Source: Lewinella sp. 4G2 (GTDB lineage Bacteria > Bacteroidota > Bacteroidia > Chitinophagales > Saprospiraceae). Taken from it: a stretch of DNA of 64,000 bases. Each line of letters begins with the position of its first letter. Within the stretch, counting starts at the first letter, position 1. This document shows, piece by piece, positions 1-64,000 of the stretch. Where the stretch lies: the NCBI RefSeq assembly GCF_001625015.1, contig NZ_LVWJ02000014.1:2108001-2172000 (forward strand), written 5' to 3'. Below the pieces are notes generated by a model that saw only the letters and a program-made list of their open reading frames with translations, ran no database searches and was not told the DNA's origin. A program made the translations under genes and the position numbers.

Positions 1-3000
1 ACGGTTTCTGGCCTTGGCGCCGGCACTTACGGTGTTACGGTAACCGATGCTAACGGCTGTGACACGACTACAACCACTGCGATGGTTACTGAACCACTTC
101 TCTTGGAACTTGCCGCTACGACGACAGACGTTGATTGTAATGGCGGCGCAACGGGAACAATTGATCTCGTAGTTTCCGGCGGTGTCCTGCCGTACACCTA
201 CAGCTGGACGGGTGCTGGCGTCGTAGCAGACGCTCAGAATCAATCTGGTCTTGCCGCGGGCAGCTACGATGTAGTTGTAACTGACGCCAATGATTGTACG
301 GTGGATTCCACGATTGTCATTGAAGAAAGTTCTTCACTAGTGGCCGATATCATCAACGCTACTGTCGGTTGCGCTGGCGATGCCACTGCATCTCTCACCG
401 TAACGGTGACGGGTGGTGCTGAACCATATGCTTACAACTGGAGCAATGGAGAAGCTACTGCAACAATCACTGACCTTACGGCCGGAACGTATGAAGTGAC
501 GATCACCGACGCTAACGATTGTGAAACCGTTACCTCCGGTAGTGTAACCGAGCCTGATGCCCTTACGGCGGAGGTCTCTACTGCTACCGTCGCTTGTGCC
601 GGTGATGAGACAGCAAGCCTCAATGTGACCGTCACGGGTGGAACGGAACCTTACTCCTACAACTGGAGTAATGGTGCTGGCACCGCCACTATCGGTGACT
701 TGGCTGCCGGAACGTATGAAGTAACGATCACCGACGCCAACGACTGTGAAACGATTGCCTCCGGAAGTGTAACTGAACCTGATGCGTTTACCGCTGAAGT
801 CACCAATGCTACCGTTGACTGTGCGGGTGACGCCACGGCTAGCCTTACTGCAGAGGTCAATGGCGGAACGGAGCCCTACTCCTACAATTGGAGCAATGGT
901 GCCACTACCGCAACGGTTACTGACCTTGCAGCTGGCCTCTACGGTGTAACCGTTACTGATGCCAATGATTGTGAAATCATTACGGATGGTACGGTAACCG
1001 AACCAGAAGTGCTTGACCTCACGGTATCAACTTCCGATGTTGATTGTAATGGCACGGCCTCTGGCACCATCGAATTGACGGTCTCCGGCGGTGAAACGCC
1101 CTACACCTTCGCTTGGACTGGAACTGGTGTCGTTAGTGACGCTCAAAACCAGACCGGATTAGCTGCTGGTAGCTACGACGTTGTCGTTACGGATGCTAAC
1201 AATTGTACGGTGGACTCCACTATCGTTATCGAAGAGAGCGCTGCACTAGTAGCCGAAGTGGCTAACGCCACCGTTGATTGTGCTGGCGATGCCACGGCTA
1301 GTCTGACTGCCTCAGTAACTGGCGGAACTGAGCCTTACTCCTACGATTGGAGCAATGGCGCGTCAACCGCTACGATTACGGAGCTGACCGCTGGCACTTA
1401 TGATGTCACCATCACTGATGCTAACGACTGTGAAACAATTACCTCCGGTAGTGTCATCGAACCTGATGCCCTTACTACTGAAGTGATTAACGCTACCGTT
1501 GAGTGCGCGGGCGATGCTACGGCTAGCCTGACCGTTATGGTAACGGGTGGTACCGAGCCTTACTCCTACAACTGGAGCAATGGCGCTACAACCGCTACCA
1601 TCAGTGAGTTGACTGCTGGCACCTACGACGTGACGGTTACGGATGCTAATGACTGTGAGATTATTGGTGGAGGTTCCGTCACCGAGCCGGATGCCATCGA
1701 GCTTACTGCCGTTACCAGCGATGTCGAATGTAACGGAACGGCTTCCGGAACGATCGACCTCACCGTTACGGGTGGTGTTGCTCCCTACACCTATGCTTGG
1801 ACCGGTGACGGTGTCGTTACGGACGCTCAGAATCAGTCTGACTTGGCCGCTGGTAGCTACAATGTTGTAGTAACGGACGCTAACGATTGTACGGTAGACT
1901 CAACCATCGTGATCGAAGAAAACTCCTCTCTCGTAGCGGAAATTATCGATGCTACTGTTGACTGTGCAGGCGATGCTACGGCTAGCCTTACCGTTACCGT
2001 CTCCGGTGGCACCGAACCTTATGGATTTAACTGGAGTAACGGTGCTACCACCGCTACGATCAGCAACCTGGTCGCCGGAACGTACGAGGTAACTATTGTT
2101 GACGCCAACGACTGTGAGACAACAACCTCCGGTACGGTTACCGAACCGGATGCACTTACCGCTACTGTATCTGATGCAAGGGTAGATTGTGCCGGCGACG
2201 CCACGGCAAGCCTCACCGCAACTGTAGCTGGTGGCACGGAGCCATTCGCATACAGCTGGGATAACGGCGGGACTACCGCAACGATCTCTGATCTGGCTGC
2301 TGGCACCTACGAGGTAACCGTTACCGACGCTAATGACTGTGAATTCATCACTAGCGGCACGGTGACCGAGCCAGCTGCACTTACACTCGCCGCGACCACT
2401 ACCAATGTGGAATGTAATGGTGACGCATCCGGCACCATCGAACTGATGGTCACGGGTGGTGAAATGCCTTACACATACGTATGGACTGGTGCCGGTGTCG
2501 TCAGCGACGCTCAAAACCAGTCGGGCTTAGCCGCCGGAACCTACGACGTAGTCGTAACCGACGCTAACGACTGTACGGTCGATTCCACCATCGTTATCGA
2601 AGAGAACACTTCTCTGTCTGCAGAAGTAGCTGACGCTATGCTTGATTGTGCTGGCGATGCCACGGGTAATCTGACGGTTACGGTATCGGGTGGTTCCGAG
2701 CCATACGCTTACAACTGGAGCAACGGCGCCACTACTGCTACTATTAACGATCTGACTGCCGGAACCTACGAGGTGACGATCACTGACGCTAATGATTGTG
2801 AGACGACTGCCTTCGGTAATGTTACCGAGCCAGCTGCGCTCACGCTTGAAGTAGCTGATGCTATCCTAGACTGTGCCGACGATGAAACCGCTAGCCTCAC
2901 TGCTGCGGTAACTGGCGGCACGGAGCCATTCGCTTACAACTGGAGCAACGGTGCTACGTCCGCCACTGCATCAGATCTCGCGGCAGGTACTTACAGTGTA

Positions 3001-6000
3001 ACCGTGATTGATGCCAATGATTGTGAAATCATCGGTACCGGAACGGTTACTGAACCGGCTGCCATCGAACTCTCCGCTTCAGTAGAGAATGTCAACTGTT
3101 CAGGCGACGCGACTGGATCTATTACGCTCACCCCAAGCGGTGGTGTCGAACCATTCACCTACGTATGGACGGGTAACGGTGTTGTAGCTGACGCTCAAAA
3201 CCAAACCGACCTTACCGCGGGTAGCTACTCCGTCACCGTCACGGATGCCAATAACTGTACCGCAGATTCTACCATCGTGATTGAGGAAAACACTTCCCTC
3301 GTCGCTACGGTAGCTGATGCTACGACTGGCTGTGCGGATGATGCCACCGCATCACTCACGGTAATGGTAACCGGTGGTACTGAACCGTTCGCATACGCAT
3401 GGAGTAATGGGGCTACCGAAGCTACCGTCACGGACCTCACCGCCGGCGAGTACACAGTGACCGTAACCGATGCTAAAGATTGTTCAACCATCACTACTGG
3501 TACCGTAACTGCTCCTGATGTTCTCGCGATCGAAGGAACAACGTCTAATGTGGACTGTAGCGGTGATGCCTCTGGCACTATCGACATCACGGTAACCGGA
3601 GGAACGCCTCCTTATACTTATGCATGGACGGGCGCTGGCGTAGATGCTATGCAAGAGGACCAGGCAAACCTGAGCGCTGGATCCTACTCCGTAGTAGTGA
3701 CCGACGCTAACGACTGTAGTATCGAAGCTACTTACACCATCGAGGAAGGCATTGTATTCACCGCAACGGTGGAGGATGCATCTGTTGACTGTGCGGGTAA
3801 CACTGATGCTGCTTTGACGGCCGTTCCCAACGGTGGAGCTGAACCGTTCACCTACGTATGGAGCAATGGCACTACCAACGCAACCGCTACGGATCTTGCC
3901 GAAGGTATCTACGAGGTTACGGTAACCGACGCCAATGGCTGTACCGCCATCGCGGAAGGTGAAGTAACTGCACCGGAAGTACTGACGGCAACCTTCGTCA
4001 CTACTGAACTGGAGTGTAACGAAACCAATACTGCCGCAATCGACGTATCCATCCTCGGAGGAACACCTCCGTACACGGTGGACTGGGCCGATCTGGACGG
4101 CATGGACAACGTAGTAGACCGTGAAGGTCTTACCGCTGGACAGTACGCCGTTACTATCCGTGACGCCAACGACTGTGCCTTTGCCGAGATCTTCACCATC
4201 ATGCCCGCTGCAGTACTTACTACTGCGATCGAGCCGGATACGATCTGTACTAACTCTGGTGTAGGTGAACTCACGGTTGAGGTAAGTGGCGACGGGCCAT
4301 TCACCTACCTCTGGAGTAACGGTGAGACCACCGCTACAATCACCACGCTGGATGGTGGAACCTACTCCGTTACCGTCTCCAACGAGGATGGAAGTTGTAC
4401 TTCTATTCTGACTACCGATGTAGTAGAACTCGACGAGCTCTGTAACGAACTTGGAGACTACGTCTGGATTGACCTCAACCAGAACGGTCTCCAGGATCCA
4501 ATGGGTGGCCCCGCCACCAGCCCTGGAGCGGGAGCTAACGATGAGCCTCCAGTACCCGGTGTACTCGTCGAACTCTTCAATGGTGACGGTACTTCAACCG
4601 GACGCTTTGAAACTACCGATGAGAATGGTCTTTACCTGTTCACCGGCCTACCAAACGGTGAGTACTTCGTAACCTTCAGCAATCTGCCTCCCGATTACAT
4701 CGTGACCACGCCTAATGTAGATGGCAACGCAAGCGATGAAATTGATAGCGATGGTGTTGACGTTGCGGGAGTAATCACCACCCAAACGGTAGCCCTCAAC
4801 GGTAATGAATCAAACTTGACGCTTGACCTTGGTCTCTTCCAAAATCTCCCCTGTGAGATTGATGCGACGATCACTGAGGCACCCGCTTGTGATGACAATG
4901 GCACCGGCCGCTTTGTCTCGGACGACACTTACAGCTTCACCATCGTGGTGAATGGTGAGAACAGCTCCGAGCAGTGGACGATCAACCAGACCGACAACAA
5001 CGGCAACGCTATCATCGCGACGGGTAACTACGGCGAGGAATTCACCTTCTCCGGCTTGCCGGTACTTCAGGATGGTGACAATACCAGCCCAGTTGAACTG
5101 GTCATCACGGATGCTGAGGACAGCACTTGTGAAACGGTGATCACGTTCATGCCGACCTTCCCTTGTTCCGATGATTGTCTGATCACGGGTAGCGTTACTA
5201 CCGAACCTTTCTGTGACGATAACGGCACGCCATTTGACGACAGCGACGATGGCTTCTTCTTCGGATTTACCGTAGAAGCGCTCAACGCTACTTCTTCCGG
5301 ATTCACCGTATTCGATGCGGATGGTAACGAAATTGCCACCGGCACATACGGAACCGAAGTGATCGTCGGCCCATTCACTGCTGAAGACGTCCAAACAAGT
5401 TCCTCTGGAACCATGACTGTCATGGTGATGGCACGCGACAATGAGACGCCAGGTTGTAGCTACGTAGCTCGCCCGGTTGTGACAGACAACGTACTGACGT
5501 GTTCTGATAACTGCCAGGTAACACTCACTCTCCTTGGTACTGAGTGTGATGACAACGGCACGCCGGATATCTTCTCCGACGATGTGTGGTACGCCGATGT
5601 TGATGTTCAATTGAGCAACGTCGCTCAGTGGACCTCCAACTCACCCGGCGGCAACGGAGCAAATAACCCAGGTGTTACTCGCTTCGGTCCGTTCAACGAT
5701 CCCGTTAACGGAGTGGCTGAGATCACCGTCCGGTCTACGCGCTCTGACTTGAGCTGTGCCGAAACGATCACGGTGGAGGCTCCGGGCGAGACGTGTTCCA
5801 ATGATTGTACGCTGGCAGCAACCGTAATTTCTACGGAATGCTTCGACAACGGCACCCCATCACCACTGGATGATGAGTACACGGTGACGATTACCGTAAC
5901 GGGATCTGGTGATAACATCAGCCCCGACGGGTACATTATCAGAAATGTAGCGACTGGCGAAGTCGCCGGTGTTGGCCTCTACGGTCAGACCTACGTCTTC

Positions 6001-9000
6001 GGTCGCTTCCCGATCTTCGATGCTGACGGTAATCAGATTACTACTGATGTGTTCCGCGTAGAGGACGCTGAAAATGTCGCTTGTGGCTTCGACCTCGGTG
6101 TCGAAGTACCGGCTCCATGCTCCGTCCCGGATGAGGAATGCGAACTCGACATCGAAATCGTGTCAACTACCTGTCTGGATAACGGTACGGTAACGAACCC
6201 GGACGATGATGAGTACATCTTCGAATTGTTGGCTACTGGTGCAAGTGGTACTTACACAATTACCTACAACCTGCCTGACGGTCCGGTAACTGCTACCGGT
6301 ACTTTCGGCGTGGTAGAAACGTTTGGCCCCGCACCCGCTGACATTGCCGTCAACGGTAACATCTTCCCGGATGACGTTACGTGCACCGATGTAGGCGCTT
6401 TCTTCGTACAACCTACGGGCCCCTGTACGGAATGTCGCCTTACCGTGACTGAACTCAGCAATGAGTGCAACGATAACGGTACGGCTACTCCGTCTGACGA
6501 CTTCTTTACCGTAACGGTACGAGTCACCGCTGCATCCGGAGGAGCTGGCTACATGGCTACGCTTCCGGACGGAACTACGCTAATTGGTCTTTACAACTCC
6601 GCGGATTCCATCGTGGTAATTGACTTCCCCGTCGCCGACGGTGATGCAACCGTAACCTTCATGGATCTTCAGTTCACCGACCAGTGTGAGCAGACGATCA
6701 CCTTCGCCGCTCCAACCGAGCCTTGTGGAGACTGTGAGATCAATGCTGCCCTTATCACTCAGTCCGACTGTAATGATGCGGGTACGAATGATGACCCAAG
6801 TGATGACTTCTTCACCGCAACCATCATCGTGACCGCTGAGAACGGCAGTGCAGATGGCTGGCTGATAGCAGGTTCTGATTTCACTGGTGCCTACAATGAG
6901 CCGACTACGCTCACGCTTCCGGTAGGTACAGATGTGCTGCTCGAAATCATCGATCAGGTTAACGCTGATTGTACGACCGAGCTGGCCATTGCTGCTCCGG
7001 ATGCTTGTTCCGTTCCTCCGTGTGATATCACTATCACCCAAATTGGTACGGCACAGTGCCGCGACCGGGCTGATGGCGGTTACACGGTAACCATTGAGGT
7101 CAACAACACTGGTGCTCTCGCTGGCGGAACCTTCACCCTTGCCGGTGGAAGAACCGGAACCTATGGTGTACCAATCGTTGTGACTGTTGAGGACGCTTGC
7201 CGCCCCATCACGGTTACCATCACGGATACTGCTGACGATGAGTGTACGGAAACAATTACTCTCGAGGCGCCAGTGGTCACGGTTGTAGCTCCAGCTGACG
7301 TAGACCAGGTTAATGACACCGACCTGGTATGTACTGACATAAATGGAATCCTCAACGTGACGAGTAGCACCGACCTTACGGGTAACGCAACCGTCACGGG
7401 TTGTGGAACCTCCGGAATCTCTTTCGTAGATAACATCATTGAAAATGATGCCTGTGACGGAGTCGTGATCGAACGGACTTTCCAGGTAACCTCCTGCGAT
7501 GGTGAAGTGATTAGCGACAAGCAACTTATCACTATCCGCGCTCCACAAATCACCGATGTTGTCTTCCCCACGGGTGACTTCAACTTCACGTGTGATGATG
7601 AGCTTACGGACACTGATGACAATGGCAATCCTACTATTGCTGTTACCGGATCTCCTTACCTGGTTACGGCCTTCACCGACTCTCTGTCGATTCCAAACGG
7701 TTCTTGTGACAACATCACCGTAACCTACGTGGATACGGAGAACGACGACGCAACTTGTGCAGGAAACCGTACGGTAACCCGTACCTGGACGGCCACCGAT
7801 GCTTGTACTGGTGAGGAAACAACCAGCTCGCAGACCATCAACTTTGTCGATGAAACTGCTCCGGTTATCTCTTGCCCGATCAGCAATCACTACTGCCCGG
7901 TTATTGAGGAGAACATCATGCTCTTCCCAATGGACGCCTTCGATTGTGTCGCCACCTTCGAGGTGCCACTTCCCGAAGTGACCGATGCCTGTTCCGATGA
8001 GTTCACCATTGTGACCACGATATTGGATGCCAACGGCGATGTTGCATTTGTACTCGACGCAAATGCAACTGACCGTACCATTCAGTTAGGGGCTGGCGAC
8101 TACACCATCCGCTACGACGTAACGGACGACTGTGGAAATGCTAGCTCTATCGACTGCATCATCCGCATTGCGGATACGCAGGAGCCCGCGGCCATCTGTA
8201 TTGGCGATATTAATATCAGTGTCGGTGGATACGGCCTCGCACGCATCTACAGCCAGATGATTGACCTGGGTAGCTACGACAACTGTGGCGTAGACAGCCT
8301 CCTGGTCCGCCGTGAAATTCTCGTGGATCCAATTACTGGAGATACGCTGGATACACCAATTTGGAGTGCATGGAATGAATTCGCTACGGTAGACTGTAAC
8401 GACGCTGGCTCAATCGTTCGTATTGAGCTCCGCGTAGTTGACCTGGCCGGAAACGAAAACGTCTGTACTACTCGCGCTTCAGTTGTGGACAATACGCTGC
8501 CTTACTGTACCGGTCTGGAAGACCTCGTACTCGAATGTACTGACCTACCCGCCGGATTTGACGGTAGCGATACCCTCGCTCTCCAAGCACAATTCGGTAC
8601 GCCTGTTGTCATCGACAACTGTGCTGCTAGCGCAATCGAACTGGAGCCCGTCACCAACCTCGACGTTTGTAATGGATCCGGAACTATCCTGCGCCGCTGG
8701 TTGGCCGTCGACGGAGTTGGTAACGTGAGCGCTCAGGAGTTCACCCAACTGATTACGATTAACGCTAATACTGGCTTCACGCTAGCATTCCCCGCCGACC
8801 TGGTGACGGACTGTACCGAAAGCCTGGCTGGTGTCGATGTGATTGGTGGTGGTTGCGCTGATCTCTCCATCACATTTGTTGATGTGGAAGGCGAAGTGAC
8901 CAATGAGGACGGTGATGTTTGCCTCGTTATCGAGCGTACCTACACGGTGATCAATAACTGTGTATTCAACGCCGATAGCGACACGCCAGTAGCCATTAAC

Positions 9001-11220
9001 CGTGATGAGGCTTGTGTGGGTGCCAACGGCACCTCCATCACTTACGCCAACGTAAATGGTGGCTTGACCTACGTCGACGTAGACGCTGACTTTACCAACA
9101 ACACGCCCGCCGCTGGTGAGCTTGCTTGTACCGATGCTAACCCCGCCGGTTACGTGCGTTCCTTCACCAATACGGGTGCCTGGACGTACACGCAACGGAT
9201 CGCCATCGATGACAACACCACTCCGGTACTTGTCCCAACGGTGCCCGAAGCATTCTGTACGACGGAAGGTGATGACTGCGAGGCGATGGTAACCATCCCA
9301 ATCACGCTCGAAGCTGAGTGTACTACCGTTGGTGCCAACTGGCTCGTACTCATCGATCTGAACAGTGACGGAATCACGGAAATGAATCTCCCACAGAACC
9401 TCGTCGTTCAGGGCACATTCCCGAACTTCTTTATCGAAGCTTCCCTGCCGGTTGGTGACCACATCATGACCCTGCGTTACGTAGATGGTTGTGACAATGG
9501 TACCTCAGAAACGATTCCGTTCTCCGTGATCGACTGTTCAATCCCGGATCCGATCTGTTTCGATGGATACGTCGCTAACCTGGAGGTACTCGATACACCA
9601 GTTACTACCACTGATGGCGAAACCGTCACGGAAGGCGTACTGGTAGATGCCGCCGTGCTCGCTAGCTGCAACATTGAAGACTGTAGCGGAGCATTCCGCT
9701 TCTCAGTCAACCGGATCGGTGAAGCTGCCAATGTTGAAGCTTCCAACGTTCTGCTCACTTGTGACGACCGCTACCGCGTAGAACTGGAAGTCTACATGTG
9801 GGACCAGGCGAACAACCCGAATGCTGTACAACCTGATGGATCTATTGGCGGTCCGAACTGGAAGATGTGTACCGTTGAGGTGCTGGTACAAGATCCTGAT
9901 GCAGTCTGTAATAACTGTGCAGGAAACGGTAGCATCACCATCGGTGGTAACATTAAGCTATCCAATGGCATCGCTGTACCAAATGTAGAAGTCGAGTTCG
10001 AAGGCACGCAGAACGGTCTTGATCTCACTGATGACCAGGGTGATTACGCAATGACCGACGCTACGCCAGGTGATTACACGATCACTCCATTCCTCGAAGA
10101 TGATATCGCAAATGGTGTCACTACGATTGATGAGTTGATCCTACAACGCCACTTACTTGGTCTGACGGTCATCACTGACCCACACGTATTCATGGCGGCT
10201 GACCTGAACAATAGTGGTACGCTGACTATCCTTGACCGGATTATCATGCGCTCCATTATTCTCGGCAATACGCAGACTCTGCCTGCGGGTGATGTCTGGC
10301 GCTTCGTCCCGGTCAGCTACATGGATGCCATGACGAACGCAAACATCGGACTGACGAAGGATGCGCCGAGCGAGATCGTTCTGGATGACATCACAAGCTG
10401 TACCTACGACAATGACTTCGTAGCCATCAAGATGGGTGACCTCAACAACTCAGTTGAGATCTACTCTACGGATGGCATCCTGATCAATGGTCGGGTAGGG
10501 CGCGCCGACAACGGTACGCACCCCATTAACGTTGAGAACGTGAAGTTTGAGCGGGGCGCTACCTTAGAAGTACCCGTACGGATGCAGGACATGACGACAC
10601 TAGCCGGCATGCAGTTCTCCCTGCGATTAGCTACGGATGCTCTCCAAATCCTCGACGTAACGCCAGGTTTGCTTCCCGAAGCTAAACTAGGACTGTTACG
10701 GATGGATGCCGGAATCATTTCCGCCAACTGGACCAATCTGAACGCTGATGTGTCGGGTAATGAAGTCTTGTTCACGCTGACGCTCAAGGCATCGACAACT
10801 GGTGAACTCAGTGAGATCCTCAAGTTGGGCAATGCACCAACGCCCACCGAAGCTTATACCGTCGGTGATGAAGAGGTACTTGACCTCACGCTGAATTTCA
10901 CGGAGGCACCGGTCACGGTAGCTCCTGGAGTTGCTGGAGTGGGAGAGGAAGTGCTTGAACTAGGTATTGAACTTGGGCAGAACTTCCCGAACCCGTTCAT
11001 CGACCAAACACAGATCACTTTTACCCTCCCAGAAGCGGGTGAAGCCACGCTTAGTGTTTACGATCTCTTTGGCCGGGTACTCCGCGAAGTGAAGAGTGAT
11101 TTCGTAGCCGGTCAACATACTGTAACCATTGACGGCGATAATCTCGCTTCCGGCACCATGATCTACACGCTCTCGTTCAAAGACCAGACGCTTTCTCGGA
11201 CAATGATCAAGACCCAGTAG
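1..11220 (+). CDS. Giant SprB-repeat surface protein with T9SS sorting domain (5' partial)
   Basis: The frame is open from base 1, so the true start lies upstream; 3739 residues are visible. Domains in order: about 20 SprB-like modules (residues 1-1480, signature GG-x-x-PY-x-Y-x-W followed by AG-x-Y-x-V-x-V-x-DAN-x-C), an SdrD-B-like domain beginning LGDYVWIDLNQNGLQD (about 1484-1615), eight modules of about 100 residues with a C-x-DNGT-x-x-DD signature (1618-2430), a region with CPISNHYCPV (about 2625), a dockerin-like calcium loop ADLNNSGTLTILD (about 3400), a cohesin-like segment (about 3504-3633), and a type A sorting domain starting QNFPNPF (3660 to end). Such proteins are exported by the type IX secretion system and displayed or released at the cell surface; SprB itself is a gliding adhesin in Flavobacterium. 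An adhesin role is inferred. A terminator follows closely, so it is probably the last gene of its transcript. Confidence 0.93.
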   Translation, partial: TVSGLGAGTYGVTVTDANGCDTTTTTAMVTEPLLLELAATTTDVDCNGGATGTIDLVVSGGVLPYTYSWTGAGVVADAQNQSGLAAGSYDVVVTDANDCTVDSTIVIEESSSLVADIINATVGCAGDATASLTVTVTGGAEPYAYNWSNGEATATITDLTAGTYEVTITDANDCETVTSGSVTEPDALTAEVSTATVACAGDETASLNVTVTGGTEPYSYNWSNGAGTATIGDLAAGTYEVTITDANDCETIASGSVTEPDAFTAEVTNATVDCAGDATASLTAEVNGGTEPYSYNWSNGATTATVTDLAAGLYGVTVTDANDCEIITDGTVTEPEVLDLTVSTSDVDCNGTASGTIELTVSGGETPYTFAWTGTGVVSDAQNQTGLAAGSYDVVVTDANNCTVDSTIVIEESAALVAEVANATVDCAGDATASLTASVTGGTEPYSYDWSNGASTATITELTAGTYDVTITDANDCETITSGSVIEPDALTTEVINATVECAGDATASLTVMVTGGTEPYSYNWSNGATTATISELTAGTYDVTVTDANDCEIIGGGSVTEPDAIELTAVTSDVECNGTASGTIDLTVTGGVAPYTYAWTGDGVVTDAQNQSDLAAGSYNVVVTDANDCTVDSTIVIEENSSLVAEIIDATVDCAGDATASLTVTVSGGTEPYGFNWSNGATTATISNLVAGTYEVTIVDANDCETTTSGTVTEPDALTATVSDARVDCAGDATASLTATVAGGTEPFAYSWDNGGTTATISDLAAGTYEVTVTDANDCEFITSGTVTEPAALTLAATTTNVECNGDASGTIELMVTGGEMPYTYVWTGAGVVSDAQNQSGLAAGTYDVVVTDANDCTVDSTIVIEENTSLSAEVADAMLDCAGDATGNLTVTVSGGSEPYAYNWSNGATTATINDLTAGTYEVTITDANDCETTAFGNVTEPAALTLEVADAILDCADDETASLTAAVTGGTEPFAYNWSNGATSATASDLAAGTYSVTVIDANDCEIIGTGTVTEPAAIELSASVENVNCSGDATGSITLTPSGGVEPFTYVWTGNGVVADAQNQTDLTAGSYSVTVTDANNCTADSTIVIEENTSLVATVADATTGCADDATASLTVMVTGGTEPFAYAWSNGATEATVTDLTAGEYTVTVTDAKDCSTITTGTVTAPDVLAIEGTTSNVDCSGDASGTIDITVTGGTPPYTYAWTGAGVDAMQEDQANLSAGSYSVVVTDANDCSIEATYTIEEGIVFTATVEDASVDCAGNTDAALTAVPNGGAEPFTYVWSNGTTNATATDLAEGIYEVTVTDANGCTAIAEGEVTAPEVLTATFVTTELECNETNTAAIDVSILGGTPPYTVDWADLDGMDNVVDREGLTAGQYAVTIRDANDCAFAEIFTIMPAAVLTTAIEPDTICTNSGVGELTVEVSGDGPFTYLWSNGETTATITTLDGGTYSVTVSNEDGSCTSILTTDVVELDELCNELGDYVWIDLNQNGLQDPMGGPATSPGAGANDEPPVPGVLVELFNGDGTSTGRFETTDENGLYLFTGLPNGEYFVTFSNLPPDYIVTTPNVDGNASDEIDSDGVDVAGVITTQTVALNGNESNLTLDLGLFQNLPCEIDATITEAPACDDNGTGRFVSDDTYSFTIVVNGENSSEQWTINQTDNNGNAIIATGNYGEEFTFSGLPVLQDGDNTSPVELVITDAEDSTCETVITFMPTFPCSDDCLITGSVTTEPFCDDNGTPFDDSDDGFFFGFTVEALNATSSGFTVFDADGNEIATGTYGTEVIVGPFTAEDVQTSSSGTMTVMVMARDNETPGCSYVARPVVTDNVLTCSDNCQVTLTLLGTECDDNGTPDIFSDDVWYADVDVQLSNVAQWTSNSPGGNGANNPGVTRFGPFNDPVNGVAEITVRSTRSDLSCAETITVEAPGETCSNDCTLAATVISTECFDNGTPSPLDDEYTVTITVTGSGDNISPDGYIIRNVATGEVAGVGLYGQTYVFGRFPIFDADGNQITTDVFRVEDAENVACGFDLGVEVPAPCSVPDEECELDIEIVSTTCLDNGTVTNPDDDEYIFELLATGASGTYTITYNLPDGPVTATGTFGVVETFGPAPADIAVNGNIFPDDVTCTDVGAFFVQPTGPCTECRLTVTELSNECNDNGTATPSDDFFTVTVRVTAASGGAGYMATLPDGTTLIGLYNSADSIVVIDFPVADGDATVTFMDLQFTDQCEQTITFAAPTEPCGDCEINAALITQSDCNDAGTNDDPSDDFFTATIIVTAENGSADGWLIAGSDFTGAYNEPTTLTLPVGTDVLLEIIDQVNADCTTELAIAAPDACSVPPCDITITQIGTAQCRDRADGGYTVTIEVNNTGALAGGTFTLAGGRTGTYGVPIVVTVEDACRPITVTITDTADDECTETITLEAPVVTVVAPADVDQVNDTDLVCTDINGILNVTSSTDLTGNATVTGCGTSGISFVDNIIENDACDGVVIERTFQVTSCDGEVISDKQLITIRAPQITDVVFPTGDFNFTCDDELTDTDDNGNPTIAVTGSPYLVTAFTDSLSIPNGSCDNITVTYVDTENDDATCAGNRTVTRTWTATDACTGEETTSSQTINFVDETAPVISCPISNHYCPVIEENIMLFPMDAFDCVATFEVPLPEVTDACSDEFTIVTTILDANGDVAFVLDANATDRTIQLGAGDYTIRYDVTDDCGNASSIDCIIRIADTQEPAAICIGDINISVGGYGLARIYSQMIDLGSYDNCGVDSLLVRREILVDPITGDTLDTPIWSAWNEFATVDCNDAGSIVRIELRVVDLAGNENVCTTRASVVDNTLPYCTGLEDLVLECTDLPAGFDGSDTLALQAQFGTPVVIDNCAASAIELEPVTNLDVCNGSGTILRRWLAVDGVGNVSAQEFTQLITINANTGFTLAFPADLVTDCTESLAGVDVIGGGCADLSITFVDVEGEVTNEDGDVCLVIERTYTVINNCVFNADSDTPVAINRDEACVGANGTSITYANVNGGLTYVDVDADFTNNTPAAGELACTDANPAGYVRSFTNTGAWTYTQRIAIDDNTTPVLVPTVPEAFCTTEGDDCEAMVTIPITLEAECTTVGANWLVLIDLNSDGITEMNLPQNLVVQGTFPNFFIEASLPVGDHIMTLRYVDGCDNGTSETIPFSVIDCSIPDPICFDGYVANLEVLDTPVTTTDGETVTEGVLVDAAVLASCNIEDCSGAFRFSVNRIGEAANVEASNVLLTCDDRYRVELEVYMWDQANNPNAVQPDGSIGGPNWKMCTVEVLVQDPDAVCNNCAGNGSITIGGNIKLSNGIAVPNVEVEFEGTQNGLDLTDDQGDYAMTDATPGDYTITPFLEDDIANGVTTIDELILQRHLLGLTVITDPHVFMAADLNNSGTLTILDRIIMRSIILGNTQTLPAGDVWRFVPVSYMDAMTNANIGLTKDAPSEIVLDDITSCTYDNDFVAIKMGDLNNSVEIYSTDGILINGRVGRADNGTHPINVENVKFERGATLEVPVRMQDMTTLAGMQFSLRLATDALQILDVTPGLLPEAKLGLLRMDAGIISANWTNLNADVSGNEVLFTLTLKASTTGELSEILKLGNAPTPTEAYTVGDEEVLDLTLNFTEAPVTVAPGVAGVGEEVLELGIELGQNFPNPFIDQTQITFTLPEAGEATLSVYDLFGRVLREVKSDFVAGQHTVTIDGDNLASGTMIYTLSFKDQTLSRTMIKTQ
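136..4440 (+). repeat. SprB-like repeat array with two alternating unit types
   Basis: Units of 78 codons (type B, with a WTG-x-GVV-x-DAQNQ segment) and 75 codons (type A, with WSNG-x-x-TAT) alternate. Type B units start at 136, 1045, 1729, 2413, 3097, 3556 and 4015. The spacings are 909, 684, 684, 684, 459 and 459 bases, so the order is B-A-A-A, then B-A-A three times, then B-A three times. Identity is highest in the middle and falls toward the 3' end, where the last two units are degenerate. Confidence 0.9.
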
Positions 11221-11260
11221 GGCCACACAGTAAGCTCAGGATAAACTGAGCATTGGATAG

Positions 11261-11303
11261 GTACGGGGAAGTAGCGATAGCTGCTTCCCTGTACTACGTT
11301 TTA
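11261..11303 (+). terminator. Rho-independent terminator after the SprB-repeat gene
   Basis: Arms GTACGGGGAAGTAGC (11261-11275) and GCTGCTTCCCTGTAC (11280-11294) pair over 15 bases, with two G-U type pairs and a GATA loop, and a short T-rich stretch follows. A smaller hairpin (GCTCAG/CTGAGC) lies just before it at 11233-11250. Confidence 0.75.
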
Positions 11304-11479
11304 CTACCTACTGATGATGGAAAACCACCTCTAGCAGTTCGAGTATACTCCCAAAAAGGGGAGGGGATGCAACATCATATTTTATCAGCATCCGGTGAAT
11401 AGAGATTGATGGCTTGCAGTCAAAGAACAACAAGTTGACAACCCCATACAGGGTGGTAAAGACTTACAAATTCTATGCG

Positions 11480-11487
11480 TACTTTTG
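11480..11487 (+). promoter_or_regulatory. Candidate Bacteroidota -7 element
   Basis: TACTTTTG fits the TAnnTTTG consensus of the phylum's primary sigma factor. It lies about 140 bases before the ATG at 11627. No TTTG is seen at the expected -33 distance, so the call is tentative. The rest of the 406-base gap 11221-11626 shows only the terminator described above. Confidence 0.4.
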
Positions 11488-11626
11488 TACCGTTATAGGA
11501 TTTCAAGGTTACTATTCTTTATTCTACACGTCTTTACACTGTCAGTCACAGACTTCTATCAGTTAGTTGGATCTTCTCTCTGAGTTGATTTTGGTCTTGT
11601 TGTCTTTCCACTTGAACAAACACATC

Positions 11627-14600
11627 ATGTTTTACAACTTTAACCGTGCCAGCAGGTCGCTTGCGATCTTCTTCAATGTGCTCATAGTGAGCCTGTTGTC
11701 GCTAGGTTCTTTGTACGGAGCTGGTACTGCTAACCTTGCTTCGCCGGACAGCGACCCCGTAATGCTTTTCGTAGGTGAGGAAACCTTTGGGGATTTCGCG
11801 AGCTACAATGGCCCGGAAACCAGTAGGCTCAACTTCAGGGTAGCTACCTCCAACGAGGTCGTCTACTTCGGTTTTGGCAGAGGGTTCAAGGCTGATGGTA
11901 CCCAAGAAACATTGGGTCAGTACCGATTTCGGGTACGGAGCGCGGCCACCGGTGAGACCGTCTTTGGCCCCTTCACCATCAACTCCAATACGGAGAATCT
12001 CTTAAACCTCAGCCAGGCTGCTGCCGGCCCACAAGACCTGAACCCCGGAGGTTACGCCATGACTGACTACTCTACGTTTACTCCAGCTAAGGCGGGTGAG
12101 TACTACGTAGAATTTGACCAAACCAGAAATCGACCGCGCTACATCGGCCTGTGGGACATTACCATCGCGAATAATGGTAATGTTCAGACCGGACGTGTCT
12201 ACTCCAAAAACTGGGCCTTCCGGGTACCAGAAGTAAAACCGGTTCAGCCCTACTGTTCCTTTGGCGCCGAGCTATCTACGGAATTTTACTCCTACACGAG
12301 CGGCGGGTTCGTTACCCGGATCGACTTTACCGACTCCGGTTTTCAACCCCTATCCTTCAACCTGGCCTTTAACCGGAAAGGCCCGGGCACTACTGGTGAC
12401 CTGATTGAAGACCGAAAATCCGTTCCCTTCATCAACGCTACGGATGATGCGGCGGAACACCTCATTTTTTTGGAGGAACCCGACATTGCCCTTTTCCCGG
12501 ATGGGGAATGTGGCCAGGCCACAACAACCGGCCGCCTCCAGTGTGCCGGCGATGACCAACTGTGTATCCCGGTTACGCTATCGATGCCCGGCCAGCTGGA
12601 TATTTTGCTCGACTTCAATCAAAATGGAATCTTTGACGAAGATATGGACCGCTTCCTGGTCTACGCCTCCGGGCCCGATGGACCACTCGAGGATTGTGTG
12701 CCATGGGATGGCTTGATGGGTAATGGCAACCCTGTACCTGATGGTGCATTATTCGATATTCAATTAAGATTTGCACAAGGCGTCCAACACTGGTCCCTCT
12801 ACGACGGAGAGTTGATGCGCAACGGCTTCTGCCTGGAACCTATTCGCCCCGCTTGTAGCGTGAGTAGCGATACGCCCATCTACTACGATGACGAGAACAT
12901 CGTCGAGGACCCCGGAACAGGAGGCACCAAAGTTGAACTCAATGGTTGCCAGTGCCGGACCGATGACTGCCGTACCTGGACTAATTTTGAAGCCAATGCT
13001 TCGGACGACTGTATCATCATCGACAGTGAAACTACCGGCTACGGGGATCGCAATACGCTTAATACCTGGTGGTTTGCCTATGCGTTCAATACCAGCGAGC
13101 TCGACGTACCTTTCTCAATAGTAACAATTGATGGACCGGATGACATTTGCCCCGGGGCCGAAGCGGAACTCGAAATTTCCGTCAGCAGCAGTAACACCGT
13201 CGAAAGCATTAGTTGGACTGGGCCTAACGGTCCCCTCCCACAATTTGCCGGAGAGTTCAGCATTGTGGTTACTGATCTGGGTGCCTATTCCGTCACCGTA
13301 ACGGACATCGCAGGTTGTACCAGCTCGAGTACCTACGTCCTCCGCACGGTCGATTGTAGCCTGGACGCTACGGTCACCTCCGTTACCTGCAATGATAATG
13401 GTACGGACACCGATATGTCGGATGATACCTTCACGGCATCCGTATTAGTTACCGGGGATAACAGCGCTGGCTTCACCTACGCAGGAAATGAGTACGCCTA
13501 CGGGGACGTGATCGAACTCGGTCCCTTTTTGATCTCTAATGGCGATTTAGAACTGACCTTTACCGATCTGTTTTACGACTGTTGCGAAGAAACCGTCACC
13601 GTGGTCGCCCCACCGCCCTGTAGCGATGGTTGCGCTATCACCAGCGTTAACATCATCAGTGTGGATTGCTTCGATGAGGGCACTTCTACTGATCCAACGG
13701 ACGATTCCTTCACCTTTACCATGGTGGTCACTGGCATCAATGGTGGTGACAGCTGGGTAGATGAAGCGTCTGGCCTAACGGGAGAATACGGGGTCACAAA
13801 CACTTTCGGTCCCTTCCTCATCAGCGACGGAGACCTTAACTTCTACTTTCAGGACGTTACCGATCCGGACTGTGCCATCGCCGCTACCGTGCAAGCACCG
13901 CCGACTTGTTCCGACGAATGTATCCTGACGCCGGTCGCGACCAACATCACCTGTTTTAATAACGGTACGCCTTTTGATTCCTCTGACGATCTGTACACTT
14001 TTGACCTTCAGGTTACGAGCATTAACTCTCCGTCAGTTGCTTACAGCGTTGATGGTATGGGCGCCTACTTGTACGGCGCCGTCAACACGATTGGCCCGCT
14101 CCGAATAACTGGTGATGACTTCACTTACCAAATCACTGACCTGGGTGGCCCTGGATGTTTCACTTCATTTACGCTGCCTGAATCTCCGGCTACCTGTTCG
14201 AACGAATGTGCCATCGCCATCGATGACGTGATACTGACCTGCCGGGACGATGAAGAATCCTTTAGCGGCCAACTGCAGATCGAGGTACTGGTAACGAACG
14301 CCAATCCCGGTTCCGCCGAGTGGGTATCCAGCACGGGCGTCAGCGGCGCCTACGGTGTTTACGTGCCCATCGGCCAGCTCAACCAGGGCGGTGCTTCCCT
14401 CAACTTCACCATCAACGAAGCCGGCCGGCCCACCTGTTCAGCCTCCGGTGCTATCACATCTCCTGAAGTCACTTTCGAGTGTCCACAGCCCATTAGCAGT
14501 ACAGGATTCCCAATGTCCGTCCAAACATTTGGCGCTGCCGCAGGTGCGGGGGAAGAGGGAACTTGCTACCTCGGTGAAGAAGTCGACGGCGGTAACCGCA

Positions 14601-17600
14601 GGACCAGTCGTCTCACCTTGGAATCCGCCGCATTGAATCAGAACGGTAGTGAAGTGATAACGCTCTACCTCTACGGCGAGTCCGGCCAAGATTTCACGGC
14701 CGCCGCCTTTGCGCAGCAGGCAGAGGCCACCCTGACGTGTGATCTCCTGGCCAGCGTTTTGGCGACTTCTGGATCACCAACTACTGGTTTCGTTCCCGCA
14801 TTGCCAACGGAGTTGGTCCCGGCTGGATTGGTAGCTTACGGGCACCTAACCGTTGCTCTTCAACCCGGAGAAGTGTTCTCATTAGTTACCTCCACTACGG
14901 CTTCCGGGAATGATGCGGCTTTCACGTACGTTGCCGTCCTCGCTCAGGGGGGCGCACTACGGGTGCGCTCGGCCAATGGCAGCCCATTAGAAACGACTAC
15001 GGCTGAAGCTGAATTCAACTTCCTAACTTCTGCGGACCAGATCAACCTATGGTTTGGTAGCCGGTCTTCGGCGGACTCGTTGGGTCTTCCCACCGTAGCG
15101 AATCTCTGTGGTACGGGGGAGTTCCTTATTCGCGATACCTTGCTTGGCACCTGCGCCAGCGCCCAGATGATCCGGCGCTTTGATCTGGCGATCGGTGATA
15201 CCGTGCTGACGGACGTTTGCGAACAGGTATTCTCCATAAACGTATTGCGCCCCGAGGACGTGATCTGGCCGCGGGCGAATTACCGTTTCCGCTGCGACGA
15301 AGACTATCTGGCGCTCGACAATGGTGCTCCTTCGCCGGATGTGATGGGCTACCCAATCGTCTACCGCGATGGCCGCCCCGTGCTACTGACGGGTGATCAG
15401 GTGAATGAACTCTCGGTTACGTTTGGGGACACCATATCAACCAATGAAGCGGGTGAAACCGTCGTGGTGCGCCGCTGGCGAGTGACTGGAGAATGCTCCG
15501 ACGACGAAGCTGTTTTCACCCAGACCTTTATTCTACAGGGTGAAGGCCAGGCTTTCTTTACCTGCCCCATCAGTAACCATTACTGCCCAATCGTTGATGA
15601 GGACATCATGGTTTGGCCCATGGACGAACACGCCTGTACCGCTACCATTGAACTGCCGGAAGTAGAACTGAATGGCCTTTGTGACACAATGGGCTGGACC
15701 TTCACGACGGAAGTTCTCCGCATCACTGAAACTGGGGACAGCATCCTTTTCCTCACGCTGATTGATGGCGATGACCGCACGATTACGGACCTCCCCGCCG
15801 GAGATTACCTGCTCTACTTTACGGGTGAACACCCAACGGAAACCATCGAGGGCCGGTACTGCCGTTTCCGGGTCGCCGATCTGGAAAACCCGATCGCCGT
15901 GTGCCGGGGTAATCTGACCGTATCCATCGCCGGCAACGGACAAGTTTGGATCAGCACCCAAATGATAGATCTGGGTAGTTACGATAATTGTGCGCTCGGA
16001 GAAATAGGCATCCGCCGCGTTGATGGGGATAGTGTATTGCTGCCTTACACTCCCACCCTCACCTTTAACTGTGAAGATGCTGGTGAATTCACCACCGTAG
16101 CGATGCAGGTTACGGACGCCGTGGGGAATGAAAACTTTTGTACTACAATCGTCGAAGTAGTTGACCAAACCGACCCTTACTGCACTGGTCTGGATGACGT
16201 AACGATCAGTTGTGCGGACCTTCCGGATGGCTTTGATGCCACGGATACGCTACAGCTGGCCAATCTCTTCGGGGTGCCAGATGTGATCGACAATTGTGCC
16301 GCCTTCTCTACGGAACTGACTCCCATCATTGCGGGTGATGCTTGTAACCCTGAAGTCATTCGCCGCTCCTTCCGCGCGCGGGACCAGAACGGCAACTTGA
16401 GCAGAAATCTTTTCTTTCAGGACATTACGGTAGTCCCTTCACTTGACTACGTGATCGTAATGCCGGAAGATGTAATCACCGATTGCGCGGCGGATGCCAA
16501 GGCGCCCGATGTACTCGGGGATGCTTGTGACTCAATTACCGTAACCTTCGTAGACGAAGAACTTACGCCAGGTCAGGACGATTGCCGCTTCTTAAGCCGT
16601 ACGTATACCATCACGAGTTGGTGCGAGTGGGATGGAACTAGCCCCGCAACGGTGATTGCGCGGGACGAAAATTGCTCGGTCGTTGCAGGCAGTGCACCAA
16701 TTTACCTTATTCGCACTCCTGACGCGGCTTACGTTGACGTCGATACTTCCATGATGAATGGCTTGCCAGCCGCTGGTACTTGTGGCGATAACCCTGCCGG
16801 CTACCTCAGGAGCTTGTCTGTGAACCTGACCGGTCGTTATACCTACACCCAACTTATTCGGGTACAGGATGATGTCGCGCCTGAACTAGCCGTGGTGGTC
16901 CCGGATACTATTTGCGCCCAAGCCACCAACTGTGAATCAACCTTCACGATTGGCTTTGAGGCCGTAAACGCTTGCGCAGGCGAGGGAGGAAATATCAGCC
17001 TTGCAATCGATTTGATGGGAGACGGTTCCACGGACGGAAACGCGGAGGACTTCGGCACCCTGACCGGTACCTATCCCAGTTTCGCTTACGAAACGACACT
17101 ACCACTCGGTAGCCACCAGTTGACGGTAATGTTGACGGATGCTTGCGGTAATGTGGCCACCGAAACGCGTGAGGTAGCCGTGCAGGATTGCAACGCACCT
17201 TCCTTTACTGCCCGCGAAGACCGCGCCTACGTACTTGATCTGCTCCCCGAAAACGGTGGGGTAGCGTCAGTACAAGTTAGTGCCATCGATCTGGTCCTGC
17301 GTGGAGAGTCAACTTGTAACGATGACCTAACCTATTCCGTGAATCGCAAGGGGGAGACGCCGGATCCAGAACTGGTAGATATCTACCTGAACTGTGATGA
17401 TCGCTACCGGATTGAGCTGGAAGTCTACGCTTGGGATGGAGCTGACAACCCACTGGCCGTCCAACCTGATGGAACCGTTGGCGGTCAAAACTGGGAGGTA
17501 CGAACCGTCCCGGTACGCGTAACTGATCCGAATCAGGTTTGCCAGGATTGTCAGGTGGGTACCAACATTACCCTGAACGGACGCATCGTAACCCGCACGG

Positions 17601-18139
17601 GAGTAGCGATGGAATTAGTGACCGTTGAGCGGGGCGATGGAGTTTCCTCCGTCACCAGCCGCTTCGGTACCTACCAATTGGCGGGTGAATTGAATAAAGA
17701 CTACACCCTAAGTGCGACTCTTCCAGCAGCAGACCGCCGGGAAGGACTCAGCACTATTGATATGTTGATCCTACGCAGCCACATCCTGGGAATCCACGCG
17801 ATGACGGATCCACTTCAGCTATTAGCCGCGGACGTCAATCAGGATGGTTTGATCAATCTTCAGGATATGATGCTCCTGCAGGGGCTCATCATCGGCAACG
17901 AACGGTTCTACCCGGCGACAAACCCTTGGGTTTTTGTTGCCGCGGATTGGTCCGGCCAGGGGAAGCCCAGTCAGGAGATCAGTATCCTGAACCCTACCGC
18001 ATGTAGTGACGGGCACGACTTTATCGGCGTACGTTTGGGAGATTTGAACGCTAGCGTTACGTTACCATCAAGTTCAACCGGGAATGCTAATGTAGCGACC
18101 GCAGCTGTAGCCGCCGATCCTGGCAATCATGCAGAATAA
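11627..18139 (+). CDS. Large secreted Cys-rich multidomain protein, lacking a recognisable T9SS sorting domain
   Basis: A protein of 2170 residues from ATG 11627. This start is preferred because a signal peptide follows (SLAIFFNVLIVSLLSLGSLYG); a TTG at 11567 in the same frame would add 20 residues before it. The N-terminal 500 residues are unlike the upstream giant. Four C-x-DNGT-x-x-DD modules follow, beginning at 13355, 13631, 13919 and 14207. The block with CPISNHYCPI (about residue 1312) and a dockerin-like loop ADVNQDGLINLQD (about 2065) are related to the upstream protein and in the same order. The protein ends about 35 residues after LGDLNAS. It therefore lacks both the cohesin-like part and the QNFPNPF-type sorting domain of its neighbour, and none is encoded downstream in any frame I could see. 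Function unknown; surface or matrix protein by inference. Confidence 0.85.
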   Translation: MFYNFNRASRSLAIFFNVLIVSLLSLGSLYGAGTANLASPDSDPVMLFVGEETFGDFASYNGPETSRLNFRVATSNEVVYFGFGRGFKADGTQETLGQYRFRVRSAATGETVFGPFTINSNTENLLNLSQAAAGPQDLNPGGYAMTDYSTFTPAKAGEYYVEFDQTRNRPRYIGLWDITIANNGNVQTGRVYSKNWAFRVPEVKPVQPYCSFGAELSTEFYSYTSGGFVTRIDFTDSGFQPLSFNLAFNRKGPGTTGDLIEDRKSVPFINATDDAAEHLIFLEEPDIALFPDGECGQATTTGRLQCAGDDQLCIPVTLSMPGQLDILLDFNQNGIFDEDMDRFLVYASGPDGPLEDCVPWDGLMGNGNPVPDGALFDIQLRFAQGVQHWSLYDGELMRNGFCLEPIRPACSVSSDTPIYYDDENIVEDPGTGGTKVELNGCQCRTDDCRTWTNFEANASDDCIIIDSETTGYGDRNTLNTWWFAYAFNTSELDVPFSIVTIDGPDDICPGAEAELEISVSSSNTVESISWTGPNGPLPQFAGEFSIVVTDLGAYSVTVTDIAGCTSSSTYVLRTVDCSLDATVTSVTCNDNGTDTDMSDDTFTASVLVTGDNSAGFTYAGNEYAYGDVIELGPFLISNGDLELTFTDLFYDCCEETVTVVAPPPCSDGCAITSVNIISVDCFDEGTSTDPTDDSFTFTMVVTGINGGDSWVDEASGLTGEYGVTNTFGPFLISDGDLNFYFQDVTDPDCAIAATVQAPPTCSDECILTPVATNITCFNNGTPFDSSDDLYTFDLQVTSINSPSVAYSVDGMGAYLYGAVNTIGPLRITGDDFTYQITDLGGPGCFTSFTLPESPATCSNECAIAIDDVILTCRDDEESFSGQLQIEVLVTNANPGSAEWVSSTGVSGAYGVYVPIGQLNQGGASLNFTINEAGRPTCSASGAITSPEVTFECPQPISSTGFPMSVQTFGAAAGAGEEGTCYLGEEVDGGNRRTSRLTLESAALNQNGSEVITLYLYGESGQDFTAAAFAQQAEATLTCDLLASVLATSGSPTTGFVPALPTELVPAGLVAYGHLTVALQPGEVFSLVTSTTASGNDAAFTYVAVLAQGGALRVRSANGSPLETTTAEAEFNFLTSADQINLWFGSRSSADSLGLPTVANLCGTGEFLIRDTLLGTCASAQMIRRFDLAIGDTVLTDVCEQVFSINVLRPEDVIWPRANYRFRCDEDYLALDNGAPSPDVMGYPIVYRDGRPVLLTGDQVNELSVTFGDTISTNEAGETVVVRRWRVTGECSDDEAVFTQTFILQGEGQAFFTCPISNHYCPIVDEDIMVWPMDEHACTATIELPEVELNGLCDTMGWTFTTEVLRITETGDSILFLTLIDGDDRTITDLPAGDYLLYFTGEHPTETIEGRYCRFRVADLENPIAVCRGNLTVSIAGNGQVWISTQMIDLGSYDNCALGEIGIRRVDGDSVLLPYTPTLTFNCEDAGEFTTVAMQVTDAVGNENFCTTIVEVVDQTDPYCTGLDDVTISCADLPDGFDATDTLQLANLFGVPDVIDNCAAFSTELTPIIAGDACNPEVIRRSFRARDQNGNLSRNLFFQDITVVPSLDYVIVMPEDVITDCAADAKAPDVLGDACDSITVTFVDEELTPGQDDCRFLSRTYTITSWCEWDGTSPATVIARDENCSVVAGSAPIYLIRTPDAAYVDVDTSMMNGLPAAGTCGDNPAGYLRSLSVNLTGRYTYTQLIRVQDDVAPELAVVVPDTICAQATNCESTFTIGFEAVNACAGEGGNISLAIDLMGDGSTDGNAEDFGTLTGTYPSFAYETTLPLGSHQLTVMLTDACGNVATETREVAVQDCNAPSFTAREDRAYVLDLLPENGGVASVQVSAIDLVLRGESTCNDDLTYSVNRKGETPDPELVDIYLNCDDRYRIELEVYAWDGADNPLAVQPDGTVGGQNWEVRTVPVRVTDPNQVCQDCQVGTNITLNGRIVTRTGVAMELVTVERGDGVSSVTSRFGTYQLAGELNKDYTLSATLPAADRREGLSTIDMLILRSHILGIHAMTDPLQLLAADVNQDGLINLQDMMLLQGLIIGNERFYPATNPWVFVAADWSGQGKPSQEISILNPTACSDGHDFIGVRLGDLNASVTLPSSSTGNANVATAAVAADPGNHAE

Positions 18140-18350
18140 AGGGTGGCAGTTCAGTACAAAAAGGGGCCGGATAGTACGGTTCTATGCCTGACAGCCGTGC
18201 TATGTATGTCGAAAAGACATAAATAGTAAAATTTCACCATACGATATGCCCGAATAAAAGCCCAATGTGCTACCTTGCGATTACAATCGGATGGCTCGTT
18301 TGATGCTGGCTTCTGATTTCAAGAATTGTTTGTTCAAGTGTTGTTTTCGT

Positions 18351-18381
18351 CCCTCCCCGATTTAGATCGAGGAGGGGCTTT
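18351..18381 (+). terminator. Terminator hairpin between convergent genes
   Basis: CCCTCCCCGAT (18351-18361) and ATCGAGGAGGG (18366-18376) form an 11-base stem with one mismatch and a TTAG loop, followed by CTTT. The T-run is on the plus-strand side, so it suits transcripts coming from the giant gene ending at 18139. The rest of 18140-18350 shows no gene. Confidence 0.55.
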
Positions 18382-18408
18382 CATTTAGGAGTAAATCACC
18401 GGGAGTAA

Positions 18409-20187
18409 TTATGACTCCTGACACTGCTTATCGATTTGGAAAGCAGCCGATATCAGTGCAAGGTGGGAGAAGGCCTGAGGGAAATTACCGAGCTGCTCGC
18501 CGTGGATCCCTATCTCTTCACTGAACAGGCCGACGTGGTTCCCATAGCCCAAGAGTTTTTGCATTACTACAATGGCTTCGTCGACGCGCCCAGTGCGCGC
18601 GAGGCATTCTGCGTACCAAAAAGAGCAGATGGTGAAGGAAGCTTCCTCCCCTTCAAGACCGTCCGTAGCGCCGTGCTCCTGGCGGTACCGGAACACGAGA
18701 ACGTCTGCCGTCAGTTGCTCTTCAATTTTTTCGAGGGTCTTGATCCAACGGGGTTCCTTGCTGGAGACGAAGCGGAGGAGGGGCATCAGCAGCGCGCTGG
18801 CGTCCACGGTATCACTGCCGAGAAATTGGGGGTAGGCTTGTAGTTCCTCATTCCAAAAGTTCTCGAAGATGTCCTGGTGAATTTCATCGCGCACATTGCG
18901 CCACTTTACGAGGGGGCAGGGGAGGGACCGGTCCTCCGCAATGCGGATGGCGCGGTCAATCGCCACCCAACAGCAAACGGTGGAATGAAGGAAGCGTTGT
19001 TTACCACTCCGCACTTCCCAAATTCCGTGATCCTTGGTTTTCCAATTGTCTACTACGTGCTCAACCAGGGTGGAGATGCTTTTCCAGAAGTCCATCGTGA
19101 TGCTGCCACCAGCCTTGTTGTAGAGGTAGATCGTATCGATGAGTTCGCCGTAGATATCCATCTGAGTCTGGTCGTAGGCACCGTTGCCGATCCGGACGGG
19201 TTGGCTCTTGCGGTAGCCTTCGAGGTGGTCCAGCTCAATCTCTTCGAGTTCTTTCCGCCCGTCGATGCCGTACATGAGCTGGAGGTTGTCCATACACTGC
19301 TCTTTGATCCAACCGACGAAAGCTTCGGCCTCTTCGGTGTAGCCCAGGCGCAAGAAGGCGTAGATGGTGAAGGCGGAATCACGAATCCAGGTGAAGCGGT
19401 AATCCCAATTGCGTTCGCCCCCAATGGTTTCGGGCAGGCCGAAAGTGCCGGCAGCCACGGTACTGCCGAAGTGCTTTGAGGTAAGAAGCTTCAGCGCCAG
19501 CGCGGACCGCACGACGGACTCCTTCCACATTCCGTCGTACTTGCAGCGGTTGGACCAGGCCGTCCAGTACTTACGGCATTTTTCAAATTCGGGGAGGAAG
19601 TCGTTGACGTATTCCTGGCCCTCATCCAGGGTAAGCAGGAAATCAATGTTCTCGCCACCCTTTAGGGAGACGACTGCTTGAAGACCGCCATCCACTACGT
19701 CTAACTCCGCGGTGGTGGCCAGAAAGAGGGTAGGCTGATTGCCCAACGGATCGTGCATCAGGTAGCCGGAACCGTCTTCTTTTGCTTCTACGGTACAAGT
19801 CTCCCGTGCGTAATCGTAGCGTGGGCGGATGTCGATGGTCAGTTCATGGTCTCCGTACACTCCCTTGATGCGGCGGTAAATGGCAAAGTCCTGCTCCTCT
19901 TCCGCAATGGGCATGAAGTCGGTGACCTCCACGATGCCCGTCGGGTTGTGGTAGCGCGTCAAGAGAATATTCGTACCAGGTAAGTAGAGTTGTTTGTGGC
20001 GGATATCCTCCCCGGCTACGGTGATGGAGAAGTCGCCGCCTTTATTGTCATCTAGGATTTTAGCAAATACCGTTGGAGAATCGAAACGGGGGAGGCACAT
20101 GAAGTCGATCGTCCCGTGAGTGTCCACCAAAGCGATGGTGTGGAGGTTGCCGATAACGGCGTGATCTTCAATGGGTAGGTAGGGCAT
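18409..20187 (-). CDS. Glycoside hydrolase family 15 protein (glucoamylase/trehalase type)
   Basis: A 592-residue protein with the typical bacterial GH15 layout: an N-terminal beta-sandwich region beginning PIEDHAVIGNLHTIALVDTHG, and an (alpha/alpha)6 catalytic domain. It carries GGERNWDYRFTWIRDSAF (about residues 255-272) and RIGNGAYDQTQMDIYGE (about 330-347). Members hydrolyse alpha-glucosidic bonds in maltodextrins or trehalose; substrate cannot be told from sequence. No signal peptide is visible, so it is probably cytoplasmic. It is transcribed alone, convergent with the giant gene, and no trehalose or glycogen gene sits beside it. Length is usual for the family. Confidence 0.9.
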   Translation of the reverse strand: MPYLPIEDHAVIGNLHTIALVDTHGTIDFMCLPRFDSPTVFAKILDDNKGGDFSITVAGEDIRHKQLYLPGTNILLTRYHNPTGIVEVTDFMPIAEEEQDFAIYRRIKGVYGDHELTIDIRPRYDYARETCTVEAKEDGSGYLMHDPLGNQPTLFLATTAELDVVDGGLQAVVSLKGGENIDFLLTLDEGQEYVNDFLPEFEKCRKYWTAWSNRCKYDGMWKESVVRSALALKLLTSKHFGSTVAAGTFGLPETIGGERNWDYRFTWIRDSAFTIYAFLRLGYTEEAEAFVGWIKEQCMDNLQLMYGIDGRKELEEIELDHLEGYRKSQPVRIGNGAYDQTQMDIYGELIDTIYLYNKAGGSITMDFWKSISTLVEHVVDNWKTKDHGIWEVRSGKQRFLHSTVCCWVAIDRAIRIAEDRSLPCPLVKWRNVRDEIHQDIFENFWNEELQAYPQFLGSDTVDASALLMPLLRFVSSKEPRWIKTLEKIEEQLTADVLVFRYRQEHGATDGLEGEEASFTICSFWYAECLARTGRVDEAIVVMQKLLGYGNHVGLFSEEIGIHGEQLGNFPQAFSHLALISAAFQIDKQCQES

Positions 20188-20299
20188 GGGGAAAGAGCTT
20201 TGGCGATAGTTAAGACACGAATGCGTTGCGATAAACGTACACTCTGCCTAACCTAGAACTGAGGGCGGTGTTTCCGGCGGGGTTAGATACTTACATCGG

Positions 20300-20436
20300 G
20301 ATGCCGGTAGCATCGATCCCACACCTTAAGTTTTTGCTAACGGGGGTAATCTGTTACGGTGGTGTCCTAACTCTGAAATATGGGTTTTTATAGTGTGTGT
20401 TTTACGCGAGCCAGTAGTTCTGGCTCGCGCTTTTTT
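20300..20436 (+). ncRNA. Candidate small RNA ending at an orphan terminator
   Basis: The gap 20188-20506 lies between divergent genes and contains no plausible coding frame on the plus strand. It nevertheless carries a very good plus-strand terminator at 20405-20436. A terminator without a gene before it on the same strand suggests a short untranslated transcript. The 5' end given here is only a guess, and no known RNA family was recognised. Confidence 0.3.
20405..20436 (+). terminator. Strong Rho-independent terminator
   Basis: CGCGAGCCAG (20405-20414) and CTGGCTCGCG (20420-20429) form a perfect 10-base stem with a TAGTT loop, followed by C and six T. It lies about 60 bases before the -7-like element of apbE and separates that gene from anything upstream. 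Confidence 0.8.
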
Positions 20437-20494
20437 GTAATACGGCTCTTTCCATCCAGGCACGGAAATACCGTCCGTTGAGTGGGCTTCGTAC

Positions 20495-20502
20495 TACCTT
20501 TG
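20495..20502 (+). promoter_or_regulatory. -7-like element just before apbE
   Basis: TACCTTTG matches TAnnTTTG. It ends four bases before the ATG at 20507, so a transcript starting at the usual distance would have almost no leader. Similar elements precede 21563, 30423 and 33990. Confidence 0.45.
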
Positions 20503-20506
20503 GCGG

Positions 20507-21526
20507 ATGGTCCTCAGATTAATTATCCTACTGTTTACTTGCCTTTTACTGTGTACCTGCGGCAGCGCCCCCGCGGAAGTTGTGGTGGATAGCCAACCCC
20601 GAAAATGGGAGATCAGCGGCCGGGCCATGGGATCTTACTACAAGATCACTTACCTCGGTGATAGCCTGTCGGGATTGAGTGCCCGCATTGACAGCTTGCT
20701 CGATGCGTATAATCTGGAGCTCAGTGCGTGGGTGCCCGAGAGTAAATTGAGTGTGTTCAACCGGGAAGCCGAGGGGGTGAATTTGGAAGGCACCCAACAC
20801 TTTATCCCCAATCTGAACCTGGCGCGGATCGTCCACCAAGCGACCGGAGGCGCATACGACCCCACCATTGCCCCCCTGGTGAATTACTGGGGCTTCGGTA
20901 CGGGCCAACCGCGGCAGTCGGCGGAAGTAGTGCAGGAGGAGATTGATCGGCTACTCCCACTGGTGGGTTTTGAGAACCTTGAATTAGAGGGCCAGCAACT
21001 CGGCAAAAAGTACCCCGGCGTACAACTCGATCTAAACGCCAGCGCCAAAGGATACGGGGTAGATCTGATCGCCCAACTACTGAAGAACAGCGGCCGGCCT
21101 GACCACCTGGTGGACGTCGGCGGGGAAATGCGCGGTGGCGGAACCAAAAACGGACAAGCCTGGACGGTAGCCATCCGCTTGCCCGACGAAGACAAGGCAA
21201 AAATCGCCCTCGCGGGCACCCTCCCGCTGAGTAACGACCGGGCCATCGCGACCTCCGGCAACTACCTGAATTATTATAAAGTGGGTGGGGAGACCTTCAG
21301 CCACACCATCAATCCGAAAACTGGATTGGTAGAGCGTAACCGCTTACTGAGTGCATCCGTACTCGCGCCCGATTGCGCGACGGCCGATGCCTTCGCCACC
21401 GCCTGCATGGTGCTGGGGCCGGAGCAAGCCATGGCGCTAATTGAGCAGGACCCTAAACTGGAGGCTTACTTCCTGGTACGTGGCGAAGGCGACGCCCTCG
21501 AAACGCTGAAGTCTTCCGGGCTATAG
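20507..21526 (+). CDS. apbE: FAD:protein FMN transferase (ApbE family)
   Basis: The enzyme attaches FMN covalently to threonine residues of partner proteins such as Na+-translocating NADH:quinone reductase or Rnf subunits, outside the cytoplasmic membrane. The 339-residue protein has a hydrophobic N-terminus ending in LLLCTCGS, which suggests a lipoprotein, although the T before the Cys is not typical. It then has the family core RAMGSYYKITY, the motif KGYGVDLIA, the conserved VDVGGEMRGGG, ATSGNYLNYY and SHTINPKTG, and the C-terminal ADAFATACMVLG. No flavoprotein partner is nearby. The DMT transporter gene follows within 40 bases. Confidence 0.92.
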   Translation: MVLRLIILLFTCLLLCTCGSAPAEVVVDSQPRKWEISGRAMGSYYKITYLGDSLSGLSARIDSLLDAYNLELSAWVPESKLSVFNREAEGVNLEGTQHFIPNLNLARIVHQATGGAYDPTIAPLVNYWGFGTGQPRQSAEVVQEEIDRLLPLVGFENLELEGQQLGKKYPGVQLDLNASAKGYGVDLIAQLLKNSGRPDHLVDVGGEMRGGGTKNGQAWTVAIRLPDEDKAKIALAGTLPLSNDRAIATSGNYLNYYKVGGETFSHTINPKTGLVERNRLLSASVLAPDCATADAFATACMVLGPEQAMALIEQDPKLEAYFLVRGEGDALETLKSSGL

Positions 21527-21549
21527 ACTACCGCTGGGGTGGGGTGGCT

Positions 21550-21557
21550 TACCTTCG
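21550..21557 (+). promoter_or_regulatory. -7-like element before the DMT transporter
   Basis: TACCTTCG differs from TAnnTTTG at one base and stands five bases before GTG 21563, the same arrangement as at apbE. This favours GTG 21563 over GTG 21539 as the start of the next gene. Confidence 0.35.
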
Positions 21558-21562
21558 CCGCC

Positions 21563-22453
21563 GTGAATACCAAGCAAAGCCCCGGATGGATAGATTACGT
21601 GACCCTGATCGGGCTGAGTTTGATCTGGGGAACGAGTTATATCCTCATTAAAAAAGGATTGGACGTATTCACGCCCGCACAGGTCGCGAGTTTGCGTTTG
21701 GGTATTTCCGCCCTGGCCTTATTACCGCTCGCCGTTACCCACTTAAGAAAGATAACGCGGCGGCAAATACCGCTATTAATCGTCATCGGGATAACCGGAA
21801 CGGGTTTGCCCTCCTTTCTTTTCCCGTTCGCGCAAACCGAATTAAGTAGCAGTTTGACGGGGATGTTGAGTGGGCTGACGCCGCTCTGCACCTTCATCGT
21901 AGCGTACTTTTTATTCCGCAAAACTGCCGGTGGTGGGCGGCAATTTGCGGGGGTATTGCTCGGGCTGGTTGGGGCTGGTTTGCTCGCTTGGTCCGCCCCC
22001 GGAGAAGCGGGGCAGACGACGCAATTTGCCTACGCCGGGTTCATTTTATTGGCGTGTTTTTGCTACGCGACCAGTTCTAATTTAGTCGGGGCTTACTTCA
22101 AAGAAACGCCGGCGCTTACGATTACGGTGGCCAGCTTTTTTCTGGTTGGGGTGCCCGCTTTAATCTGGGCGCTGAGCGCAGGTGCCGTGCCGGAGACGGT
22201 AATGAGCGAGCCGGATGGGGCGGGTTGGTGGGCGCTGGCTTACGTAGGATTTCTGGCCGTGGTCAGTACCGTGCTGGCGAGTATCATCTTTTTCAAGATG
22301 GTGCAACGCTCCGGCGCCGTATTTGCCAGTACGGTGAGTTACATCATTCCGCTGGTGGCGCTGAGTTGGGGCCTGCTGGATGGGGAAGCCCTCAGCTTTT
22401 GGCAGTTACCCGCCGTCGCTCTGGTCCTGGTAGGTGTATTCCTGAGCAAGTAA
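21563..22453 (+). CDS. DMT-superfamily transporter (EamA domains)
   Basis: A membrane protein of 296 residues from GTG 21563, or 304 from GTG 21539 in the same frame. It shows about ten hydrophobic segments and the two tandem EamA halves typical of drug/metabolite transporters. The first half starts with LSLIWGTSYILIKKGLDVF and the second with FAYAGFILLACFCYATSSNLVG. Such proteins usually export amino acids or metabolites across the inner membrane; the substrate is not predictable here. The later start is preferred because of the -7-like element at 21550-21557. Confidence 0.88.
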   Translation: MNTKQSPGWIDYVTLIGLSLIWGTSYILIKKGLDVFTPAQVASLRLGISALALLPLAVTHLRKITRRQIPLLIVIGITGTGLPSFLFPFAQTELSSSLTGMLSGLTPLCTFIVAYFLFRKTAGGGRQFAGVLLGLVGAGLLAWSAPGEAGQTTQFAYAGFILLACFCYATSSNLVGAYFKETPALTITVASFFLVGVPALIWALSAGAVPETVMSEPDGAGWWALAYVGFLAVVSTVLASIIFFKMVQRSGAVFASTVSYIIPLVALSWGLLDGEALSFWQLPAVALVLVGVFLSK

Positions 22454-22517
22454 GACCGGCGTCAAACTGCGGGAGGCGAACGGGCATCATTAGTGCAGGA
22501 TTGACGTTATTGCGGCG

Positions 22518-23981
22518 ATGCTTGCACTTCTACGGATTCTGCTGATGGCTTTTTGCGGTCTCTACCTGGCCCCATTGGTGGGGCAGGGTGGGGGAGCATC
22601 AATAGCGACCGTAAGCAAAACATCGGAAAGGGATACCATCGTTTTATCCGATTCCGTACAGGTAGTCGGTATATACCTTAACGGACAGAAGCGGACGCGG
22701 CAGCGCGTCATCTTCCGGGAGATGGGCTTGAAAAGGGGCGCTCGGATTCCCTCTACGGAAATCCGAGAACGGGTGGACCGGAGCTACGCCACCCTCATGA
22801 ATACCGGTTTATTCGCCAGCGTAGATATTGCGATCGATACCCTCAACGCCGACGAGATCGCTTTGGAATTACAGATCAGAGAAACCTGGTACCTATACCC
22901 AGTACCAGTATTCTCGCTGGCGGACCGGAATTTTAACGTATGGCTCAACGAAATGAACGCGTCGCTGGACCGGGTGAATATCGGGGCTAAATTGACCTAC
23001 TATAATTTCACGGGCAGGCGCGACCGATTAAAGATTGGTTACGAAACGGGGTACCGCCGCTTATACGAATTAAGCTATCGCCACCCATACATCAATCAGG
23101 CTGGAAGCCTCGGCCTCGAAGCAAGTTATCGGTACCGGCAGCAGCGGGAACAGAATTACCTCACGGTGGGGAACCGCCAGGAATTTGTACGCTTGGAAGA
23201 TCGATTTATCTACGAGCAGCAGTCGGTGGATGTAAAATTGACCTACCGCCGCCGGTTGTACGTAAGCCATTCCCTGACGGCAGGGTACCAAAGCAGTGAA
23301 ATTGCGGATACGATTGCTACCATCCTAAACCCGGAATTCTTTGGTGGTGGACGCAGCTCTCAGGAATTCGCTTCCCTGCGCTATTCCTTTACGGATGACC
23401 GGCGGGACGTTAGAAACTACCCCTGGCGTGGTTATTTCCTCCGCGCTACGCTCGATAAGGACGGGTTGGGGATTACCGGTGAACGCGATGGGTTAACGGC
23501 CGGCCTCACCTATTCAAAATTTATTCCCCTCAATGAGAAGTACAGCATCAACGTAGGGGCGGGGGCGAAGTATAGTTTTATCCGGAGCCAGCAACCCTTT
23601 CTGGAAAATAGGGCCATTGGGTTCGGTAGCAATGGCATTGTGGGGTACCAATTTTACGTAGTGGATGGGCTGGATATGTTGATCTGGCGCGCTGGCATCC
23701 GGCGGGAGTTATTCCGGACGAAAGTGAATCTCGGCAAATGGGTATTCATCGATGCTTTCCGGCAAATACCAATCCGGGTGCTATTTGCCGTGCAGGCTAA
23801 CCAAGGATTTGCCAACGCCCCGTTCGCCGGTGAAGCGAACCGACTAAATAATACCCTGCTAACGGGGGTGAGCGCCGGGTTTGACGCCGTTCTTTACTAC
23901 GATATGGTAGGGAGCGTGCAGTATAACCGCAATCACCTGGGGGAAGACGGGGTTTTCTTAGCTTTACAACTGAGCTTTTGA
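22518..23981 (+). CDS. Omp85-family outer membrane protein (POTRA plus beta-barrel)
   Basis: A 487-residue protein with a signal peptide (LLRILLMAFCGLYLAPLVGQ), then a single POTRA-like segment. In that segment, residues about 50-125 read VVGIYLNGQKRTRQRVIFRE and later TLMNTGLFASVDI. An Omp85/TamA-type barrel follows to the end, closing with an aromatic residue (LQLSF). BamA itself has five POTRA domains and is longer, so this is a smaller relative of the kind common in Bacteroidota. Members insert or translocate proteins or lipids at the outer membrane; the specific role is unknown. It precedes NAD kinase with a 60-base gap. Confidence 0.82.
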   Translation: MLALLRILLMAFCGLYLAPLVGQGGGASIATVSKTSERDTIVLSDSVQVVGIYLNGQKRTRQRVIFREMGLKRGARIPSTEIRERVDRSYATLMNTGLFASVDIAIDTLNADEIALELQIRETWYLYPVPVFSLADRNFNVWLNEMNASLDRVNIGAKLTYYNFTGRRDRLKIGYETGYRRLYELSYRHPYINQAGSLGLEASYRYRQQREQNYLTVGNRQEFVRLEDRFIYEQQSVDVKLTYRRRLYVSHSLTAGYQSSEIADTIATILNPEFFGGGRSSQEFASLRYSFTDDRRDVRNYPWRGYFLRATLDKDGLGITGERDGLTAGLTYSKFIPLNEKYSINVGAGAKYSFIRSQQPFLENRAIGFGSNGIVGYQFYVVDGLDMLIWRAGIRRELFRTKVNLGKWVFIDAFRQIPIRVLFAVQANQGFANAPFAGEANRLNNTLLTGVSAGFDAVLYYDMVGSVQYNRNHLGEDGVFLALQLSF

Positions 23982-24041
23982 TCTTTCTCCAGACCTTACG
24001 CGGCCGGCCAGACATGGTGCAGGGGCGGTAGAACCGATATT

Positions 24042-24926
24042 ATGCAAGTCGTCATTTATAGCCAGGTCCTGAAAGAAAAGGACGTGCCCGTCATTCAGGA
24101 TCTATTTGATCTGCTGGCGGATAATGGATTTTCCACGTACGTATACGGCCCCTACCTGGAAGAGATTCGTCCCCACATCACCTTTAAAAAGGACGTTGGC
24201 AATTTTGGGGGATACCTTGATTTCCGTATCAAGCATTTTGATATGTTCATTTGCCTGGGGGGGGATGGTACCATTCTGCGGGCGGCTACCATTGTGCGGG
24301 ATACCAAGATCCCCATCCTGGGCATTAACCTGGGGAGGTTAGGATTCCTGGCCCGCGTTGAAAAGAGCAGACTGCGGGAAACATTGGAATTACTCTCCCG
24401 TGGTCGGTTCAGTACGGAGCGGCGGGATATGCTTTATCTGGAAAGTAATTTGCCAGTATTCGGCGAGACGCCTTATGCGCTGAATGATTGTACGCTGTTG
24501 AAGCGGGATACGTCTTCCATGGTAACCATTCATACCTACGTAAATGGAGCCTACTTAAATAGTTACTGGGCGGACGGTATTATTATTGCCACCCCGACGG
24601 GTTCAACGGGGTATTCCTTAAGTTGTGGTGGGCCCATTGTTTTTCCGGGTAGTGGTAATTTCGTAATTACACCCGTTGCCCCCCATAACCTCAACGTAAG
24701 GCCGATCATTATCTCGGATGACGCCATCGTCAGTTTTGAGATAGAGGGCCGCGCCGAGAATTTTCTCTGTACGTTGGATAGTAGATTCGAAACCATTACC
24801 TCCGTGCATAACCTGGCGGTGCGCAAGAATAAATTTGGCCTGCATTTGGTAGAATTACCCGGCATCAGCTTTATGGATACATTACGGGGCAAATTGCACT
24901 GGGGGGATGACCGGCGTAACTTTTAA
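24042..24926 (+). CDS. nadK: NAD kinase
   Basis: The enzyme phosphorylates NAD to NADP in the cytoplasm. The 294-residue protein has the diagnostic GGDGTILRAA motif (about residues 74-83), NLGRLGFLA, and the glycine-rich DGIIIATPTGSTGYSLSCGG with the PTGSTGY that shapes the nucleotide site, followed by FVITPVAPHNL. Length and motif spacing are normal for bacterial NadK, so the ATG at 24042 is accepted. Confidence 0.95.
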   Translation: MQVVIYSQVLKEKDVPVIQDLFDLLADNGFSTYVYGPYLEEIRPHITFKKDVGNFGGYLDFRIKHFDMFICLGGDGTILRAATIVRDTKIPILGINLGRLGFLARVEKSRLRETLELLSRGRFSTERRDMLYLESNLPVFGETPYALNDCTLLKRDTSSMVTIHTYVNGAYLNSYWADGIIIATPTGSTGYSLSCGGPIVFPGSGNFVITPVAPHNLNVRPIIISDDAIVSFEIEGRAENFLCTLDSRFETITSVHNLAVRKNKFGLHLVELPGISFMDTLRGKLHWGDDRRNF

Positions 24927-25079
24927 CGACGATCCCCCGAGCGCTCTATAGCGTAATTACACTGTTGTCAATAGAGGTGTACGGGTGGTAATACATGAAA
25001 CCGCAAAAGGGTATCAATTTTAGATCTTCGAAAAGAGCCGGGTTCACGTGGAGAATACCAGCGTTTAATAATTTAGGTA

Positions 25080-25087
25080 TATATTTG
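25080..25087 (+). promoter_or_regulatory. -7-like element in the gap before the AT-hook gene
   Basis: TATATTTG matches TAnnTTTG. No -33 TTTG is present at the usual distance. If used, it gives either a leader of about 270 bases for the gene at 25365 or a short RNA ending at the hairpin near 25240. Confidence 0.35.
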
Positions 25088-25180
25088 CGTATCGCTGCAA
25101 AATGAATGCTAGATTTTCAGTCGGAGCTATACAACCAAAGATGTCTGGCATACCTTTCGTAGATCGTCTTTTTAAGCTAC

Positions 25181-25247
25181 ATCCCCGTTGCACATTTAGG
25201 TTGCATGAGGCATAAGCCTGTGCCAACTTAAATCGGGATTTTTATTA
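25181..25247 (+). ncRNA. Structured leader or terminated small RNA candidate
   Basis: In the 438-base gap 24927-25364, an extended hairpin can form. ATCCC (25181-25185) pairs with GGGAT (25235-25239). Inside it TTTAGGTTG (25195-25203) pairs with CCAACTTAAA, and a 4-base stem around ATAA caps it. The 3' side runs straight into TTTTTATT, like an intrinsic terminator or attenuator. The rest of the gap has no plausible gene. Confidence 0.4.
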
Positions 25248-25364
25248 GCAAACAACAACCGTACCTATTCTTACGCCACCCGGTATTTTTTTTGATGCAA
25301 GGCTTAGTGCCTAATTCAAACTAGGTACTCTGGCTAAACCAATTTTTTAACTCACTCAAAGCAA

Positions 25365-26243
25365 ATGGCTAATATTAAAAAAGAAGTCGCCGCGTTGATC
25401 TCACGATTTGACGCTGCGCAAGAAGCTTTTCTCGCAAATTCCGCCGACGTAAAGAAATTACGCAAAACCCACAAAAAGGAGCTCAAGCAAGCTGGCAAGG
25501 ACCTGAAAAAAGCCAACCAGCAAATTGCAGCGCTCAAGGAAGAGGTAGTCGAATTGCAAAAAGCCCTTTCCGAAAAGACCAGTGCGCTAACGCTAGCGGA
25601 AGCGAAGGTTATGGATCAGAAAAAACCTGCCGCCAAAACCACCCGCAAGCCAGCCACTAAATCTACGGGCCGCCGCGGCCGCCCCCGCAAGAACGCACCT
25701 AAGCCAGCAACGGCCGAAGCGACCCCAGCCAAGTCTGCCCCAACAACCGCCACCGCAGCCGTTACTTCCGCCGCGAAGGCCAAGGGTGGTGCTGCCCCCA
25801 AAGCAAGCGAGGCCAAGCCCGCCGCACCCAAGCGCCGTGGACGCCCCGCCGGTAGCAAAAACAAGACTACGGCAACGCCCACCAAAGCAACCGCGAAGCC
25901 AACCGCTGCCGCCAAGAAAACGGCTGCTAAAAGTTCCGCCAAGCCCGCCACCAAGGCAGCTCCCAAGCCGAAAGCTGCGCCAGCTCCCGCCGGCGTAAAG
26001 CGTGGCCGTGGCCGCCCCCGCACCAAGCCAGTTGTTGAGGCTAGCCCGCTGACGAAGATCAACGGCGTAGGCCCAGCACTTGCAAAAGCCCTCGAGGCAG
26101 GCGGTATCACTACCGTTGCTCAGGCCGCTAAAGCCAGCAACTCGAAGATCACTGAGATCTTCAACACTGTGGGCCGCCGTTACAAAGATCCGGACCAGGC
26201 CAAGATTCAGGCCTTCCGCGACGCTGCAACTGCCGCCAAGTAG
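25365..26243 (+). CDS. Histone-like AT-hook protein with helix-hairpin-helix tail
   Basis: A 292-residue basic protein with three parts. Residues 1-85 are charged and coiled-coil-like. Residues 86-225 are Ala/Lys/Pro low-complexity sequence resembling histone H1 tails, with three AT-hook cores: RRGRPRK at 103-109, RRGRPAG at 157-163 and RGRGRPR at 213-219. Residues 229-292 form a compact domain starting LTKINGVGPALAKALEAGGI, typical of helix-hairpin-helix DNA-binding folds. A nucleoid-associated role on A+T-rich DNA is inferred. It stands alone, between a structured leader region and a terminator. Confidence 0.8.
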   Translation: MANIKKEVAALISRFDAAQEAFLANSADVKKLRKTHKKELKQAGKDLKKANQQIAALKEEVVELQKALSEKTSALTLAEAKVMDQKKPAAKTTRKPATKSTGRRGRPRKNAPKPATAEATPAKSAPTTATAAVTSAAKAKGGAAPKASEAKPAAPKRRGRPAGSKNKTTATPTKATAKPTAAAKKTAAKSSAKPATKAAPKPKAAPAPAGVKRGRGRPRTKPVVEASPLTKINGVGPALAKALEAGGITTVAQAAKASNSKITEIFNTVGRRYKDPDQAKIQAFRDAATAAK

Positions 26244-26270
26244 GTAGTACGCTAACTCATTTTGCTACAT

Positions 26271-26313
26271 AAAAGGCCACTTTTGGGGGATCAACCTCGG
26301 AAGTGGCTTTTTT
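26271..26313 (+). terminator. Rho-independent terminator after the AT-hook gene
   Basis: GCCACTT (26276-26282) pairs with AAGTGGC (26301-26307), followed by six T. A-rich sequence before the left arm could pair with the T-run, which would let it work in both directions. Confidence 0.8.
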
Positions 26314-26465
26314 CGTGCCCGGCCCCGTCAGATAATGGTGGTGTAATCGCACATCTGAAAGAAATAATCGTTGAAATTGCCAGCTGGGCAGCAGGTCTTT
26401 ATCCTGCATTTGCTCAGCCATCGATTTAATCAACGTAACTGATTCCCACAAATCAACCTTTAGTT

Positions 26466-27803
26466 ATGCGCTCAATAGTACGCCTCTCCTTACCACTCTT
26501 GGCCTTGTTTGCCATTTTCTTTTCCACCGGCTGTGACGACGGTACGACGCCCGGCAGTGGCGTCACCCTGCCACCACTGCTGCGGCTGAATTCCGGTGCC
26601 GGCATTATTGACGTGGACCAGGAACTCGACCTCTCCGAAGAAAGCTTTATCGTCAATCTGACGGCCACTACCGGAGACGCAAATCTCAATAATCTCCGTA
26701 TCGAGCAGGATGGCCTATTGGTCCCCGCTAGCCGCCTGAACTTCAGGACCGGCCAAACGGCCAACAACCCTATTCTTCTCTTCGGGAGTGATGCCGCCGG
26801 TTTTACCTACGAAATCGAAATTCTGCGGGACCCCGCCCAGGTTACCGGGCCTTCCACGTATAGCTTTACGGTTAATGACGAAAATAATCTCGCAGCCTCT
26901 GAATTCCTCGTCATCAGTTACGTGCAGTCCGCCCCTACGGTGGAGCTCGTCATTGAAGACGGCTTTGTGAGCAGTGATGCTACGGTACTGAGCCGCGGCG
27001 GTGTCTTCAACGTCCGCGTCCGGAGCACCTCCACGGGTACTGACTTGCAGAGCCTGACCGTCCTCGAAGACGGTAACGTGATGGACGCCTCTCAGCTCTC
27101 CATCAACGGTGGCAACGTAGATGCAATGAACCCGCTGACGTTCGCCACGGGCGAGATGTCCGGCGCAACCTACCGCTACCAGATTTCCCCAGAAAATACC
27201 ACTACTGATACGCGGACCTACACTTTCCAGACGACGGACGTCGACGGCGGCGTAGGCGAAGTCTCCATCAACATCACCTTTGATACACCTCCCGGGACGG
27301 CGCTTACGCTGGATACTATGGGTGTTTTCTTCAACGCTACCGGGCAGCTTAACGGGGGGCTTGACCTCGATAATGGCATCGCCGTAGCCTTCGACAGCCC
27401 CGACGCTGAGATTCAGGATGAAGGTATCGACGACCGCATTGCTCCGGGTACCGAGAACTGGCGCGCCCAGATCAGCTCAGTCAACGGCACTACTGTGCGC
27501 GCCGCCGATCTTTCCATGTTTGGCGACGGCATCACTTTTGGTGAGGTGGATTTGAAGGAAACCATCCAGGCCATTTTTGAGGATCCATCCGTCAGCACGG
27601 CGCTTGCGGGTACTGACTTTGTTACCGTTCTTGGCGATCCGGATGGTACCGAAGAGGTGTCCCTCCCCATCCAGGGTGGTGGTGATAACGGCGAAGTCTT
27701 TGCCGTCCGCAAGGGCGATACCTACTACCTCGTTCAGTTCACCAGCGTCAACTACGTAGCCGGATCCAACGCCGATAGTTACGACGTTTCTATTCGGTAC
27801 TAG
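26466..27803 (+). CDS. Predicted lipoprotein of unknown function
   Basis: A 445-residue protein. The N-terminus has a lipoprotein signal peptide with the lipobox STGC (Cys at about residue 23), so it should be lipid-anchored, probably at the outer membrane or surface. The rest is rich in beta-strand, Thr, Asp and Asn, and contains at least two similar stretches of the form S-x-x-T-x-x-x-L-x-x-L-x-x-x-x-DG followed by R-x-YTF-type strands. This suggests tandem Ig-like domains. I do not recognise a named family. It precedes the ECF sigma gene but is separated from it by the inverted-repeat region 27826-27953. Confidence 0.7.
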   Translation: MRSIVRLSLPLLALFAIFFSTGCDDGTTPGSGVTLPPLLRLNSGAGIIDVDQELDLSEESFIVNLTATTGDANLNNLRIEQDGLLVPASRLNFRTGQTANNPILLFGSDAAGFTYEIEILRDPAQVTGPSTYSFTVNDENNLAASEFLVISYVQSAPTVELVIEDGFVSSDATVLSRGGVFNVRVRSTSTGTDLQSLTVLEDGNVMDASQLSINGGNVDAMNPLTFATGEMSGATYRYQISPENTTTDTRTYTFQTTDVDGGVGEVSINITFDTPPGTALTLDTMGVFFNATGQLNGGLDLDNGIAVAFDSPDAEIQDEGIDDRIAPGTENWRAQISSVNGTTVRAADLSMFGDGITFGEVDLKETIQAIFEDPSVSTALAGTDFVTVLGDPDGTEEVSLPIQGGGDNGEVFAVRKGDTYYLVQFTSVNYVAGSNADSYDVSIRY

Positions 27804-27825
27804 GTAAACATTTCAGCTTTTACTG

Positions 27826-27953
27826 GGGCGCTGCCGCAGGTGGAAAGTTGGGGATCAAGCGATCCGGATCGGCACTGGGCTAAGGGATAATTCCTGCGGT
27901 TAGTGGACTGGTCCTTACGTCTTGATCCTTAGCTAGCACCCGCGGCAGCGCCC
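27826..27953. repeat. Pair of inverted copies of the CACCTGCGGCAGCGCC motif
   Basis: GGGCGCTGCCGCAGGTG (27826-27842) and CACCCGCGGCAGCGCCC (27937-27953) are inverted copies with one mismatch over 17 bases, enclosing 94 bases. They lie between the lipoprotein gene and the ECF sigma gene and could form a long stem or be two binding sites. The same motif occurs at six other places in the window. Confidence 0.7.
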
Positions 27954-28069
27954 TTGCAATGTCCGGGAATGGGTCTAAATGGCTGTTAAACCCCGGAAAA
28001 GTCGGCACGGAGCAGCGAAGGGGTAGGGTAAACCGTTTATCTTACGGTCCGCAACAGACCCGCCCGAAT

Positions 28070-28621
28070 ATGGACTATACCGCAATACTGCACAATGATG
28101 AGCGAAGCTTCGTCGATGCCCTTTCGAGGGGAGACCGGCAGGCCCAGCGCGTGCTGTACGAAGAGTACTACGGAGCCTTGATGTCCATTTGCCAGCGTTA
28201 TGCCGGCAGTGAGGACGAAGCGTTGGATCTGTTGCACGAGAGTTTCATCAAGATCTTCCAAAAAATTGGTCGCTACGAATCCGGTACCGCGCTCATCGCG
28301 TGGATGCGCCGGATTACCGTGAATACGGCCATCGATCAGTACCGGCGCAATAGCCGCCGCCGTACGGAGGATCTGGATAGCGCCTACGGTATCTCATCGG
28401 ATGCACCGGATGTGTTCGCACAGTTCGGCGCCCGGGAGATCCTCAGCGCGGTACAAAAGTTACCACCCACGTACCGGACCATATTCAACCTCTACGTTGT
28501 GGAGGGATACAGTCACAAGGAAATCGCCGAACAGCTCTCCATTACGGATTCCACGAGCCGCTCGAACCTGGTAAAAGCCCGGGGTAAACTGCAAAAAGTT
28601 TTGACCGCCCCCGGCCGCTAA
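28070..28621 (+). CDS. ECF-type RNA polymerase sigma factor
   Basis: A 183-residue sigma-70 family protein of the extracytoplasmic function group. Region 2 (about residues 20-90) includes LLHESFIKIFQKIGRY and WMRRITVNTAIDQYRR. Region 4 (about 125-178) includes LPPTYRTIFNLYVVEGYSH, KEIAEQLSITDSTSRSNL and VKARGKL. ATG 28070 is chosen over an in-frame ATG at 27959, because the extra 37 residues are unlike the family and part of them would run through the inverted-repeat region. The next gene starts four bases after the stop and is probably its regulator. Confidence 0.92.
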   Translation: MDYTAILHNDERSFVDALSRGDRQAQRVLYEEYYGALMSICQRYAGSEDEALDLLHESFIKIFQKIGRYESGTALIAWMRRITVNTAIDQYRRNSRRRTEDLDSAYGISSDAPDVFAQFGAREILSAVQKLPPTYRTIFNLYVVEGYSHKEIAEQLSITDSTSRSNLVKARGKLQKVLTAPGR

Positions 28622-28625
28622 CCGT

Positions 28626-30353
28626 ATGAAGGATACTCACGAACAATTCGACGACCTGGTGCGCCAAGGGCTGGAGAACCTACCTCCCGCAGCCGCTACC
28701 CCGGCAGCCTGGAACCGCCTGCAGGATGCCCTGGATAACCCGCCCGAGGACCAACTCGTCCGCGACGCACTAAGTCAACTTCCCATTGCCGCGCCGGTAG
28801 GCTGGGCCACCCTCGAACGCCGCCTCGACGCTGCCGCCGGAGACGCGGGCCTGGCCGAAAAACTACGCGGTCTGGAACCCACCCCCGCCCCCGGCGCCTG
28901 GATGGCTTTCGCTGACCAACTAGACGCCAGAACGGCCGAAGAGGTAGATGCCATTGTCCAGGAAAAACTCAGCCTGGAACCCGGCGGGCCGGCCACAGGA
29001 TGGGCGGCTTTGGCTGCGCGGTTGGAACTCATCAAAGAACGGATCCACTGCCTGACGGCCTGGAAGATCACCGAGCTTTCCCTGATGGCCAGCTTCTTGT
29101 TGTTATTGATGCGTTTTGGCCCTACGGGAACAGAAAATCTTAACGCCTTCCCCGTGGACGCTGATGTTCCCACACGAGCTGACGTGCAATTTGAAGGTCA
29201 GGGCGTCAACCCCATTGCCACCGTCGATCTGGCAGCGACAGAATCAACGAAGGCGGTTCGGTATATGCCATCGTCCGTTGGAAATTCAGAAGATGGTGCC
29301 GCGGAGAATTACCACTCTGATATTATAGCAAGCTTAGCAGCTTCTGAAAACGCTGCTGGACCAATAACCGAAGGGCAAGATGCTGTCGGTACACGCGTAG
29401 GCAATCCGGAGTTGCTACCTACTGCAGGCCAATCAACCGAGACGGCTGCCCAAATCACAGGACTGAATAACCGGCCCATACTCCTTGCGACGGCGCTGGT
29501 GCCCGGTCTGGGGCTGCCCAATCTGCAACGGGATGGAGCAGTGCCCGAGCGGAAGATTCTGATCACTTCCCAACCGGCGCAGGTTACGCCGAAAGCATCT
29601 GGTATCTACCTGAATGCCTTCGCCTCGCCCTTCGATGTGAACCAGATCATCACGCGGTACATTCCCGTCTACGATCTCGAAGTATTGGCGGATAACCGCT
29701 TTACCCAGGGTAGTTCCTACGGTTTGCAGCTGGAATCCGTAAAGGGTAAATCCCGCTTCCAAATTGGGGCGGTGTACAGTGAAACCAGTTACATCCCTAC
29801 GGCCCTGAAGTGGTACCTGCAGGAGGACCTACCGATCTTCGAGCCCGTGAATGGTTACAGCCGCTTTAACTACGCGCGGGTGGAAGTGCCCCTGACGTTC
29901 ACCCAGGTATTTGCGGAGAGTGATAAGTGGCGCTGGAGCGCACAGGCCTCCGCCAGCCTTTCCGTGATCGCCCGGTCTTCCTTCTTTGTGGATGACGATG
30001 AGATCGTGCAAGCGCTTAATTTGCGGGAAGAGCGTGGTGCGGCCGCCGCGGAATTCCTACCCGGCGGTGGTGGCGGTCGTAACGCCGTTGACCGTAAGGA
30101 CCTGCGCCAGTTGACGGACCCAACCCTTGGCATCTTCCAGGGTGGTGGCTTGTTCGAAAATTCGGGATTATACCTGGGTGGTGGATTCATGGTAGAGCGC
30201 ATTCTCTCGCCCCGGAGCAGTATTTATCTCTCGCCAACCTTCGGCCGCGCCGTTTACCTCAATCCGGAAAAAATTGGCTTAGGCCCCTATCAGGATCGCA
30301 TCCATACTGGCCAATTACGCGTAGGAGCTCGCTACAAATTAGGGCAGCAATAA
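28626..30353 (+). CDS. Probable anti-sigma-type membrane protein with four N-terminal repeats
   Basis: A 575-residue protein four bases downstream of the ECF sigma gene. Residues 11-140 hold four short repeats with the pattern L-x-x-x-L-x-x-x-P-x-x-x-x-x-x-W-x-x-L-x-x-x-L (for example LVRDALSQLP followed by GWATLERRL). One transmembrane helix follows (LSLMASFLLLLMRFG, about 149-163), then about 400 residues likely outside the cytoplasmic membrane. The C-terminal part (about 310-575) has alternating strand patterns and resembles outer-membrane beta-barrel domains of the phylum. Arrangement and topology fit an anti-sigma factor that holds the sigma factor through the N-terminal part. This role is inferred from position; I do not recognise the family. 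Confidence 0.65.
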   Translation: MKDTHEQFDDLVRQGLENLPPAAATPAAWNRLQDALDNPPEDQLVRDALSQLPIAAPVGWATLERRLDAAAGDAGLAEKLRGLEPTPAPGAWMAFADQLDARTAEEVDAIVQEKLSLEPGGPATGWAALAARLELIKERIHCLTAWKITELSLMASFLLLLMRFGPTGTENLNAFPVDADVPTRADVQFEGQGVNPIATVDLAATESTKAVRYMPSSVGNSEDGAAENYHSDIIASLAASENAAGPITEGQDAVGTRVGNPELLPTAGQSTETAAQITGLNNRPILLATALVPGLGLPNLQRDGAVPERKILITSQPAQVTPKASGIYLNAFASPFDVNQIITRYIPVYDLEVLADNRFTQGSSYGLQLESVKGKSRFQIGAVYSETSYIPTALKWYLQEDLPIFEPVNGYSRFNYARVEVPLTFTQVFAESDKWRWSAQASASLSVIARSSFFVDDDEIVQALNLREERGAAAAEFLPGGGGGRNAVDRKDLRQLTDPTLGIFQGGGLFENSGLYLGGGFMVERILSPRSSIYLSPTFGRAVYLNPEKIGLGPYQDRIHTGQLRVGARYKLGQQ

Positions 30354-30368
30354 AACTGGCTCGTCTTC

Positions 30369-30376
30369 TATCTTCG
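30369..30376 (+). promoter_or_regulatory. -7-like element before proB
   Basis: TATCTTCG resembles TACCTTCG and TACCTTTG found before 21563, 33990 and 20507. The distance to the proB ATG is 46 bases, longer than at the other genes. Confidence 0.3.
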
Positions 30377-30391
30377 CCGCTGCAAAGGGCC

Positions 30392-30430
30392 ATGAATACC
30401 ATGGAGCCCGATCGCCTGGCGTATGTATAG
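30392..30430 (+). CDS. Possible 12-codon leader peptide overlapping the proB start
   Basis: ATG 30392 opens a frame of 12 codons (MNTMEPDRLAYV) whose stop at 30428-30430 lies just inside proB, in another frame. Such an overlap could couple translation of the two. It may equally be chance, and there is no codon bias to judge in so short a frame. Confidence 0.2.
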   Translation: MNTMEPDRLAYV

Positions 30431-31184
30431 ATCCGTTGTAATCAAGGTAGGTACTAATGTGCTGACACGGCCCGACGGCCGGTTGGACGTAACGAATATC
30501 AGCCATTTGGTTGATCAGATTGCCGCGCTAAAGCGAGCGGGGGTTTCCCTTGTACTGGTCTCTTCGGGAGCCGTAGGGGCGGGCCGGGAACTATTGACCG
30601 TCGGGGAGGAGTTCGGCGACGTCGCCCGCCGGCAGGTACTCAGCGCTATCGGTCAGGTACGGCTTATGGAGTTGTACCGCCAATTGTTTGCGGGCCACCA
30701 ATTATTGTGCGCGCAAGTACTGGCCACGAAAGGAGACTTTCGCGATGAACTCCACGCCGACAATATGCTGAATTGCTTCCGGGCGCTCCTCCACGATCAG
30801 ATCGTGCCGGTGGTGAACGAGAACGATGTGGTGTCCGTCACCGAACTCATGTTTACGGATAACGACGAACTGGCTGGCCTTGCCGCACGGATGCTGGAGG
30901 TTGATGCCCTAATCATCCTCTCCAGCGTGGACGGGCTCTACGATGGCCCGCCCGACGCTTCGGAGAGCCGACTGATTCGCGAAGTGGCGGCGGCGGATGA
31001 ATCCGTGCACAGCTTCGTGCAGGAAGCCAAGACCAGCTTTGGCCGCGGCGGAATGGCAACGAAGCTGCGGATTGCGGGGGAAACCGCCCGGGAGGGCATC
31101 CCGGTCCTGCTTGGTAATGGCCGGGCCCCGAACATCCTCGAAGCCTTGCTGACGAAGGAGTGGCCGGGGACCCGCGTATCGTAA
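30423..31184 (+). CDS. proB: Glutamate 5-kinase without PUA domain
   Basis: This enzyme phosphorylates L-glutamate to glutamyl 5-phosphate, the first step of proline synthesis. The 253-residue protein has the amino-acid-kinase fold, with VVIKVGTNVL at the N-terminus, LVLVSSGAVGAGR, NENDVVSVTELMFTDNDELA and GRGGMATKLRIA. It ends after the kinase domain, so the C-terminal PUA domain of the E. coli enzyme is absent; shorter ProB proteins of this kind are known. No proA gene is adjacent. It is convergent with the minus-strand gene at 31228. Confidence 0.93.
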   Translation: MYRSVVIKVGTNVLTRPDGRLDVTNISHLVDQIAALKRAGVSLVLVSSGAVGAGRELLTVGEEFGDVARRQVLSAIGQVRLMELYRQLFAGHQLLCAQVLATKGDFRDELHADNMLNCFRALLHDQIVPVVNENDVVSVTELMFTDNDELAGLAARMLEVDALIILSSVDGLYDGPPDASESRLIREVAAADESVHSFVQEAKTSFGRGGMATKLRIAGETAREGIPVLLGNGRAPNILEALLTKEWPGTRVS

Positions 31185-31227
31185 GCCAAGGGAAAGGTAC
31201 CAAAGAGTGGTTTCAGCTAGGAGCCCG

Positions 31228-32739
31228 CTAACGCCACACGTTAGGATGGGGGACCATTTGGTTAACTCGATACTGGGCGTAATTCCAGGAACGCCAGTCT
31301 GCGTAGCGATAGGTACTCGTGTAGCGGCGTTTATCGCCAACTACGTCTACGGCAATGGCTTTGGGGTGGGTATAGAGGAGGAAGTCGTTGCGGCCGCCGA
31401 AACCGTAATAGAGATAATCCCAATCAATCTCTGTAGTGTCCTGGGTGCTCAGGTTATAGCGGGTGATCACCCCGGCCCAATTGATGGCGCCGAAGAGTAG
31501 TAGGCTCAACCAGAGAGCCATCCCGTTGCTGTGCAGCAGGTAGGTCAGACTAAGTTGTTGAGTTACCTTTCGGTAGAGGGTGAGCAGTCCAAACGCCAAA
31601 ATCAGGAGGGCAATGAAAACGTAGATTCGACCAATGGCAAGGCCGTAAGCATCCACGTAATGGTAATTCCGCAGGCCAACGGAAAGGAGCAGGAGGAAAT
31701 TCTGGGCCACCCAGGCGACGGCAAGTGGCTTCAGCCCCGGCGTAGCGAGAAAGTTGAGGCTCCCCCGGAAGAAGTAGAGGATGACACCCATCGCTAGGAA
31801 GATGGAGGCGATGAGATGAGTCGTACCCGCGTGTACGTACTGGCTGAGGGTGGCGGCGGTCAGCTCGTCCGTACTCAACCACACGTAACGTAGGTCGGCC
31901 AGGTTAACGGTCAGTAACAAAACGTTGAGGATGGCCAAAGTAGAGATGGCCAGACGTGCCTCCCGTTTCAATTTTTTATAGGTCCTGAAGGGAGGTAGAA
32001 GTACTTCGAAATCAGACTGATGGGGAGCTAATTCATCCGTAAACCCGGCCTGTAGGTCGACGAGGCTTGACTTGCGCGTCTTCACAAGCGTAGCCGTCGC
32101 TATTACTGCCCCGAGGAGCATCAGTAAAAGTGTAGGCAGAAGGGTAGATGAAAGCTCAACGTCAGAGAAGTATAGACTGATCTCGCCGAAGAGATCTCCC
32201 AGGGCAGCGTTACCGAGCAGGTAGAAAAGGAAGAAAGGGGTGGCAATTATCAGTGCTGCCAGAACGGGGCCGAGTTGCCGATAGAAGCGTGTGGTCCAGG
32301 AAGCGTCGTGGTTGCTATGGAATTTTTTCAGCCGGGGCAGTAGTCCTGCGGTAAGGTGGAAGCAGCCCAGGAGTAGTCCAAACCAAATGAAGCGCAGTTC
32401 CCGAGCTTGCACGCACCCCACGAAGAGCAAAAGGCTGATGTGGTGAGCCACTAGGCTGGCCGGGGAGTTCACGATAACGACTGCCACTGCACTGAAGAGC
32501 AGTCCGCCCGTTACCCACGGGAAACTTCGGTATTTAGGCAGGTCCGGTCGTAAGCGGAGGGCCGTCAACAACAAGAGAGTGTCGAAGATGAGTACGTTCA
32601 GGCCCAGTTCGTAATGGAAGAAGAGGAAGGCATAGCTTGCGGCCAGGCCTAGAGTGGCAATCAGCGACTTGGAAAGGGATGGGGCAATGGCGGCTGTTTC
32701 GCCTTGCGTAGTGCTTTGAATTTCAAAGTTATGGTCCAT
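31228..32739 (-). CDS. Multipass membrane protein of the DUF4173/DUF4153 type
   Basis: A 503-residue integral membrane protein with about twelve hydrophobic segments. The C-terminal part has NWAGVITRYNL, DWDYLYYG and DWRSWNYAQYRV, which resemble conserved motifs of DUF4173/DUF4153 proteins (N-RYN, D-x-DYL, DWR-x-x-N). Function is unknown. It is the last gene of a minus-strand group with a winged-helix regulator and a small membrane protein upstream, separated from them by a 118-base gap. Such DUF proteins often stand beside small winged-helix regulators, which supports a common unit. Confidence 0.75.
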   Translation of the reverse strand: MDHNFEIQSTTQGETAAIAPSLSKSLIATLGLAASYAFLFFHYELGLNVLIFDTLLLLTALRLRPDLPKYRSFPWVTGGLLFSAVAVVIVNSPASLVAHHISLLLFVGCVQARELRFIWFGLLLGCFHLTAGLLPRLKKFHSNHDASWTTRFYRQLGPVLAALIIATPFFLFYLLGNAALGDLFGEISLYFSDVELSSTLLPTLLLMLLGAVIATATLVKTRKSSLVDLQAGFTDELAPHQSDFEVLLPPFRTYKKLKREARLAISTLAILNVLLLTVNLADLRYVWLSTDELTAATLSQYVHAGTTHLIASIFLAMGVILYFFRGSLNFLATPGLKPLAVAWVAQNFLLLLSVGLRNYHYVDAYGLAIGRIYVFIALLILAFGLLTLYRKVTQQLSLTYLLHSNGMALWLSLLLFGAINWAGVITRYNLSTQDTTEIDWDYLYYGFGGRNDFLLYTHPKAIAVDVVGDKRRYTSTYRYADWRSWNYAQYRVNQMVPHPNVWR

Positions 32740-32797
32740 AGGATTGGAATTTTTTAGTCGGTAAAGTGATGTTTTTGTTGCTTGCCAATTAACGGGG

Positions 32798-32811
32798 CAC
32801 CTGCGGCAGCG
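32798..32811 (+). repeat. Intergenic copy of the dispersed CACCTGCGGCAGCG motif
   Basis: CACCTGCGGCAGCG stands in the 118-base gap between two minus-strand genes. Flanking sequence CCAATT...GGGGC and GCCCCAATTGG (ending near 32854) forms an imperfect inverted repeat around it, perhaps a terminator of the regulator gene. Other copies are listed in the findings. Confidence 0.6.
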
Positions 32812-32857
32812 ACACGCAGTGAGTCGCGTACTTAATCGGGGCGCCCCAATTGGCTGC

Positions 32858-33184
32858 TTAATTATCGATGCGCTTGATGAAAGCTTCGAGTTCCGCTAAA
32901 TGTGCTTCGAAGGCCTTGCGGCCAGCCGGGGTGGCGCGGTAGCTGGTCTTGGGCTTGTCGTCGACAAACTTCTTCTCGACCTGCACCTGGTGCTCTTTGA
33001 CCAGCGCCTTGAGGTGAGAGGCGAGGCTGCCGTCCGTCAACTTAAGTGCTTTGCGAAGTTCGACGAACTCTACCCACTCATTGACCATCAGCAGGGCCAT
33101 GATGCCCATCCGCGTACGGTGGTTGAAAAGTTTATTGAGGCCACCGATGTTGATGGCGGGATTTTTAATGCTAACGTCTTTCAT
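32858..33184 (-). CDS. Winged-helix transcriptional regulator
   Basis: A protein of 108 residues from the ATG at 33184 (minus strand), read as MKDVSIKNPAINIGGLNKLF. It has a winged helix-turn-helix: RMGIMALLMVNEWVEFVELR, then ALKLTDGSLASHLKALVKEH as the recognition helix, then a wing with KTSYRATPAGRKAF. The fold is that of small MarR/ArsR-like regulators. Its start codon overlaps the stop of the preceding membrane protein gene (ATGA), so the two are translationally coupled. It probably regulates its own operon. A longer frame to 33253 exists but would read back into the upstream gene. Confidence 0.88.
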   Translation of the reverse strand: MKDVSIKNPAINIGGLNKLFNHRTRMGIMALLMVNEWVEFVELRKALKLTDGSLASHLKALVKEHQVQVEKKFVDDKPKTSYRATPAGRKAFEAHLAELEAFIKRIDN

Positions 33185-33831
33185 GCTTGGTCGTATTTGC
33201 GGTACATCCAGGCACCGTAGATGATGTGGCAGACCCCGAAACCGAAGGCCCAAAAGTGAAGGCCGTAGCCGATAAAGAAGCAGGAGATGAGGCCGAGGAT
33301 GACCATCACGTAGCCGAGCGTGCTCAATTCTTCCTTAGCGTAACCGCTACCGTTGAGCAGGGCTAATCCATAAAAGGTAAGGGTTGCCGGCGCGATGAGC
33401 CCTCCGTGTTCGTGGTAGATCAGGGCAACGCAGAATACGCCGCCGACAACGAGGGGGACCAGCAGGTGGAAGAACAATTTGTACCCTTTATCGTCGAGAA
33501 TAACCTGCCCGAGCCGGCTGGCCCGTTTGGAAGTGAAGTAGTACCCACCCACAAAAGAACCCACCATAACGGTAGCGGCCACGCCCAGAATGAAGGGTAG
33601 GGGAGCAATCCCCCACGGATGTTCGGATACTAATCTTAGCGAGCGGTTGATAAATACTACATCCTGACCGGCGGCAAACTGGTAGGCGGTAATCAACAAC
33701 GCACCCGTCAACGCCAAGCTACCGGCGCAGATGCCGGAAAGACCACTTAAACCAATGAAGTACCGGGACCGCTCCATGAGTGAGCGAATTTCCCGAAGGT
33801 CACTGATTGGCGTCGAGATTTTCTTAGTCAT
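33181..33831 (-). CDS. Small multipass membrane protein coupled to a regulator
   Basis: A 216-residue protein with about six hydrophobic segments, for example LSGICAGSLALTGALLITAY, LPFILGVAATVMVGSFVGGY, LLVPLVVGGVFCVALIYH and YVMVILGLISCFFIGYGLHF. No catalytic motif or named family is recognised. The TGA stop overlaps the ATG of the winged-helix gene. A good Bacteroidota promoter lies just upstream on the minus strand. The pairing suggests that this protein and the regulator act together, for example as a membrane sensor or a target under its control. Confidence 0.75.
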   Translation of the reverse strand: MTKKISTPISDLREIRSLMERSRYFIGLSGLSGICAGSLALTGALLITAYQFAAGQDVVFINRSLRLVSEHPWGIAPLPFILGVAATVMVGSFVGGYYFTSKRASRLGQVILDDKGYKLFFHLLVPLVVGGVFCVALIYHEHGGLIAPATLTFYGLALLNGSGYAKEELSTLGYVMVILGLISCFFIGYGLHFWAFGFGVCHIIYGAWMYRKYDQA

Positions 33832-33847
33832 AAAGAACTTTGAGTTG

Positions 33848-33880
33848 CAAAGTTAATGCCGGGCGTACTACATTTGCAAA
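33848..33880 (-). promoter_or_regulatory. Bacteroidota-type promoter (TTTG-N21-TAACTTTG)
   Basis: On the minus strand, TTTG (33880-33877) is followed after 21 bases by TAACTTTG (33855-33848). This fits the -33 TTTG / -7 TAnnTTTG consensus with normal spacing. It lies 17 bases before the start of the membrane protein gene, so the leader would be short. It is the clearest promoter in the window. Confidence 0.65.
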
Positions 33881-33958
33881 CCAATTTCACGGTTATTACT
33901 GCGTTTGACGTAGCGAATGCCGTAACCTGATCAGGGACTTAGTCCCGCTCATTCTTGC

Positions 33959-33966
33959 TACCTTCG
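33959..33966 (+). promoter_or_regulatory. -7-like element at the head of the polysaccharide locus
   Basis: TACCTTCG stands 24 bases before the UpxY-type ATG at 33990. A small palindrome, GGGACTTAGTCCC, lies just upstream near 33934-33946. This is the only intergenic space before the long plus-strand series, so the main promoter of the locus should be here. Confidence 0.4.
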
Positions 33967-33989
33967 CGCTTACCAGCTCTCTACCTTTA

Positions 33990-34628
33990 ATGTCCTTAAC
34001 TATCACTACGCTAAACCACCGATTGCGCGCGCGCGTCCCCTCCCGGACGGACGATCTGCACGTCACGGAAAAGCGTTGGTTTGCCGTCAGAACCTCCAGC
34101 CGCCACGAGAAGCGGGCCGTGCAGGAATTGCGCAAAGCAGGTATCGAGGCTTACATCCCTTTGCGGGAAAAGGTCGTCCAGTACGCCAGCAAAACCGTTA
34201 GTCGAGAGCTGCCCCTCTTGACTGGATACGTATTCGTACGCATCGTATTGGCGGAAGAGCTGACCGTTCGTAAAGCTCACTATACCGCAGGGTTTGTTAC
34301 CCTCGGGCGGGACCGCCGCCGAGTCCTGGACGAAGAGATCGAGGTGCTGAAAAAACTAAGTACGGACCGGCAACTGGACTGGGTGGAAGTGGAGGAAGCG
34401 TTTGCCTTCAAACCGGGCACACCGGTTGAAATTATTTCCGGGCCACTGGCTGGCGTCCGCGGTACGTACCAGGACAAAAAATCTAAGAAACGTTTCATCA
34501 TTTCTCTGGGTGGCCTCGGGGCCTGCCTGGCTACGTGCGAGATCGACCCCCGTCTTTTGGCGGTCATCGGATCGGACCAGCCCTTGCCGGAAAGCCATTC
34601 CACGGAGAATACAAAACCTCTTTGGTAG
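33990..34628 (+). CDS. UpxY-type NusG-like transcription antiterminator
   Basis: A 212-residue NusG paralogue. The NGN domain starts RWFAVRTSSRHEKRAVQELR, continues through AYIPLREK and LLTGYVFVRI, and the C-terminal KOW-like part has PLAGVRGTYQDKKSKKRF. UpxY proteins of Bacteroides are encoded first in capsule operons and let RNA polymerase read through to the distant genes of that operon only. Its position at the start of a series of about 29 kb on one strand fits that role. The companion UpxZ is not seen. Confidence 0.9.
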   Translation: MSLTITTLNHRLRARVPSRTDDLHVTEKRWFAVRTSSRHEKRAVQELRKAGIEAYIPLREKVVQYASKTVSRELPLLTGYVFVRIVLAEELTVRKAHYTAGFVTLGRDRRRVLDEEIEVLKKLSTDRQLDWVEVEEAFAFKPGTPVEIISGPLAGVRGTYQDKKSKKRFIISLGGLGACLATCEIDPRLLAVIGSDQPLPESHSTENTKPLW

Positions 34629-34742
34629 GATCACCAAGCCGATTATCAGTAAGGATTTACGTGCCACCCGGGTGGTTAGGGGTGAGCGTCTTCGACGCTT
34701 GGACGCCGGAGGCCTATGCCTTCACCAAAGCTTTTTCGCCCA

Positions 34743-35753
34743 ATGATCTTAGTAACCGGAGCGGCGGGCTTTATCGGCCACCACCTCATTAATGCGCTGG
34801 CTACGGCCGGCCACGAGATCATTGGGATCGATAACCTGAATAACTACTACGACCCCCAGATCAAGCGGGACCGTTTAGCAGAAGCCGGGCTCGATCGGAA
34901 GTCCGTTGAAGAGGGTGGGGCGGTAGTCAGTACCCGCTTTCCCAATTACACCTTCCGCAAGTTGGACCTGACCAACTCCCGTGGTATGCAGCGGCTCTTT
35001 GATACTTACCCCATCACTAAAGTTTGCAACCTCGCCGCGCAGGCGGGCGTGCGATACAGTATCACCAACCCCCAGGCCTACGTAGCCGCAAACGTGACCG
35101 GGTTCGTCAACGTGCTGGAAAATTGCCGGCGCAAGGAAATTGAACACCTCGTTTACGCCAGTTCCAGTAGTGTGTACGGGCTCAACGAAAAGGTACCCTT
35201 CAACGAGAAGGACCCGGTTAACCACCCCGTCAGCCTTTACGCGGCTACCAAGATCAGTAATGAGTTAATGGCTCATACCTACAGCCATTTGTACGGATTC
35301 CCCACCACGGGGCTGCGCTTCTTTACGGTGTACGGACCCTACGGCCGGCCGGATATGGCCTACAGTCTCTTCAGTGATGCCATCCTGAACGACCGGCCCA
35401 TTAAGGTATTCAACCACGGAAAGATGTCGCGCGACTTTACCTACGTGGGCGACATCGTGGAGGGCGTACGGCGGGTGCTGACCATGCCCATCCCGGAGCG
35501 GAAGGGAACACCCAATACCGTTTATAACATTGGTAATGGCAGCCCCGTCAGCCTGCTGGAGTTCATCGAGACGATGGAACGACACCTTGGTAAGGTGGCC
35601 CAGAAGGAGTACTTAGGTATGCAGCCGGGCGACGTCGAGAAAACATTCGCCGATACCACGGCACTGGAGCGAGACTACGGTTACCGCGCGCAGACGAGCC
35701 TCGATGTGGGCATCAAGTCATTCGTGGATTGGTACAAAGCTTACTACGGATAG
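34743..35753 (+). CDS. NAD-dependent epimerase, UDP-glucuronate 4-epimerase type
   Basis: A short-chain dehydrogenase/reductase of 336 residues. It shows the nucleotide-binding ILVTGAAGFIGHHL, GIDNLNNYYDPQIKRDRL typical of UDP-glucuronate epimerases (CapI/LpsL group), ASSSSVYG, and the catalytic SLYAATKISNELMAHTY (Tyr-x-x-x-Lys). It should convert UDP-glucuronate to UDP-galacturonate in the cytoplasm. ATG 34743 is chosen because the Rossmann motif starts directly after it; ATG 34716 in frame would add nine residues and has GGAGG before it. Confidence 0.88.
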   Translation: MILVTGAAGFIGHHLINALATAGHEIIGIDNLNNYYDPQIKRDRLAEAGLDRKSVEEGGAVVSTRFPNYTFRKLDLTNSRGMQRLFDTYPITKVCNLAAQAGVRYSITNPQAYVAANVTGFVNVLENCRRKEIEHLVYASSSSVYGLNEKVPFNEKDPVNHPVSLYAATKISNELMAHTYSHLYGFPTTGLRFFTVYGPYGRPDMAYSLFSDAILNDRPIKVFNHGKMSRDFTYVGDIVEGVRRVLTMPIPERKGTPNTVYNIGNGSPVSLLEFIETMERHLGKVAQKEYLGMQPGDVEKTFADTTALERDYGYRAQTSLDVGIKSFVDWYKAYYG

Positions 35754-35790
35754 TCAGGTAGCTCTTGAGCTATCCTGCTACCACCCTAGA

Positions 35791-37125
35791 ATGAAAGCCA
35801 AAAAGCGCGTATTGATCATCACCTACTACTGGCCACCCAGTGGGGGAATCACCGTGCTGCGCTGCCTCAAGATCGCCAAGTACTTGCGGGATTACGGTTG
35901 GGAGCCGGTGATTTACACCGCGAAGGATGCTCATTATCCAACCATCGACCCGAGCAATGAAAAGGACGTGCCAGAGGGACTGGAAATCATTCGCCAACCC
36001 ATTTGGGAGCCCTACGCGTTGTACAAGAAATTCGTAGGGAAACCGGCGGATGAGAACGTCAATAATATCTTCTACACCGACGATAAGGACGGCGGCTGGA
36101 AGCATAACCTGGCGGTTTGGGTCCGTAGTAATTTCTTCATCCCCGACGCTCGCGCCACCTGGATCAAGAGTTCCGTCTCGTTCCTTACTCAGTACCTGCG
36201 GCAGCGCCCCGTGGACGCTATATTTAGCGATGGCCCACCCCACACGAACACTCGAATCGCTAACCTCGTAAGTAATGCGACGGGCACCCCCTGGCTAGCG
36301 GATTTTCAGGATCCCTGGACGCAAGTCGACTATTACCAACTCCTCAACCTTACCGGTTGGGGCCGCCGCAAACACGAGCGGATGGAGCAGGAAGCCTTCG
36401 CTGGTGCTACCAAGATGAGCATCGTTAGCCCTACCTGGAAGAAAGAACTGGAGGCAATTGGTGCCCGCAATGTCGGCGTGCTGCCCTACGGCTACGACCC
36501 CCAGGATTTTGCCCATCTGAAGCGCACGGCGCACGAAAAATTTACGCTCATTCATTTGGGCATTATGGGGTACGACCGGAACCCGGTAGTACTCTTTAAA
36601 GCCATCGCTACGCTGAAGGAAGCCGATCCCACTTTCGCCGATCGTTTTGAACTGCGCTTATTCGGGCAGGTCGACTACCGCGTGAAGGAGGCCATGGAAG
36701 CTACCGGCATTGAGGACATCGTCAACTTCGCGGGGAACGTCCCGAGAGCCGAAGCCTTGCAGCAAATGGTGGATTCCCACCGGCTTTTACTGTTACTGAA
36801 CCAACAGGATAATGCGCAGGGTCGCATCCCCGGTAAACTCTTTGAATACCTGGCGGCGCGCCGGCCCGTTTTGAATTTTGGGCCAACCAACAGCGACGTT
36901 GCCGGTATCCTGAACGAAACCGAGAGTGGGCAAACCTTTGCTTACGACGCCGAAGTAGCTGAAGTAACTGAGGCGCTGCGCCGGGCCGACCGGGCATTTC
37001 GGAAGGGAGAAGCCACGGAAGTTGGTGGCAAGGGCATCCAAGCCTACAGCCACCCCGAACTCGTGAAACGCCTCGCCGGCTGGCTCGATGAAATCACTGA
37101 ACCCTCAACGGTAACCGCGGCATGA
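35791..37125 (+). CDS. Glycosyltransferase, family 4-like
   Basis: A protein of 444 residues from ATG 35791; an in-frame start at 35704 would lie inside the epimerase gene. The N-terminus has RVLIITYYWPPSGGITVLR, a typical GT4 acceptor-side motif, then DAIFSDGPPHTNTRIA and WLADFQDPW. The C-terminal GT-B half has LIHLGIMGYDRNPVVLFKAI and GRIPGKLFEYLAARRPVL, with the Glu that binds the donor. It probably adds one sugar to the lipid-linked repeat unit at the inner face of the membrane. The donor is unknown. It overlaps rfbB by four bases (ATGA). Confidence 0.85.
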   Translation: MKAKKRVLIITYYWPPSGGITVLRCLKIAKYLRDYGWEPVIYTAKDAHYPTIDPSNEKDVPEGLEIIRQPIWEPYALYKKFVGKPADENVNNIFYTDDKDGGWKHNLAVWVRSNFFIPDARATWIKSSVSFLTQYLRQRPVDAIFSDGPPHTNTRIANLVSNATGTPWLADFQDPWTQVDYYQLLNLTGWGRRKHERMEQEAFAGATKMSIVSPTWKKELEAIGARNVGVLPYGYDPQDFAHLKRTAHEKFTLIHLGIMGYDRNPVVLFKAIATLKEADPTFADRFELRLFGQVDYRVKEAMEATGIEDIVNFAGNVPRAEALQQMVDSHRLLLLLNQQDNAQGRIPGKLFEYLAARRPVLNFGPTNSDVAGILNETESGQTFAYDAEVAEVTEALRRADRAFRKGEATEVGGKGIQAYSHPELVKRLAGWLDEITEPSTVTAA

Positions 37126-38186
37126 GCCAACTAGAAAAAACAATCCTCGTAACCGGCGGCGCCGGATTCATCGGTAACCACGTGGTGCGCCGGCTGGTAA
37201 AAAACTACCCGCACTACAAAGTCATCAACCTGGATGCCCTCACCTACGCCGGCAACCTGGAAAACGTGGCCGACGTAGCCGATGCGCCCAACTACAGCTT
37301 CGTCAAGGCGGACATTACCGAGTTGGAAGAAGTAAGGGGCGTCTTCGCCGTCTACAACCCGGACATCATCATTCACCTCGCCGCAGAGAGCCACGTGGAT
37401 CGTAGCATTGAGGACCCACTCGTATTCGTCAAGACCAACCTGATGGGGACGGCCACGCTGCTGCAGGCGGCCAAAGAAGTCTGGAACGGCCAGTATGACG
37501 GGAAGCTTTTCTACCACGTGAGTACCGATGAGGTTTACGGTTCGCTGGGCGAAACCGGATTCTTTGTGGAAACGACTCCTTACGATCCGCGCAGTCCCTA
37601 CTCGGCCTCGAAGGCCGGTAGCGACCACCTCGTGCGGGCTTGGGGGCATACTTACGGGATGCCGATCGTACTGAGTAACTGCTCGAATAATTACGGCCCT
37701 TACCAGTTTCCCGAAAAATTACTGCCACTCTTCATCAACAACATCAAACACCTGAAACCACTGCCCGTCTACGGCAAAGGCATCAACGTGCGCGACTGGT
37801 TGTACGTGGAGGATCACGCGCGGGCCATCGACGTCATCCTGCATGAGGGAAAGCACGGCGAGACCTATAATATTGGTGGCCACAATGAGTACCGCAACAT
37901 CGACTTAATTCACCTGTTGTGCGAGGTAATGGACGCCAAACTGGGGCGCGACCCGGGCACTAGCGCCGGCCTCATCACCTACGTCACGGACCGCGCGGGG
38001 CACGATATGCGTTACGCGATCGATGCGACCAAACTACAGAACGAACTGGGCTGGACGCCGAGTCTGGAGTTCCGGGAAGGGTTGGAGAAGACTATTGATT
38101 GGTACTTGGGTAATGAGGAGTGGATGGAGCAGGTTACGTCCGGAGCATATCAGAAGTATTACGAAAAGATGTATGGTGATGCTTAA
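37122..38186 (+). CDS. rfbB: dTDP-glucose 4,6-dehydratase
   Basis: The enzyme turns dTDP-glucose into dTDP-4-keto-6-deoxyglucose, precursor of rhamnose and other deoxysugars. The 354-residue protein has ILVTGGAGFIGNHVVRRL, HLAAESHVDRSIEDPLVFV, VSTDEVYGSLGETGFF (the T-D-E catalytic triad region), SPYSASKAGSDHLVRAW (Tyr-x-x-x-Lys) and NCSNNYGPYQFPEKLLPL. These are all characteristic. The partner rfbA follows after a 460-base gap holding repeats; rfbC and rfbD are not in the window, so the final sugar is uncertain. Confidence 0.95.
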   Translation: MSQLEKTILVTGGAGFIGNHVVRRLVKNYPHYKVINLDALTYAGNLENVADVADAPNYSFVKADITELEEVRGVFAVYNPDIIIHLAAESHVDRSIEDPLVFVKTNLMGTATLLQAAKEVWNGQYDGKLFYHVSTDEVYGSLGETGFFVETTPYDPRSPYSASKAGSDHLVRAWGHTYGMPIVLSNCSNNYGPYQFPEKLLPLFINNIKHLKPLPVYGKGINVRDWLYVEDHARAIDVILHEGKHGETYNIGGHNEYRNIDLIHLLCEVMDAKLGRDPGTSAGLITYVTDRAGHDMRYAIDATKLQNELGWTPSLEFREGLEKTIDWYLGNEEWMEQVTSGAYQKYYEKMYGDA

Positions 38187-38219
38187 GCTCCGGTTGACAC
38201 GCGCTACCACGCTGCTACG

Positions 38220-38358
38220 AATTTCGCAGGAGAGGTAGAGTGAGGGAGAACTAGAGGAGACTGGATCAGGCCACCGCCCATTACACGCTCATACTCTAAA
38301 TCTCTACCTCTGCTGCGAAACAAAATATTGCCCAGTGGCAATACACGATTAAAGAAAA
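38220..38358. repeat. Intergenic inverted-repeat element, copy 1
   Basis: First of two 139-base direct copies in the 460-base gap between rfbB and rfbA. Inside, TTTCGCAGGAGAGGTAGAG (38222-38240) and CTCTACCTCTGCTGCGAAA (38302-38320) are inverted with one mismatch. A second small hairpin, TATTGCC/GGCAATA around CAGT, lies near the 3' end. No coding frame of note is present. Confidence 0.85.
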
Positions 38359-38467
38359 GAGTCGCTAGACCGATAAATATTTGCTACACTCTCGTACTCT
38401 AATGCTCTACTTCTTCCTGCGAGAAGTCATCAATGCACTCTTGAAACCGAGCTGCCGCACTGCCGCA

Positions 38468-38606
38468 AATTTCGCAGGAGAGGTAGAGTGGGGGAGAACT
38501 AGAGGAGACTGGATCAGGTCACCGCTCATTACACTCTCATACTCTAAATCTCTACCTCTCCTGCGAAACAAAATATTGCCCAGTGGCAATACACGACTAA
38601 AGAAAA
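38468..38606. repeat. Intergenic inverted-repeat element, copy 2
   Basis: Second direct copy, offset by exactly 248 bases from the first and collinear with it without indels. Its arms TTTCGCAGGAGAGGTAGAG (38470-38488) and CTCTACCTCTCCTGCGAAA (38550-38568) are perfect inverted repeats of 19 bases. Between the copies, about 38383-38427, a degenerate third right-hand half can be seen (CTCTACTTCTTCCTGCGAGAA). The element resembles a small non-autonomous mobile or hairpin repeat. Confidence 0.85.
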
Positions 38607-38646
38607 AGGCGTCACACCAAACCGCTAAAAACCCAGACTTCCGATA

Positions 38647-39519
38647 ATGAAAGGAATCATTCTCGCCGGCGGCTCCGGCACGCGCCTGTACCCCATTACT
38701 AAGGGGGTTTGCAAGCAGCTCATGCCGGTTTACGATAAGCCCATGATCTACTACCCGCTCAGCATCCTCATGCTGGCTGGTATCCGGGAGGTGCTCATCA
38801 TTACGACGCCGGAGGACAATACGGCCTTTCGAAATCTACTCGGAGACGGATCGGAACTAGGCTGCAGCTTTGAGTACGCCGTGCAGGAGGTACCTAACGG
38901 CCTCGCCCAGGCTTTCGTCATCGGCGCGGATTTTGTTGCCGGTGGCCCGGCGGCCTTGGTGCTGGGGGACAACATCTTCCACGGCGCTGGCCTGAGCCAA
39001 TTGCTGCAGGAGACCGCCAAGATCACGTCTGGCGCCCGCGTTTTTGCTTACCCCGTCCACGACCCCGAGCGGTACGGCGTGGTGGAGTTCGATGATAATA
39101 AAAAGGCACTCTCCATCGAAGAGAAGCCCGCGAAGCCCAAGAGCAGGTACGCCGTGCCGGGGCTTTACTTCTACGACCATCGCGTTACGGAAATTGCTAA
39201 AAATATTGCTCCCTCGGCCCGCGGTGAGTACGAGATCACCGACGTTAACCGCAAGTACCTGGAAATGGGGGAGCTCGAGGTTGGCGTCATGGCTCGCGGA
39301 ACGGCCTGGCTCGATACTGGTACTTTCGAGAGCCTTCACGATGCGGCGGAATTCGTACGCGTCATCGAGAAACGCCAGGACTTCAAGATCGGCTGCATTG
39401 AAGAGATTGCCTGGCGCATGGGTTGGATCGACGACGATGCTTTGCGTGCTATTGCGCTGCCGCTGGTGAAAAGCGGGTATGGCAAATATTTAGTTGGGTT
39501 GTTGGGGGACCAAGCCTGA
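38647..39519 (+). CDS. rfbA: Glucose-1-phosphate thymidylyltransferase
   Basis: The enzyme makes dTDP-glucose from glucose 1-phosphate and dTTP, the substrate of RfbB. The 290-residue protein has the nucleotidyltransferase signature [11 protein letters not shown] (residues 8-18), [27 protein letters not shown] (metal-binding Asp), GVVEFDD and YEITDVN. Length is normal. Its 3' end overlaps the reading frame of the ABC transporter gene. Confidence 0.95.
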
Positions 39520-41312
39520 GCATTGAGACAATTATCAAAGACTTATTTGGCTACTTCCAGTTTTTTCGAAGCTACCTGGGTAACGCCCTGTACTTCGCGT
39601 TTACCGGTAGCCTGTTGGTAGCGGTACTGGATGGGATTGGCCTGGCCATGTTCATCCCACTACTGCAGAAAATAGCCGCCCCTACGGCGGATGCAGGCGC
39701 TAATCTGGGAAAGCTCGCCATGGTAGTTGAATGGCTGGAGGGAGTTGGAGTGGACTTTAATCTGACCGGTGTCCTCCTCGTAATTCTCGGCTTCTTTACG
39801 GCGAAGGGCATTATCCGTTTTCTGGTGCAGTACTACGAAGTGCAATTGAATAAACGTTTTGCTAAACGGCTGCGCAACATCAACGTCGACCTCCTAGCTG
39901 GATATAGCTACCTCGATTTTGCGAAAATGGATGCCGGAGCCCTGCAGAACAGTTTTAACGCTGAAGTGCTGAGGATTCACCAGGCTTACCAACAGTATTT
40001 CGTTGCGCTGAAAAACGCCGCCATGGCCGTTGTTTACGTGATACTGGCCTATCTGGCTAACCCAGGGTTCGCGCTCCTGGTTATTCTGCTTGGCGTTGTG
40101 GCTAGTTTCTTATTTAAGAATCTCTACCGCCTATCAAAGCGGGCATCAGGGGAAATCACTGCTGCCATGTCCAACTTGCAGGGATTACTGATCCAGAGTA
40201 TTAACAACTTTAAGTACCTGAAAGCGACCGACCTTATCAATCAGTACAAAGACCATTTGAAGGGGGCCATCCTGAATTTGGAGACCCAGCAACGTAAGGT
40301 GGGCCTTGTCAATGCCATTTCTGCCGGCGTGCGGGAACCACTGGTGATTGGATTGGTGGTCTTTGCTATTCTCGTGCAAGTAAAATACTTCGGGGCTCCT
40401 TTCGGTGAGCTCGTCCTGGGTTTACTCTTCTTTTACCGCGGCCTCAATAACGTGGTGAGCGTGCAAAACAGCTACGGCGTCTTCCTTGGCCTTTCGGGCA
40501 GTATTGATGGGATGCAGGCACTGTCACTTAAGCTACGGGAAGGTCAGGAAGCTAAAGGGGGCAGCACGTTTCAATCCACTGGGTCGGGGATTCAACTCCG
40601 CCAGCTCCAATTTGCCTTTAAGGACGAGCAAGTACTGGAAAACTTGACCTTAAATATAGAGGCGAAGTCCAGTCTGGGCATCGTAGGAGAAAGTGGGGTA
40701 GGGAAGACCACCCTGGCGAACGTACTCGCGGGTTTGTACCCGGTTGCCCCCGGTCAGCTCTTCGTAGGTGGCCAGGACCTTACCGAGGTAGATCTGGCAA
40801 GCTACCGCCGAAAGGTGGGCTACGTCACACAAGAACCACCGATTTTCAGCGACTCTTTGTTCAATAACGTGAGTTGTTGGGATGTCGATTCTACAGCCAC
40901 CCGGGAGCAAGTTTGGCGGGCGCTCGAACTGGCCAATGCCGCTGGTTTCGTCCGGGAGTTGCCGAAGGAGCTTGACGAAGAGATCGGTATCAACGGTCTT
41001 CAACTCAGTGGTGGCCAGCGGCAGCGCCTGGCCATCGCCCGGGAGGTTTACCGTAACGTGGAGTTGCTGCTGCTCGACGAGGCTACTTCGGCACTCGATA
41101 CGAATAGCGAAGAGATCGTCCGGGAAAACCTACGTGGCCTGGCGGGCCAGTTTACCACCGTCGTGGTAGCGCACCGCTTGGCGACCGTCCGGGAGGCGGA
41201 CCAGATCCTGTTCCTCGAGCCGGGGGGTGGTTACCAAATTGGTACCTTTGCGGCGCTTTTAGAAACATCCGCCGGCTTTCGCGAGCTGGCCCGGTTACAG
41301 ACCGACAGTTAA
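39423..41312 (+). CDS. ABC exporter, fused membrane and ATPase domains
   Basis: A half-transporter of about 600 residues: an N-terminal six-helix membrane domain (about residues 40-340), then an ATPase domain with Walker [10 protein letters not shown], signature [13 protein letters not shown], Walker [13 protein letters not shown] and the H-loop AHRLAT. It is of the MsbA/PglK exporter type and probably acts as a homodimer, flipping a lipid-linked saccharide or exporting another product. The start is unclear. The only ordinary start codon before the first helix is TTG 39423, which lies 97 bases inside rfbA. Homology would place the start near [13 protein letters not shown], where only CTG 39516 or ATT 39522 are available. 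Confidence 0.85.
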
Positions 41313-41320
41313 ATCCAGCT

Positions 41321-42259
41321 ATGAAAAGAGTTCTCATCACCGGTGCGGCCGGTTTTCTGGGTTCCCACCTGTCGGATCGCTTCCTCGCCGAAGGCTACGA
41401 GGTAATCGGAATGGACAATTTGCTGACGGGATCGATGGACAACATCGCCCACCTGATGCCACGCGAGGACTTCACCTTTTACCACCATGACGTCAGTAAG
41501 TTCGTGCACGTACCGGGTGAGTTGGACTACATCCTCCACTTCGCGTCTCCCGCCAGCCCGATTGACTACCTGAAGATGCCCATCCAAACCTTGAAGGTAG
41601 GGAGCCTCGGCACCCACAATCTGCTGGGACTGGCTAAAGCGAAGGGCGCCCGGATGCTCATCGCCAGTACGAGTGAGGTGTACGGCGACCCGCTCGTCCA
41701 CCCCCAACGGGAGGACTACTGGGGCAACGTTAACCCCGTTGGCCCACGGGGTGTATACGACGAAGCCAAGCGGTTCCAGGAAGCGATGACGATGGCTTAC
41801 CATACCTACCACGGTTTGGAGACCCGGATCGTCCGCATCTTTAATACCTACGGCCCGCGGATGCGCATCAACGATGGCCGGGTACTGCCCGCTTTCATTA
41901 GCCAGGCCATTCGTGGTGAAGGCCTTACGGTGTTTGGGGACGGGAGTCAAACACGGTCCTTTTGCTACGTGGATGACCTCGTTGAAGGCATCTACCGGTT
42001 ACTGCTGAGTGACTACCCCCAGCCGGTCAACATTGGTAACAGTGACGAGATCACCATCATGGACTTTGCCAAAGAGATCCTTGAACTCGTAGGGAATAAA
42101 GCCGCTTACCTCGACCACCGTCCACTGCCGGTAGATGATCCTAAAAAGCGCCGCCCGGATGCGAGTCTGGCGAAAAAGGTGCTGGACTGGGAGCCCACCG
42201 TCAGCCGGGCGGAGGGCCTTCGGCGGACGTTACCTTATTTTTTGGAGGCCGTCAAATAG
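41321..42259 (+). CDS. UDP-glucuronate decarboxylase (UDP-xylose synthase)
   Basis: A 312-residue short-chain dehydrogenase/reductase beginning [95 protein letters not shown] (Tyr-x-x-x-Lys) and [17 protein letters not shown] are diagnostic of the UXS family. It should convert UDP-glucuronate to UDP-xylose with NAD as tight cofactor. Together with the epimerase at 34743 it draws on UDP-glucuronate, so the polymer may contain xylose and uronic acids. It lies nine bases after the ABC transporter gene. Confidence 0.93.
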
Positions 42260-42321
42260 AGGCCCCTTCTCAGTTGCTGCCTACAGCTAACAGATTTTGA
42301 CTTTACCCAAAACGCCCCTGA

Positions 42322-43662
42322 ATGCATTTCAATAAAGGAACCACCTCCACCGAAATGACCCCGCAGCGCTTGCAGGACCTGCTTGACAGGAAGTCCGCCG
42401 TATCGGTCATTGGTCTTGGCTACGTTGGTTTGCCCCTGGCGCTAGAGTTGGCGAAGAAATTCCGCGTAGTCGGCTTTGATATATCGGCCCCCCGGGTAGA
42501 AATGATGCGGAACCGGCAGGACCCCAGTGAAGAGCTAGAACCGGAGGCTTTTGATAATAAGGACATCCTTTTTAGTTCGGACCCCGCAGACCTGGCGGAT
42601 GCTACCTTCCATATTGTGGCCGTGCCCACGCCGGTAGATGAAAGCCGGACGCCCAACCTCAAGCCTCTACTCGGTGCCTCGGCAACGGTGGGCAAGGTTT
42701 TGAAGAAGGGGGATATCGCCGTTTTCGAATCCACCGTTTACCCCGGTTGCACGGAGGAGGATTGCGTCCCGATCCTCGAAAAAGAGAGTGGCCTAACCTA
42801 CCTGAAGGACTTTGGGGTGGGATACTCTCCTGAAAGAATCAATCCGGGAGATAAAGAACACACGGTAGCCAATATCTTAAAAATTGTGAGTGGGAGTGAC
42901 CCCGAAACACTCCGGATCGTATCGGGTGTTTATGGCGAGGTCATTACCGCCGGCCTCTACGAGGCCAAGACCATTAAGGTAGCGGAAGCAGCCAAGGTGA
43001 TTGAGAACAGCCAACGGGACGTGAACATCAGTTTCGTCAACGAGCTCAGCGTCATCTTCAGTAAAATGGGAATCGATACCCAGGACGTGCTGGAGGCAGC
43101 CGGCACCAAGTGGAATTTCCTTCCATTCCGGCCCGGTCTGGTGGGTGGCCACTGTATCAGCGTAGACCCGTACTACCTATTGCATAAGAGCGTGAAACTG
43201 GGGTACGATCCCCAAGTCATTGCCAGTGGCCGCCGGGTGAACGACCAGATGCCGGGGTTTATCGCCAAAGAATTGGTACAGCACCTGCTGAAGGTCGATA
43301 AAAACCCTAACCAAAGCAAGGTCCTTATGCTGGGGGTCACCTTCAAGGAAAACGTTTCCGATATCCGGAACTCGAAAGTAGTGGACGTCGTACGGGAGCT
43401 CATGGATTACGGGGTGAACGTGCATTTGTACGACCCTTACGCCAACCCGAACGAGGTTGCCCACGAATATGGTTTGACGATGGTGGATGAGATTGGTAAA
43501 AATTATGACGCCATCGTCGTAGCCGTGGCGCACGATGAGTTTAAAGGCCACGACCTGTCCTTTTTCAGGGGAATCAGCAACGGTAATTTGATGCTGTTCG
43601 ACCTAAAGGGTATCTACTCCCGGGATGAGTTGACCCAGGGGGAAACCATTTGGCGGCTGTAG
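42322..43662 (+). CDS. UDP-N-acetylhexosamine/UDP-hexose 6-dehydrogenase (TviB/WbpA type)
   Basis: A 446-residue nucleotide-sugar dehydrogenase with VSVIGLGYVGLPLALELAKK (NAD site), VAVPTPVDESRTPNL, VFESTVYPGCTEEDC, and the catalytic-Cys motif GLVGGHCISVDPYYLLHK. The C-terminal domain carries VLMLGVTFKENVSDIRNSK. These are typical of the TviB/WbpA/WbpO group, which oxidise UDP-GlcNAc or UDP-GalNAc to the uronic acid; UDP-glucose as substrate cannot be excluded. ATG 42355 in frame, 11 codons later, is an alternative start. It supplies an acidic sugar nucleotide to the locus. Confidence 0.9.
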   Translation: MHFNKGTTSTEMTPQRLQDLLDRKSAVSVIGLGYVGLPLALELAKKFRVVGFDISAPRVEMMRNRQDPSEELEPEAFDNKDILFSSDPADLADATFHIVAVPTPVDESRTPNLKPLLGASATVGKVLKKGDIAVFESTVYPGCTEEDCVPILEKESGLTYLKDFGVGYSPERINPGDKEHTVANILKIVSGSDPETLRIVSGVYGEVITAGLYEAKTIKVAEAAKVIENSQRDVNISFVNELSVIFSKMGIDTQDVLEAAGTKWNFLPFRPGLVGGHCISVDPYYLLHKSVKLGYDPQVIASGRRVNDQMPGFIAKELVQHLLKVDKNPNQSKVLMLGVTFKENVSDIRNSKVVDVVRELMDYGVNVHLYDPYANPNEVAHEYGLTMVDEIGKNYDAIVVAVAHDEFKGHDLSFFRGISNGNLMLFDLKGIYSRDELTQGETIWRL

Positions 43663-43704
43663 CCACCTTCCCTCGCGCCTCCACCTATCCATTAAAGAAA
43701 ACGA

Positions 43705-46362
43705 ATGATGATCAGAGTTTTCCTATTGTTTTTTACCCTACTCGCTTTGGCACCTGCGGCAGCGCAAACTCCGGCGATTGATGGGCGTGCTGCGCTCCTG
43801 ACTGAGTTAGAAACGCGCAATGTGGACGTAGCGGAGCTTCGCCGGCGACTGCAGACGGAAGGAATTGAGTTGGACGCATTAACTAATGAACAATTAGTGG
43901 CAGCCAGACCGCAAATTGAGGGGATCATTCGGGAGATCCAGCTAGAGCGAGAAGCTGCGGCGCCGGCCCCGGAAGTCCAGGTGACTACCACCGAGAATGG
44001 TGATGGCGAGGGCACGAAGGAAACTAGCGTTGAAATAGTGGAGGTTACCCAGGAGGAGTTACCGGAAAGTGCTATTTACGGGCATGATATTTTTCGCAAT
44101 AAAAGCCTGCGGGTTTATCAAGCTGGAGAAAATATAACCGCCCCGGACAATTATCCCCTACAAACGGGAGATGAATTGGCCGTGACCATCTTTGGAGCCA
44201 GCCAATCTAACTTCCTGCTCACCGTTGGGGATGATGGCTTTGTCACTTTCCCGAATGGGCTTAAGCTTACTCTGGAAGGAGTGACCATCAACCAGGCGAA
44301 GGGACTGCTCGAACGAAGATTACGGCAGTTCTACACTTTTCAGCGGGGGCAGCTAAGTATTATCGTCCAGCGTACGCGCGCCGTTGCGGTAAATATATTT
44401 GGCGAAGTGGAGAGTAACGGCACGTACTCGTTGTCATCAGTAAATACCGCTTTTAATGCCCTTGTAGCCGCCGGCGGGCCAACAGAAAACGGTACGGTGA
44501 GGAACATTCAGGTCATCGATGGCGGCAACACAACCGTAATTGACGTTTACGATTTTTTGCGAAATCCCCAGCCCTCCGCCGAGATTTTCCTGCGAAACGG
44601 AATGACCATCTTCGTACCACCATCGGGGATACTGGTCGAACTTGAAGGCGGCGTCCGTCGCCCACTTTTCTATGAAATGCGGCCGGAAGAAGGGATAAGT
44701 GACCTAATTACTTTTGCTGGTGGGGCCACCGCCAGAGCGGAGACGGGAGCCATTCGAGTGACACGGTACACGAACGGAACGCTGAAAACGATCAACGTTG
44801 ATCTGCAGCAAAACCCAGGGTTTCGGCTGCAAGATGGTGACAGAGTCATCGTCCCACAAGTAGAAAACCCACTTGATGAGTTTGTGTCGGTAGAGGGTGC
44901 TGTCCTGCTAGAAGGCCGTTTTGCCTACGAAGAAAATTTGACTATCGGCAATTTGGTCGAAAACGCTCGTTTACGCCCCGGAGCGCGCCGTGATGTGGCC
45001 TTCGTCTACCGTGCACAGGATGATGGCACGTTTGCACTACAAAAACTAAACCTTTCGGATGGCTCACCCGATCTTAATATTAGCGTGAGGAAGGGAGACC
45101 GCTTACGCATCCTTACCCAAGCGTCCTTTTTGGACGGAGGGGAGGTAAGCATTGCCGGTGCCGTACGCGCGGTGGATACCATTGCCTACCCAATCGATGG
45201 TGGCCTGAACTTAGAAGAATTAATCCTATTGAGTGGTGGGCTACAGCGAAATGCTGCCGATGAGGTCATCGTCGTCCGTACCCCACCCGAGAATAGGGAG
45301 GAGCGGCAGTACCTCCGCCTTTCTCTCACTGAAGACCAACAATTTGAGCTACTCCCGGGTGATGCCGTGACGGTATATAGCCGCGAGCGCTTTACCGATC
45401 CATTTGAAGTGAAACTGGGTGGGGCGGTACGCGACCCGGGTACTTACCGATACGATCCATCTCTGGGATTGGACGATCTATTTGTACTGGCGGGTGGCTT
45501 TACTCCCGCCGCGGCACTGGATAAGATTGACGTCTTTAGACTGAAAACTTTCGACAATGAGGCGACGCAGACACTGACGACCACGCTGGTGGTGGATTCT
45601 ACCTTTAATATCCTAAGTAGTTCTGATCCTGATTTTATTTTGCAGCCCTACGATGTGCTGGTGGTCCGTAGGATTCCAGGTTTTGAGCCCATCCGTACGG
45701 TTGAGGTACAAGGGCAAGTTCAGTACCCCGGGGAGTACGCCATTGACGTTGCCAATATGCGGTTGACGGATCTAATTGCAAAGGCTGGAGGTATAACACC
45801 CGACGCTTTTCCTCCCGGAGGTACGCTTTTCCGTCGAGATGCTCAGATAGGCCTGATTGTCATCCAGCTAGATGAAGCCTTGAGCAATTCTAACATTGCT
45901 TCCAATATCGTGCTAAAGGACGGTGATATTTTGACCGTTCCCCGTGCCAGGGATTTGGTAAGGATCAACACGCAGAATACAAAGGCCAATAGTATTTATA
46001 TCGATTCGCTGTTGCGACGCGACCGGATCAATATTGCTTATGACGGCAAGAAGGATGCGAAGTGGTACGTGGAGAACTATGCAGCCGGCTACGCGGATGA
46101 TGCCTGGAAGCGGTCTACGGTAGTAGAATATCCAAATGGTGAGGTCAAGGCCACCAAGCGATTCTTGTTCTTTAACAACTATCCGGATATCCGCCCTGGT
46201 TCCATTATTTCCGTTTCGGAGCGGCCGGAGCGCAAGAAAAGGGAGCGGCGCGTCCGCACTGAGCCACGCGAAAAGGTGGATTGGGGCAAATTTGCCCGTG
46301 ATACGATCGCTATTGCTACGAGTACAATCAGCTTGATCCTGCTGGTTGATCGCTTGGATTAG
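43705..46362 (+). CDS. Wza-like polysaccharide export protein with SLBB domains
   Basis: An 885-residue protein with signal peptide (VFLLFFTLLALAPAAAQ), a charged segment, then a polysaccharide export domain (about residues 150-225, YPLQTGDELAVTIFGASQ). About six SLBB-type beta-grasp repeats follow, of the form V-x-G-x-V-x-x-P-G-x-Y and L-x-x-L-x-x-x-AGG, at about 231-680. The C-terminus ends in a basic stretch and one hydrophobic helix (IAIATSTISLILLVDRL). In Wza a C-terminal helix forms the outer-membrane pore, and the helix here could do the same. It should be the exit channel of the polymer made by this locus. There is no lipobox, unlike Wza. Confidence 0.9.
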   Translation: MMIRVFLLFFTLLALAPAAAQTPAIDGRAALLTELETRNVDVAELRRRLQTEGIELDALTNEQLVAARPQIEGIIREIQLEREAAAPAPEVQVTTTENGDGEGTKETSVEIVEVTQEELPESAIYGHDIFRNKSLRVYQAGENITAPDNYPLQTGDELAVTIFGASQSNFLLTVGDDGFVTFPNGLKLTLEGVTINQAKGLLERRLRQFYTFQRGQLSIIVQRTRAVAVNIFGEVESNGTYSLSSVNTAFNALVAAGGPTENGTVRNIQVIDGGNTTVIDVYDFLRNPQPSAEIFLRNGMTIFVPPSGILVELEGGVRRPLFYEMRPEEGISDLITFAGGATARAETGAIRVTRYTNGTLKTINVDLQQNPGFRLQDGDRVIVPQVENPLDEFVSVEGAVLLEGRFAYEENLTIGNLVENARLRPGARRDVAFVYRAQDDGTFALQKLNLSDGSPDLNISVRKGDRLRILTQASFLDGGEVSIAGAVRAVDTIAYPIDGGLNLEELILLSGGLQRNAADEVIVVRTPPENREERQYLRLSLTEDQQFELLPGDAVTVYSRERFTDPFEVKLGGAVRDPGTYRYDPSLGLDDLFVLAGGFTPAAALDKIDVFRLKTFDNEATQTLTTTLVVDSTFNILSSSDPDFILQPYDVLVVRRIPGFEPIRTVEVQGQVQYPGEYAIDVANMRLTDLIAKAGGITPDAFPPGGTLFRRDAQIGLIVIQLDEALSNSNIASNIVLKDGDILTVPRARDLVRINTQNTKANSIYIDSLLRRDRINIAYDGKKDAKWYVENYAAGYADDAWKRSTVVEYPNGEVKATKRFLFFNNYPDIRPGSIISVSERPERKKRERRVRTEPREKVDWGKFARDTIAIATSTISLILLVDRLD

Positions 46363-46386
46363 GAGTCTCCTGAGCCACTAATAGAC

Positions 46387-47307
46387 ATGAATTTTCACAT
46401 CATTATCCCCACGCATAAGCGCAACGACCTGCTGAAGGTATTGTTGGACTCTCTGGTGGTGATTGATTTAATAAGCCTGGAGGGTAAGTTGACCGCTACG
46501 GTCGTGGAAAATGGTAGCCACGTTTCGGAAGAGCTAGTGGCCCGGTACGAAGGTGCTCCCTTCCCCATTAAGTACCGCCACCTGGAGCAGGGGAATAAAA
46601 GCGCGGCGCTCAATGCAGTGATCAAAGAAACGGCCTCGGATACTTTCTTGCTCTTCTTTGATGACGACGTTATCCTGGACGCTGGCATCATTACAGCGTA
46701 CGTGAAAGCCATCGCTACCTTTGGCGATCAGTATTTCTACGGTGGCCCGGTACGTGGCTATTACGACGAAGAGCCTGCTCCGTACTTACTAAAGTACTTA
46801 CCGGAGAGCGCTGGTAGCTTCGTACTTCCTCAATGGACGGAGCCTACTGACATCAGTAAGGACCGTAGTACCATGCTGGGTGCTAACTGGGGGATATTGG
46901 CCAGCGTACTGCTGACCAACGGCACTTTTGACCCGCAAGTCGGTCCAGGATCCAAGAAAGGTATTCGTGGGCAGGAAACGGACGCTATGCGCCGGCTGGT
47001 AAGTGCCGGAATAAAGCCGGTGTACGTCCCTGGAGCGGAGGTGCAGCACTACGTGCCCGCAAAGGTGTTGACGGAAGAATGGCTGGTGGATCGTTTTACG
47101 AAAACGTTTACTTATGCGGGTAGCCGGCGTAAGACGCCGACGATTATTGGAAGAGAACTGGCGCGGCTGGTACTTAGCTACGGCGCAAAAATCAAGGGTG
47201 AGATAACTGGCCAGCCCGAAGATGTCTTAAAAGCCAAAATTACCGCCGCCAAGAGTAGGGGATTTTTTGCGGGGCTTGGCCATTCCTGGCTAACGAAGGG
47301 CCTCTAG
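46387..47307 (+). CDS. Glycosyltransferase family 2
   Basis: A 306-residue GT-A-type glycosyltransferase starting NFHIIIPTHKRNDLLKVLLD. It has GNKSAALNAVIKET and the metal-binding DDD in LLFFDDDVILDAG, then GANWGILASVLL and RGQETDAMRRLVSAG, where an E-x-D acts in acceptor or base function. No membrane segment is visible, so it should be a peripheral enzyme adding one sugar to the repeat unit. It is the last gene before the A+T-rich part of the locus. Confidence 0.88.
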   Translation: MNFHIIIPTHKRNDLLKVLLDSLVVIDLISLEGKLTATVVENGSHVSEELVARYEGAPFPIKYRHLEQGNKSAALNAVIKETASDTFLLFFDDDVILDAGIITAYVKAIATFGDQYFYGGPVRGYYDEEPAPYLLKYLPESAGSFVLPQWTEPTDISKDRSTMLGANWGILASVLLTNGTFDPQVGPGSKKGIRGQETDAMRRLVSAGIKPVYVPGAEVQHYVPAKVLTEEWLVDRFTKTFTYAGSRRKTPTIIGRELARLVLSYGAKIKGEITGQPEDVLKAKITAAKSRGFFAGLGHSWLTKGL

Positions 47308-47574
47308 TAAATTTAGGATCGTCCAGAGCGATCACGTAACTTACGACTGATGAATAATCAAAGTGCCAGGTACGGAATCATCAAGATTTGGACCTTCTTC
47401 AGGAGGTGGTTGCGGTTGGAATGTGCTTGCTGCTGAAGCGGTATGTATTTTTGCTATTTGTTATGGCTGTTAGTGGGTTGATTCTTGACAGTACAGTAAT
47501 ATTTAGTAGATAGCTGTAGAACCTACGGCTTTGAGGAAACGCAATTAGCCACCAAACACCCAAAGCGCTAAACT
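47308..47574. other. Non-coding gap at the change of base composition
   Basis: The 267-base gap has no real gene. It contains a short frame of 28 codons (47350-47436) without recognisable similarity, possibly a gene remnant. From here base composition becomes A+T-richer. A TTGACA near 47489 might belong to a local promoter, but no matching -7 element is clear. Confidence 0.4.
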
Positions 47575-48636
47575 ATGATACCGAATACAATACCCTATTT
47601 AATTGGAGAGACAGCCTTTCATCATCAAGGTGACGTGCCCTTCCTGGAAGAGCTTATAGCGAATGCCGTAGAAGTAGGCGTTGACGCCATGAAATTCCAC
47701 CTAACGATTGACCTTGATGACTACATGGTTTCTAATCATGAGGCAATTGAAGTTATTCGCCCCTGGTGTCTGAGCGCCAACGATTGGTCTACAGTTCTAC
47801 CCAACGTCATTGAGCAAAGCTTGGATCTAATATTGCTTTGTAACGATGTAGCAAGTTTGAGATGGGTCAATGATAGCGCAATTCCGGTGAAGGCGATTGA
47901 ACTACATGCTACTGGCCTAAATGACTATTTCCTACTGGAGGAAGCGGCTAAGTTTGAGCAGACGGTGGTCTTAGGAACGGGAGGGTCGACGATCGAGGAG
48001 ATTCAGTATGCCGTAGACTTCTTGAGAAATCGAGGCAAAACGGACATATTCTTAATGCATGGCTTTCAAAATTACCCTACCGACTTCAAGGATATCAATC
48101 TTTCCAAGATGAGGTTGCTTGCCGGCCTATTTGATCTCCCCGTCGGGTACGCCGATCATACTGATCCAGCGGACCCTGATAACGAGGCCATTAGTGTCAT
48201 GGGAGCAGCCGCAGGATTTAACGTGCTTGAAAAACACTTCACCCATGCATTTGGGGAAAAGAGAATAGATGCTCAGGCAGCAGTGTCAGTTGACCAATTG
48301 AGAAATGTTAAGCGTCTCTTAGGTAAAGCTGTTGCTGCCTACGGGTTTAATGATTTGAGAATGTCAGCCGCGGAGAAGAAATACGGTGACACAGGACCAA
48401 TGAAAAAGGCCATTGTTGCCAGAAGAGAGATCAAGAAAGGCGAGACAGTTAGCATCGAGGATGTTGCCTTTAAAAGAACGAACGAAAGTGCACCATTGAA
48501 GCAATTGGACCTCCCCAAACTAATTGGCCTAAAGGCAGCTACAACAATCGACAAAGATACCTTCATTGATTATTCAAACGTTGAGTACGTGTACCAAAGC
48601 AACGAAATCTCTCAATTTAAAAATACCGATAGCTAG
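47575..48636 (+). CDS. NeuB-like nonulosonate synthase family protein
   Basis: A 353-residue member of the N-acetylneuraminate synthase family. The TIM-barrel part has YLIGETAFHHQGDVPFLEEL, VGVDAMKFHL, VVLGTGGSTIEEI, MHGFQNYPTDFKDINLSKM, LPVGYADHT and NVLEKHFTHAFGEKRIDAQ. The C-terminal SAF/antifreeze-like domain has AIVARREIKKGETVSIEDVA and GLKAATTIDKDTFIDYSNV. Classical members condense phosphoenolpyruvate with a hexosamine derivative to give sialic, legionaminic or pseudaminic acids. Several usual motifs are changed here (HGFQNYPT instead of HC-x-S-x-YP), so the substrate may differ. The next gene starts directly at its stop. Confidence 0.88.
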   Translation: MIPNTIPYLIGETAFHHQGDVPFLEELIANAVEVGVDAMKFHLTIDLDDYMVSNHEAIEVIRPWCLSANDWSTVLPNVIEQSLDLILLCNDVASLRWVNDSAIPVKAIELHATGLNDYFLLEEAAKFEQTVVLGTGGSTIEEIQYAVDFLRNRGKTDIFLMHGFQNYPTDFKDINLSKMRLLAGLFDLPVGYADHTDPADPDNEAISVMGAAAGFNVLEKHFTHAFGEKRIDAQAAVSVDQLRNVKRLLGKAVAAYGFNDLRMSAAEKKYGDTGPMKKAIVARREIKKGETVSIEDVAFKRTNESAPLKQLDLPKLIGLKAATTIDKDTFIDYSNVEYVYQSNEISQFKNTDS

Positions 48637-49431
48637 ATGAATATTGGTTTCTTGATCACCGCGCGGTTGAAGTCCTCCAGACTACCGCTCAAGCTGTTGA
48701 AAGATTTGGGAGGGCGCTCAGTCGTAGAGCGGGTCATCGATCGTACTAAGCAGGTTAGTTACGTCAACGATATTGTACTCTGTACTTCGACTAATCCACA
48801 GGATCGACCTTTGGCAGATCTCGCCCTGAAAAATAATATCTACTACTTTCTGGGTAGTGAAGAAGACGTACTGAAGCGATTAGCGGATGCTGCCGACTTC
48901 TTTGAGATGGACTGCTTCGTAAACATCACGGGGGAAAACCCACTGTTTTCTATTGAATATGCAAATCTGATTGCAGACAGCTTGAGGACGGGGCACTATG
49001 ACTTTGTATACCTAGAGGGATTGCCTATTGGATGCGCGTGCTACGGCTTAAACACGAAGGCCTTGAAGGTTATTTGCGAGGTCAAAAAGGAAGTAGATAC
49101 TGAAATATGGGGGATGCTGATCAACCGGCCGGACATATTCAGGGTGAAAAAGATCGAAGTATCGCCCGCTTTTAACATCGGTGATGTCAGAATTACCACG
49201 GATTACATCGAGGACTATCAGATGATCCAGAAGATATACAGCAACTTTCCAAATGCGCACACGCCTTCGTATTTCGAAGTCGCGGAGTTGTTGAAACGGA
49301 AGCCTGAAATTTTGAAGATCAACGCCATGAGGAAACAGCTCGCGTTAGATCCACAGGTAATAAAAAGAATTGATACATTCTATACCGAACATAAAGACAT
49401 GGTTTTAGAAATGTTGAGCAAAAGAAACTAA
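48637..49431 (+). CDS. Cytidylyltransferase-like protein (SpsF/NeuA-related)
   Basis: A 264-residue nucleotidyltransferase-fold protein starting MNIGFLITARLKSSRLPLKL, the R-x-x-S-x-R-L-P signature of CMP-sugar synthetases and SpsF proteins. VVERVIDRTKQ, IVLCTSTNPQDRPLADLA and FVNITGENPLFS (metal-binding region; D-x-PL is more usual, here E-NPL) follow. By position it probably activates the product of the NeuB-like enzyme to its CMP form. The C-terminal part is of the SpsF kind. The ATG follows the preceding TAG without a gap, so the two are tightly coupled. Confidence 0.85.
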   Translation: MNIGFLITARLKSSRLPLKLLKDLGGRSVVERVIDRTKQVSYVNDIVLCTSTNPQDRPLADLALKNNIYYFLGSEEDVLKRLADAADFFEMDCFVNITGENPLFSIEYANLIADSLRTGHYDFVYLEGLPIGCACYGLNTKALKVICEVKKEVDTEIWGMLINRPDIFRVKKIEVSPAFNIGDVRITTDYIEDYQMIQKIYSNFPNAHTPSYFEVAELLKRKPEILKINAMRKQLALDPQVIKRIDTFYTEHKDMVLEMLSKRN

Positions 49432-49433
49432 GT

Positions 49434-49892
49434 ATGATCATCGATAAAGTAGAAAATTTGGACCGATATGCTCTCTCAGAGGACTTGAGGGCAGCCATTA
49501 AGGAAAATGCCAAGACTGATACGGAGCATTTTGAAAGGGGAAAATTTGATATAGCGAGCGACGACAGTTTGTTCGGAATCCGGCTGGAATATGACACTAA
49601 GGATGAAGGCGAGTGTTTGTGGGAAGCACACCGTAAATATGTTGATGTGCACCTCATCCTAGAAGGAGAAGAAATGGTATTCGTAAATGACATTCAGAGT
49701 ATGAAGAGTTCGAAGCCTTACGTGAATGCCGATGACTATGAACTCTTTGTAGGAGAGGCGAAGGATGAGGTTGTCCTTAGGAAAGGAATGTTTTTGGTCT
49801 TATATCCTAATGAGGTGCACAAGACCAGCGTACATCACGCAAAACCAAATCAGGTGTCCAAAGTGGTACTCAAAATGCTTGCGTTGCGGTAG
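49434..49892 (+). CDS. YhcH/YjgK/YiaL family protein
   Basis: A 152-residue small cupin-like protein. WEAHRKYVDVHLILEGEEMV is the family hallmark, with His and Glu as probable metal ligands, and MFLVLYPNEVHKTSVHH gives further His residues. The family includes YhcH of the E. coli sialate catabolic operon and the beta subunit of evolved beta-galactosidase; a role in handling sugar anomers or related intermediates has been proposed. Here it lies two bases after the cytidylyltransferase-like gene, in a biosynthetic setting, so it may act on the NeuB-like enzyme's substrate or product. Confidence 0.88.
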   Translation: MIIDKVENLDRYALSEDLRAAIKENAKTDTEHFERGKFDIASDDSLFGIRLEYDTKDEGECLWEAHRKYVDVHLILEGEEMVFVNDIQSMKSSKPYVNADDYELFVGEAKDEVVLRKGMFLVLYPNEVHKTSVHHAKPNQVSKVVLKMLALR

Positions 49893-50000
49893 CAGGATTT
49901 TAAGACTACAGAAATGAGTGCACTTTAAGACAACCTACGAGGTTAGTCATAACACATCCTAATTCCAACTACTACTACGCAAGTTCACAAACTACACTCT

Positions 50001-50912
50001 ATGGCAAAGGGAATACTATTTCATCACTTTCATGACGCAGCAGATAAGCAAGCAGTTGTTCTGCCAGGATCGATTGAGAAGAAAGATTTCAAGCGGATAA
50101 TAGAGCGAGTTAAGGAAAAATACTATCTGAATGATGCAGATGAATGGATCGAAAAAGCGAGACATGGCGGATTGACGAACAAAGACGTATGCCTGACCTT
50201 TGATGACGGAATAAGGAGTCAGTACAGTATTGCTAAGGAGGTGATGGATGAATACGGGGTAAAAGCATTCTTTTTCATCTATTCCGGCATGTACGTTGGA
50301 GAAACACCAAGATTGGAAATATACAGGCTCTTTAGATCCAAGTTTTTTTCCAGCTTTGATGACTTCCTTGAGCATTTTCTAGCGAAAATGAAGCAAGAGC
50401 AAGACGTGGAAAAGATCCTGGAGCAGTTTCCTGAAGAGTACTTGTCTCAATTCTCCTTCTATTCTAGAAATGAAAGAAGATTCAGGTACATTCGGGATTT
50501 AATACTTTCACGTAGTGCCTACAACCGTATCATGGATGCGTTGATAGCTGAGTTTACTACCATCGAAAAACTGTCTGAAAGTGTTTGGATAATGAAGGAT
50601 CAACTGGTGGAACTAAGTAACGATGGACATACTATCGGTCTTCACTCCGTTTCACATCCAACGAAGATGGAAATACTGGATGACTCAACTCAGTACGAGG
50701 AGTACTTTAATAACAAGAACCACTTGGAGGCAATAACGGGTAAAGAAGTCGTTTCGATTGCTTACCCGTCCGGCTCATACAATAAGTACACGCTAAAATT
50801 GATGAATGAATTAGGAATTCAGGTTGGTTTCCGAGCTGATGAAAGGGCTGGAGATCAGTTCTTGTTAGAGACTCCGAGAATAGATGGAATTGATGCGCTT
50901 AGTCGGCTTTAG
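50001..50912 (+). CDS. Polysaccharide deacetylase (NodB homology)
   Basis: A 303-residue protein with the NodB core. CLTFDDGIRSQYSIA carries the Asp pair of motif 1, GLHSVSHPTKMEIL the H-S-x-x-H of motif 2, and VSIAYPSGSYNKYTL the later motif. Between motifs 1 and 2 there is a long insertion of about 100 charged residues. Members remove acetyl groups from N-acetylhexosamines. No signal peptide is visible, so it probably acts on a cytoplasmic or lipid-linked intermediate. It belongs to the A+T-rich part of the locus. Confidence 0.85.
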   Translation: MAKGILFHHFHDAADKQAVVLPGSIEKKDFKRIIERVKEKYYLNDADEWIEKARHGGLTNKDVCLTFDDGIRSQYSIAKEVMDEYGVKAFFFIYSGMYVGETPRLEIYRLFRSKFFSSFDDFLEHFLAKMKQEQDVEKILEQFPEEYLSQFSFYSRNERRFRYIRDLILSRSAYNRIMDALIAEFTTIEKLSESVWIMKDQLVELSNDGHTIGLHSVSHPTKMEILDDSTQYEEYFNNKNHLEAITGKEVVSIAYPSGSYNKYTLKLMNELGIQVGFRADERAGDQFLLETPRIDGIDALSRL

Positions 50913-51163
50913 AATACCCATCCTGCTGATAGATAGAATGTAACGTCAGAATCTTGGAAGGTTTACGAACATTAAATTATCCGTTAAGGCCTTGAGTAAG
51001 AGCCCTGTGATTTTGGGTGGACGCCTATCACTTGATTGATATTGGGCCTTAAATTAATCCTTAAAAAGTATAGCTTGAAGGGCAAGCCTGATAGTAAAAA
51101 GACCTTTTGGTTGTACTGCAAATGGGGCATCACGAAATGGCCGAAAGCTTAGAAGATAATGCT

Positions 51164-52096
51164 ATGAATAATATTTTCATCACAGGACTATGGAGAAGCG
51201 GTACCTCACTCTTACTACGATTGTTTGACTCTCATCCCCAGATTTTTGCAATGCCAATTGAGACTGGGATCGTTGGTGTACTCGAGAAAGATCCTGAATA
51301 TTTGGATAAGCTGAAGAATTGTCAGAGTAGTTACCAACTTCTAAGTTTGATCTCCAGCAATCCTGTATTTAGATTTCAGGACATCATCCGGGGGGCAATT
51401 AGTGGGCTGTCTTTTTCCAGGACAAAGGATCACTATCCTTTTGACTTTGATTTTGAGCTATTTGCTACTTCATTTTTTGAGGTTTTAAGGGACCATTCGT
51501 CTCTCAATAAGATTGTTTACGGGTACTACGAGTCTATACAAAAAGCCTGGATCAGTCAAAAAGGAGCCGATGAGAAATCGACTTTTGCTATACAAAGGGC
51601 GCACAGAATCGAGAAATACCCGGGTGAGGATAGTGTTCGATTTTTGATGCAAAACGTTGACAGTATGGTCGTGTTTGAACTGATTCGTGACCCGGTCTTT
51701 CAAATCGAGTCCGCTTTGAGGAACGATCCTGGTTTGACGCTTGCTCAGGCAGTTGTTTCCTGGGCCTACTCCTATGACGTGGTAAAACAAAGAAGCCGAG
51801 CATATCCTGAAATGTACAAGGCCATTCGGTACGAAGACCTAGTGGAAGATACGTCATCCACTATGAGGCAGCTGGTAGATTTAGTCGGTATCGAGTGGAA
51901 TGAAGTACTGACTAAGCCCACCTTCAGCAGTCATAATTGGAAGCCTAATTCGGATATTAACACCAATTCAGGAATAAGAAGGCGATACAAGACGAACCTG
52001 TCTACACAGCAATTAAAGTACATTCAAAACAGCCTGCATCATCATAGATCAGAACTGAGCTATCCAACGATCAGTGACATAATTACGATTAATTAA
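51164..52096 (+). CDS. PAPS-dependent sulfotransferase (first of three)
   Basis: A protein of 310 residues from ATG 51164, read as MNNIFITGLWRSGTSLLLRL. The WRSGTS loop is the 5'-phosphosulfate-binding element and VVFELIRDPVFQIESALR is the 3'-phosphate-binding element of PAPS sulfotransferases. In-frame starts at 51122 and 51137 would add up to 14 residues outside the domain. It should transfer sulfate from PAPS to a sugar hydroxyl or amino group. Its stop overlaps the start of the SGNH hydrolase gene by one base. The gap 50913-51163 shows nothing else. Confidence 0.85.
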   Translation: MNNIFITGLWRSGTSLLLRLFDSHPQIFAMPIETGIVGVLEKDPEYLDKLKNCQSSYQLLSLISSNPVFRFQDIIRGAISGLSFSRTKDHYPFDFDFELFATSFFEVLRDHSSLNKIVYGYYESIQKAWISQKGADEKSTFAIQRAHRIEKYPGEDSVRFLMQNVDSMVVFELIRDPVFQIESALRNDPGLTLAQAVVSWAYSYDVVKQRSRAYPEMYKAIRYEDLVEDTSSTMRQLVDLVGIEWNEVLTKPTFSSHNWKPNSDINTNSGIRRRYKTNLSTQQLKYIQNSLHHHRSELSYPTISDIITIN

Positions 52097-52806
52097 TGGG
52101 CGCAAAGAAAAAGGTAATTGCTATCGGCGATTCACTGGCTTTGCCAGGCCACGGTAATGGTTACGAAGATACCTGGATTAAAAAAGTTAAGACTAGGTTT
52201 CCCGCTTGGGACTTCATAACCGTTTTTAGACGCTCCACCACGACTAATGTTCTGGTGCAATCAGGAGGAGGTGGAGACAACTCCAAAACTCCACGTGGAT
52301 CTGATTGTCTGGAATACTATCAACCGAATATAGTCATTACAAACCTAGGGATTGTCGATTGCGCACCAAGGTTGTTCTATTCAATAGAGAATAAGGTCGT
52401 GAAACACATGCCAGGAAGCCTTAGGAAGCCTTACATCAAGTTGATGAAGAGGATCAGAAGTAAGAGCCCAAAAAAAGCTTACGTTTCCATTGGTAAATTT
52501 GAGCACAACTGGACTACCTACTTGTCAAGGTGTGAGGCTATAAATGTTGAGAAAGTCATTATAATTGGAATTCCCCATCCCGACGAGAATATGGTCAAAC
52601 TAAATCCTGGTATAGTCAAAAGTGTGAAGGCATACAACGAGGTTTACGAAGGCTTGAGCCGTAAATTCAATTTTGTTTCTTTGATCTATCCTTTGGATTC
52701 AACCAGGTACGATTTTACCATTTTTGATGATGGGTATCACCCAAATCCTTCCGGCAACGAATTAGTATCGAATGAACTAGAGCTTATATTGGCATCCCAT
52801 GCCTAA
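52096..52806 (+). CDS. SGNH/GDSL-type hydrolase
   Basis: A 236-residue protein with block I VIAIGDSLALPG (catalytic Ser), a glycine-rich SGGGGDNSK, VITNLGIVDCAP, where block III usually has G-x-N-D, and block V DDGYHPNPSGNELV (Asp and His of the triad). SGNH enzymes are esterases or acetyltransferase-linked esterases; within polysaccharide loci they often add or remove acyl groups. There is no signal peptide. The ATG overlaps the TAA of the sulfotransferase gene, so both should be translated together. Confidence 0.8.
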   Translation: MGAKKKVIAIGDSLALPGHGNGYEDTWIKKVKTRFPAWDFITVFRRSTTTNVLVQSGGGGDNSKTPRGSDCLEYYQPNIVITNLGIVDCAPRLFYSIENKVVKHMPGSLRKPYIKLMKRIRSKSPKKAYVSIGKFEHNWTTYLSRCEAINVEKVIIIGIPHPDENMVKLNPGIVKSVKAYNEVYEGLSRKFNFVSLIYPLDSTRYDFTIFDDGYHPNPSGNELVSNELELILASHA

Positions 52807-52949
52807 AGCTGTACAGGCTCGAGGAGTGGGTCTATTCTCCAACACGTATTTGTCTATAATTATGTTCCGCATGGAGCGTTTGTAGTTTACAACCAAGGCA
52901 GCAGTTTGCTAAGCCGCTTTTTTGGAAGATGTCAAGCCAGGCTTGATCT

Positions 52950-54383
52950 ATGTCTTCTCAGTCCTCGATGCTAAAAAAGCTCTTTTCACATTCTTTAATC
53001 TACGCTATTGCTCCTCAGGTGGCTAGCATTGCGGGGATTCTGGCGCTGCCAGTCATAACCAAAGACTTAACAACAGTTGATTATGGAGTGTGGGGTGTGT
53101 TGATGGCTTACACCGGGGCATTACAGGCACTAGCAATTTTGGGGATGGGTGTTGTATTGTCAAATGCATTCTTCAAGATGCCCCGGCAGTACAAGTGGCT
53201 TTGGCGGCAGATCTATGGTATGTTGTTACTTTGGGCATTGCCTTACGGCCTGATCGTCGGCTGCTTACTCTACTTCGTAATGCCGGTGGAAGCTCAGGAA
53301 CATACCCTATTACTGATATTTCTCCTGCTTGCGCCAAACGTTCTCTTCGGACCCACTTCGCTTTTGGGGACGTACTACTACCAACTTAATCAGCGTCCTG
53401 TCCCTATTGTGGTGCGTACGACGTTATTTGGGTTGTTGACCGTAGGCTTAAGCGTATACACCATATCTCACCTGAAAATGGGGTACCTGGGTTGGGCCTG
53501 GACGAATTTCATCGTTACTGTTTTGATGAATGCTTCTTATTGGTATGTCATCAACGTCAAACTGGGATATCGACCCATCTTCAACTTTAAAAGGAGAACC
53601 ATACGAAGGGCACTTAATGTGTCTTTACCGACTATCCCACACACTTACGCTGCTTATCTGCTGGATAGTTCTGACCGTATCGTAATGGACCGACTACAAG
53701 TCAGTACTTCCAATCTGGGCATATATAATCTGGCGGCGAAGTTTGGTGGCTATTTCCGGGCACTCACGACGGGGGCGAATAAAGCCGTAGCTCCAATGAT
53801 GCTGAAAGCCTACAAGGAAGGCAAGGATGAAATTGCTCGGAACTTGATTGTTGCCCTGCAAATAGCTGTGCTTAGTGGTACTTTCATATTCGCGCTCTGG
53901 TCCCGGGAGATATTCGAGATATTGATCAAGAACGAAGAATTGAAAGAAGCTTACCCACTAGCAATCGTCATAGTGATGGCATATAACTATCGCCCTATGT
54001 ACACGGGAGCGTTAAATAAACTGTACTTTCTGGAAAAGACACAACTGTTGTGGCGGGTAAGCTTCATTGCGGGAGGGTTGAATGTCATACTCAACCTGAT
54101 TTTAATTCCAATATATGGGTTTGAAGTCGCAGCATACACTACTTTTGTCGCTTTCATGTACATGGGATTTGCCGGCCATTTCATCCCTAAAATTAAAGAA
54201 GTACATCGAGCTAACTTCTACCCCCTTTTTTGGTTAGGGGTCATTGTTTTAACTTCGATCATAGTTAGTTTCGCAGTTGAGCTAGAAATACTATATAAAT
54301 TTTGGATAAGCATTATCCTTCTGGGGGCAATGACCATGTTCCTTGTTTTTAATCGGAAAAGTCTTAACCATAAGTTCGGATGA
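52950..54383 (+). CDS. Wzx-type oligosaccharide flippase
   Basis: A 477-residue integral membrane protein with about 12-14 hydrophobic segments and the polysaccharide transporter pattern. It begins KLFSHSLIYAIAPQVASIAG, LALPVITKDLTTVDYGVWGV, and has SLPTIPHTYAAYLLDSSDRI in the middle. It should flip the undecaprenyl-linked repeat unit to the periplasmic face. Starts at 52950 and at the Met seven codons later are both possible. It overlaps the next gene by four bases. Confidence 0.88.
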   Translation: MSSQSSMLKKLFSHSLIYAIAPQVASIAGILALPVITKDLTTVDYGVWGVLMAYTGALQALAILGMGVVLSNAFFKMPRQYKWLWRQIYGMLLLWALPYGLIVGCLLYFVMPVEAQEHTLLLIFLLLAPNVLFGPTSLLGTYYYQLNQRPVPIVVRTTLFGLLTVGLSVYTISHLKMGYLGWAWTNFIVTVLMNASYWYVINVKLGYRPIFNFKRRTIRRALNVSLPTIPHTYAAYLLDSSDRIVMDRLQVSTSNLGIYNLAAKFGGYFRALTTGANKAVAPMMLKAYKEGKDEIARNLIVALQIAVLSGTFIFALWSREIFEILIKNEELKEAYPLAIVIVMAYNYRPMYTGALNKLYFLEKTQLLWRVSFIAGGLNVILNLILIPIYGFEVAAYTTFVAFMYMGFAGHFIPKIKEVHRANFYPLFWLGVIVLTSIIVSFAVELEILYKFWISIILLGAMTMFLVFNRKSLNHKFG

Positions 54384-55876
54384 GTACAGGGCTGGACAAG
54401 CAATCTTCAACGTTGAGGTTTGAGGCAATCGCCATGTTTCAACGACTGGAAAAAAACTATAGGGTATCCAGTTGGGAGCTTCACGGTCTGCATATTTGGC
54501 CCATTCTCAGGATCAAAATCGGACACGAAATCGCCCGAAGGGGGCTGGCTTCATCGGAACAAGTCGTCGACAGACCCCCGATGGAAAAGCTTCGGATGCT
54601 TACTTGGGGGCTACAAGAATATCTGGTTACCAAAAGGAACCTTGCAGCCACTGACGTTGCCTTCCTTGGTAGTTACTCCCACGAGGTAGCGATGGAGAAC
54701 AGACCCTACAATCGCTTCTTCGAGCCACTACTAGAAGAAGAGTTAACACAGCAACTTCACACGACGTATTTGCAGTACGGGTACAAAGAAGCAATGCGAT
54801 GCAACAAGGGTGCGTTTGATCAACTTTTCGGAACCATGTCTTTGCATGTTTTTGCCCAACTGGGACTAAAAGTGGGAAGGAAACGAATGGCAGAGGACTG
54901 GTGGAAGGATTTTCTATTGCTCCCAGACGTTGAGGTAGTTTTTGAGAAGCTTCAGGAACAGCTAGAACTCAGTAGTTCGACGCTGAAAAAGTACGTTTTA
55001 TCCAGTTTCAATATTCATTTGCGTAGTCAGCAGTACGGTAAATTATTTAAAGATCTGAAGCCTAAAGTTTTAGTTTGCCTGTACTTCTACGGTAATGACG
55101 GCCTGGCTGCTGTCTATGCTGCAAAACGTCAGGGAATTCTTACGGTAGACATGCAGCATGGCCCCTTGCGCAATGCTACGTATTCTGCGTGGTATAATGT
55201 TCCTTCAAAAGGATTCAATGTCTTCCCGGATATCTTTTGGACCTGGGACAAGAATAGCAGCCAAAATTTATCTGACTGGACCAGGGAAACTGCTCATGCT
55301 GTCGTAATCGGCGGGAATCCATGGGTCGAGTATTGGCGTGATTTACGTGGAGATGTGGCGGCACGGACTAAAAATTCAGGAGTAAGTAAGGTTCTTTACA
55401 CCATTCAGCCATTAACCACGATACAATTGTTCTTCGACGAGTTAATAGATTGCATACGATCGCGAGACGATTTAATGTGGGTGGTACGATTGCATCCACG
55501 GCAAGATGCGGCTCAAATACAGGAAATTGAAAAGCATCTGACCGCAAAAGGAGTGTGGGATAAGGTAGAGCTGGAATCCGCTCTCAGCAGCCCGCTTCCT
55601 TTGTCGCTTTCCTCCTCCTCAGTTCATCTTACAAATTATTCAGGGACGGCGATCGAAGCCTCCATTTTAGGGGTTAAGACGATTTTACTTCACGATAGAG
55701 GAGCTAAAGTCTATTCGGATCTGGTAAAGCAAAAGCAAGCTCTCGTATTAGATACAGGCAATTCGTTAAATGAACTTTTGGATGAGATATTAGATACCCC
55801 TACAGTTACTCATAACTCACACTCTATCTCTCCAAGTCAAGTTCTGTTAGACCTGGTAAAGCAAGCTCATGCGTAG
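54380..55876 (+). CDS. Putative GT-B-fold glycosyltransferase of capsule type
   Basis: A 498-residue soluble protein without a clear family name. The C-terminal half has TVDMQHGPLRNATYSAWYN, VVIGGNPWVEYW, VLYTIQPLTT, WVVRLHPRQDAAQIQEIEKH, and VHLTNYSGTAIEASILGVKT followed by ILLHDRGAKVYSDL. This order (HG, R-x-HP, S-x-x-EA) resembles capsule glycosyltransferases and glycerophosphotransferase-like proteins with a GT-B fold. The N-terminal half (about 1-240) is unlike anything I recognise. By position between Wzx and an acyltransferase it is probably a transferase for the repeat unit. Confidence 0.65.
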   Translation: MSTGLDKQSSTLRFEAIAMFQRLEKNYRVSSWELHGLHIWPILRIKIGHEIARRGLASSEQVVDRPPMEKLRMLTWGLQEYLVTKRNLAATDVAFLGSYSHEVAMENRPYNRFFEPLLEEELTQQLHTTYLQYGYKEAMRCNKGAFDQLFGTMSLHVFAQLGLKVGRKRMAEDWWKDFLLLPDVEVVFEKLQEQLELSSSTLKKYVLSSFNIHLRSQQYGKLFKDLKPKVLVCLYFYGNDGLAAVYAAKRQGILTVDMQHGPLRNATYSAWYNVPSKGFNVFPDIFWTWDKNSSQNLSDWTRETAHAVVIGGNPWVEYWRDLRGDVAARTKNSGVSKVLYTIQPLTTIQLFFDELIDCIRSRDDLMWVVRLHPRQDAAQIQEIEKHLTAKGVWDKVELESALSSPLPLSLSSSSVHLTNYSGTAIEASILGVKTILLHDRGAKVYSDLVKQKQALVLDTGNSLNELLDEILDTPTVTHNSHSISPSQVLLDLVKQAHA

Positions 55877-56564
55877 GAGAAAATCTATTTTTGGCTATTT
55901 GAAGTTCCAGTTTGAGAAAATCAATCAAATCTCCCTCCAGGGAAAAGCTGATGTCTCGAAGGCGGCTCTTCTCACGAATAGCAAATTCAGTGGTCAGGTA
56001 TCCCTAGGTGAGAATGTCAAGATTATCCACGGTGTTAGGATACTTGCAAAATCTCCAGTAAATATTGGACGCTACACTATCATTAATGGTCCCAATACAG
56101 ATATATCTGCAAGTGTTTTTCCGGTGAATATTGGACAGTTCTGCTCGATCGCTCGCAACGTATCTATCCAAGAGTACAACCATGCTTATAAGGGACTCAC
56201 GACATTCTTCATAAGTAGGCACGTATTCAATGATGCTAACGGGGTAGACAACTTTATACAATCCAAAGGTGCAGTTGAAATTAAGAATGACGTTTGGGTT
56301 GGAACCCAGTGCGTTATTCTCAGTGGTGTCACCATTGGAAATGGTGCCATCGTTGCAGCTAACAGCGTTGTCTCAAAAGATGTGCCGGACTATGCAATTG
56401 TCGCTGGTTCTCCCGCGCGAGTAATTGGGTACCGATTTGACGAGGATATAATTGATCGACTGTTAACTATTAAATGGTGGAACTGGACCAAAGAAAGGAT
56501 CCAATCCCACCGACAATTGTTTATGAAGCAAGATATTAGCTTACAAGACCTACAGGGCCTTTAA
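55869..56564 (+). CDS. Hexapeptide-repeat acyltransferase
   Basis: A 231-residue left-handed beta-helix protein of the xenobiotic/CatB acetyltransferase kind. Repeats of the [LIV]-G-x-x-x-x form run from about residue 45, and EVKNDVWVG-like sequence (EIKNDVWVGTQCVILSGV) and NGAIVAANSVVSKDVPDYAI are typical. The catalytic His is probably the one in SIQEYNHAYKGL. It should O- or N-acetylate a sugar of the repeat unit using acetyl-CoA. It overlaps the preceding gene by eight bases. Confidence 0.88.
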   Translation: MRRRKSIFGYLKFQFEKINQISLQGKADVSKAALLTNSKFSGQVSLGENVKIIHGVRILAKSPVNIGRYTIINGPNTDISASVFPVNIGQFCSIARNVSIQEYNHAYKGLTTFFISRHVFNDANGVDNFIQSKGAVEIKNDVWVGTQCVILSGVTIGNGAIVAANSVVSKDVPDYAIVAGSPARVIGYRFDEDIIDRLLTIKWWNWTKERIQSHRQLFMKQDISLQDLQGL

Positions 56565-56815
56565 TCAAAACACCAAAGACTGACCATAGAAGTTGCTATT
56601 TCGTACTTTCACCGATTCGGGCCTAGTTGTCAGAATCTTATATTATTGCGAATTTTGGATGCTTTGGCTAACCCAGACCTAGTACCCATTTACTTTGATG
56701 CATACACAGAAACCGAAAGCAAAACGCTTTTTACTGAACCTTGCATGCCTTTATAAGCAGCAGCCTTTGTAAGGCTAGGTGAAACTAGTAACTATTTAAA
56801 TTGTAATCCCAATCT

Positions 56816-57892
56816 ATGGAAAATAACCAAGCTTCGGATGGAATTATTACCTTTCGAGACCTCGTCCATGAGGTGGCAGCCATTGGTGGATACCTTCTAC
56901 GAAAATGGTACGTGGTTCTCTTATTCGTAGTGGGTATTGCGAGTGTAATGGTTTACATCGCGGTAACTACACCATCTCCCTACATTGCTCAACTTACTTT
57001 CTCTGTAGCTGGTGCTGAATCCGAGGGATTTGCTGGTGGTGGAGTTTTGGCTCAGCTAGGTTTGGGGGGCACTCAATCTTCGTCCGGTTTGAACTTGGCG
57101 CGCCTACAAAAGATCGCTAAATCGAGAATCATCGTTAAGAGGTTACTCTTTACACAAGTAAGCATAGACGGGAAAGAAGATTTTATTGCTAATCACCTCA
57201 TTAATCTGTACGACCTTAGGAATACCAGTTGGAAGGATAATCCACAGCTGTCTACCTTTCAAGGATTTTCGGAAGTTTTGATCGAAGAAGATGACCTGCA
57301 GTCCAATATTGTACTTAAAAGCCTCGCGGCCTTGCTTACCAGCGTCGCCGACGGTGAACCTATGATTCTCTTTGTTTTTGATGAATTCACTGGGATCCAC
57401 CAAATTGAGGTTAGAACTCCGAGTCAGGAGCTTTCAGCCAGAATGGCCGAAATTGTTTACAGCGTGCTGGATGATTTTTACGTCGAAAACTCGATTGCTA
57501 AACAACAGGGAATTGTCGACCGTCTCCAGGAACGAACAGATAGCATTCAAACCTTGGTGATGCAAACTGAAGCTACCCTGGCATCCAGTAGGGACCGCGG
57601 CAATGACTTGGTCCTGCGCCGAAGTGAAGTGGGTTTAAAGCAGCTTGAGCGCCAATTGCAGATCAACACCGCTCAATACTTGGAGATTATTAAAAACCTG
57701 GAACTTGCACGGTATACACTCAACAACATCACCCCTTCCTTTCAAATCATTGATCTACCCATCTTTCCGTTAGGAAGGGATCGAACTAGTCCCGTCTTAT
57801 TTGGTGCCATTGGAGCAATAATTGGGCTAATCATATCTGTGACCTGTCTGGTGGTCGCCAGAGCTGTCCGGAATGCAATGAAAACGAGCTAG
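56816..57892 (+). CDS. Wzz-type chain-length determinant protein
   Basis: A 358-residue inner membrane protein with one transmembrane helix near each end (WYVVLLFVVGIASVMVYIAV at about 27-46 and VLFGAIGAIIGLIISVTCLVV at about 325-345). Between them is a periplasmic part with coiled coil (about 215-300). This is the Wzz/polysaccharide co-polymerase layout. No kinase domain is attached. It sets chain length together with Wzy, whose candidate lies two genes downstream. The 251-base gap before it holds only weak small hairpins. Confidence 0.88.
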   Translation: MENNQASDGIITFRDLVHEVAAIGGYLLRKWYVVLLFVVGIASVMVYIAVTTPSPYIAQLTFSVAGAESEGFAGGGVLAQLGLGGTQSSSGLNLARLQKIAKSRIIVKRLLFTQVSIDGKEDFIANHLINLYDLRNTSWKDNPQLSTFQGFSEVLIEEDDLQSNIVLKSLAALLTSVADGEPMILFVFDEFTGIHQIEVRTPSQELSARMAEIVYSVLDDFYVENSIAKQQGIVDRLQERTDSIQTLVMQTEATLASSRDRGNDLVLRRSEVGLKQLERQLQINTAQYLEIIKNLELARYTLNNITPSFQIIDLPIFPLGRDRTSPVLFGAIGAIIGLIISVTCLVVARAVRNAMKTS

Positions 57893-58690
57893 ATGAAGGT
57901 CCTTGGTGTCGAATTGCCTCTGACTCTAGTTAGGCGGCTACGTGCGCTCAAACAGTTGCGGTACACGGTAATGGATTTAGCCATACGGGCTGGCCTCAAG
58001 CGGGGTGGTAAAGAACACTATCAACCTTTCGTGGTGGTTAGTCGGTCCCGCACTGGGTCTACGCTAATTGATTACTCGCTGAGACTGCATCCAGAAGTAG
58101 AGATGGATGGCGAGATCCTTAATCGTCTGCTAGGCCGTAGGGAGGAACAAGTACTTCTGAACTATTTCTCCAATAAGCCCAGTAATGTGAAGGCCGCTGG
58201 CTTTAAGATTTTCTACTATCATCCACTAGATGGTAGCCCTGAATTTGTGTTCTCTCTTTTGCACGGAATGAAGAACTGCAAGTACATTCACTTGACCAGG
58301 GAGAATAAACTGGCGGTTCACCTTTCCAGGTCCGTGGTGGAGCAAACACAGGCATGGTCAACGAAAAAGGATACGCCACGGGTGATAGCGCCGCTAATTA
58401 CTGTTGATCCAGAAGCCTGCCAAGAAGATTTTGAGCGGACTCAGGTCTGGGAGAATAAGTTTAGAGAGGCTTTTGCCGACCGAGAGGTTTACCACATCAC
58501 TTACGAAGATCTGGTACAGGAGCCCGTGGCAGCACTGACAAGAATACAACGTTTCCTTGGGGTGACGCCCCTTCAGATTGCTCCGCCTACCAAGAAGCAG
58601 CAGCGGGGCTCGATTGCCTCCCGCATTGCGAATTACTCAGAGCTACAGGATCATTTTGCTAATACACAATGGGCAAATCTCTTTAAGTAG
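57893..58690 (+). CDS. Stf0/NodH-like sulfotransferase (second of three)
   Basis: A 265-residue protein with the 5'-phosphosulfate loop VVVSRSRTGSTLIDYSLR, FKIFYYH, and YIHLTRENKLAVHLSRSVVE followed by QTQAWS. This resembles Stf0/NodH sulfotransferases, which sulfate the 6-position of trehalose or chitooligosaccharide sugars. NKFREAFADREVYHITYEDL and RIQRFLGV complete the domain. The start ATG follows the stop of the Wzz gene directly, and its own stop is followed directly by the next start. Sugar acceptor unknown. Confidence 0.85.
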   Translation: MKVLGVELPLTLVRRLRALKQLRYTVMDLAIRAGLKRGGKEHYQPFVVVSRSRTGSTLIDYSLRLHPEVEMDGEILNRLLGRREEQVLLNYFSNKPSNVKAAGFKIFYYHPLDGSPEFVFSLLHGMKNCKYIHLTRENKLAVHLSRSVVEQTQAWSTKKDTPRVIAPLITVDPEACQEDFERTQVWENKFREAFADREVYHITYEDLVQEPVAALTRIQRFLGVTPLQIAPPTKKQQRGSIASRIANYSELQDHFANTQWANLFK

Positions 58691-60064
58691 GTGGGAAATA
58701 AGCTCTTACAGCCCATTGATATTTTGGTAGCTCCACTGGTCCTACTGGTGATCATCTTATTGGGAGCACTGATTGTTCAGCGCGACAGGAAGGCACTCGG
58801 TGCAAAATTCGTCCAGTTTTTCTGGATTGCATTAGCCGCTCGGCTGCTGGCCAGTATAACCCGGATTCTCATCACGGACTACATCGTCCCCTCGTGGGGA
58901 GTGGATACGAAGACTTACGTGTTATTCGCGGGTAGGATGGTAGAGCACTTTTTCGTAGACCCCACTACGACGCTGGAAATTATTCTAACCAGTTACGATG
59001 ACTATTCAGTAGCAGCCCAGCAATTAACGGGTCACTATTTCTGGGAAAATCTACGTACGTCCATCATCATCAGGATCGGATTTTTCCTGTATGCAATAAC
59101 TGCAGGGAGTTACCTGGGAATTAGTTTTCTCTGCACGTTCCTGGCGTTCATTGGCTCCTGGTTACTCTACAAGACTTTCTATCAAGTCTATCCGCAGTAT
59201 GGGAAAATAATGGCGATCGCCTGCCTGTTTTTACCAACGGTCGTTTTTTACAGTACTAATCTTTTCAAGGATCCGTTTTGCATTCTTGGATTGGGGCTCG
59301 CCTGTTACTATAGCTTTCAGATCCATCGGTTCGGTAGTTCAATAGTCGGATGGTCAATGTTGCTGTTTGGAATGGTTATCCTGGGTTTGATCAAAGCTTA
59401 TATTCTCTTTGCCTTTCTTCTGGCTTTCGGTGTTTACTGGTTCGCGGCGCTCGATGTACCGCTAAGGGCTGGCATCATGAAGAAGTTCGCAAAGACGGCT
59501 ATCATTGTATTAGGTCTACTTTTATTGATTGGAGGAGTTGTCGGGTTCCTGAATCTTGGGTTGGACCGATACAATCCGGCTTCAATAGCCCTCCGTTTGG
59601 AATACTTAATCTCGGGTAACCGTGGAGATGAAACTGGGTCAGGTTACGCCTTGCCGGTGATTAGTCTTACTCCGGCGGGCTTCTTTTACTTCCTCTTCTC
59701 CGCTTTCAACGTCTCTCTGTTTAGGCCGTACCCGTGGGAGGTCAATGGCGTCGGTCCATTGATTCTTTTCTTCGAATCTTTCCCTACGCTAATTGTCACC
59801 ACCCTGCTTTTATTACGTACTGCGGTGATCAATTTCTTCGTACAGATTTTTCGGGATCCAGTACTACTATTCTGTTTCACCTTCGCGTTCATATTTCTTA
59901 CCATTACTGGTGCTTTTTCTCCTACATTTGGTGCCTTGTGTCGTTACAAGATCCCTGGATTCCCCCTCTTTGTAATTGTTTTAGGGGTAGTAGCCGCCCG
60001 CTATTATGAAGCCGAAAAAAGGCAGCAGTCAAATCGGGCGCGAATTAACACCAATCCCACATGA
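58691..60064 (+). CDS. Multipass membrane protein, probable Wzy polymerase
   Basis: A 457-residue protein starting with GTG directly after the preceding TAG. About ten to twelve hydrophobic segments are visible, with a larger loop between the early helices (RMVEHFFVDPTTTLEIILTS) and another with NRGDETGSGYALPVIS. No family motif is diagnostic. The topology and the place between Wzz, sulfotransferases and glycosyltransferases suggest the polymerase of a Wzx/Wzy system, and no other candidate is present in the locus. It overlaps the next gene by four bases. Confidence 0.6.
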   Translation: MGNKLLQPIDILVAPLVLLVIILLGALIVQRDRKALGAKFVQFFWIALAARLLASITRILITDYIVPSWGVDTKTYVLFAGRMVEHFFVDPTTTLEIILTSYDDYSVAAQQLTGHYFWENLRTSIIIRIGFFLYAITAGSYLGISFLCTFLAFIGSWLLYKTFYQVYPQYGKIMAIACLFLPTVVFYSTNLFKDPFCILGLGLACYYSFQIHRFGSSIVGWSMLLFGMVILGLIKAYILFAFLLAFGVYWFAALDVPLRAGIMKKFAKTAIIVLGLLLLIGGVVGFLNLGLDRYNPASIALRLEYLISGNRGDETGSGYALPVISLTPAGFFYFLFSAFNVSLFRPYPWEVNGVGPLILFFESFPTLIVTTLLLLRTAVINFFVQIFRDPVLLFCFTFAFIFLTITGAFSPTFGALCRYKIPGFPLFVIVLGVVAARYYEAEKRQQSNRARINTNPT

Positions 60065-60867
60065 TCTTCTTCGTAGGCCCCCAAAAAGCAGGGACCAGCT
60101 GGGTAGACGCCTACCTACGCTGGCACGGCGGCGTCGCGCTGCCGGAAGATTTGAAGGAAACCATGTTTTTCGACAAGTTCTACGATAACGGCCTGCCCTG
60201 GTATGTAAAATTTTACACAAATGCCGAGCCCGACCATACACGGGTTGAGGTAGCCCCCACCTATTTTGCCAGCGCGGAAGCCCGCCAACGTATCAAGGAA
60301 TATGCGCCGAAAAGCTCCATCGTGGTGTCCGTTCGCGACCCGGCGAAGCGCACTTTCTCCAGTTACCTTCATGAGCAGCGCTATGGCTTCATTCCCGCCC
60401 ACGTTGGTTTCCGGAAAGCCGTAGAAGAGCAAAATTTGGAGGACGCCTCCCGGTACTACGAACACACGACCGCCTGGCAACAAGCATTTGGTGCCGAAAG
60501 GATTCACTTCCTTCACCTAACGTCCATGAAAGATCTGGATGACTACGCCCGCCAGATTTGCACCATCGCGGGGATAGAATTTAAACCGGTACCGGATGAA
60601 TTACGTGGGAGAGTCAACGAAGCCAGCGTGCCCCGGAGCTACGGCGTAGCTTCTTTAGTCTCCAAACTCAACCAGCTCAGCCGCAAGTTGGGCTTGCTAA
60701 AATTCCGCAAATGGCTAATCGGTCTTGGTCTGAAAAAGCTCATATATAGCGGAGGAGGAGACGGCCCCGCAAGTCTTTCTGTAGCCGATCGAGAGTGGCT
60801 TATGGAGCATTATCTGGGCGACGATTGGGCGCGCTTTCAACAAGAATTCCCGCATGGCCAGTCTTAA
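60061..60867 (+). CDS. Sulfotransferase of the heparan-sulfate type (third of three)
   Basis: A 268-residue protein starting MIFFVGPQKAGTSWVDAYLR. The QKAGTSW loop binds the 5'-phosphosulfate, and SSIVVSVRDPAKRTFSSYLH is the 3'-phosphate site with the usual R-x-P-x-x-R-x-x-S-x-Y pattern seen in heparan sulfate sulfotransferases. It differs clearly from the two other sulfotransferases of the locus. Base composition rises to G+C-rich again from this gene. It overlaps the preceding gene by four and the following gene by 14 bases. Confidence 0.88.
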   Translation: MIFFVGPQKAGTSWVDAYLRWHGGVALPEDLKETMFFDKFYDNGLPWYVKFYTNAEPDHTRVEVAPTYFASAEARQRIKEYAPKSSIVVSVRDPAKRTFSSYLHEQRYGFIPAHVGFRKAVEEQNLEDASRYYEHTTAWQQAFGAERIHFLHLTSMKDLDDYARQICTIAGIEFKPVPDELRGRVNEASVPRSYGVASLVSKLNQLSRKLGLLKFRKWLIGLGLKKLIYSGGGDGPASLSVADREWLMEHYLGDDWARFQQEFPHGQS

Positions 60868-62029
60868 ACGCGTACTCTACCTTACGCCCGTTTTGCTGGA
60901 TACCATGCCAAACGCCGGTATCCGAAAAAAGGTGTTCGGGCAACTGCAAGCCCTGCGTGCGCTCGGCTACGAGGCCCAGTTGTTATACCTCCATGGCGAC
61001 GGCCTGCTGTTGACCAACGGCGACGGGGAGGAAAAACAATTCACTCTACCCAAACAACGGCCGCTATTTAGGCAGTGGGGCTACTACGACCACGTCGCAA
61101 AATTAATAGGCAATTTGGCACGCTTCAGCCATGTTTATTTACGCTACCACGTCCCCACGCCGGCCTACCTGCGCTTCCTCAAAATGGTCGCAGCGATTGA
61201 GCACAATCCCTTCGTTTACTGCGAGGTGCCTACGTATCCCTACACCCGCGAGTTCAACGGGCTGAAGGGTAGGGCGTACCACTTCCTGGATAGCTACTAC
61301 GCCAACAAAGCGGGTCAATACTACGATGAAGTCATTTCTTTTTATCCCGCGAAATCCATTTTTGGTCATACGCCCATCTTGCTGGAAAATGCGCTCGCTC
61401 GTAGTATTATTGATGAGGGCGCTGCCGCGGGTCCCAGGGAGATGGGCAAGCAAACCGGACCACTCCGCATGATCGGATTGGCCGCCAACCTGGAACGTTT
61501 CCACGGGTACGATCGGGTAATCCGCGGGATGAAGGAATACCTCGACCACAAAACGGAAGACCAACGCGACGTCCACCTGACCATTATCTCCCAGGGGGAT
61601 GTGTTCGAAGAACTCAAAGTCCTGGCCAATGAATTTGGCCTTACCGAAAAGACCACTTTCCTTAGCCCCAGGGTAGGGAAGGACTTGTACGACATCATCC
61701 AAACCATGGATCTCGGGATTGGCACCATCGCCCGCTACCGCGTAGAACTATTCACGGATAGTTCCCTGAAGACTCGTGAGTACTGCGCCTTTGGCGTACC
61801 CCAACTCCTGTCTGCGGAAGACCGCTCATTTCCGAAAGAGCTTACCTTCGTCCGCTACATCCCCAACGACGATTCCCCAGTACCCGTCGGAGATTTGGTG
61901 AGCTGGTTAGAAGACCTCCACCAACAACCCAATTGGCAGGTTGCCCTGTACCGCCACGCGGATGAGCAATTGAGTTGGAAGGGACAAATGAGTAAAGCGT
62001 TTGCCGTTAGCCACACCGTGCCAACTTGA
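60854..62029 (+). CDS. Glycosyltransferase, GT-B fold (family 4-like)
   Basis: A 391-residue protein. The N-terminal half begins RVLYLTPVLLDTMPNAGIRK and KVFGQLQALRALGYEAQLLY. The C-terminal half has RMIGLAANLERFHGYDRVIR, LSPRVGKDLYDIIQTMDLGI and DSSLKTREYCAFGVPQLLS, where K-x-R-E-Y-x-A-x-G-x-P is a variant of the GT4 donor-binding motif. It is likely to add one sugar to the repeat unit. Its gene overlaps the sulfotransferase gene by 14 bases. Confidence 0.82.
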   Translation: MASLKRVLYLTPVLLDTMPNAGIRKKVFGQLQALRALGYEAQLLYLHGDGLLLTNGDGEEKQFTLPKQRPLFRQWGYYDHVAKLIGNLARFSHVYLRYHVPTPAYLRFLKMVAAIEHNPFVYCEVPTYPYTREFNGLKGRAYHFLDSYYANKAGQYYDEVISFYPAKSIFGHTPILLENALARSIIDEGAAAGPREMGKQTGPLRMIGLAANLERFHGYDRVIRGMKEYLDHKTEDQRDVHLTIISQGDVFEELKVLANEFGLTEKTTFLSPRVGKDLYDIIQTMDLGIGTIARYRVELFTDSSLKTREYCAFGVPQLLSAEDRSFPKELTFVRYIPNDDSPVPVGDLVSWLEDLHQQPNWQVALYRHADEQLSWKGQMSKAFAVSHTVPT

Positions 62030-62088
62030 TGCATTATCGAATAACTATTTTGAGGGATTTGGACGGAGAGACGCAAAATTGATTATTG

Positions 62089-63219
62089 GTGAGTAGACGA
62101 ATCGTTCTAGTAGGTAATACATCCTGGAGCATGTACAATTTTCGCATGCCGCTATTCAAGCTCCTGCGTGAGCACGATTATGAGGTGCACATCGTCGCTC
62201 CAGCCGATGAATTTGGCCAGCGGTTGGAAGAAACCGGCTTTACTTTTCACCCAATTAAGATTGATAACAAGGGTAGTAATCCGCTGGCTGATCTCACTAC
62301 TTTGAGAGCTTTTCGACAGATCTACCGGCGAATTTTGCCGGATATAGTCGTCCATTACACGATTAAACCCAACATCTACGGAACCCTCGCCGCTGCTCGT
62401 TTGGGTATCCCGAGTATAGCCATTACTACGGGGCTTGGGCAGATTTTTAATGAACGAAGCGTCAGGTCTCAGGTGGCTAAAAGCCTCTACAAATACGCTT
62501 TTCGTAAACCTGAAAGAGTTCTTTTTTTGAATGGTGACGACCGGGATATCTTTGTAACCAATAAAATCGTACCTAACGGTAGTATTACGAAGGTCTTAAG
62601 GGGGGAAGGAATCGATACGGCAAATTTTGTTAGAAAATCACCACTACCTACTGGGCAAAGGTCCTTTGTTTTAATCGGAAGGCTACTTTGGCCGAAGGGG
62701 GTAGGAGAATTCGTGGCTGCTGCTCGAACACTCAAAGCAAAGTATCCGGACGTAGCGTTCAATATTTTGGGCTTCGTCAATCCGCAAGACCCTACGAGCG
62801 TAAGTCTTGAGGACCTTGACCAATGGGAAGTCGAAGGAATAATCAACTACCTGGGTTCGACCGACGATGTTGCCAGTTTCATCGAAAAAACGACCTGCGT
62901 CGTTCTTCCTTCGTATTACCGGGAAGGCGTCCCGAGGACGTTGATGGAGGCAGCTAGCATGGCAACACCCATAATAACCACTGACAACGTTGGGTGCCGG
63001 GAAGTAGTGGATCACGGAGAAAATGGGCTATTGGTGCCAGTCAAAGATGCCGAAGCCTTGGCCAATGCTATGGAGCGCATCATACTGGCAAATCCGGAAG
63101 ATTTGTTGGCCATGGGCCGGGCCGGCCGCAAGCTGATGGAGGATCAATTTTCTATTGAAACCATCAATGGCGAACTCATTGAATTATTCGACTCGATACT
63201 GACGAAATCCGGCAGATAA
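62089..63219 (+). CDS. Glycosyltransferase family 4 (PglA/CapM-like)
   Basis: A protein of 376 residues from GTG 62089; TTG 62086 directly before is also possible. It begins RRIVLVGNTSWSMYNFRMPL and has HYTIKPNIYGTLAAARLGIP and ITTGLGQIFNE in the N-terminal domain. GRLLWPKGVGEFVAAARTL and the donor-binding PSYYREGVPRTLMEAASMAT (E-x-x-x-x-x-x-x-E) follow in the C-terminal domain. The early motifs resemble those transferring N-acetylgalactosamine or similar sugars to undecaprenyl-diphosphate-linked acceptors. It is the last glycosyltransferase of the visible locus. Confidence 0.9.
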   Translation: MSRRIVLVGNTSWSMYNFRMPLFKLLREHDYEVHIVAPADEFGQRLEETGFTFHPIKIDNKGSNPLADLTTLRAFRQIYRRILPDIVVHYTIKPNIYGTLAAARLGIPSIAITTGLGQIFNERSVRSQVAKSLYKYAFRKPERVLFLNGDDRDIFVTNKIVPNGSITKVLRGEGIDTANFVRKSPLPTGQRSFVLIGRLLWPKGVGEFVAAARTLKAKYPDVAFNILGFVNPQDPTSVSLEDLDQWEVEGIINYLGSTDDVASFIEKTTCVVLPSYYREGVPRTLMEAASMATPIITTDNVGCREVVDHGENGLLVPVKDAEALANAMERIILANPEDLLAMGRAGRKLMEDQFSIETINGELIELFDSILTKSGR

Positions 63220-63366
63220 TAAGCTGAGCACGATTTACGACCAATGGTTTCCTGGCCGTTCAAAACAAGTGCAAAGACAGACCGAACCAACCCAATCCGT
63301 ACTGCGATACTGATTGAGAGGATGGAAACAGCCATTTCCCTATCAATGTGGCACTAACCAACAGAC

Positions 63367-64000
63367 ATGCGTTGCTACCTATTTTTGGTCCTTCTGATTT
63401 CAGGCTTCGGGAGCTGTGCCAAACAAGTGATAGAAACAGCTCCGGCTAGTTCCATGGCAAGTAACGGTCAAGCTATTAGTATTCTTAGTGAAGCGCTGAC
63501 CTCCGCCGGGCTGGAGGTTGAAGTTGTTCGGTCGGATGAGCTGCGCGTTGCTGGGAAGGGCCTGGTTTTAGCCGTTGATGCCTCCTTGCCACCCAACGTA
63601 GCTTACCAGGTAAGTTCTCGGGGAGGCAATAGTATAGTTGTGAAAGCCCGCAATGAATCACTCCTGGCAGATGCCGCTTACGGATTACTCCGCGAATTAG
63701 GTTTCAAATATCTTCATCCTGCGCCGGGTTGGTCAATTGTTCCCAAGCTTAGTAGCCAAGACTTAAATGCTATCAACCTCACCGGTAGCAATGCCTTTCC
63801 CTACGCCAAAATCTTTAGTAGCCGTAGCATAAACGGCCTGCCAGCCTATGGTGAGTGGCTGCAACAGAATGGAGTTTACTCCATCACCAACGTGCAACTC
63901 GGACACTACGGAGTTACTTTCAACAAGCGCTACCGTGATCAGATTGAATCGAATCCTGAATGGAGGCCCATTGTCAATGGCCAGCGGATCAAGTACAACA
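63367..64000 (+). CDS. Lipoprotein, possibly DUF4838/hexosaminidase-like (3' partial)
   Basis: The frame begins at ATG 63367 and is open to the end of the window (211 codons). The N-terminus MRCYLFLVLLISGFGSC is a lipoprotein signal with Cys at residue 17 or so. Residues about 95-125 (NESLLADAAYGLLRELGF followed by KYLHPAPGWSI) resemble the beta-domain of GH20/alpha-glucuronidase-like proteins that precedes a catalytic barrel, as in DUF4838 proteins. The catalytic part is outside the window. It may be a surface glycosidase that edits the polymer or belong to a separate unit. Confidence 0.65.
   Translation, partial: MRCYLFLVLLISGFGSCAKQVIETAPASSMASNGQAISILSEALTSAGLEVEVVRSDELRVAGKGLVLAVDASLPPNVAYQVSSRGGNSIVVKARNESLLADAAYGLLRELGFKYLHPAPGWSIVPKLSSQDLNAINLTGSNAFPYAKIFSSRSINGLPAYGEWLQQNGVYSITNVQLGHYGVTFNKRYRDQIESNPEWRPIVNGQRIKYN

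Follow-up and report, generated by a model that had tools for sequence, protein, structure and literature searches.

Unlike sulfotransferase genes and nonulosonic acid genes in one polysaccharide array of Lewinella sp. 4G2

Described sulfated polysaccharide loci

Until now almost all sulfated polysaccharides of bacteria have been attributed to cyanobacteria (PMC8205485). A survey of 83 mat MAGs, with queries that were largely eukaryotic, found no sulfotransferase in any Bacteroidetes MAG (PMC9723792). The xss cluster for synechan in Synechocystis sp. PCC 6803 is, as the locus described here would be, a Wzx/Wzy-type exopolysaccharide cluster. Its two sulfotransferases come from different subfamilies, and its authors matched to them a ratio of sugars to sulfate of about 1:1:1:5:2 (PMC8205485). 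It differs in lying on a cyanobacterial plasmid, in a sugar set of rhamnose, mannose, galactose and glucose only, and in having two sulfotransferases rather than three; UpxY, cysCDN and nonulosonate go unmentioned in the sections of that report cited here.

Loci with their own genes for activated sulfate are described from Vibrio and Cobetia. The 95-kb capsule locus of Vibrio sp. KMM 8419 holds second copies of cysC, cysN and cysD together with three sulfotransferase genes, one of the three assigned to the O-antigen, and its sulfated product has been studied by NMR (PMC11641403). In the sulfated capsule locus of Cobetia marina KMM 1449, a cysN/cysC fusion, cysD and cysQ adjoin capsule export and sulfotransferase genes (PMC11766843). 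Both differ from the present locus in exporting by ABC transporter (kps in Cobetia, a gammaproteobacterium), the Vibrio polymer is built on glucose and rhamnose, and the cited sections of neither report mention nonulosonate. The wps-1 cluster of Actinoplanes missouriensis has Wzx/Wzy/Wzz-like genes and two sulfotransferases of different families, one heparan-sulfate-like, both required for normal sporangia; it belongs to an actinomycete, sulfation is stated as a possibility, and nonulosonate is not mentioned in the cited sections (PMC13390465). Pontiella sulfatireligans, of the Verrucomicrobiota, has a measured sulfated glycosaminoglycan-like exopolysaccharide and three putative glycosaminoglycan sulfotransferases in its genome, only one of them in the cluster (PMC7356697). 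As far as the cited parts of these reports go, the statement in a sequence-only reading of the Lewinella locus that multiply sulfated acidic polymers are rarely described from bacteria is now only partly true.

Sulfotransferases and nonulosonic acid genes in the array

The window analysed is a stretch of 64,000 nucleotides (contig NZ_LVWJ02000014.1, positions 2,108,001 to 2,172,000). A polysaccharide array on one strand begins with an UpxY antiterminator gene at 33990 and extends beyond the window, to about 77.7 kb. Assignments of Wzx, glycosyltransferases and sulfotransferases are based on Pfam, those of Wzy and Wzz on position, hydropathy and congener likeness only. The genes listed are as follows.

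33990..34628, +, UpxY-family transcription antiterminator, array head (NF033644 107.3 bits, cut-off 100)
34716..35753, +, NDP-sugar epimerase/dehydratase, GalE/TviC-like (Pfam Epimerase; no NCBIfam cut-off reached)
35704..37125, +, glycosyltransferase, GT4-like (Pfam Glyco_trans_4_4)
37122..38186, +, RmlB, dTDP-glucose 4,6-dehydratase (TIGR01181 469.7 bits, cut-off 365.1)
38647..39519, +, RmlA, glucose-1-phosphate thymidylyltransferase (TIGR01207 479.6 bits, cut-off 360.65)
39423..41312, +, ABC transporter, HepA/MsbA-like (Pfam ABC_tran and ABC_membrane; NCBIfam models below cut-off)
41321..42259, +, UDP-glucuronate decarboxylase (UDP-xylose synthase; PDB human UXS1)
42322..43662, +, nucleotide-sugar 6-dehydrogenase, HexNAc (TviB/Cap5O) type (Pfam, NCBIfam and PDB comparison)
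43705..46362, +, SLBB-domain polysaccharide export protein (Pfam Poly_export and SLBB)
46387..47307, +, glycosyltransferase family 2 (Pfam Glycos_transf_2)
47575..48636, +, NeuB-like nonulosonate synthase, second, divergent copy (PF03102 107 bits; PDB SiaC E 6e-19)
48637..49431, +, CTP_transf_3 cytidylyltransferase, candidate CMP-nonulosonate synthetase (PF02348)
49434..49892, +, YhcH/YjgK/YiaL family protein (TIGR00022 103.8 bits, cut-off 45.5)
50001..50912, +, polysaccharide deacetylase (PF01522)
51164..52096, +, ST1, Sulfotransfer_3-kind sulfotransferase (PF13469; motifs)
52096..52806, +, GDSL-like hydrolase (PF13472 32.3 bits, just under cut-off 32.9)
52950..54383, +, Wzx-type flippase (PF01943 Polysacc_synt)
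54380..55876, +, surface-carbohydrate glycosyltransferase-like protein (weak NF046086/TIGR04396 matches, below cut-off)
55869..56564, +, hexapeptide acyltransferase (PF00132)
56816..57892, +, Wzz-like co-polymerase, inferred label (no Pfam family; 33% identity to the congener protein in the same setting)
57893..58690, +, ST2, Stf0-like sulfotransferase (PF13469, PF09037, PF00685 above cut-off)
58691..60064, +, Wzy-like polymerase, inferred, about 12 hydrophobic segments (no Pfam family; position, hydropathy, weak congener likeness, z 5.5)
60061..60867, +, ST3, heparan-sulfate-sulfotransferase-like (PF13469 and PF00685; PDB 3-OST)
60854..62029, +, glycosyltransferase-like protein (weak PF13692, below cut-off)
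62086..63219, +, glycosyltransferase GT4 (PF00534)

The three sulfotransferase genes read from the sequence at 51164, 57893 and 60061 are all open, the ATG of ST1 sitting within a TTG-started frame that begins at 51107. Each passes the curated cut-off of the PAPS-dependent sulfotransferase superfamily (PF13469/PF00685): the 51107 frame of ST1 scores 60.9 bits for Sulfotransfer_3 (cut-off 27) and 23.7 for Sulfotransfer_1 (cut-off 22), ST2 scores 45.6 and 27.0, with 32.0 for Stf0 (cut-off 22), and ST3 scores 46.0 and 39.5, all above cut-off. Both PAPS-binding motifs claimed for each gene are present, as RSGTS/RDPVFQIES in ST1, RTGST/RENKLAVHLS in ST2, where the second is longer by one residue, and KAGTS/RDPAKRTFS in ST3; we take these pairs to be the 5'-phosphosulfate loop and the 3'-phosphate motif. 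Pairwise global alignments rise barely above shuffles (z 1.0 to 2.5), so the enzymes are rightly called unlike; they belong to different subgroups. The likeness of ST3 to heparan sulfate enzymes was borne out: 13 of its 14 distinct PDB matches at E 0.001 are such enzymes, 3-O-sulfotransferases giving the best E value (1.1e-10). That of ST2 to Stf0 is upheld by the wider profile PF09037. At E 0.001 the 51107 frame and ST2 found no PDB match, and their single-sequence AlphaFold2 models were poor (pLDDT 37.7 and 39.7, respectively).

These differences could mean that the sulfotransferases act on different acceptors, such as lipids, proteins or a small molecule, with one or none acting on the polymer. 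Stf0, to which ST2 is similar, is by its NCBIfam name an enzyme that sulfates trehalose, and further sulfotransferase genes lie in three other places of the genome. Against this, ST2 falls short of the cut-off for trehalose 2-sulfotransferase (24.5 of 400 bits for the equivalog NF047724), and ST2 and ST3 abut or overlap the Wzz- and Wzy-like genes in a gapless run, with junctions of 0, 0, -4 and -14 bases from Wzz through ST2, Wzy and ST3 to the glycosyltransferase. A sulfotransferase behind Wzy is also kept in a congener, G079, where the Wzy-like gene overlaps a sulfotransferase gene by 4 bases and a second, 40% identical to ST3, follows one gene on. We consider separate acceptors improbable.

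Judged from the genes, one source of the polymer's acidity would be nonulosonic acid, whose genes the sequence-only reading overlooked. Inside the window are the NeuB-like synthase, cytidylyltransferase and YhcH-family genes, and just outside it is a near-complete legionaminic-type pathway, with a LegC-type aminotransferase (453.5 bits, cut-off 420), a NeuD-type acetyltransferase (207.9, cut-off 160.8), a hydrolysing epimerase (NeuC, 358, cut-off 235.9) and a NeuB-type synthase (488, cut-off 399.65) above cut-off, and a dehydratase, nearest to PDB 3pvz, below the NCBIfam cut-offs. The NeuB and NeuC models reached carry the name of N-acetylneuraminate, so it is mainly LegC that points to legionaminic acid. 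Both PF03102 matches of the genome fall in the array. The one at 47575 falls short of the cut-off for N-acetylneuraminate synthase (TIGR03569, 144.3 of 399.65 bits), and the YhcH-family protein at 49434 scores 89 bits for the N-acetylneuraminate anomerase equivalog, under its cut-off of 160. The gene at 48637 is the only candidate for LegF (CMP-legionaminate synthetase), a remote one that reaches none of the NCBIfam cut-offs shown; the one cytidylyltransferase match elsewhere in the genome is KdsB-like.

Other sugars had been proposed from the sequence. Xylose stands, with 41321 matching human UDP-glucuronate decarboxylase at E ~2e-105. For the deoxyhexose, RmlA and RmlB are above cut-off, and a search confined to the array found neither RmlC nor RmlD among the genes scanned. 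The uronate is in doubt, as the 42322 dehydrogenase is nearest to HexNAc dehydrogenases and not to UDP-glucose dehydrogenase (482 bits for the TviB model, under the cut-off of 592; nearest in the PDB are UDP-ManNAc dehydrogenase and Cap5O).

The combination in one cluster of three unlike sulfotransferases with bacterial sialic acid genes suggests that the bacterium is probably coated with a sulfated, sialylated polymer. With a probability of roughly 0.65, the locus would make a Wzx/Wzy polysaccharide that contains a legionaminic-type acid and whose repeat unit is sulfated in the cytoplasm, from PAPS, while still linked to lipid. UpxY, at the head, would allow RNA polymerase to keep transcribing through so long an array. 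CysD/CysN would make APS and CysC would make PAPS; glycosyltransferases would assemble, on a lipid carrier, a repeat unit of xylose, amino-uronate or uronate, deoxyhexose and legionaminic-type nonulosonate; ST1 to ST3, as putative carbohydrate sulfotransferases, would sulfate different positions of it before Wzx flipping; Wzy/Wzz would polymerise it, and the SLBB protein would export the product. We infer the acceptors, the order of steps, the identity of the nonulosonate and one polymer rather than two. The multiply sulfated acidic exopolysaccharide proposed earlier is still the best reading and is partly supported, with corrections to its PAPS genes, uronate, source of acidity and rarity.

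The array is a mosaic in base composition (41-46% GC in genes 47575 to 57892, 49% in ST2, 54% in ST3, 53% for the region), so its parts may serve different polymers. The array might instead encode one sulfated Wzx/Wzy polymer (about 34-63 kb) and, apart from it, a legionaminic-type glycan that could sit on protein or LPS (about 66-78 kb). Such a division into two glycans is suggested by a 354-base gap before the LegC gene, by further gaps and by G079, which has sulfotransferases yet gave no NeuB hit in the 38 kb covered. It is unlikely, though less so than separate acceptors: the sulfotransferase part itself contains the NeuB-like gene, the YhcH-family gene and the only cytidylyltransferase that is not KdsB-like, and in two relatives NeuB, three sulfotransferases and a PseF-like cytidylyltransferase occur together.

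PAPS supply and distribution among relatives

As had been stated, the window holds no cysC, cysD or cysN. The proposed genome search found all three, as cysC-cysD-cysN at C14:2211435-2214474, outside the array, with their start 39.4 kb beyond the window; all score above NCBIfam cut-offs, and the APS kinase match is the only one in the genome. In two congeners, G068 and G079, the 20 kb surrounding cysCDN showed no polysaccharide marker.

The cysH gene lies on another contig, beside siroheme- and sulfite-reductase-like genes named by eye. CysH is below cut-off for both NCBIfam reductase models, APS and PAPS, reaches that of NF002537 (phosphoadenylyl-sulfate reductase), and carries CC and GCHHC motifs, presumably the mark of APS-using reductases, so assimilation might do without CysC. 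That possibility counts against the view that cysCDN serves sulfate assimilation only and supplies PAPS to the sulfotransferases incidentally, for which the distance of about 39 kb and the setting of cysH can be cited. The distribution of APS kinase among relatives also makes this view very unlikely.

Sulfotransferases and APS kinase co-occur across the family: among 120 same-family genomes, including this one, to which a Fisher test was applied, 78 have both, 13 a sulfotransferase only, 8 an APS kinase only and 21 neither. A strong APS kinase is missing in 13 of 91 sulfotransferase-positive genomes and present in 8 of 29 negative ones. Sulfotransfer_3 matches at E 0.001 occur in 91 of the 120 (above cut-off in 86). 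In 30 of the 85 other APS-kinase genomes, UpxY and cysC are no more than 10 kb apart (0.29 expected), and in 7 of 85 the distance between a listed sulfotransferase and APS kinase is at most 15 kb (0.78 expected). Across 87 cysC stretches, 50 of them 15 kb or longer, a sulfite reductase was near cysC in one and a sulfotransferase was detected in 13, in part with a model whose training set included proteins from six of these. Gene content, motifs, gene order, the presence of cysCDN, and the linkage of cysC with UpxY and with sulfotransferases are direct observations, as is its linkage with sulfotransferases and NeuB together in two of the 87 stretches. In those relatives, G158 and G344, cysCDN, NeuB, a PseF-like cytidylyltransferase and three sulfotransferases fall within one 20-kb stretch.

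G079 keeps much of the gene order of the array behind an UpxY gene at C41:158570, with identities of 73% for the dehydrogenase (248 codons seen), 52% for the SLBB protein and 33% for the Wzz-like protein. Matches to ST1 occur in 6 of 298 genomes and to ST2 in 9, this one included, and those to ST3, among the 15 sampled genomes of the genus, in this genome, G079 and G206 only; the locus is therefore not conserved as a unit. We tentatively suggest, at somewhat less than even odds, a family locus type in which UpxY, cysC-cysD-cysN, nonulosonate genes and several unlike sulfotransferases form one module, whole in G158 and G344, that would make a single mucin-like polymer, legionaminic-type sialylated and multiply sulfated; the Lewinella genome would be a variant with the triad moved out.

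Comparison with known systems

Against the published background stand Sulfotransfer_3 matches in 91 of 120 genomes of one family, which UpxY and two distant named hits would place in Bacteroidota, and PAPS genes near UpxY in 30 of 85. In granular sludge, legionaminic/pseudaminic-type acids and sulfated polymers were measured in one EPS, related genomes were searched by BLASTp for NulO synthases and sulfotransferases, and limited knowledge of sulfation genes is described by the authors as a bottleneck; that study differs in that its cited sections assign no locus (PMC10483923). If the one-module reading is true, such loci would be one origin of the genes behind this sialylated, sulfated EPS. 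The Lewinella, G158 and G344 loci are defined gene sets for testing sludge EPS sulfation genes, and also offer unlike enzymes for making sulfated glycans. Polysaccharide clusters with several sulfotransferases are already known from the cited accounts of synechan, Vibrio and Actinoplanes; set against these, what is new here is the combination with nonulosonate genes and the linkage of UpxY with cysCDN.

Sulfotransferases of the polysaccharide array

A run of polysaccharide genes on one strand (the array) extends from an UpxY antiterminator gene at 33990 to about 77.7 kb, past the end of the window; all non-overlapping open reading frames of at least 100 codons from 33990 to 77688 (an end point outside the window, in flanking stretch L002) lie on the plus strand. 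It includes three sulfotransferase (ST) genes:

51164..52096 (+), ST1, a Sulfotransfer_3 protein
57893..58690 (+), ST2, a Stf0 family match
60061..60867 (+), ST3, similar to heparan sulfate 3-O-sulfotransferases

All three are sulfotransferases by both profile match and motif, and pairwise alignments reach z values of only 1.0 to 2.5 over shuffles, which bears out the sequence-only reading of three unlike enzymes. The heparan sulfate likeness proposed there for the third gene was recovered by PDB sequence search, while ST1 had no PDB relatives at E 0.001. ST2 matches Stf0, yet not the trehalose enzyme model, and assignment as a trehalose sulfotransferase was rejected on that profile search. 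AlphaFold2 models of ST1 and ST2, made without alignments, were too poor for use. Across 298 genomes of the order, this one counted, the number with a match at E 1e-5 is 70 for ST3, 9 for ST2 and 6 for ST1; a search with ST3 against contigs of other genomes returned 36 stretches with no relative among them.

Array genes in the window also encode sugar enzymes (RmlA, RmlB, UDP-glucuronate decarboxylase, a HexNAc-type dehydrogenase), assembly and export components (SLBB export protein, Wzx flippase, Wzz- and Wzy-like proteins, glycosyltransferases) and modifying enzymes (acyltransferase, deacetylase, GDSL-like protein). A plain UDP-glucose dehydrogenase was rejected, the protein being closest to the HexNAc type by profile and PDB comparison. 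The SLBB protein matched two distant loci by contig search, in Porphyromonadaceae (30%) and Alistipes (26%). Genes of the Wzz-ST2-Wzy-ST3-glycosyltransferase run abut or overlap, with no gaps; the Wzy and Wzz labels reflect position, hydropathy and congener likeness, neither having a Pfam match. The congener G079 keeps the Wzy-ST joint amid different sugar genes, with further sulfotransferases in the same array. Counts of promoter-like sites differed little from the mean of shuffled sequence, and those of terminator-like sites exceeded it (31 vs. 20.4, sd 4.5; 20 vs. 13.3, sd 3.5); many of the sites fall inside genes, so they do not fix operon borders.

GC content is 41-46% for genes from 47575 to 57892, 49% for ST2 and 54% for ST3, against 53% for the region. 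This uneven composition marks the locus as a mosaic, whose sulfotransferases were probably acquired independently of one another.

Several neighboring features were recorded in passing. Between rmlB and rmlA, a 159-base element occurs twice (38200-38358 and 38448-38606, 92% identity), and a 30-base motif is present three times. Two frames, one giant (9675 codons, from the start of flanking stretch L005 to window position 11220) and one of 2190 codons (11567-18139), appear repeat- and adhesin-like by eye. Elsewhere in the genome (L048, contig C14:2907001-2927000), a second ST-rich cluster contains a gene for a 668-residue fusion of sulfotransferase and GT4, plus four other sulfotransferase-like genes, of which one is under cut-off.

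PAPS supply and the surroundings of cysC

The sequence-only reading saw no PAPS-forming genes in the window and proposed a genome search for cysD, cysN and cysC. That search found all three adjoining, 39.4 kb beyond the window end, each over an NCBIfam cut-off, and a missing PAPS supply is thereby rejected. The cysH gene lies elsewhere, beside siroheme- and sulfite-reductase-like genes (neighbors named by eye); its product has paired-cysteine motifs, which we take to be those of APS reductases, and the dedicated NCBIfam APS and PAPS reductase models give no decision.

Among 120 family genomes, 91 have a PF13469 match and 86 a strong match to APS kinase, the cysC product. The two co-occur in 78 genomes, with 13 having only the sulfotransferase, 8 only the kinase and 21 neither, for an odds ratio of 15.75; here sulfotransferase means PF13469 only (E 0.001), seven genomes with weak APS kinase matches alone score as negative, and the table was tallied by hand, with unlisted rows obtained by subtraction. 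Leaving this genome aside, 85 have a strong APS kinase match; 30 of them carry an UpxY above cut-off within 10 kb of cysC, vs. 0.29 expected, and at least seven, among the matches listed and excluding genome G000, have a sulfotransferase within 15 kb, vs. 0.78 expected. Both expectations assume uniform placement and independent genomes; kinship breaks the independence, making p-values unsafe, but the observed-to-expected ratios are still large.

We fetched 87 stretches around cysC, 50 of at least 15 kb and 37 shorter, in which absences weigh little. The full cysC-cysD-cysN triad was present in 64, UpxY in 30, sulfotransferases in 13, NeuB in 4, a cysH-like gene in 3, sulfite reductase in 1, and sulfotransferase together with NeuB in 2. 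A first pass with phmmer gave 10 sulfotransferases, and an HMM built from 56 sulfotransferases gave 23 matches (E <0.001); removal of five lacking the loop motif from 24 candidates left 19 in the 13 stretches. Proteins from six of these 13 were in the training set, these stretches having been fetched first because a sulfotransferase was already placed near APS kinase there. The 20 kb surrounding the triad in the congeners G068 and G079 yielded no polysaccharide markers.

Two cysCDN polysaccharide loci, L070 (genome G300) and L133 (G325), contain a cysH-like gene (at 10103-10783 in L070), with sulfite reductase absent from either stretch. In another cysCDN locus (L071), what appears by eye to be a sulfatase-like lipoprotein (15677-16993) immediately precedes two sulfotransferase-like genes.

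Nonulosonate genes and the predicted polymer

One group of array genes had escaped the sequence-only reading:

47575..49892 (+), NeuB-like synthase, CTP_transf_3 cytidylyltransferase and YhcH-family gene

Shortly past the window, the same run continues with a LegC-type aminotransferase, UDP-GlcNAc dehydratase, NeuD-type acetyltransferase, full NeuB, NeuC epimerase and CBS-nucleotidyltransferase. The synthase and epimerase models whose cut-offs are exceeded carry N-acetylneuraminate names; the pathway would be legionaminic-type, a label that leans on LegC and on general knowledge of the pathway. Both NeuB-family matches in the genome fall within the array. The window cytidylyltransferase scores under the equivalog cut-offs among the matches listed; it is the strongest candidate for the activating enzyme of this acid, because the only other CTP_transf_3 match in the genome is KdsB-like.

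PAPS is cytosolic. Counted from the ATG at 51164, ST1 has its PAPS loop starting at residue 11, and in ST3 the loop is reached at residue 9, which would leave no space for a signal peptide. For these two reasons, and from Wzx/Wzy biology, the lipid-linked unit would most likely be sulfated before flipping. Three enzymes suggest up to three sulfated positions; the available text on synechan places two sulfotransferases alongside about two sulfates per unit (PMC8205485). That nonulosonate and sulfate share one polymer is less sure, at a probability of roughly 0.55.

Better candidates than the present array for a sialylated and sulfated polymer are the loci of two relatives, G158 and G344 (L072 and L073), the two stretches with both sulfotransferase and NeuB. 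In each, a single 20-kb stretch carries cysCDN, three sulfotransferases that exceed Pfam cut-offs, a NeuB-family gene and a cytidylyltransferase resembling PseF, with scores of 155 and 159 bits in the two loci, under the cut-off of 205.7; G158 has NeuC above cut-off as well.

Comparison with known systems

Searches of the open-licence literature brought up neither a locus that joins sulfotransferases to a legionaminic-type pathway nor a linkage of UpxY to cysCDN, and these two associations are probably what is new here. The available portions of the closest published systems and surveys describe no defined locus with both sulfotransferase and nonulosonate genes, and those of a Shark Bay study mention sulfotransferase genes for cyanobacterial MAGs only (PMC12555021). 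Clusters with several sulfotransferases, by comparison, are already known, as is the presence of PAPS genes in capsule loci, reported for Vibrio and Cobetia in the accessible parts of those accounts.
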